23,152 nt of DNA from a virus: positions 1 to 23,152 of the IMG/VR virus record IMGVR_UViG_3300006752_000241. One strand, written 5' to 3'. This document shows positions 1 to 23,152 of the stretch, in pieces (the first letter of the stretch is position 1; each line of letters begins with the position of its first letter). The position numbers and the translations under genes were made by a program. The notes below the pieces were generated by a model that saw nothing but the letters and a program-made list of their open reading frames with translations, ran no database searches and was not told where the DNA came from.

Positions 1-906
1 AACTGGTGCAACACCGGTAACCGTCTGAGGCAGATACTTCTCAAGACCCTTTAGGGCGTAATTAGGATTACTAGGATCTAGTAGTGTTCCTGCAGTAGCT
101 GGGTCTAGGTTTGGAATAATGTCAGAAAGGTTAATGCCCTTTGCATCTAGAAATGCTTTAGGGTCTGCAAGCATTGCTTTGATTTCTTCGTTGGACGCAG
201 CCACACCAGAATCCACAATCATCTTAGCTATGCCATCAGCAGACAAGGGTCCGGTAGAGTCGCCACCTTCAGCGGCTTGTGCGTTGTCTGCAGCTTCCTG
301 CATAATAGCGGCAGCTTCATCATCATTACCATTAGCCGTGGCTTGTGCAGCTAGGGTTTCGTAGCCGGTAAGACCTGTCTCTTCGTCCTTAATGGATAGC
401 TTATCAACGACAGCATCACCTTGAACCACAACCTCGTATGGTAGGCCTAAGAAGTTGTAGGAATATACAAAACCGTCTGCGTTGGTATAAACTTGCTGAC
501 CACCAACAACGCTACCGTTTTTTATATCTTCTTCGGGGTTAAGATTATTAGCCCACCCAGAAAGCTTCCCGATGATACCTATTGGGCTTACATAGCCCAG
601 CGCAGCCGAAAGACCCGAAGGAGCCATGCCGCTTGGTGTGAAATCATTGTTGTTGTTACCAGAGATATTACTGGAGTTAGTAGAGGTGCTATTTGCGGAA
701 CCAGAGTAGATAGCGTTGCCCTCGTCATCATTGCCGCCGTAGCCGCCACCAGAATTTTGCTGAACCACCTGACCTGCGTTACTACCGCTGTCATACGTCA
801 GTGTACCATTTACATATGAAGCGCCATCGTTAGGAGTGAACACATTAGCTACGCTTTCAGTGAAGCTATTACCGCCTCCAAAATTATCTGCCCAAAAATC
901 GCCCAT
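1..906 (-). CDS. Unrecognised Gly/Asn/Ser-rich phage protein, partial (runs off left edge)
   Basis: The reading frame opens at ATG 906-904 and stays open for 302 codons to base 1, so the C-terminus is missing. I checked the frame codon by codon and found no stop. The start overlaps the o-spanin stop in a TGATG junction. The N-terminal 100 residues are rich in Gly, Asn, Ser and Asp (MGDFWADNFGGGNSF). A mildly hydrophobic patch follows (PSGLSAALGYVSPIGIIGKL, about residues 96-115). After that come a YNFLGLPYEVVV stretch and an Ala/Asp/Glu-rich helical part. There is no signal peptide or clear enzymatic motif. Its place after the tail and lysis genes of a podovirus-like cluster makes a virion or ejection (internal core) protein plausible, but that is inference from position only. 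The product cannot be named without the missing part. Confidence 0.8.
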   Translation of the reverse strand, partial: MGDFWADNFGGGNSFTESVANVFTPNDGASYVNGTLTYDSGSNAGQVVQQNSGGGYGGNDDEGNAIYSGSANSTSTNSSNISGNNNNDFTPSGMAPSGLSAALGYVSPIGIIGKLSGWANNLNPEEDIKNGSVVGGQQVYTNADGFVYSYNFLGLPYEVVVQGDAVVDKLSIKDEETGLTGYETLAAQATANGNDDEAAAIMQEAADNAQAAEGGDSTGPLSADGIAKMIVDSGVAASNEEIKAMLADPKAFLDAKGINLSDIIPNLDPATAGTLLDPSNPNYALKGLEKYLPQTVTGVAPV

Positions 907-1151
907 CAGATCTTATCCTTTTCTTCTTCACATCTGCGGATACGATCTCGCAAGTAGATGTAGTTTTTTACAGCCTCATCTATTGCCGTAGCATCGGCAG
1001 GGAGGCTCTCTAATTCATTGGCTAATTGGGCATTGAACCGGTCATCATATTGCTTGATTTGTGGGCAATATATTTCGAGTTGGGTTCTATAAACCGTTTG
1101 AGCGCAGCCGGTCAGTAATAGACTTGCGATCAGTAAGATTGTCGCTTTCAT
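906..1151 (-). CDS. Rz1: Outer-membrane lipoprotein spanin (o-spanin, Rz1-like)
   Basis: An 81-residue protein with a short lipoprotein signal peptide: MKATILLIASLLLTGC, with lipobox LLTG/C at Cys16. The mature part carries a CPQIKQYDDRF segment, an LANELESLP segment and a C-terminal LRDRIRRC segment. This pattern matches Rz1-type spanins of proteobacterial phages as I remember them. The lipidated protein would sit in the outer membrane and pair across the periplasm with the i-spanin to fuse the membranes at the last lysis step. The start at 1151 was chosen over an in-frame ATG at 1205 because it leaves a normal lipoprotein signal; the longer form would add 18 basic residues. The first 65 bases lie inside the i-spanin gene in another frame, the classic overlapping Rz/Rz1 arrangement. 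The stop overlaps the next start (TGATG). Confidence 0.87.
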   Translation of the reverse strand: MKATILLIASLLLTGCAQTVYRTQLEIYCPQIKQYDDRFNAQLANELESLPADATAIDEAVKNYIYLRDRIRRCEEEKDKI

Positions 1152-1329
1152 TTTCAGACATCGCCTTATAAAAATCAGCCGCCTTTTGTTGCGCCTGTAG
1201 TTCATCAGTCAGAACTTTATTCTTCTCTTTCGCCCGTCCTTTAATCTGCCCAAAGACGTAAATAATGGGCAGAGCAAGGGCCAAGGTGGCAATGATGTAA
1301 GTCTTCACTTTACCGAAGATACTAAACAT
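1087..1329 (-). CDS. Rz: Inner-membrane spanin (i-spanin, Rz-like)
   Basis: An 80-residue protein starting MFSIFGKVKTYIIATLALAL. One N-terminal transmembrane helix (about residues 9-28) is followed by a charged, Ala/Gln/Glu/Lys-rich coiled-coil stretch and a C-terminal DRLRSNGL, the usual build of an inner-membrane spanin. It would span the periplasm and bind the o-spanin encoded in its own 3' end. I chose the ATG at 1329 rather than 1392 because the extra 21 residues are not spanin-like and lie deep inside the endolysin gene. The chosen start overlaps the endolysin stop by 8 bases and has a purine-rich GGGGTTG just upstream. Short length and position support the call more than any single motif. 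Confidence 0.85.
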   Translation of the reverse strand: MFSIFGKVKTYIIATLALALPIIYVFGQIKGRAKEKNKVLTDELQAQQKAADFYKAMSENESDNLTDRKSITDRLRSNGL

Positions 1330-2056
1330 CAACCCCGTCCTTTTGATCCTTCCACCGTGCATATGCAGCCAGAGCGATACCGGCGATTGCACAGAGTAGG
1401 AAAACGGTCTTTAGGCTGTCGGCATACGCCACTAAGCCCTGTAGTTGTCCTGCAGTTTCGTTGAGTGCAGTAGCTGCACCAGCGATACCTACACCGGCCA
1501 TCGTCTTAGATTTACCTAGAGGTTTCTTGTCTTGTGCTGCAGGCTTCTGTGCCATTGGTACATCCACGTCATCGCTGGGTAGCTGTGCGTCCAATGTGAA
1601 CAACGCTGCCTCTGCAGAACGGCGGCGTGTGAGACCGGTAAGAGGCTGAAGTTTGCCACCAACCCGTGCTTTGTTCCAACGCATCAATTGTGCAGGTACT
1701 GCAGAATAATCACCTGCATTAAGTTTTTTTAGAAGTGTAGAGCCGCCGAAGGCACCACTACCAAGGTTGAATACGAACGACACTAGAGCGTCGAACTGGT
1801 ACTGGGTTAAAGGTACATCGACCAGACGCTTAACATCAGCCTCGTAGATCTTCATGTCTTGCCGCAAAAGGTCTTCTGCCTCTTGCTTTGTAAGACGCAT
1901 ATTCTTCTTAACACCTTTAGTGTGGCCGTAGCCAATGGTGAGAATATTGGCAGGGCAACGATATGGAACTACCATACCGTCTGGCCCTACTTTGTGCAGG
2001 CCTTCAAACTTCTTGATTAAGTTAAGGCCTTGGTCAGAGATTGATTTTGGATGCAT
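1322..2056 (-). CDS. Endolysin, GH24 (T4-type) lysozyme with C-terminal membrane segment
   Basis: A 244-residue muramidase expected to cleave the N-acetylmuramic acid to N-acetylglucosamine bond of peptidoglycan at lysis. The GH24 domain covers about residues 5-155: catalytic Glu18 in KKFEGL, then LTIGYGHTKG (Thr40, His45), and the conserved ALVSFVFNLGSGAF and GLTRRRSAEAALF segments. At the place where T4 lysozyme has its Asp, this protein has Cys34 (PYRCPA), a variant I recall from other GH24 members. The tail is a flexible Asp/Pro/Lys linker, an Ala/Gly-rich amphipathic part, and one transmembrane helix (about residues 214-232, SLKTVFLLCAIAGIALAAYA) ending in a charged tail. No N-terminal signal-anchor is present, so export probably needs a holin unless the C-terminal helix acts as an anchor. 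It starts 2 bases after the 508-aa gene and leads straight into the spanins. Confidence 0.93.
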   Translation of the reverse strand: MHPKSISDQGLNLIKKFEGLHKVGPDGMVVPYRCPANILTIGYGHTKGVKKNMRLTKQEAEDLLRQDMKIYEADVKRLVDVPLTQYQFDALVSFVFNLGSGAFGGSTLLKKLNAGDYSAVPAQLMRWNKARVGGKLQPLTGLTRRRSAEAALFTLDAQLPSDDVDVPMAQKPAAQDKKPLGKSKTMAGVGIAGAATALNETAGQLQGLVAYADSLKTVFLLCAIAGIALAAYARWKDQKDGVDV

Positions 2057-2058
2057 GA

Positions 2059-3585
2059 TTACCCGAATGTGTTAATTGACGGCCCCATTAGGCCGCTGTT
2101 GGTTAATTGATTTGTTCCTTGATTACCCGCATACCCTAGCTGGTCCATATAGCTTAGTAGCTGATCTACGTTTACCGCCTTTTGGTCTACCACTTGGTTT
2201 TGCGTGTTAACTGTTGTAGTTAATAGATTACTTTGATTATCTAATGCACGTTGTGTTGTGTTTCCTACATCGTCCTGTGAAACAGGGATAAGTCTCCCGC
2301 TGTAATCAAACGAACTAGCTAATGTTTCATATTGGCTGCGCAATGCGGGGTTCATGTTTTGGCCTACTGTTCCAATAAGACCCTTAACGGCTGTAATTCT
2401 ATTTCGTGCATCCGCTTGCTGCGTAGAGGCCTGTGCCGTTGTAGGCGCATTACCTACAGAAATATCACGCAATGCGGGAGCATAGGACGTAGGAGCATTT
2501 GCTGCCATCTGTTGTTGCTGACCAAGTGTTGCAGAAATATCGGCACGTTCTTTTTGAGCGGCTGTATTGTACTCTGCACGGGATTGTTCTTGTGAATTAA
2601 AGCCGCCAACAACCTGATCAATAAGTTGGTTACGGGTCTGGTTAGCCATTGTAGTGTTGTCATCATAAGTCTTACGAAAATCTGTTAGGCCGCTTTGTAG
2701 ACCACCCACTCCATCCATAATATTAGACTGCCCCTCTGACAAACCTCCGTAGTATGTATCTGCTCGCCCAGACAGGCCTTCAAGATAATCTTGTAGGTTT
2801 GTTTGACCGCCTAGAATGTTTGCAGACATATCTGTGATGTTTTGGTTCTGCGTATCGAACTGTGTATTTAGGTTAGTATTAACATCTGCAAAACCTGTAT
2901 CCAGTGCGTTAGAAGTGTTGGCAAACCCTTCAGTTACGTTGCCTGAAAGATCGCCAATCTGACCTGTAAGGGCAGTCTGGTTGTTACCAATCTGTGTACC
3001 CAAACCTGTTAGCTGACCACCTACATCGGCAAAGCCTTGGTTAACGTCTGTTTTGATCTGCCCTGTGTCAGATAAAATATTGCCCGTGTCCCGCATTACG
3101 TTTGCGAAACCTGTATCCATAGCGGCAGACTTTGCTAGGTTAGACGTATCAATTTGCTGCGTAATGATTTGTGGTGCAGACCCACCACCACCGCCACCAC
3201 CGCCGCCACCGGCTCCGACACCGCCGTCAACGACAGATGAGCTACCTGCAGTACCATTTTCTCCAGAAACTGTTGATGCACCATCACCGTTATCAGTAAT
3301 GACTGACCCAACTGCACTACCCGCAGTATCTGTTATGGGAAAGCTATCAGCTACCATACCCGGGTTATCAGTAGTGATTGACCCAAGTGGGTTGCCCTCA
3401 GTATTTGTACTACCTGCAGCATCTGTACTACCCGCAGCATCTGTACTACCTGCAGCAAGTATACCTGCACCTGTACTTACTGAAGTCCCTACAGGAGTCG
3501 CTGCGGCAGCATCACCACCGCCTTTAAACACAATAAGGCCTGAACTTCGTGGGTTTAGGTGGCGTAGTATTGGATTAAACAACAT
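2059..3585 (-). CDS. Gly-rich, coiled-coil-like virion protein; possible internal/ejection protein
   Basis: A 508-residue protein of unrecognised family. The start is ATG 3585, preceded by a strong AGGAG ribosome binding site that lies across the end of the upstream gene; an upstream in-frame ATG at 3603 lacks this support. Features in order: a short basic N-terminus; a low-complexity Ala/Gly/Ser/Thr/Asp region with three copies of AAGSTD-like units (about residues 44-61); ten consecutive glycines (126-135); then several degenerate repeats built on DTGFADV/NQGFADV/TEGFANT (about 150-260) with Asn/Gln/Thr-rich helical spacing; and a Gln/Ala-rich C-terminal third. There is no signal peptide, membrane helix or enzyme motif. 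In podovirus-like phages this position, after the fibres and near the endolysin, is often occupied by internal virion proteins ejected with the DNA. That role is inferred, and a tail fibre or assembly protein is an alternative. Confidence 0.72.
   Translation of the reverse strand: MLFNPILRHLNPRSSGLIVFKGGGDAAAATPVGTSVSTGAGILAAGSTDAAGSTDAAGSTNTEGNPLGSITTDNPGMVADSFPITDTAGSAVGSVITDNGDGASTVSGENGTAGSSSVVDGGVGAGGGGGGGGGGSAPQIITQQIDTSNLAKSAAMDTGFANVMRDTGNILSDTGQIKTDVNQGFADVGGQLTGLGTQIGNNQTALTGQIGDLSGNVTEGFANTSNALDTGFADVNTNLNTQFDTQNQNITDMSANILGGQTNLQDYLEGLSGRADTYYGGLSEGQSNIMDGVGGLQSGLTDFRKTYDDNTTMANQTRNQLIDQVVGGFNSQEQSRAEYNTAAQKERADISATLGQQQQMAANAPTSYAPALRDISVGNAPTTAQASTQQADARNRITAVKGLIGTVGQNMNPALRSQYETLASSFDYSGRLIPVSQDDVGNTTQRALDNQSNLLTTTVNTQNQVVDQKAVNVDQLLSYMDQLGYAGNQGTNQLTNSGLMGPSINTFG
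3181..3210. repeat. GGN-codon tract encoding ten glycines
   Basis: On the minus strand this stretch is ten consecutive GGN codons, with mixed third bases, inside the 508-aa protein. It separates the low-complexity N-terminus from the repeat-containing part and so probably acts as a flexible linker. The varied third bases mean it is not a simple slippage repeat. Confidence 0.9.
3406..3459. repeat. Three tandem 18-bp repeats
   Basis: Three direct copies of an 18-base unit (TGTACTACCTGCAGCATC on the plus strand), differing only at one internal base in copy 2 and at the end of copy 3. They encode the repeated AAGSTD unit of the 508-aa protein. Near identity at DNA level suggests recent expansion by replication slippage, so copy number may vary between relatives. 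Confidence 0.9.
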
Positions 3586-3586
3586 T

Positions 3587-4042
3587 CTATAACTCCTGAT
3601 CAAAAACGTAGTAGAGCGTCTTAAAGCTATTCCCGCTTCTACTTTTGAGTGGTTTCAACTTACGTTCCCAACCCTTACGACCCCAAACCTGCAATGATTT
3701 ACAGCCATTTTGTTTTGCAAAATCTTCTAGATTGTGAAACTGATCCTTCATTTTGCTGACCGTACTTCCGACGGAGGTTAGGCAAACAATATGAAGGTGT
3801 TTTGTATTTTTAGTAACGATAATCTGTGTTACTGTTACGCAGGATAATTTTTCATCCTGATCTACTGTAGCCCAGATTTGGGCCTGTTCGTTTACTGCTA
3901 ATTTGCAGATGTCGAAGGAGGTCAGTTCGCCTGTTCCATGTACTAGAGCCCTATCAATATGCGGCTCTAGTATCGTCCAATATCGCATTACATTTTGGGG
4001 AGTTAAGACGAACGACCTATGCTCAGATCCGTTATCGTTCAT
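3587..4042 (-). CDS. GNAT-like (acetyltransferase-fold) protein of the virion gene cluster
   Basis: A 151-residue soluble protein. Its order of short strands and helices is GNAT-like: an N-terminal helix (MRYWTILEPHIDRAL), a strand with polar residues (AQIWATV), a strand pair around SCVTVTQIIV and HLHIVCLTSVG, a helix (MKDQFHNLEDFAKQNGC), then SLQVWGRKGWERKL and a C-terminal strand. The usual acetyl-CoA loop (Q/R-x-x-G-x-G/A) is not clear: the region reads TSVGSTVSKMK. It may therefore have lost or altered catalysis. Similar proteins occur in T7-like clusters, where they are sometimes annotated as internal virion protein A or acetyltransferase; I rely on memory for that. The start has no obvious Shine-Dalgarno; it follows the previous gene by 19 bases, and an internal ATG at 3988 is possible. 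Confidence 0.72.
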   Translation of the reverse strand: MNDNGSEHRSFVLTPQNVMRYWTILEPHIDRALVHGTGELTSFDICKLAVNEQAQIWATVDQDEKLSCVTVTQIIVTKNTKHLHIVCLTSVGSTVSKMKDQFHNLEDFAKQNGCKSLQVWGRKGWERKLKPLKSRSGNSFKTLYYVFDQEL

Positions 4043-4061
4043 AAGCTGTATGATACACTAA

Positions 4062-4460
4062 TCAAGTAGCAGGATCAAGCACATATCCCAACCAAACAGT
4101 TGCCATATTGTCTTTTGCAGCCTCTAAAACATCAACCAAAGTGCTGACGGTTACGTCTCGCACAACATCATCCGCACACTTCCATGAAACAGTTGTTCCT
4201 AGAGAGGCAGAAGCGGCGGTCTGAGCGTCTGTTCCTGTTGAAATGGCTTGCAGTGCCTGACCGTATGCAGCGGTGATTACTCGCCCCATGCGATCCATAG
4301 AGACTTCATCAGCATCGTAGGATACACCGCCAACTTGAACGGTAGCATCACTGATTGCTTCTGACTTCTTAGCCTTGCTGCCTTCTACTTTATCAGGGAC
4401 AAATTCATAGTGGAATGATGTCATCTGATACTGTGGTTGGGAAACGGTTCTAATCAGCAT
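4062..4460 (-). CDS. Small tail-region protein with DUF4376-like C-terminal part
   Basis: A 132-residue protein with a strong ribosome binding site (AGGAG about 6 bases before ATG 4460). The first 40 residues are strand-forming and charged. The second half (about residues 50-128) holds a helix with MDRMGRVITAAYGQAL, a short hairpin VSWKCADDVVRDVTV and a final helix. This matches my recollection of DUF4376, a short domain often found at the end of phage tail or fibre-assembly proteins. It lies directly after the 978-aa putative receptor-binding protein, so it could be a fibre chaperone or a small tail component. No catalytic motif is seen, and the function is unproven for the family. Confidence 0.72.
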   Translation of the reverse strand: MLIRTVSQPQYQMTSFHYEFVPDKVEGSKAKKSEAISDATVQVGGVSYDADEVSMDRMGRVITAAYGQALQAISTGTDAQTAASASLGTTVSWKCADDVVRDVTVSTLVDVLEAAKDNMATVWLGYVLDPAT

Positions 4461-4469
4461 GTTTCACTC

Positions 4470-7406
4470 CTATTTATATAGATCAACGTCTAGCTTCTGC
4501 ACATCAGCACCGCTGTTTGCAGTAACCTTCAAGCGCATTGCTTCTACGTCGATTGATTTGGATGGGTAGGTGTAGGTTGTTTTATCGGCAGCTTCCGTCA
4601 CCGTTGGTGTACCCAAGCTATCGAAGGTAGGGTTGCCTATTGTTACACTGGATGGCGGTATAACCAAACCTGCTGAAGTAACATCCACAACGTATTTATC
4701 TTCAAAGAAGCCCCAAGGGAACGTAAACTGCATTGCCCTACAGCCGCTGCTGTTTTTGAAGTGATAAATCTTATCTGATTGTGGTGATTTAAGTAGGCCA
4801 TAGAGGTGACCAGCCCAGTTGGAGTCGCTATCATAAGCCAGACCAAACGGCTGATTGGCGTAAGTAGTTGTACTAGAGCCATGGTTCCAAATCTCTTGAT
4901 CGCTATCGGAGGACATGTCACCTTTAAATGAATAGATACGCACTTTTCTCTGGGAGGTGGCTCCAAACCCTATTCTCATTAAACGGTAGCCGTTGTTATA
5001 GGTTCCCGCCGCAACAACATCCGCCGTATATCCCGTACCACCATCTACATAAGTCATTGAAGAAAGTGTACGAGCATCAAAGGGTGTTGATGCAGATGCC
5101 CAGTATATGCTTGTTGTGTAATTATCATTAATCCAATAACTGGTGTTATAGCCTTTAACAAAGAAACAGATTGCACCGTCATCGGTCCAAGTGTGTTTCA
5201 TAATAAGTTGGCCGTTGTCGCCTAAAACCGTGCGGCAGTTTTCTCCATAATCGGCAGTTCCCCCTGAATCCAAGTCGTATGGGGTCGTCAATGGGTAGCT
5301 TTGGATTTGTGTGGTGTTAAGCGAGGAAGTTGAGGAAATCGCATTTAGACGAGTTCCGTCTGCATTAAACGAAACACTCATTAAGGGATTGTTTATGGAG
5401 TTGTTGCCATTAGACACAGGTACTTTAGCAGTGAATGCTCCTGTCGTACTTACATACTGCGCAGTACCAATATCAAACGGCGTTGATAGAGTGTGCTTTG
5501 CAAACTGCGCATTTGTTGTCGTACGATATGTTGGATAAGCGTTAGTGTATAAAGTTTTACCGTCAGGTGTTATAGCAAATCGGGTTGAGTGGTCATAATT
5601 GCTAGTTTCAAGATTTTCCCAGTTTTCTGGCCCAATGTTATATCTACCATCAAATGACGAGAATGTTCCACCAGAAGCATTTACGTTGCGCATAAGTTCA
5701 GAAATAATGGTTAAAGATGGCTCCGTAGTTGGGCCACCTTTGTATCCAGTAAATGTGGATGACATGTAGTCAGAAGTCTTAGTGACAGTACCCGACGTTG
5801 CCTCAACACCATTAATGACCAATGGTGATCCTGTTGTAATTGCATCGTTACCATAAAAATCATCACCAAACATCACCAAACTTGTTGTACTGGAGTCTGG
5901 TGTGACCAAAAGCGATTTACCAATTTTATCTAGATCGTTCTTTGTCCCTGCAAGGATAGAAGCTGTAGGTGCTGCCGCATTCGGAGTATTGATGCTTTCT
6001 GGGGGGGCTGTTTGACTATCCCCCGAAATATCTAGATCGATATATCCGTTCGCCCACATATTGCTCTGCTCAGGGTTTAGTGAGTGCTTATAGGCCGATG
6101 CGCTATAGACAGCAAGACGTTTCCCACCATGAATAAATGTTGGGCTCATTTCGCCAACATAATCAGTACTATACGACCAATTACTTGATTCACTTACAAA
6201 ATAGCTACTTGCGGTGGTTGTGGAAATTGAGCTCACACTGCTGTTATCCGTTGCGATAGTACCGCCCCATCCGCCGACAGATAAAGTGATTGCCCGTCCA
6301 AACATGTAACCGTTACTATTGCGGTAAACTGAATAAATTGTGCCGCCATCGTTAGACACCAATGCACCCTGTGGAAAATTAGATGTGGATGTACCTACAT
6401 GGTCGTCCCTAACAACAGATATCCCATTTGCACTGGTAATATCATAGGGCGTTGCTAGATTTAGGAAGTAATGATGTGCGTAGAAGGTTGTAGAACTATA
6501 GGAGATGAGCTGACTAGCATTTGCACCATGACGACCGATGAATACTCTTGTTCCGTCTTCGTTAAACTGAATTTGAGAAATTCCATAACTACGAACAATT
6601 CGTTGATAATGGTCGGCATTAGAAGTGCTTATAGTATACCTCCAATCATAAAGTAACTGGCCTGCAATGCGTTGTATTGACTTGTTAACGTCATCGTTGA
6701 CATACGCCTTTTTAAGACTTGCAGTCGTAGGGTCATACGGTGTCGCAAGAGTATAGATCTCATAATTACCAAACTGTTCTCTATCACCAGAAAACCAAAC
6801 AACCATTTCCTTGCCACCGGGAAGATAATTGAAGGCCCAATTATGATAATTAGTACCCACTTGTGCGGCGTATGATTGCGTGGGCAGTGTACTTTCTGTA
6901 AGCTGTGATGTCCCTAAAAACGACATACCATCCGAAGGGTTGTATGGCGTTGTTAAAGAAAAAGCTCTAATCCCGGCTGTAAATCGACCAAGCCTATATA
7001 GTTTAGTACCGTCTTCATTGTAGAGTGTGTAGCCACCATATAAATTGCCAGTGCCACCAAATACGGTGTTAAAATTAGGGGTAGACGAATTGTTGATAAA
7101 AAGAGTCTCGCCCGCAACGCTTACGTTAAAATCAGTCTGACCATCAGAAACACTGTTGGCCCCAAGTACAGCCGTTGTCTCTGTCGCTCCATCCGTCGAG
7201 TTATATAGGCGAATTGCATCACCTGTCGTAATTGAATTAAGACCTCGTAGAATTTTTACTGATGTAGATGTTTGAGTTTCTTGAGCCAATGCTATAGGCG
7301 AAAAACCCTCTTCCATCTTAACGTCTGCTTTAAGCCAATTACTATCTGTGGCCTCTTGCTTGAATGTTTGGCTCACCCATGTGGCGTTATTTGCTGTACT
7401 TTTCAT
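4470..7406 (-). CDS. Large tail fibre/receptor-binding candidate with beta-propeller-like repeats
   Basis: A 978-residue protein. I place the start at ATG 7406, which overlaps the previous stop as TAATG; a GTG four codons upstream is the alternative. The first 110 residues resemble an attachment region. The rest contains repeated units that pair a 'DGT/DGK-aliphatic-aromatic' hairpin with a 'L-(A/S/T)-T-P-(Y/F)-(D/N)' turn: NEDGTKLYRLG with SLTTPYNPSD (about 131-160), TLATPYDPTTA (about 218-229), NEDGTRVFIG with NLATPYDITSA (281-326), TPDGKTLYTNA with TLSTPFDIGTA (about 610-650), NADGTRLNAIS with PLTTPYDLDSG (about 680-710), and STPFDARTLSS (about 780). This spacing fits one or two beta-propellers, as seen in adhesins and NHL/YVTN-type proteins. 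No lyase or protease signature was found. Its size and place among fibre genes make host recognition the best guess. Confidence 0.82.
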   Translation of the reverse strand: MKSTANNATWVSQTFKQEATDSNWLKADVKMEEGFSPIALAQETQTSTSVKILRGLNSITTGDAIRLYNSTDGATETTAVLGANSVSDGQTDFNVSVAGETLFINNSSTPNFNTVFGGTGNLYGGYTLYNEDGTKLYRLGRFTAGIRAFSLTTPYNPSDGMSFLGTSQLTESTLPTQSYAAQVGTNYHNWAFNYLPGGKEMVVWFSGDREQFGNYEIYTLATPYDPTTASLKKAYVNDDVNKSIQRIAGQLLYDWRYTISTSNADHYQRIVRSYGISQIQFNEDGTRVFIGRHGANASQLISYSSTTFYAHHYFLNLATPYDITSANGISVVRDDHVGTSTSNFPQGALVSNDGGTIYSVYRNSNGYMFGRAITLSVGGWGGTIATDNSSVSSISTTTASSYFVSESSNWSYSTDYVGEMSPTFIHGGKRLAVYSASAYKHSLNPEQSNMWANGYIDLDISGDSQTAPPESINTPNAAAPTASILAGTKNDLDKIGKSLLVTPDSSTTSLVMFGDDFYGNDAITTGSPLVINGVEATSGTVTKTSDYMSSTFTGYKGGPTTEPSLTIISELMRNVNASGGTFSSFDGRYNIGPENWENLETSNYDHSTRFAITPDGKTLYTNAYPTYRTTTNAQFAKHTLSTPFDIGTAQYVSTTGAFTAKVPVSNGNNSINNPLMSVSFNADGTRLNAISSTSSLNTTQIQSYPLTTPYDLDSGGTADYGENCRTVLGDNGQLIMKHTWTDDGAICFFVKGYNTSYWINDNYTTSIYWASASTPFDARTLSSMTYVDGGTGYTADVVAAGTYNNGYRLMRIGFGATSQRKVRIYSFKGDMSSDSDQEIWNHGSSTTTYANQPFGLAYDSDSNWAGHLYGLLKSPQSDKIYHFKNSSGCRAMQFTFPWGFFEDKYVVDVTSAGLVIPPSSVTIGNPTFDSLGTPTVTEAADKTTYTYPSKSIDVEAMRLKVTANSGADVQKLDVDLYK

Positions 7407-8029
7407 TAGAATGACCACCCAGTTGTTGATGAGTTTGAACTAAAATCTGAAATCGTAATTCCCGCATCCGCTGTTAGTGATGCTGAACTTACGCTGATAT
7501 CCCATGTCGCATCGGCAGAACGGATACTGTTCTCTGTTGCAAACACAGTCATGTAGTAAGTTGTTGTGTTAGAAGGCGAAGGTAACAGCCAAGTAATTGT
7601 GCCACTGCTGCGGGTAAACGTCCCGCCAGTTACGGAAATCGTATAAATGTGAGAAGCGTTATAGTTAGAGATCGTCACCGCTGTACTTGAGCCGCCTACG
7701 GCTGTTGATGAACCTGAAAGCACTGGCGTTGTAACTTGCGACGAACCTTCCGTCCCCAAGCCTCTCCATGCCCCGTTCTCGTAACCCTCAAAAATTGACA
7801 ATGTCGTATTATAACGCAGCATACCGTTTGCGGGGGATGCAGGACGTTGTGCAGTTGTGCCTACTGGGATCGTCACCGATTGCCCATTCAACGTAATGTC
7901 TGCACTGTCGATCTTTGTGAAATCTATGGCAGCATTTGCATTAATCTCGACGTTAGAGATTGAGCCATCTGTTATTTCGGCTGCGCCTACGTTTGTTACC
8001 GCTGCGGGTTGATTACCAATATATGCCAT
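7406..8029 (-). CDS. Tail fibre-like protein with trimeric-fibre N-terminal motif
   Basis: A 207-residue protein starting MAYIGNQPAAVTN, with a good AAGGGG ribosome binding site. Residues about 15-60 (EITDGSISNVEINANAAI, DSADITLNG) resemble short fibre repeats. About 60-92 is the widespread 'AQRPASPANGMLRYNTTLSIFEGYENGAW' type module that occurs at the ends of phage fibres. The remainder is Ser/Thr-rich beta sequence with an Ig-like look (YTISVTGGTF, ITWLLPSPSNTT). It ends in a TAATG overlap with the 978-aa gene, so the two products are probably translated in a fixed ratio and may form one fibre. No enzyme motif is visible. Confidence 0.8.
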   Translation of the reverse strand: MAYIGNQPAAVTNVGAAEITDGSISNVEINANAAIDFTKIDSADITLNGQSVTIPVGTTAQRPASPANGMLRYNTTLSIFEGYENGAWRGLGTEGSSQVTTPVLSGSSTAVGGSSTAVTISNYNASHIYTISVTGGTFTRSSGTITWLLPSPSNTTTYYMTVFATENSIRSADATWDISVSSASLTADAGITISDFSSNSSTTGWSF

Positions 8030-8040
8030 TCTCTAACCCC

Positions 8041-8373
8041 TTACGATTGCTCTAGGATCGAAACCGTAACGTCTAGGCTTGCAGAAGCACTGCTTGTAAC
8101 CTTTAAAACATCACCTGTTTCTAAAACTATTTTTTGTTCGCCACCGATAGGAACCAGCGCACCACCTACAGGTACGTTTGCTGCTTTAACTAGGTAGACT
8201 GTTGTACCTCCAGAAGTGTCCGTAACTTGGACATCTGTGGTAGCATTGGACCCTGTTATGTTTGAAACAGTTAGTCCAATAACTGTTGCGGTAGTTGATG
8301 CAGGAACCGTATATACACTGGTTGTGTTTGTACCTACACCTGCCGTAACCGCATTCTTAAAAACGCTTGCCAT
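8041..8373 (-). CDS. Small tail-associated beta-sheet protein
   Basis: A 110-residue, Val/Thr/Ser-rich protein with a strong GAGG ribosome binding site. It begins MASVFKNAVTAGVGTNTTSV and continues with alternating hydrophobic/polar strands (TATVIGLTVSNITGS, TVYLVKAANVPVGG, LETGDVLKV, LDVTVSIL), giving a small beta-sandwich-like pattern. Proteins of this type sit between fibre genes in many marine phages and are usually called tail or virion-associated hypotheticals. Here it lies 11 bases after the 673-aa fibre gene and 11 bases before the 207-aa gene. A fibre adaptor or decoration-like protein would fit, but nothing in the sequence settles it. Confidence 0.75.
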   Translation of the reverse strand: MASVFKNAVTAGVGTNTTSVYTVPASTTATVIGLTVSNITGSNATTDVQVTDTSGGTTVYLVKAANVPVGGALVPIGGEQKIVLETGDVLKVTSSASASLDVTVSILEQS

Positions 8374-8384
8374 TTATGATTTCC

Positions 8385-10406
8385 TCATCCTAAAGCGATT
8401 GCGAGAGCGAGGGCTGTACCTGCCTCATCTACATTCAAATTGGTTCGTGATTGCTCAACATCTGCCACATCAGACAAGTTATTGGCCCCAGACATAAAGC
8501 CTTGTGCGGTGAATGCTGCTTGGGTCCATGTCGAACCCGTCCATAAATACAACTGGCCGTCTGATGTGTTGAAGTACAGGCTTCCTGTAGACAGAGTATT
8601 TCCAGAGTTATTAACTGTAGGGGCAGCACTCTTTGCGCCTAAATATCGGGAATCAAAATCATTGAAGCTAGTCTCTGCATCCGTTGCATAAGTCTCAGCT
8701 TGAGATGACCAATACTTTGCCGAATACTCAGTACCATTTACCGTACCGCCAGTATATGCAGCCCAATCTTTTGCAGAACCTGTTGTGCCTCTTATTTGAG
8801 TACCAATAGCGTACTCTTTAGCAGAGTATTCCGTACCATCGACTGTTGTTGAAGTCTCTGTCGCCCATTCTTCAGCTTCTGTTGCAGAGCCCGCTGAATC
8901 GTTTGCTGAACTTAGTGCGTTACCTTCACTCGTAGAAGCTGCAGAAGCAGACGAAGCTGCAGAAGTAGCAGAGCCTAGAATGCTATCGACATACGCTTTG
9001 TTGGAAACCTGATCATTTGCGGAGGGATTTGGAACACCGCTAATGGTGTTGTTACCCATAACAAGCGCACCTGACAGAGTTCCGCCAGATAGGTTTAGCT
9101 TTAGAGCATCCTGCGTATCTGAATAATTCTTTGTGACAGCGTCTTGGGCGTTAATAGGATCAGCCATCGATGTGATACTGTTCGTATCCATGATGATGTC
9201 GCCTGTCATCGTACCACCTGCTAGAGGTAACTTGGTAGAGATGCTAGTTGTGATTGTGGTGCTAAAATCAGCATCGTCATTAATAGCCGCCGCAAGCTCA
9301 TTTAGAGTATCAAGAGTACTTGGTGCGGTATCAACTAGGTTAGCAATTGCAGTATCAACGTCAGTCTTACGGGCTGCGTCATTTGGATTAACAGGTGCAG
9401 AAAGGTTTTGGATAGTAGCCGTAGTCGCACCATCCATATTCAATGTTCCAGAGATGGTTACGTTATTGAACGTGGATGTACCTGCAGAGGTTACGTTGCC
9501 CGTCAGATCACCTGTTACGTTACCAGTTATAATCCCCGATGCAGTAAGGTTTGTGAAATTAGAAGTACCAGATGCTGCCGTTACGTTACCTGTAACATCA
9601 CCTGTAAGGTCACCTGTGAAGCCATTGTTCGCAGTGATGATTGTTCCAGTGACCGCAAGCGGGTTGGAGCCACCAACGATAACACCGTTTAGCGTACCAA
9701 CTGTACCTGTACCTTGGCCTAGTGTAACTGTGGGTAGCGTTGCCGAGCCTGTCGTCGTTAGGTCTGTAGCAGTGATAGCTGCAGGTGTAGAAGAACCTAT
9801 AATTGTATTATCAATATTACCTGCGCTGATTGTAGCTGTTGGGATAGTCGCTGTACCAGTAGACAGGGTTAAGTTCCCGCCCATAGTAACGTCACCTGAT
9901 AGTATAGATGTCGTCGCTACGTTAAGCGTACCATCGATATCCATGTTGCCACCAAGGTATGCATCCTTTAGGCGGTAGGTGGCAGAACCTATTGAAACCG
10001 TATTGTCTACCTGTGGTAGAATATTATTATTGGCATCAATGGTAGGTATTTCTAGCCATGAAGCTGCGCCTGTTGCGTTGCTCATGCAAACGTAGCGGCG
10101 TCTTGTCGTTGTGTTAATCCACACAGAACCAACCACATAGCCCTGTGTAGTATCGTCGGCTATTGTGGGGTTTGAGGTAGCAGAGGTGTTGTTCTTACCG
10201 CCCGTACCGCCATGCACTTCTGGTAGATAACCTGACAAAGATGTTACCAGATTAATCTTTGGCGCATTACCTACCGTGCCGTCGTGAGTATGTCCTGATG
10301 TACTAAAGGCCGCTGTAATCCGGTCAAATTCAGCGTTAAGCGGTGGAGCGGTAATCTCCGAACCATTCTGAATATCAGGTAATGATTGTCTTGTATAACC
10401 AGCCAT
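8385..10406 (-). CDS. Tail fibre protein with multiple internal repeat classes
   Basis: A 673-residue fibre. The N-terminus (MAGYTRQSLPDIQNGSEITA, then a GHTHDGT motif and a VHGGTGG segment) is typical of podovirus-type fibre attachment regions. Next comes YVCMSNATGAASWLEIPT, then a long beta-helical shaft of GDVTMGGNL, GDLTGDVTGNVT and ITGNVTGDLTGNVT units (about residues 160-320). Three copies of a 'xxGG(T)-x-G-x-I/L-x-M-xx-N-x-I' plus 'DP...A...K.YVD' unit follow (about 330-470), as known from other phage fibres. An Ala/Ser/Glu-rich helical segment comes next, with two DGTEYSAK/NGTEYSAK repeats. The end has an FDSRYLGAKSAAPTV and GSLYFNTSDGQLYLWTGSTW module. No lyase motif is seen. It probably attaches to the tail nozzle encoded immediately upstream. 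Confidence 0.9.
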   Translation of the reverse strand: MAGYTRQSLPDIQNGSEITAPPLNAEFDRITAAFSTSGHTHDGTVGNAPKINLVTSLSGYLPEVHGGTGGKNNTSATSNPTIADDTTQGYVVGSVWINTTTRRRYVCMSNATGAASWLEIPTIDANNNILPQVDNTVSIGSATYRLKDAYLGGNMDIDGTLNVATTSILSGDVTMGGNLTLSTGTATIPTATISAGNIDNTIIGSSTPAAITATDLTTTGSATLPTVTLGQGTGTVGTLNGVIVGGSNPLAVTGTIITANNGFTGDLTGDVTGNVTAASGTSNFTNLTASGIITGNVTGDLTGNVTSAGTSTFNNVTISGTLNMDGATTATIQNLSAPVNPNDAARKTDVDTAIANLVDTAPSTLDTLNELAAAINDDADFSTTITTSISTKLPLAGGTMTGDIIMDTNSITSMADPINAQDAVTKNYSDTQDALKLNLSGGTLSGALVMGNNTISGVPNPSANDQVSNKAYVDSILGSATSAASSASAASTSEGNALSSANDSAGSATEAEEWATETSTTVDGTEYSAKEYAIGTQIRGTTGSAKDWAAYTGGTVNGTEYSAKYWSSQAETYATDAETSFNDFDSRYLGAKSAAPTVNNSGNTLSTGSLYFNTSDGQLYLWTGSTWTQAAFTAQGFMSGANNLSDVADVEQSRTNLNVDEAGTALALAIALG

Positions 10407-10409
10407 AGG

Positions 10410-12047
10410 TTATCGTCTCCCCGCAATAGAAAATTCAAATACGATGCCTTGAATAGAATAAGGCTCTGATTGACCTACCGTTACTAATGTGGCTCTAGCA
10501 GAATATCCTGAGCCTTGAATATCAGAGGTCATAATGGGCTTTGAGCTACCGCCATACAGAATGTTTGTAGCATTATATTCAATGTTGCGTCCTGCATACT
10601 GGACGGGGCCACCTTTACTTTCTTGGGAATATGGTGACGGTCTGGCAGTATTATAGTCGCCCCAATCGTAAGACATAGAAAGATAGAACTCTACTGGACC
10701 TTCAGCACGAATGAAGGTGTTAGCCTTACGCATAGTCTTGCGAACTTCAGTATCGCCAAAGTCTAAATATGGAGTGGCATACACGGCTAGTACGTCTCGA
10801 CCCGCAAAGCTTGTACCTATTTCCTGCCGATAAACTTTACCATCGTAGTCACCATGCAGGACATACTCTGTTCGACCGATATAATCTGATGTAGTACAAG
10901 AAGCACGGATGCCTGTAAGTTCACCAAACTCCCAATTTATTGATCCCGATTGGTCAGCTAAACCACCAATAATGCCATAACTATCCTGCGGGTTAAATGC
11001 ATCGTCGCCAACAAAGTACCGCACCTGAGACTTACTACGGATCACAACGCCGTTGATGGTATCCATGTCATAGTTAGAAATCATATCAACAAGGCGCACT
11101 TGGATTGCTTTAGATACAGTCTCTAGCTCAACATCACCGATACGGCTTGTCCCGGCCACAGGACGAAAACCATCAGGCGCAAGGAACATGAGATCCCCGC
11201 CAATTTCTTGTACGCTATCCCGTGCAATACAACCTACGTTGGATGTAACCTGATCAATTACAAAACCTGCCGTAGTATCAGGTGAGACTTTCTTAATAGC
11301 ATTTGTTCCGAAGACAAATAGATCGTCACGGAAAGGCTTAAACTGAACGATGTTAAATCCGGGAATGATCTGACCACCGCCAGAAGCCGCCGTAAAGTCA
11401 TACGGGTCTTGTGGTGCCGAATGACATAAAACTGCACGAGACCCTAAATCTCCACCAAAGAATAAATGGTTCTCAAATACATCTACAAGTGAAGGAGCAT
11501 CTACGACCTGATTGCCACCGGGACTAGAAGTACCGCCTGTACCTGTACTGCTTAATTGTCGCCAGTTTACACCATCAAAAACTATGGCATTATTAACACC
11601 GTCTACAAAACAAATAGTGGAGCCGTTGCCCCAATCAAATTGGGCGTGTCTTAGCTTATCAACTGTACGACCTGCACTGGTATAATTAAGGGTAAGTCCT
11701 GTAGTGATTGCCTGCCATCCCACAAGATCAACAAACTTATAAAAACTGTATGTATTCGCACCCAAATCCTTGCGTGCTGCAATTATGTATGGATTGCCAA
11801 TATGTTCATTCTTATAAATTGCTACAGAAAGAACCTTACCTTCAGCTACGCCTTCACCCACTTCCTGAAAAGAGGTATCAAGGTAATCGTAACCTTGGAT
11901 GCGACGATACCCGCCATAAAGGCTTGGCTCAAAATTAACTAAACGTGTGGCGGCACCTGATGCAGCCTCTGACAAAAACAGATGGTTTTCGTTAGCGTTC
12001 AATCCACCAGAGCAGACAACCTTGTATGACTGAATTTCATCAGGCAT
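10410..12047 (-). CDS. Tail nozzle / tail tubular protein B-like (DNA-stabilisation type)
   Basis: A 545-residue beta-rich protein. Typical segments are LSEAASGAATRLVNFEPSLY (about 26-45), GGYRRIQGYDYLDTSF, a VDAPSLVDVFENHLFF segment, a KKVSPDTTAGF / SNVGCIARDSVQEIGGDLMF pair (about 262-295) and FLAPDGFRPVAGT. I recall this order from podovirus tail tube B / nozzle and P22 gp10-like stabilisation proteins. The product should form the distal tail tube that closes the portal channel and carries the fibres. The start overlaps the stop of the tail tube A gene as TAATG, and the fibre gene begins 3 bases after its stop. It lacks a signal peptide and membrane segments, as expected for a virion protein. 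Confidence 0.85.
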   Translation of the reverse strand: MPDEIQSYKVVCSGGLNANENHLFLSEAASGAATRLVNFEPSLYGGYRRIQGYDYLDTSFQEVGEGVAEGKVLSVAIYKNEHIGNPYIIAARKDLGANTYSFYKFVDLVGWQAITTGLTLNYTSAGRTVDKLRHAQFDWGNGSTICFVDGVNNAIVFDGVNWRQLSSTGTGGTSSPGGNQVVDAPSLVDVFENHLFFGGDLGSRAVLCHSAPQDPYDFTAASGGGQIIPGFNIVQFKPFRDDLFVFGTNAIKKVSPDTTAGFVIDQVTSNVGCIARDSVQEIGGDLMFLAPDGFRPVAGTSRIGDVELETVSKAIQVRLVDMISNYDMDTINGVVIRSKSQVRYFVGDDAFNPQDSYGIIGGLADQSGSINWEFGELTGIRASCTTSDYIGRTEYVLHGDYDGKVYRQEIGTSFAGRDVLAVYATPYLDFGDTEVRKTMRKANTFIRAEGPVEFYLSMSYDWGDYNTARPSPYSQESKGGPVQYAGRNIEYNATNILYGGSSKPIMTSDIQGSGYSARATLVTVGQSEPYSIQGIVFEFSIAGRR

Positions 12048-12736
12048 TAAAATGAAATCCTTGTGTCAGATACATACTCGTACTTATTGATGTACAAGGT
12101 CTGTAAGTCTTTCATCCCACGTTCAAAGAACTGAATGGATGCACCGGCCTGTTCTGTGTTATCTTTGAACATGTACATGTGATAGAGCGCACCCTCTACA
12201 ATCACAGGATCGAATGTCTCTGGAATGCGAGTGACATCTAAAGGGTTCTGTAGGTCAGTGTAGTTCAAAAAATAATTGAACCGAACTTGGTATGCGGCAT
12301 CGGGGGATGGTGTAACACCAAAGCCCTGACCATGGCTTCCAAATATGTTCTGAGGAACGTCTCGTCCTGCGTTACCTGCGTTGTTGTCGCTGTCACGGTG
12401 CAAACGATACCAATCATCACGATTCATAGCTTTTAGGTGCGTGAAGTTAACACCAAGGCTATCATTTTTGACGATCTGAAAAGAGTTCCAATCAACACTT
12501 TTTAGATATGAGGGCCATGAGTATTCTACCTGACCTTGTGCTAGTGTCTGCGTATGTGTTGCGGAATTAAAGGGCCATTCAAACTCAGACTGATTAATTT
12601 TAGCGATAGAGTTTCTTACACTATCTTTTACTAGAGCTTGTACACCACGACTTGAAAAGAAATCACTTTCGTTCAGCTCTACCTCATTGATGCGGCGAAG
12701 CACCATGTTACATAAATCTAGGTAAGTACTAGGCAT
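12047..12736 (-). CDS. Tail tubular protein A-like head-tail adaptor
   Basis: A 229-residue protein matching the T7 gp11 / P22 gp4 type adaptor that binds the portal ring after DNA packaging. It starts MPSTYLDLCNMVLRRINEVE, the usual helical opening. A second helix follows (RGVQALVKDSVRNSIAKIN), then EFEWPFN, the central beta part with YSWPSYLKSVDWNSF, and a C-terminal helical segment containing FDPVIVEGALYHMYMFKDN. ATG 12736 has an AAGGA ribosome binding site about 7 bases upstream and follows the capsid gene and its hairpin. It is translationally coupled to the nozzle gene (TAATG). Length and order agree with the family. Confidence 0.87.
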   Translation of the reverse strand: MPSTYLDLCNMVLRRINEVELNESDFFSSRGVQALVKDSVRNSIAKINQSEFEWPFNSATHTQTLAQGQVEYSWPSYLKSVDWNSFQIVKNDSLGVNFTHLKAMNRDDWYRLHRDSDNNAGNAGRDVPQNIFGSHGQGFGVTPSPDAAYQVRFNYFLNYTDLQNPLDVTRIPETFDPVIVEGALYHMYMFKDNTEQAGASIQFFERGMKDLQTLYINKYEYVSDTRISF

Positions 12737-12760
12737 GGATGATCCTTAAAGAAGGGTGTT

Positions 12761-12782
12761 GGGGGCAAGTTGCCCTGCCCCC
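12761..12782 (-). terminator. GC-rich hairpin after the capsid gene (terminator or attenuator)
   Basis: A perfect 7-bp stem, GGGGGCA/TGCCCCC, with an 8-base loop lies 9 bases after the major capsid stop. The sequence following it on the minus strand is AACACCCTTCTTT, so there is only a weak U run. It resembles a partial terminator of the kind that follows capsid genes in T7-like phages, letting some transcripts continue into the tail genes. It could also protect the capsid mRNA 3' end. Confidence 0.6.
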
Positions 12783-12791
12783 GCTTAACCA

Positions 12792-13829
12792 TTAGGCCAA
12801 GTTGTAGTTTGCAGTGATAAGTCCTTCTGGGCGAAGGATTTTTCTACCGAACAACTGCATGCCACGAACAATGTCTGCGAATGTGTCTGGTGAGCGGAAG
12901 CTCTCAGTTTTCGCAATTTGGTCAGCTACTGCTACTGAGGAGTCATGGCCTGCGACCAGAACACCAAAGTTAGTTGCAGAGCCTGCAGAGGCACTTGTAC
13001 CAGCGCCTGTGCCTTTGTAAGGAAGGTTGTTGGACTGATATACACGGAAGCCACGGATGGTGCCGGGAAGGCGACCATTGCGTACTTCTGAATCGCCACC
13101 GAAGTCGGCGTTAACCAGCTTCGCATCTTCGTCCATCAAGATCTCTTTGAACACGGGGTCAACAACGATCCAACGACCGTCTGTGTCCACGTTAGCTGCG
13201 TCCATAAGACGAGCCATGCGGTTCAGAACAGCCAAAGGTGATGTCAAAGCACCAGCACCGCCACCTGCAGTTACAGGAATGGAGTTAGCTGCAGTGGAAC
13301 CACCGAAGGCACCTTGTGTCAGTTTGTTAGCTGCAAGCAATTCGTCGTTGCCTGCGGCTGCATCTGCTTTTGTGCCTGCCGCTGCGGTACGAGCCGCCCA
13401 TGCAGAACCGCTCCATGAGTAACCGGACATGTAGCCCAGAACGTCTTGGTCAAATGCGTCACGCAGTTTGAAACCAGCACGATCCGTAGCCAAATCCATG
13501 AACGAAACATGGGAATGGGCTTCTTCAATGTCATCTAAAGCGAACTGAAAATAGTTGCTTTGGTCAATTATCATAGTAAAATCAGCATCTTGCAAGTCTT
13601 GTGTCGCAAGCGTAGTGCCACGGGCATAAGAGTTGATTGTGATTTCTGGTTCTTTAATGATCTTAACGCTGTCACCCATGTTAGCGATTTCGCCAGCATA
13701 GTCAGTGTTAGTGATGTCTTCTACTACAGAAGAGTTACGGAAAGCCTTTTGGACTTTCTTGGAATAGATAACTGGTGAAAAGTTACCGTTTGGGAGGTTT
13801 GTATACCCACCCGCTGATGGAAAAGCCAT
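12792..13829 (-). CDS. Major capsid protein (HK97-fold, podovirus type)
   Basis: A 345-residue capsid subunit starting MAFPSAGGYTNLPNGNFSPV. N-terminal segments FSPVIYSKKVQKAFR and TNTDYAGEIANMGDSVKI, the E-loop-like region (EITINSYARGTTLATQDL), and the following FQFALDDIEEAHSHVSFMDL / RAGFKLRDAFDQDVL helix are characteristic of phage coat proteins in aquatic podoviruses. The C-terminal half has the usual A-domain segments RWIVVDPVFKEILMD, GTIRGFRVYQSNNLP and a final LFGRKILRPEGLITANYNL strand. The ribosome binding site is AAGGAG, 8 bases before the ATG, the strongest in the window. The gene has its own long leader with promoter candidates and is followed by a hairpin, all fitting high expression. 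No frameshifted extension like T7 gp10B is visible. Confidence 0.92.
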   Translation of the reverse strand: MAFPSAGGYTNLPNGNFSPVIYSKKVQKAFRNSSVVEDITNTDYAGEIANMGDSVKIIKEPEITINSYARGTTLATQDLQDADFTMIIDQSNYFQFALDDIEEAHSHVSFMDLATDRAGFKLRDAFDQDVLGYMSGYSWSGSAWAARTAAAGTKADAAAGNDELLAANKLTQGAFGGSTAANSIPVTAGGGAGALTSPLAVLNRMARLMDAANVDTDGRWIVVDPVFKEILMDEDAKLVNADFGGDSEVRNGRLPGTIRGFRVYQSNNLPYKGTGAGTSASAGSATNFGVLVAGHDSSVAVADQIAKTESFRSPDTFADIVRGMQLFGRKILRPEGLITANYNLA

Positions 13830-13837
13830 TGTAATAT

Positions 13838-13843
13838 CTCCTT
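13838..13843 (-). promoter_or_regulatory. Strong ribosome binding site of the capsid gene
   Basis: AAGGAG on the minus strand, 8 bases before ATG 13829, within an A/T-rich spacer (ATATTACA). It fixes the start codon of the major capsid gene. Confidence 0.9.
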
Positions 13844-13855
13844 GTGAAATGGCAG

Positions 13856-13870
13856 GTCGGACTAGCCGAC
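13856..13870 (-). other. Small hairpin just upstream of the capsid ribosome binding site
   Basis: GTCGG/CCGAC 5-bp stem with loop CTAGT, located 12 bases before the AAGGAG. It could keep the ribosome site open or serve as an RNA processing or stability element. The short stem makes the call tentative. Confidence 0.4.
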
Positions 13871-13928
13871 AGACAAGACAGAAGGGAATTATTAAGTGGC
13901 AGTGTTGATGTTATGGGTGCGTACAAGA

Positions 13929-13947
13929 TGTATCAGGCCATGATACA
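13929..13947 (-). other. Hairpin in the capsid leader
   Basis: Perfect 7-bp stem TGTATCA/TGATACA with 5-base loop TGGCC on the minus strand, about 100 bases before the capsid start. There is no U run after it, so it is not a terminator. It may shape the leader RNA or be a nuclease site. Confidence 0.5.
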
Positions 13948-14115
13948 AATCTACGGGCCATACCACACTGGTAGACTAAAATTCTTAATTCTTCTGAGGG
14001 TAGTAACAAACTAAGAGGTAGTCTTTAAAAGAGGCTCTGGTTTGTGAGAGATCATCTAAACAATCTCGTAGCTATCTTATGTAATAAGACAGGTAGAAGT
14101 TTGCTTGATATAATA

Positions 14116-14144
14116 ATTATAGCACGTTTAGTATTAGTAGTAAA
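14116..14144 (-). promoter_or_regulatory. Candidate sigma70-type promoter 2 upstream of capsid gene
   Basis: Minus strand: TTTACT (14144-14139), 17-base spacer, then a consensus TATAAT (14121-14116). The -10 is perfect, the -35 matches four of six. It sits in very A/T-rich DNA, where chance -10 boxes are common, but the spacing is ideal and it lies about 290 bases before the capsid start with no gene between. Confidence 0.5.
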
Positions 14145-14176
14145 TAGCTATTACTATAACCTGCCCCTAGTAGGGA

Positions 14177-14231
14177 CAGTCCTAGCATATAAGTATTGCA
14201 CAATTTGTCAATAGTTAATGTACTAGGACTG
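14177..14231 (-). promoter_or_regulatory. Inverted repeat enclosing candidate sigma70-type promoter 1
   Basis: Minus strand: TTGACA (14211-14206, perfect -35), 16-base spacer, TATGCT (14189-14184, four of six). The promoter is framed by a perfect 9-bp inverted repeat, CAGTCCTAG (14231-14223) and CTAGGACTG (14185-14177), separated by 37 bases and extendable by 3 pairs with a 2-base bulge. One arm lies upstream of the -35 and the other overlaps the -10 and likely start point, as for a repressor/activator site pair. Alternatively, in read-through RNA from the scaffold gene the arms form a stem-loop 8 bases after the scaffold stop. Confidence 0.55.
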
Positions 14232-14238
14232 CCGTTAA

Positions 14239-15015
14239 TTACCGTGCGCCGCCGGTCATGTCGTAGGTGAATGCACCTTCAGTTCGCATAGCCTGAAGAA
14301 TCGCTTCCTCATTGGCTTCATACTCACGGTCAGACATACGAGCTACTTGGCTTTCGCTAAACTTAGCTTTGCCTGTTGCCGCAGGTGCTGCAGAGGTTGA
14401 TCGACCTACTGCCTGCGCTGCAGATTTTTTAGAAGAAGACTTACGCTTACCTGTATCTGCTTTGTACAAATCGATGGCACGGGCTGCAGCCATTGCATCT
14501 GTGTTGTTCTTGTATAGAGCATCGCTAATATACAGAGGCTGCATTGTAACCCATTCATGGAATGCAGGGTCTTGCCTAATCTCATTGAAGTCGGGATGCA
14601 GCTTCATTAGCTGTTGTTCCGCCTCTTTTTTGGTGAGCTTGGTTTCCAGATCTTTGAGATGACCTAGACGCTTTTCACCCTCTTCAAGAGCTTCATTGGC
14701 ACGTTTCCGTGCAATGGTGTCTACGATTTTGGAAACATCCGGGTACTTCTTAGACCATGCCTCGATTTCATCGTCAGTCTTGGGAAACTTAATTTGTCCC
14801 TTTGCTGCGCTATCAAGCTGTTCCTTTAGCTTCTCTAGCTCCTGATCCTTCTGGGACATCAACTGTTGGGTGTGTCGCCGCAGATCGCCGTACCGCTTTT
14901 TAAAAGAAGCCTCTTCTGGCTCTTTAGGTTCAGCATCCACTGATACCTGTGCTTCAAGTTCTTCAGAGTATTTGCTGTCAGCCTCTAACTCTTCTTTACG
15001 TTTATATTTGCTCAT
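14239..15015 (-). CDS. Capsid assembly scaffolding protein
   Basis: A 258-residue, very charged, mostly helical protein directly before the capsid gene, the standard position for a scaffold. Residues about 1-75 are Glu/Lys-rich (YKRKEELEADSKYSEELEAQ) with a coiled-coil stretch around TQQLMSQKDQELEKLKEQL. The middle has KYPDVSKIVDTIARKRANEA and KLTKKEAEQQLMKLHPDFNE, segments common in podovirus scaffolds. The C-terminal part has a Lys/Ser/Ala-rich linker and a FSESQVARMSDREYEANEEA helix, likely the capsid-binding end. The ribosome binding site is AAAGGA, about 6 bases upstream. It guides procapsid formation and then leaves or is removed. No protease gene is evident nearby. Confidence 0.85.
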   Translation of the reverse strand: MSKYKRKEELEADSKYSEELEAQVSVDAEPKEPEEASFKKRYGDLRRHTQQLMSQKDQELEKLKEQLDSAAKGQIKFPKTDDEIEAWSKKYPDVSKIVDTIARKRANEALEEGEKRLGHLKDLETKLTKKEAEQQLMKLHPDFNEIRQDPAFHEWVTMQPLYISDALYKNNTDAMAAARAIDLYKADTGKRKSSSKKSAAQAVGRSTSAAPAATGKAKFSESQVARMSDREYEANEEAILQAMRTEGAFTYDMTGGAR

Positions 15016-15032
15016 AGTTTTTCCTTTGGGGG

Positions 15033-15050
15033 CTTCACACTGTGGTGAAG
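15033..15050 (-). other. Hairpin between hydrolase-domain gene and scaffold gene
   Basis: CTTCAC/GTGAAG 6-bp stem with a 6-base loop, flanked by GGGCCAC and CCCCC, in the 48-base gap before the scaffold start. There is no U tract, so processing or translational tuning is likelier than termination. Confidence 0.45.
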
Positions 15051-15063
15051 GTGGCCCTCTAAA

Positions 15064-16584
15064 TCACACGATGAAGGTAACCTTTGGCTTCTTCACCATG
15101 CCGTACATGGAAGTCTTTTTGGAATAATCACTGTCTTTGTAATCATCTGTTTCGTTGACTTCCGGTTCCTCTTCGGAAACCTCCACAACTGCCTCTTCTA
15201 CTACTTCACCCTCTGGTGTTTCGGCATCGTCTGCGTATTCTTCATCGCATCCGTCACACTCTTCATCCATACACATTGGACACATGCCGTCTTCGGCTGT
15301 TTCTCCGCCAGCCGCTTGGATAAGGCCCATGGTATCCATAGCCATAAGCCCCATCTTTGCCTCTTCTTGCATATCCATGATGTGTTTCAGGCCATGCCAT
15401 TTGACTACATCTGCAGGCAGAACGTATTCGCCTTGGGATATGTTAATATCAATATCGTCCCGTACCTCTTCGGCAGAGGAACCCACGGGGATTGGGTTAC
15501 CGGAGACAGGGTCTACTGGACCCATCATGCCGCCGTGGTACATATCAAGCTCATCTTCCTCAGAGGTGGCCTTCTGCACTGCCTCTGCACGGGTTTTCTC
15601 GTAAGATGAAAGAGACCCGTCATTGTCCAGATCTGCTTTGTTTTCGTCTAATTGAAATTTATTGTTTGCCATGTCTTCGCCTTCCGGGGTCATAATGCCT
15701 TTACGAGCTACTGCTAGACCACCAAGGGCCATGCCCTCAGCTTCTGCGTACTCTGGATAAACAATCGTAATGTTGTGTGAGAAATCTGTGTCGTACACCG
15801 GCTCTTGGCCTTCATAACCACGGGTAAAGGTATGCTTACCGATGGTAATTGGGTCTGGGCCAGAAAAGTCTGTACCACGGGCTTTGGTTGTACTTGTATT
15901 CTGAAAGAATGTACGCCCGTCTACTGCGTCTTTGCCCATCTGATAGTAATCAGCAAACTCAGCGTGGCCCCGTTGTAGATCCTCTTCTGGTACGGGTATG
16001 CTATAAACGTCACCATACTTACGGATCGGTTCAAACTCATCTGCAGTCAGAAGCTCATCTACGCTGTCTGGGAAGCGTGAAGAGGCTAGTCGGTTGAAGA
16101 TCACCCCACGAACAGCGTTTCGGCCTTCTACGCCCTCCCCACGGGCTTCTGCCCATACCAGACGCTCAATCTTATCTGCATCCTCATAGGGTAGCTCTGT
16201 CTTGGGACGGGCTTTAGGGCGTGGGCTTGTTTCAACCATCAGGCCACCCTCATCAAAACCTTTTTTATTATTCTGTAATATCTCAGAAGCCTCTTCAGGA
16301 CTCGTCGTGTCTGTCATAGATTTATGAATTTCGGCGTCGAACTCTTCTAATTCTTGAACCGCATTCTCACCTGTACGGGTGGGCCAATCCACACCGCTAT
16401 CAATTGCAAAACGGGTAGCCTGTTCATCAGAAACTATTTCACCATCCCATACGGTGGGTATAAGAGTTTCGACCCCATCGATGTTTACTATGATGGTATT
16501 CACAGTCGCTAAGTTGCCATCTTCAAGAGTTTTAGCTCTGCCCTTCGCAATGTTTAGGTAGTGATGCTCAGTAATAGCGTCCAT
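15064..16584 (-). CDS. Multidomain virion protein with SleB-type cell-wall hydrolase domain
   Basis: A 506-residue protein between portal and scaffold, with at least five parts. (a) Residues 1-90 hold an 'IPTVWDGEIVSDEQATRFAI' module seen in other phage structural proteins. (b) About 135-260 is a SleB-like hydrolase (Hydrolase_2 type): IERLVWAEARGEG with likely catalytic Glu146, the VIFNRLASSRFPDSV helix, and GRTFFQNT followed by ITIGKHTFTRGY. (c) About 318-329 is an EF-hand/dockerin-type loop, DLDNDGSLSSYE. (d) About 372-412 is an 'ISQGEYVLPADVVKWHGLKH' module common in marine phage proteins. (e) Residues 435-446 hold a CPMC...CDGC cluster, then a strongly acidic tail. The hydrolase domain suggests local peptidoglycan cleavage during DNA entry, while parts (a) and (d) suggest a virion component. 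The start overlaps the upstream stop (TAATG). Activity is inferred from motif only. Confidence 0.83.
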   Translation of the reverse strand: MDAITEHHYLNIAKGRAKTLEDGNLATVNTIIVNIDGVETLIPTVWDGEIVSDEQATRFAIDSGVDWPTRTGENAVQELEEFDAEIHKSMTDTTSPEEASEILQNNKKGFDEGGLMVETSPRPKARPKTELPYEDADKIERLVWAEARGEGVEGRNAVRGVIFNRLASSRFPDSVDELLTADEFEPIRKYGDVYSIPVPEEDLQRGHAEFADYYQMGKDAVDGRTFFQNTSTTKARGTDFSGPDPITIGKHTFTRGYEGQEPVYDTDFSHNITIVYPEYAEAEGMALGGLAVARKGIMTPEGEDMANNKFQLDENKADLDNDGSLSSYEKTRAEAVQKATSEEDELDMYHGGMMGPVDPVSGNPIPVGSSAEEVRDDIDINISQGEYVLPADVVKWHGLKHIMDMQEEAKMGLMAMDTMGLIQAAGGETAEDGMCPMCMDEECDGCDEEYADDAETPEGEVVEEAVVEVSEEEPEVNETDDYKDSDYSKKTSMYGMVKKPKVTFIV

Positions 16585-16799
16585 TAGTCTGCACCCTTAA
16601 TCACTTCATCACGAAGTGTTTTGAATCTACGAAGCTCTGTGATTGCCCCTTGAATTTCTAAAATTCGTTGTGGGTCTTTTTGTTTTTCTAGAAGGTCACG
16701 AAGACCTTCAATTCTAGCTGCAACGTAATCGTGCAGTAGATCCATTTGCTCTTTGTTATTTACCAAAGGAAGCAATAGGCGATATAAATTCTTATCCAT
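16584..16799 (-). CDS. Small helical protein downstream of portal
   Basis: A 71-residue, Leu/Arg/Glu-rich protein (MDKNLYRLLLPLVNNKEQMD), predicted to be nearly all helix. The pattern LHDYVAARIEGLRDLLEKQ / RILEIQGAITELRRFKTLRD suggests a helical hairpin or coiled coil. It has no membrane segment or signal. A similar-sized protein with an 'I-x-x-L-x-x-L-E ... G-A-I-x-E-L-x-x-F/L-x-x-L' pattern follows the portal gene in many aquatic podovirus-like genomes as I recall. It is embedded in the operon by an 8-base overlap upstream and a TAATG downstream. A portal- or head-associated accessory role is a guess. Confidence 0.77.
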   Translation of the reverse strand: MDKNLYRLLLPLVNNKEQMDLLHDYVAARIEGLRDLLEKQKDPQRILEIQGAITELRRFKTLRDEVIKGAD

Positions 16800-16956
16800 T
16801 ATTTACCCTGAAACAGTACAACGCAATGTTGTTGGTAGTGACTAGAACACTCGCCTTAGTCATTTCTTCCATGCAGATTTTCTCGCTAGAATACTGGCCT
16901 AGCTGGTAATGCGTTACGTTGTTGTTCAGTATCTGAAAGAACAGAAGTACCCACAT
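16792..16956 (-). CDS. Small 54-aa protein with hydrophobic N-terminus, directly after portal
   Basis: A short gene (54 codons plus TAA) that exactly fills the apparent gap after the portal. The ATG (16956-16954) shares one base with the portal stop TAA (TAATG), and its own TAA lies 8 bases into the next gene. The peptide begins MWVLLFFQILNNNVTHYQLG, a hydrophobic start followed by a polar body with two Cys (28 and 48) and a final NNIALYCFRVNNG strand. It could be a signal-anchored or exported peptide with a disulphide. An AAGGA lies about 11 bases upstream. Perfect coupling at both ends and a sensible sequence argue for a real gene. The family is unknown to me beyond a vague likeness to small secreted peptides in marine phages. 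Confidence 0.72.
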   Translation of the reverse strand: MWVLLFFQILNNNVTHYQLGQYSSEKICMEEMTKASVLVTTNNIALYCFRVNNG

Positions 16957-19103
16957 TACTGAGGCTGTCCTTGTGGCGGCTGCGGTACGTTACCGCCGTT
17001 GTCCCCACCACCTGCGCCTGTGAAGCCGGGAGCGCCCGGTTCTGGTGCGCCACCCGGTGCGATATTACCGTTACCGTTGCCTGTAGGATCTTGTGGGGAG
17101 GGTGCGCCACCCGGTGCCGGTGCAGCTTGTGCTGGATCAGGCTGGGGCATCATTGCTTGGATCTCAGCCATCATCTTGGCTTGGATCATCGCTTCCCGTG
17201 GATCGTTCATAATCTTGTCTTCATCTAGGTCCATAGACGCTGCAAGCTCACGCAGGATGAAGTCATACTTAACAAACGGAGCCATCTGTTGGTTGGCTGT
17301 CATTTGCATAAACTGTAGCAGACGCTGGCTGCGGATCTCGTTACGCATCAAGCTTTCTGTGCCACGGGCTTTAACCGTAAGATCGCCTTTGGTGTATTGC
17401 TGATCGAAGTTGAATTGCATGTTGAAGGCGAAGAGTGCCTTGCCCAGAGGTGACAGAAGGTAGTCATCTAGATTGCGCACAACCGCTTTGATGTTCTGTG
17501 CGGCTGCACCCATCAACATGGACATACCAGAGGCTGTACGACCAACACCCATAACACCGCCAGCACCGTGGCTGTAGGACGGGATACCAGTAGCTTCATC
17601 TGATAGCTGCCGTGCCTTATCAAACATCATAAGAAGTTCTTGGCTGACGTTAGGGAACTTGGTCCCGAATATGGCCTGTCCGGGTGCGCCTGCCTGTCTC
17701 CGAAACACCTTGCCGGGGTACACAGAAAGATCCTGACCCGGTACTAGGTTGGTCTCATCAATCTCAATAAGTAGGTTACCAGACAACGCACCGTTATCTA
17801 CAGCCATCCGCATGAAGCCGTTCATCAGAAGCTGTGTGTCTTCCATATTCTCTGCTACGCCAATACCGAAGAACCCGTATGGGTTAAGCTCATATGGCAC
17901 CGCAGAGTATGGGATGCGTGTAGGTGTGAAGGGGTTAATTACCAGACGCAGGATCTGACCATTACAAATCCATACGTTGACCTGTACTTCATCACGATCT
18001 TCTACCTCATCAGGTAATTCGATGTCAGCCTGTTCAGCAAGCTCTGTATCCAGCACACCCCAATACTCAAGAACCTCGTAGCGGTCTGGGCTTTCAGAGT
18101 TATTGCTCTCATCAAGCGCATCTTCCCAATACTCACGCTGGTACTGTGGGCCAAACTCAATAGCCAGTTCGATGCTCTCATCACGGAAGTGTGGGCGGCG
18201 TTTAAGGCTACGGAGTTGGGTACGGTTCAGACGGTGACGCTGTATAGTAAACTCAGCTTCAGCCATGTTTCGGGCGTCTGGATCGGGATATAGATCCCAG
18301 ATAGACACATACTCAACTTTGGGGATAGTTTCAAACAAAGGATCATAATTACCCTCATCATCCCAACGTGGATATTCTTTGTCGAATGCAAATGGACCCT
18401 TCAAAATACCTGTACCAAACAGGCAGGTCTCAAAGGCTACAGACCGCAGATGCTTAGAAGCGTTGGTTTCGTCCAACTGATCATGCATCTTGCGTTCCGT
18501 GCTCTGGGCGGCAAGTTTTGCAGGCTCAAAGTAGATAGCAGAAGGTGAATCCCCTGTACCCATCTCTAATTCATCGGCAATAGGCTCTAATTTAGCCTTA
18601 TATGGCCCTAAATCCTTCTCAATGTCGGGACGGGCAATAGGACGCTTGGGTGTGTACTGAACACCAGCCATTTCCTCTACTTTTTCAGAAGTAATGGCAT
18701 TTGGGTCGTAATTTACCGCACCAGCAACATTAGAGGGGTACTTACGGCTCTCAATACCCACTGGAAACTTAGAACCGGCGAATAATACGTCTACAACCTG
18801 TGCATATGCCGCCAAAACCTTAGTTTTAGTGATCTTAACGAAGGCTTGGGACTTTTCTGTGTCAGTAAACTGCACTTCGGGGCCATAAAGACCACGATAG
18901 TTGCGGTATGACATCAACCAACGCTCTTCATCGGACAAACGATGGTCTTTTGACTTCCGAAACTGGCCTTCAATGAACGAAGCAACGCCAGAATAGTCTA
19001 AATTCTCTTGTTCTACGTCCCCGTCCTCTTCCAAAGCAATAACTTGTTCCGCTTCAGTCTGATCTTCGGGTGTAGAACCGTTAGGTTTATCCATTAATGC
19101 CAT
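16956..19103 (-). CDS. Portal protein
   Basis: A 715-residue portal, starting 3 bases after the terminase stop. The N-terminus is acidic, then FIEGQFRKSKDHRLSDEERW and the LMSYRNYRGLYG segment typical of this portal group. The core holds KTKVLAAYAQVVDVLFAG, an LRSVAFETCLFGTGILKGPF helix, VEYVSIWDLYPDPDARN (wing region), EYWGVLDTE, and IPYSAVPYELNPYGFFGIGV followed by a long helical stretch ending in KARQLSDEATGIPSYSHGAG. These are recognisable portal motifs of P22-like/podovirus type. The last 75 residues are low complexity, Pro/Gly/Ala/Gln-rich (APAPGGAPSPQDPTGNGNGN), likely disordered. The dodecamer is the DNA entry vertex, binds terminase during packaging, and later binds the tail adaptor. 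Confidence 0.92.
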   Translation of the reverse strand: MALMDKPNGSTPEDQTEAEQVIALEEDGDVEQENLDYSGVASFIEGQFRKSKDHRLSDEERWLMSYRNYRGLYGPEVQFTDTEKSQAFVKITKTKVLAAYAQVVDVLFAGSKFPVGIESRKYPSNVAGAVNYDPNAITSEKVEEMAGVQYTPKRPIARPDIEKDLGPYKAKLEPIADELEMGTGDSPSAIYFEPAKLAAQSTERKMHDQLDETNASKHLRSVAFETCLFGTGILKGPFAFDKEYPRWDDEGNYDPLFETIPKVEYVSIWDLYPDPDARNMAEAEFTIQRHRLNRTQLRSLKRRPHFRDESIELAIEFGPQYQREYWEDALDESNNSESPDRYEVLEYWGVLDTELAEQADIELPDEVEDRDEVQVNVWICNGQILRLVINPFTPTRIPYSAVPYELNPYGFFGIGVAENMEDTQLLMNGFMRMAVDNGALSGNLLIEIDETNLVPGQDLSVYPGKVFRRQAGAPGQAIFGTKFPNVSQELLMMFDKARQLSDEATGIPSYSHGAGGVMGVGRTASGMSMLMGAAAQNIKAVVRNLDDYLLSPLGKALFAFNMQFNFDQQYTKGDLTVKARGTESLMRNEIRSQRLLQFMQMTANQQMAPFVKYDFILRELAASMDLDEDKIMNDPREAMIQAKMMAEIQAMMPQPDPAQAAPAPGGAPSPQDPTGNGNGNIAPGGAPEPGAPGFTGAGGGDNGGNVPQPPQGQPQ

Positions 19104-19106
19104 GCT

Positions 19107-20981
19107 TTAGTATCCAAATCTTGAATCTGAGGGGGTGTAGCGTTGAATTGGGACGCCTCGCCCCATATCAAATGGTGAGAAGGCCTTTGGGCGGCTCATA
19201 ATCCCGTAACGGACGCTGTCGTATGCGTGATCGGTGGCATACCGTGGGTCTATGTCGTCGGAACCTTTGGGGTCAGAAGGTATTACAGGTAAATCTGCGA
19301 TAATCTGGCGGCAGGTGTTAAAGAATACGATGCCTGCAGTCTCTGTTTCTTCGTCTACCTTGAGAACTTCATGGAACCGGTTCTTACCAGCAACCCTTGC
19401 GCCTGCGGAACGATCACTAGGACGCCATCTGCAGCCCATTGAGATCATTTCTTCGGCTATACTTGGGCCAATCTGCCCCCGGTTATGCCAGCAAGAGCTA
19501 TCCAGAACACCGTAGTGGATGCTTTCGCCACGCTCTGCTTCCATAACTGCACGGCCAAGGTCTTTGCCGGTATGCTTTGACACATACAACTCCCGGTAAA
19601 CGTACAAAGTCTCGTAACTAGGGTCGATGGCAAACCAGTGTACCGCAGAATAAGAACTATACCCGTAGTCACATGACCTAAACCTGCGCCAATCATCCGG
19701 TATATCGAAGGGTTCACACACATGCGTGGACTGCTTAAACTCTGGGAAGGCTGCACCATCTGCTACAGCCCAATCACCCTCTAGCAACTGTCTACGCTGC
19801 ATCTCAGGCAGGGCTAGTAGGTTAGCCTCGTACTGCCCGTCCTGCATCAGATACGGATTATCTTTTAGGGATGCTGGGATAAACCGGCGGTAGAAAAGAG
19901 GTTCACCCTCTTTTTCGTGTCCTACAGGGAAAACCATTGGCTCTCCGCTGTCTACGTCCGTTGCAACAAACCTTTTATTGGCAGGTGCAGGGTCTACGAA
20001 CATCTGCTTAACCCAGCCATGGCCCCTACCACCGGGGTTAGTTGTAGCTCTTTGAAACAGAGGTAGCTCTGGGTCGGTAGTACGAAGCCGTGAGCGCATG
20101 TAGTTCCATGCAAACGGTGTGGAGTACTGTGTAAGCTCATCAAAGGCTATGTAGCTAAAAGCTAGACCCTGATACCGCAGAACATCTTCATCACGCTCTA
20201 GGTAGGTCATCCACAGTTTCGCACCGCTAGGAAATACCCACTGAGACTTCTTCTCTTGCCACTTAGCGCCCGGATAGATCTTCGGGTACATCTCTTGTGA
20301 CTTCCAGATCAATTCCCGCAATTCATCGTTAGTACGGCGCAGGATGATCCCGTTGAAGTTCTTGTTGTGGAAGTACCGCATAGGGTCTGCCAGAAGCCCG
20401 TAGGATTTGCCTCCACCCGCTGCCCCGCCATACAACACCTCACGCTCAGAGGCCGCTAGGAAGTCCGTCTGTGGACCGGGATTGGGTTGGAATACAACCT
20501 CACGCTCTTGGGTTTCCTGCGTGATAACACCGAAGTCCAAAGTCTCAGAAATGCTTTGGTATTCTTCTTCTGCCTCTTCGGTAGCCCCAAACTTATCAGC
20601 TAGACGGTTCTCCATCATAGTCTTGATACGCTTGCTGTCTGAAATCTTACGCTTCAGACGGGCCTCTTCTTTTTCAGCGGCGGTATTAGGCTTAGGCTTC
20701 TTGCGCTGGGCCTTTTTAAGCTCTTTAACCCGCTTACTCTTGGGCCGGTGTAGCTTCCAGATATTGCTGATACCCTGACCAGAAATACTGCGACCTACTT
20801 TGTTGGAAAGCCATTCCGCAACCTTACGGGTGCTGTAGCCTTCGTCCAAGTGATCCATGGCCTGTTCTACAAGAGGTACGACATCTGGATCTGGTATTAG
20901 TTGTAAAGAACCCTCTTCCACAGGCTTGTATGCATAAGGCAGACGCTGCGTAGGGTTCTTTCTAGTTTTGTTTATCCACAT
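19107..20981 (-). CDS. terL: Terminase large subunit with N-terminal helix-turn-helix extension
   Basis: A 624-residue packaging motor. The ATPase part has Walker A GGAAGGGKS (residues 185-193), a following helix, and Walker B YIAFDE (Asp281, Glu282). The nuclease part has acidic motifs at Asp438 (FRSCDYGYSSYS), Asp494 (YGVLDSSCW) and Asp584 in DHAYDSVRYG. Ahead of the motor is an extra 170 residues: a Glu/Asp-rich start, a helix-turn-helix-like STRKVAEWLSNKVGRSISGQ (about 50-70) with NIWKLH, and a Lys-rich coiled segment. This resembles the DNA-reading part of recombinases and might help choose the packaging site. The start is uncertain: ATG 20981 overlaps TerS by 20 bases but has no clear Shine-Dalgarno, while ATG 21020 has AGAGGT 8 bases upstream and would add 13 residues. 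Confidence 0.94.
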   Translation of the reverse strand: MWINKTRKNPTQRLPYAYKPVEEGSLQLIPDPDVVPLVEQAMDHLDEGYSTRKVAEWLSNKVGRSISGQGISNIWKLHRPKSKRVKELKKAQRKKPKPNTAAEKEEARLKRKISDSKRIKTMMENRLADKFGATEEAEEEYQSISETLDFGVITQETQEREVVFQPNPGPQTDFLAASEREVLYGGAAGGGKSYGLLADPMRYFHNKNFNGIILRRTNDELRELIWKSQEMYPKIYPGAKWQEKKSQWVFPSGAKLWMTYLERDEDVLRYQGLAFSYIAFDELTQYSTPFAWNYMRSRLRTTDPELPLFQRATTNPGGRGHGWVKQMFVDPAPANKRFVATDVDSGEPMVFPVGHEKEGEPLFYRRFIPASLKDNPYLMQDGQYEANLLALPEMQRRQLLEGDWAVADGAAFPEFKQSTHVCEPFDIPDDWRRFRSCDYGYSSYSAVHWFAIDPSYETLYVYRELYVSKHTGKDLGRAVMEAERGESIHYGVLDSSCWHNRGQIGPSIAEEMISMGCRWRPSDRSAGARVAGKNRFHEVLKVDEETETAGIVFFNTCRQIIADLPVIPSDPKGSDDIDPRYATDHAYDSVRYGIMSRPKAFSPFDMGRGVPIQRYTPSDSRFGY

Positions 20982-21351
20982 CGTCGGCTTTTGGCGGTAG
21001 AATAAACATGCCACCACCATTGTTGGTGACCTCTACCTTCTCCCGTTTAACTAGACCTGTACGGTCCAATACCTCACGGGCAGCGTTGATAGCGTTTCGT
21101 GCGCCCAGCGCCGTGGGGTCATCCAGAACACCTAGCAACCCGTGGGCGGCTTTAGGGGCGTTCATAGCAAGCATCATAGATGCCTGTTCAATAATCTCTT
21201 CTTTAAGCGGTCCAGTGACTTCAGAAACACCTGTACCCTTGGAGTAACCTGCAACATCCATAGCCTTACGGACATTGCCACGACACTCTCCCATAAGGGC
21301 TTCAAGAAATGCAGACTGTTTTTCAGTATATTTTTTAGGGGCATCGGTCAT
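20962..21351 (-). CDS. terS: Terminase small subunit (putative)
   Basis: A 129-residue protein starting MTDAPKKYTEKQSAFLEALM. The ATG at 21351 overlaps the previous stop (ATGA) and has GAGGA about 10 bases upstream; longer in-frame starts would read back into the upstream gene and add an odd Cys-containing leader. The helix-turn-helix-like region (KQSAFLEALMGECRGNVRKA, then AMDVAGYSKGTGVSEVT) is the usual N-terminal DNA-binding form of small terminases. The remainder is helical with ARNAINAAREVLDRTGLVKR, another family signature, and a basic/hydrophobic C-terminus (GGGMFILPPKADD). It should bind the packaging start site and hand DNA to TerL. The gene order TerS-TerL-portal supports this strongly. 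Confidence 0.87.
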   Translation of the reverse strand: MTDAPKKYTEKQSAFLEALMGECRGNVRKAMDVAGYSKGTGVSEVTGPLKEEIIEQASMMLAMNAPKAAHGLLGVLDDPTALGARNAINAAREVLDRTGLVKREKVEVTNNGGGMFILPPKADDVDKQN

Positions 21352-21623
21352 CCCATCGTCCTCATGTAAATAAATCCAGCACCTATAGACGCTGTGAATA
21401 CGATCCACCAAATGCGCTCAAAGAACTGAAGCTTATGGCCTCTGGACGCAGTAAGCTGGTCTAGCTTAACGATACGGTCCCAGAGGACTTTCTGTTGATC
21501 ATCAATATTGTCCATGCGCTTAAACACAGTAATCATACGCTCTTCCATACGGGCGAGGGTGATAACTGCGTTCGATAGTGCGTCCAACTTATCCTCAATT
21601 CTTTTGAGGCGATCTTCGCTCAT
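21348..21623 (-). CDS. Coiled-coil protein with C-terminal membrane segment; holin-like candidate
   Basis: A 91-residue protein starting MSEDRLKRIEDKLDALSNAV. A long heptad-patterned helix (residues about 3-66) precedes one transmembrane segment (about 72-88, RIWWIVFTASIGAGFIYM). The plan resembles XhlA/hemolysin-type accessory holins and similar proteins upstream of terminase genes in aquatic phages. I set the start at ATG 21623 because it forms an ATGA overlap with the upstream stop and is preceded by AAGAGGAAGAAG; an ATG at 21647 adds eight mostly Glu residues that are really this ribosome binding site translated. It could permit endolysin release, but a role in membrane-associated packaging or lysis control is equally open. 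It also overlaps TerS by four bases. Confidence 0.8.
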   Translation of the reverse strand: MSEDRLKRIEDKLDALSNAVITLARMEERMITVFKRMDNIDDQQKVLWDRIVKLDQLTASRGHKLQFFERIWWIVFTASIGAGFIYMRTMG

Positions 21624-21865
21624 TTCTTCTTCCTCTTGGCTTTCCAATTAACCTTTGCAGAAGAAGTTTTCTTCTTAGTAGCAGCCTTACCCGCTTTGGA
21701 TTTGCACTGCGCCATGGTGGGCCTACAGGCTGGGTAAGAGCCACCACTTTTCTTAGATTTTCTACCGCAGGGACCACCTGTTTTACAGTTGACCCAGCCC
21801 TTACCACCATTTTGGCTAAACCATTTCTTCAGGCCGCTACCGGTGCTACTTTTTTTTGCTGCCAC
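21620..21865 (-). CDS. Small Lys-rich, Cys-containing protein (WVN-K-TGGPCGRK motif)
   Basis: An 81-residue, strongly basic protein beginning with GTG at 21865 (MAAKKSSTGSGLKKWFSQNG). The core reads GGKGWVNCKTGGPCGRKSKK then GGSYPACRPTMAQCKSK, followed by a Lys-only tail. I recall the same 'KKWF...WV(D/N)..TG.PCGR......YPACRP' core in small hypothetical proteins of cyanophages and other aquatic phages, including a DUF family whose number I will not assert. Four Cys (47 residues apart from first to last at most) and many Lys suggest metal or nucleic-acid binding. It overlaps the 54-aa gene upstream by 20 bases and the holin-like gene downstream by 4. Function is unknown. Confidence 0.8.
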   Translation of the reverse strand: MAAKKSSTGSGLKKWFSQNGGKGWVNCKTGGPCGRKSKKSGGSYPACRPTMAQCKSKAGKAATKKKTSSAKVNWKAKRKKK

Positions 21866-22010
21866 TTTTCTTACCGCCTATGTTGTAATTCTTAGCGCCA
21901 ACCTTCCGACACTTAACCATATGACCGCTGCGGTATGCTGAGTTTTGTGGCATCGCCTTCTTTACTTTCGTGTAGCAGGCGTCCTTTTTTGTTTTCTTCT
22001 TAGCAGCCAT
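21846..22010 (-). CDS. Small 54-aa Lys/Cys protein (KKDACYTKVKKAM motif)
   Basis: A 54-codon gene read directly from the sequence: it starts MAAKKKTKKDACYTKVKKAM, continues PQNSAYRSGHMVKCRKVGAK, and ends NYNIGGKKSGSKKK. The ATG follows the previous gene's TAA immediately, with GGAAG 6 bases upstream of it. The 'KDACY.KVK......AY.SG..VKCRKVGA.N' pattern is one I recall as a widespread tiny hypothetical in cyanophages and marine phages, so purifying selection is likely. Two Cys and about one third Lys/Arg point to a nucleic-acid or metal-binding peptide. It shares its last 20 bases with the next gene in another frame. Function unknown. Confidence 0.8.
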   Translation of the reverse strand: MAAKKKTKKDACYTKVKKAMPQNSAYRSGHMVKCRKVGAKNYNIGGKKSGSKKK

Positions 22011-22289
22011 TTAACACTTCCAAGCTTTGCGGGACCAATAATTAGCAGAAAGCTTGCTGGACTTACCCTTGATACCACCGGATCGGGCGCAGTAGCTTTT
22101 CTTGCGTTTAGGTTGGTCAGATTTGATAGACATATTAGGGTCGCCAAAGGTGATGTACTTAACGCTGTCACCCTCTACAGCCAGAACCTCAAACTTCTTG
22201 GGTCCACCACGGCGGGGCTTGTTTACAGAAGTAAAGCCATGACGCTTCTTAGCGGCTGCAATCTTCTCTGCTTTAGTTTTACCAGCCAT
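22011..22289 (-). CDS. Small basic protein ending in a KRKKSYCARSGG...KAWKC motif
   Basis: A 92-residue, Lys/Arg-rich protein with an AAGGT ribosome binding site. It begins MAGKTKAEKIAAAKKRHGFT, then a VNKPRRGGPKKFEVLAVEGD segment that suggests a small beta-hairpin, and ends KRKKSYCARSGGIKG ... YWSRKAWKC. The ending matches in style the 'KSFCAR...KARRRWKC' endings of small hypotheticals in many aquatic phages (from memory). It has Cys only near the C-terminus (residues about 67 and 92). It is the first of three adjacent small basic genes and lies 4 bases after the 157-aa gene. A DNA-binding, capsid-internal or host-takeover role is possible; nothing is proven. Confidence 0.8.
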   Translation of the reverse strand: MAGKTKAEKIAAAKKRHGFTSVNKPRRGGPKKFEVLAVEGDSVKYITFGDPNMSIKSDQPKRKKSYCARSGGIKGKSSKLSANYWSRKAWKC

Positions 22290-22293
22290 ATTT

Positions 22294-22767
22294 TTACCTT
22301 TGATTTTCTGCTAGAATTGCAGCACCCCAAATGAGACCGGCACTGCCCAGAGCGAATACTGCAATCGCAAATATAATAGACATGATGTAGAAGACACGGT
22401 CACGTTTAGCAGCCTGTGCCTCTAAGGCATCCTTGTGGCGCTTCCGTGCTGCAGCCTGTTCCCGCACAACCGTGTCCCACATACCGGGAGGTCCGTATAA
22501 CTGGCAGATAGAGCGCAGATCGTTAGTAACCTCTTTGTGCTTCATCTTGGCCTGCGCTATCGCAAACCCTTCTTCTTCACTTGAGGTTAGGCGACCTAAC
22601 GGCCCCTTGTGCCTGCCCTTCTCTGCAAGGTTTATATCAGCCTCTAATTTAGCTAATTTACCGAATGCAGGTAATATCGAACCTACATCCTTACCCGCCT
22701 GCACCGCACTAGAAATAGAGGATGCTACTTTGCTTACCGCACCTGCAAGAGCCAGAACCTCAATCAT
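22294..22767 (-). CDS. Helical protein with C-terminal transmembrane segment
   Basis: A 157-residue protein starting MIEVLALAGAVSKVASSISS. Residues 1-36 form an Ala/Ser-rich, mildly hydrophobic amphipathic helix. The middle is charged helical (KLAKLEADINLAEKGRHKGP, AIAQAKMKHKEVTNDLRSIC, then REQAAARKRHKDALEAQAAK). One transmembrane helix closes it (about 127-150, YIMSIIFAIAVFALGSAGLI). The build, helix bundle plus C-terminal anchor, is seen in hypotheticals of aquatic phages near the terminase genes. It overlaps the upstream small gene as ATGA. It might act with the later coiled-coil membrane protein in lysis or in tethering packaging to the membrane, but that is only suggested by topology. 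Confidence 0.77.
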   Translation of the reverse strand: MIEVLALAGAVSKVASSISSAVQAGKDVGSILPAFGKLAKLEADINLAEKGRHKGPLGRLTSSEEEGFAIAQAKMKHKEVTNDLRSICQLYGPPGMWDTVVREQAAARKRHKDALEAQAAKRDRVFYIMSIIFAIAVFALGSAGLIWGAAILAENQR

Positions 22768-22970
22768 TGGGCCACAAAGCTCTTAGAACATCTGTATCGA
22801 GGGCTAACTACATACCGCCTGTCATACGACAATCCATTAATGCCGCCTTTAGGGCCGCAATTGTAGTAACAAGCTTTGTAAAGGCGATTAGATCCAGAGA
22901 TCCACGCATGGCCCATCGAAATAAATGCAAGCACACAAATCATAATAAAATACCGATATACTTGAGGCAT
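22764..22970 (-). CDS. Small exported Cys-containing peptide
   Basis: A 68-residue protein with a hydrophobic signal-like N-terminus (VYRYFIMICVLAFISMGHAW) and a polar body rich in Tyr, Gly and Arg, with Cys in KACYYNCGPKGG and SPRYRCSKSF. A signal peptidase site near GHA/W is plausible, giving a periplasmic peptide of about 45 residues with three Cys, though a membrane-anchored form is possible. Similar tiny Cys proteins with a 'C.Y.C' core occur in phage genomes as I recall. The ribosome binding site is weak; an internal ATG at 22943 would still keep a signal peptide. Its stop overlaps the next start (ATGA). It follows two hairpins and a promoter candidate, so it may be the first gene of this operon. 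Confidence 0.68.
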   Translation of the reverse strand: MPQVYRYFIMICVLAFISMGHAWISGSNRLYKACYYNCGPKGGINGLSYDRRYVVSPRYRCSKSFVAQ

Positions 22971-22974
22971 TAAC

Positions 22975-22990
22975 TGCAGCTAATTCTGCA
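22975..22990 (-). other. Small hairpin before the first gene of the operon
   Basis: TGCAG/CTGCA 5-bp stem with a 6-base loop, ending 4 bases before ATG 22970. It covers the place where a Shine-Dalgarno would be expected, so it may lower or regulate initiation of the 68-aa gene. Confidence 0.4.
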
Positions 22991-22999
22991 ACCTCGTTA

Positions 23000-23018
23000 G
23001 GTACTATACATCAGTACC
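23000..23018 (-). other. Hairpin at the presumed transcript 5' end
   Basis: Perfect GGTACT/AGTACC 6-bp stem with a 7-base loop, a few bases after the candidate promoter. No U run follows, so it is unlikely to be a terminator; a stabilising 5' structure is a reasonable guess. Confidence 0.45.
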
Positions 23019-23022
23019 CTTA

Positions 23023-23051
23023 ATCTTAGGCGATTTCACCCAATGGGTCAA
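23023..23051 (-). promoter_or_regulatory. Candidate sigma70-type promoter for the packaging/structural operon
   Basis: Minus strand: TTGACC (23051-23046, five of six), 17-base spacer, TAAGAT (23028-23023, four of six). It overlaps the last codons of the upstream gene and lies about 50 bases before the first small gene, where a late operon promoter would be expected. Confidence 0.42.
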
Positions 23052-23152
23052 CTGGCCATGTAATATTCAAATCTCTAATGCGATTTACCGCACTACGCAA
23101 ACCTTCTCGCTTGATTGGTGCAAAATCTGTTATTGTAAAATCGCTAATTTCC
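23026..23152 (-). CDS. C-terminal end of an unidentified gene (open at right edge)
   Basis: A frame enters from the right edge and runs 41 codons to TAA at 23028-23026, reading EISDFTITDFAPIKREGLRS then AVNRIRDLNITWPVDPLGEI and Ala. The composition is ordinary for protein, and the stop lies just before the promoter and hairpin region. The stretch is too short to identify and its start is outside the window, so a chance open frame cannot be excluded. Confidence 0.5.
   Translation of the reverse strand, partial: EISDFTITDFAPIKREGLRSAVNRIRDLNITWPVDPLGEIA

Follow-up and report, generated by a model that had tools for sequence, protein, structure and literature searches.

A conserved structured RNA in the capsid gene leader of HMO-2011-type phages, with candidate promoters upstream

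The capsid mRNA leader encoded in the stretch of viral DNA analyzed here (hereafter, the window; a virus record of 23,152 bases representing a fragment of an HMO-2011-type phage) contains a multi-helix RNA at approximately positions 13879–14046 with very strong covariation. This structured RNA, located between candidate promoter P2 and the capsid start, is a far stronger feature than the inverted-repeat arms highlighted in an earlier note on this DNA; it lies outside the coordinates considered there and was not reported. Compensatory changes supporting the helices mark it as a conserved structured RNA, and in both marine and soil phages it lies shortly before the capsid gene. The region likely forms the start of a dedicated transcription unit for the capsid gene, in which starts at P2 and P1 and a folded leader would provide a separate capsid output.

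The closest DNA relatives of the window were HMO-2011-type phages of Roseobacter and SAR116 hosts, a group reported to be dominant and widespread in the ocean (PMC9038755). CRP-235 was the best DNA relative (72% identity over 86% of a 3-kb query), followed by CRP-738, CRP-212, and CRP-3, with HMO-2011 ranking lower. The capsid gene is separated by 409 bases from the preceding gene, which showed no Pfam match and is called the scaffold-position gene because the term "scaffold" refers to its position only (Table 1). The gene preceding that one (15064–16584, minus strand) encodes a cell-wall hydrolase domain (PF07486). For comparison, we collected 80 capsid-bearing IMG/VR loci and 30 loci in which the core TATGCTAGGRCTGTCCC occurs exactly; the capsid proteins of HMO-2011 and phiM6, used as queries in later scans, brought in 160 loci, partly overlapping the earlier contigs. 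A search of bacterial genomes with the capsid protein gave one distant match, in an uncultured Pelagibacteraceae contig (L124, 41%).

Table 1. Coordinates of features in and around the capsid leader of the window.
Feature	Position	Strand	Basis or remark
Scaffold-position gene	14239..15015	minus	ORF; match only to PHROG 13678, a family without assigned function
5' arm, right past the upstream stop codon, CAGTCCTAG	14223..14231	minus	sequence and relatives
5' arm extended by two bases with a G-U pair allowed, GGCAGTCCTAG	14223..14233	minus	
P1 hairpin inner stem, TAACTATTG/CAATACTTA, 14209-14217 with 14190-14198	14190..14217	minus	two-sided change in 3/9 pairs
Candidate promoter P1, TTGACA-16-TATGCT (TTGACA starts at 14211, TATGCT ends at 14184), subclade-specific	14184..14211	minus	promoter scan and relatives
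3' arm, 9-base core, CTAGGACTG	14177..14185	minus	sequence and relatives
3' arm, long form, CTAGGACTGTC	14175..14185	minus	sequence and relatives
Second hairpin, CTGTCCC-loop-GGGGCAG, overlapping the 3' arm	14161..14179	minus	fold; relatives
Candidate promoter P2, TTTACT-17-TATAAT (TTTACT starts at 14144, TATAAT ends at 14116), extended -10 (TGCTATAAT) with TG ahead	14116..14144	minus	scan and relatives
Leader 5' hairpin, GAGAT...ATCTC	14048..14067	minus	sequence; seen in part of the relatives
Leader helix P1r with CC/CUAC internal loop	14006..14045	minus	models, covariation
Leader domain: outer helix CAGAAG/CTTCTG, P3 (CUAC/CC loop, reversed), P4 (CC/CAC loop)	13879..13996	minus	models, covariation
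Hairpin GTCGG-CCGAC	13856..13870	minus	alignment by eye; one pair in the structure-blind ranking
Conserved TGCCATTTCAC	13844-13854	minus	between the GTCGG-CCGAC hairpin and the Shine-Dalgarno sequence
Shine-Dalgarno sequence of the capsid gene	13838-13843	minus	
Major capsid protein gene	12792..13829	minus	PHROG 267 major head protein, E 6.9e-60
Strong hairpin past the capsid stop codon, GGGGGCA...TGCCCCC	12761..12782	minus	sequence; fold -22 kcal/mol

The distribution of the leader RNA was determined with two models. Model R1, built from a structure drawn on locus L008 and a nine-sequence alignment, gave 55 matches at E ≤ 1 in 92 sources, and R1 matches in 42 loci (42 sequences) were used to build model R2. 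Applied to 54 further sources, R2 matched 29 at E < 0.01, among them HMO-2011, CRP-1, CRP-345, CRP-13, and phiM6, some of these 29 having already been weak R1 matches; the same search returned one cut-off capsid leader (E 0.27) and one chance match (2.1), and 24 sources, three of them unrelated contigs, showed no match. In two sets of new loci, 55 of 75 and 48 of 78 were matched at E ≤ 0.05, with relatives of soil phages among them, leaving 20 and 30 loci, respectively, without a match. All 76 matches checked from R1 and the first R2 search were on the capsid strand, 33–105 bases ahead of the capsid start; those in new loci, judged by eye, all shared this strand and lay approximately 24–70 bases ahead of the capsid match. 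When whole records were searched with R2, 8 of 12 contained exactly one match, in each case in the capsid leader, and 4 contained none; N3_19 and phiM6 were unmatched in this search, phiM6 having matched in the smaller one (E 0.008). Across the leaders, blocks such as GGCCTC, CUACC, CCAGAAG, AGUCYACCAGU, GGCCCG, GCACCC, CACUGCCACU, and CUUCUG were retained in order, with variable bases between them.

Support for the helices came from both model-based and structure-blind alignments. Two-sided changes were found in 44 of 45 pairs in the model-match alignment and in all 45 pairs among 75 distinct rows outside the building of R2. The latter rows contained 747 two-sided cells versus 251 in shuffles, and 85.7% of their cells were paired versus 32–42% in slid controls; because model alignments are fitted to the structure, these pair counts lean towards it. 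In a structure-blind MAFFT alignment of 20 sequences, 81.7% of cells were paired versus 37–43% in slid controls, and in a structure-blind covariation ranking, helix pairs of the proposed fold came near the top, interspersed with many non-pair columns. The leader of the window folded alone with a z-score of -3.0; the stretch assigned to the leader 5' hairpin was paired otherwise in the window's own minimum-energy fold. Leader sequence is conserved among close relatives, as would be expected if a DNA-level or coding constraint, rather than RNA structure, maintained it. The compensatory changes in all 45 pairs, seen in rows outside model building, together with pairing well above slid controls on the structure-blind alignment, argue against such a constraint, to which we assign next to no probability.

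Three helices of the leader RNA contain the same asymmetric internal loop, in which CC stands opposite NYAC (CAC in P4), with the strands swapped in P3. Stem-closed CC/NYAC loops numbered 96 in 82 leaders versus 3.1 expected, a count made on leaders many of which had served to define the motif. In 105 leaders from the later scans, 55 such loops were found versus 2.9 expected, and the controls gave 2 in capsid-coding sequence and 0–9 for six altered motifs. The loop was also present in the Rhizobium/Sinorhizobium phages N3_19 and phiM6. Like the C-loop, an asymmetric internal loop inside a helix (PMC8570644, PMC4919913), it interrupts a helix asymmetrically and is here C-rich; the C-loop, whose hallmarks are specific base contacts and an increased twist, is a candidate lead by loop layout.

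A search of Rfam 15 (4227 families) gave no match in the leader, the few weak ones being far below gathering scores, and no description of this leader RNA was found in the open-access literature by title or the start of the abstract, subscription papers being outside the scope of this search. The manA and wcaG cis-regulatory RNAs are likewise structured RNAs of 5' leaders, which comparative genomics revealed in marine sequences, phages included; they stand ahead of genes for metabolism and related functions, for example in cyanophages (PMC2864571); the leader RNA described here differs in preceding a capsid gene and in matching no Rfam family. An intrinsic terminator or attenuator was dropped as an explanation, because no GC stem followed by a T run was present on the minus strand at 13830–14238. 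The leader could instead be a put-like antitermination element enabling transcription through the long structural operon downstream. It is a many-helix RNA, and beyond it lie approximately 12 kb of genes, mostly on the same strand and including several structural ones, both of which would suit such a role; against it, Rfam, through which alone put was compared, gave nothing for the leader, and no terminators to be overcome are known downstream. We regard antitermination as unlikely.

Upstream of the leader RNA, the two promoter-like sites named in the earlier note, TTGACA-16-TATGCT (P1) and TTTACT-17-TATAAT (P2), are both present on the minus strand, with the starts of their -35 hexamers 67 bases apart (approximately 65 in that note). 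Promoter-like sites numbered 33 versus 29.0 ± 4.9 in shuffles of 4000–23152. Most relatives carried a counterpart of P2 at a similar place between the scaffold-position and capsid genes, usually early in the leader, approximately 180–300 bases ahead of the capsid start. A site with at least 10 of 12 hexamer matches was found in 52 of 82 distinct leaders, and only 31 of the 82 beat 95% of their own shuffles, these being consensus matches only. The sites show the features of sigma-70-type promoters, namely -35 and -10 hexamers at a spacing of 16–18 bases in a conserved place. P1 and P2 also share the -35 context WARYTATTKAC, which occurred in the window at these two places only (0.17 expected) and recurred as pairs with matching spacing in many close relatives; the pattern was derived from the P1 and P2 sites and is a description of them, not a test. 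Loci L064 and L071 contain approximately 600 extra, apparently coding, bases between the two genes, and their promoter and leader stay beside the capsid gene. Together with the P2 counterparts in relatives, the promoter adjoining the capsid gene in these two loci bears out the earlier proposal of capsid-gene promoters right past the upstream stop codon. The arrangement suggests that promoter, leader, and capsid gene may move together, with exchange of the sequence that separates them from the upstream gene. P1 and P2 are described here as real-looking candidate start signals for the capsid gene.

A T7-type polymerase gene (PF00940) was found in none of 11 relative genomes, the genome of the window itself being incomplete; the built-in controls of this search matched nowhere, and T7, searched separately as a positive control together with 2 of the 11, gave a match. 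Since the relatives lack this polymerase, host RNA polymerase is likely to be the reader of the promoters. The same result sets the region apart from the T7 phi10 class in the strict sense of a promoter for a phage single-subunit polymerase, T7 using its own enzyme. The arrangement itself resembles that of phi10/gene 10, with the order scaffold gene, promoter, leader, capsid gene, and terminator (here, the strong hairpin past the capsid gene); a candidate promoter, the leader, and the post-capsid hairpin are in place in the window, the putative scaffold being assigned by position and the promoter by prediction. The T7 gene 10 leader also begins with a stem-loop. It is only approximately 62 bases long, whereas the leaders analyzed here are mostly 200–400 bases, and a further difference from T7 is that their fold is conserved by covariation. 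In T7, the promoter is located 31 bases past the stop codon of the scaffold gene (T7 annotation).

The arms that frame P1 in the earlier note are likewise present in the sequence. Judged on the window alone, arms and hexamers are within chance: perfect 9-base inverted repeats with gaps of 10–60 bases numbered 6 in the window versus 4.6 expected, and 1 inside the 409-base leader versus 0.14 expected (P ~0.10). It is the relatives that lift them above this level. Of 30 contigs with the TATGCTAGGRCTGTCCC core, 27 carried the P1 module at the same place, adjoining the capsid gene, the scaffold-position gene, or both; the other three (L089, L103, and L105) were chance matches with neither gene nearby. 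The 27 contigs represented 17 distinct modules, 15 of them complete and one cut by the contig end (L094); the remaining one, shared by L088 and L113, lacked the 5' arm and retained the promoter, with TTGAC and TATGCT at 16-base spacing although the outer stem was gone, and the second hairpin. That hairpin, whose stem was mostly kept and whose loop was variable in relatives, would lie at the expected 5' end of the predicted P1 transcript. Most relatives lack P1, which is an addition specific to the subclade of the window; CRP-235, for instance, has P2 and the leader and no P1 module.

The earlier note suggested that a dimeric regulator could use the arms; on this reading, arms and P1 would form an operator–promoter at which a phage protein switches capsid transcription. 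The arms do frame the -35 and -10 hexamers at constant spacing in all 15 distinct complete copies (loop of 36–37 bases). As RNA, they paired at 9 of 9 positions in each of these copies, in a comparison where the core search fixed most of the 3' arm and left variation to the 5' arm alone; as DNA, they formed a perfect palindrome in 4 copies and an imperfect one in 11, every change keeping the RNA pairing. Two-sided changes occurred in the inner stem too, no other exact copy of the arm was present in the window, and L088 and L113 kept the promoter without the 5' arm. Because RNA pairing was universal, DNA palindromes were few, and the promoter was kept without the 5' arm, the pattern fits an RNA hairpin better than an operator. 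With P1 itself missing from most relatives, we consider the operator–promoter very unlikely and rejected it as the main reading, given that DNA two-fold symmetry was conserved in only 4 of 15 copies; no support was found for a switch between scaffold-operon and capsid-only transcription.

The stem-loop that the arms were also predicted to make in read-through RNA is supported in form by the pairing in the 15 copies. The P1 hairpin could even be mainly an RNA element of read-through transcripts, serving an RNase III-type cut or 3'-end protection, with the promoter match secondary. Its arms begin just past the stop codon; in 14 distinct rows, 91.2% of the cells of its 13 + 9 pairs were paired versus 25–47% in slid controls; and unrelated hairpins were seen by eye past the same stop codon in L006, L018, and L008. 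Two-sided changes were limited to 3 pairs, a modest excess, since 52 of 500 shuffles reached that number, and the retention of TTGAC and TATGCT at their spacing in L088 and L113 without the outer stem points to a promoter as well. A mainly read-through role is possible, short of probable.

Several insertions were observed around the capsid genes of relatives. Group I introns (RF00028, 80–98 bits) were found inside the capsid gene, after approximately codon 55 or codon 106, in L015 (5156–5367), L024 (5155–5373), L096 (5173–5384, minus strand), and L098 (10262–10493), and a fifth match was located near the capsid gene end in L226 (2530–2756); the window's own capsid gene contains no group I intron. 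In the capsid leader of L038, a tRNA-Met (CAT) gene (4678–4753) separates the promoter-like site from the RNA fold, and phage ctYwJ313 (L119) carries an annotated HNH endonuclease gene at 3015–3584 in the scaffold–capsid interval, apparently splitting the leader. L002, L003, L104, and L106 contain approximately 65 extra bases between the scaffold-position stop codon and the P1 module, an interval that looks like a hot spot for exchange. In the SAR11 phages HTVC033P and HTVC115P, only approximately 30–60 bases separate the two genes; these phages are almost without a leader, which is therefore not required in all relatives.

The following model of a dedicated capsid unit best explains these sequence comparisons. 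Host RNA polymerase would start at the extended -10 promoter P2 right past the scaffold-position gene, with P1 as an additional start in the window's subclade, giving the capsid mRNA a 5' leader of approximately 280 (P2) or 350 (P1) bases. The leader RNA would fold from approximately 14046 to 13879, present three C-rich asymmetric loops, and end approximately 50 bases before the capsid start codon. By acting on mRNA stability and translation, probably with a protein bound at the repeated CC/NYAC loops, it would fix capsid output independently of the upstream genes. In read-through RNA, the P1 region would form a long hairpin after the scaffold-position stop codon, probably as a processing or 3'-end-protecting element. 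Control of the amount of capsid protein made is probably what the leader RNA does and is its most likely role; we infer the route, whether stability, translation, or a bound protein. An occlusion switch at the ribosome site was unsupported: in predicted minimum-energy folds of 30 leaders, the Shine-Dalgarno sequence was not consistently paired (mean unpaired 0.375 versus 0.29 in shuffled sequences). The idea of a prohead RNA was dropped in view of the RNA's place in the leader of the capsid mRNA.

The capsid protein is usually the most abundant virion protein, and a conserved RNA ahead of its gene offers a defined and testable point of control over capsid production, for which the near-leaderless SAR11 phages HTVC033P and HTVC115P provide a natural comparison. 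With its recurring internal-loop module, the RNA is also a candidate for a new RNA family. The coat-protein operators of RNA phages (MS2-type) exert translational feedback through an RNA structure near the gene start and are a model for a capsid protein acting on a phage message; the leader RNA resembles them in its location, whereas MS2 is an RNA phage with a single hairpin and the present RNA is a predicted multi-helix structure in a DNA phage. A bolder and more doubtful proposal is that it represents a new regulatory RNA family of tailed DNA phages, whose CC/NYAC loops bind a phage head protein or a conserved host factor, which senses assembly to give capsid feedback. If true, this would be a double-stranded DNA phage counterpart of the RNA-phage coat operators, spread across one of the most abundant marine phage groups and its soil relatives.
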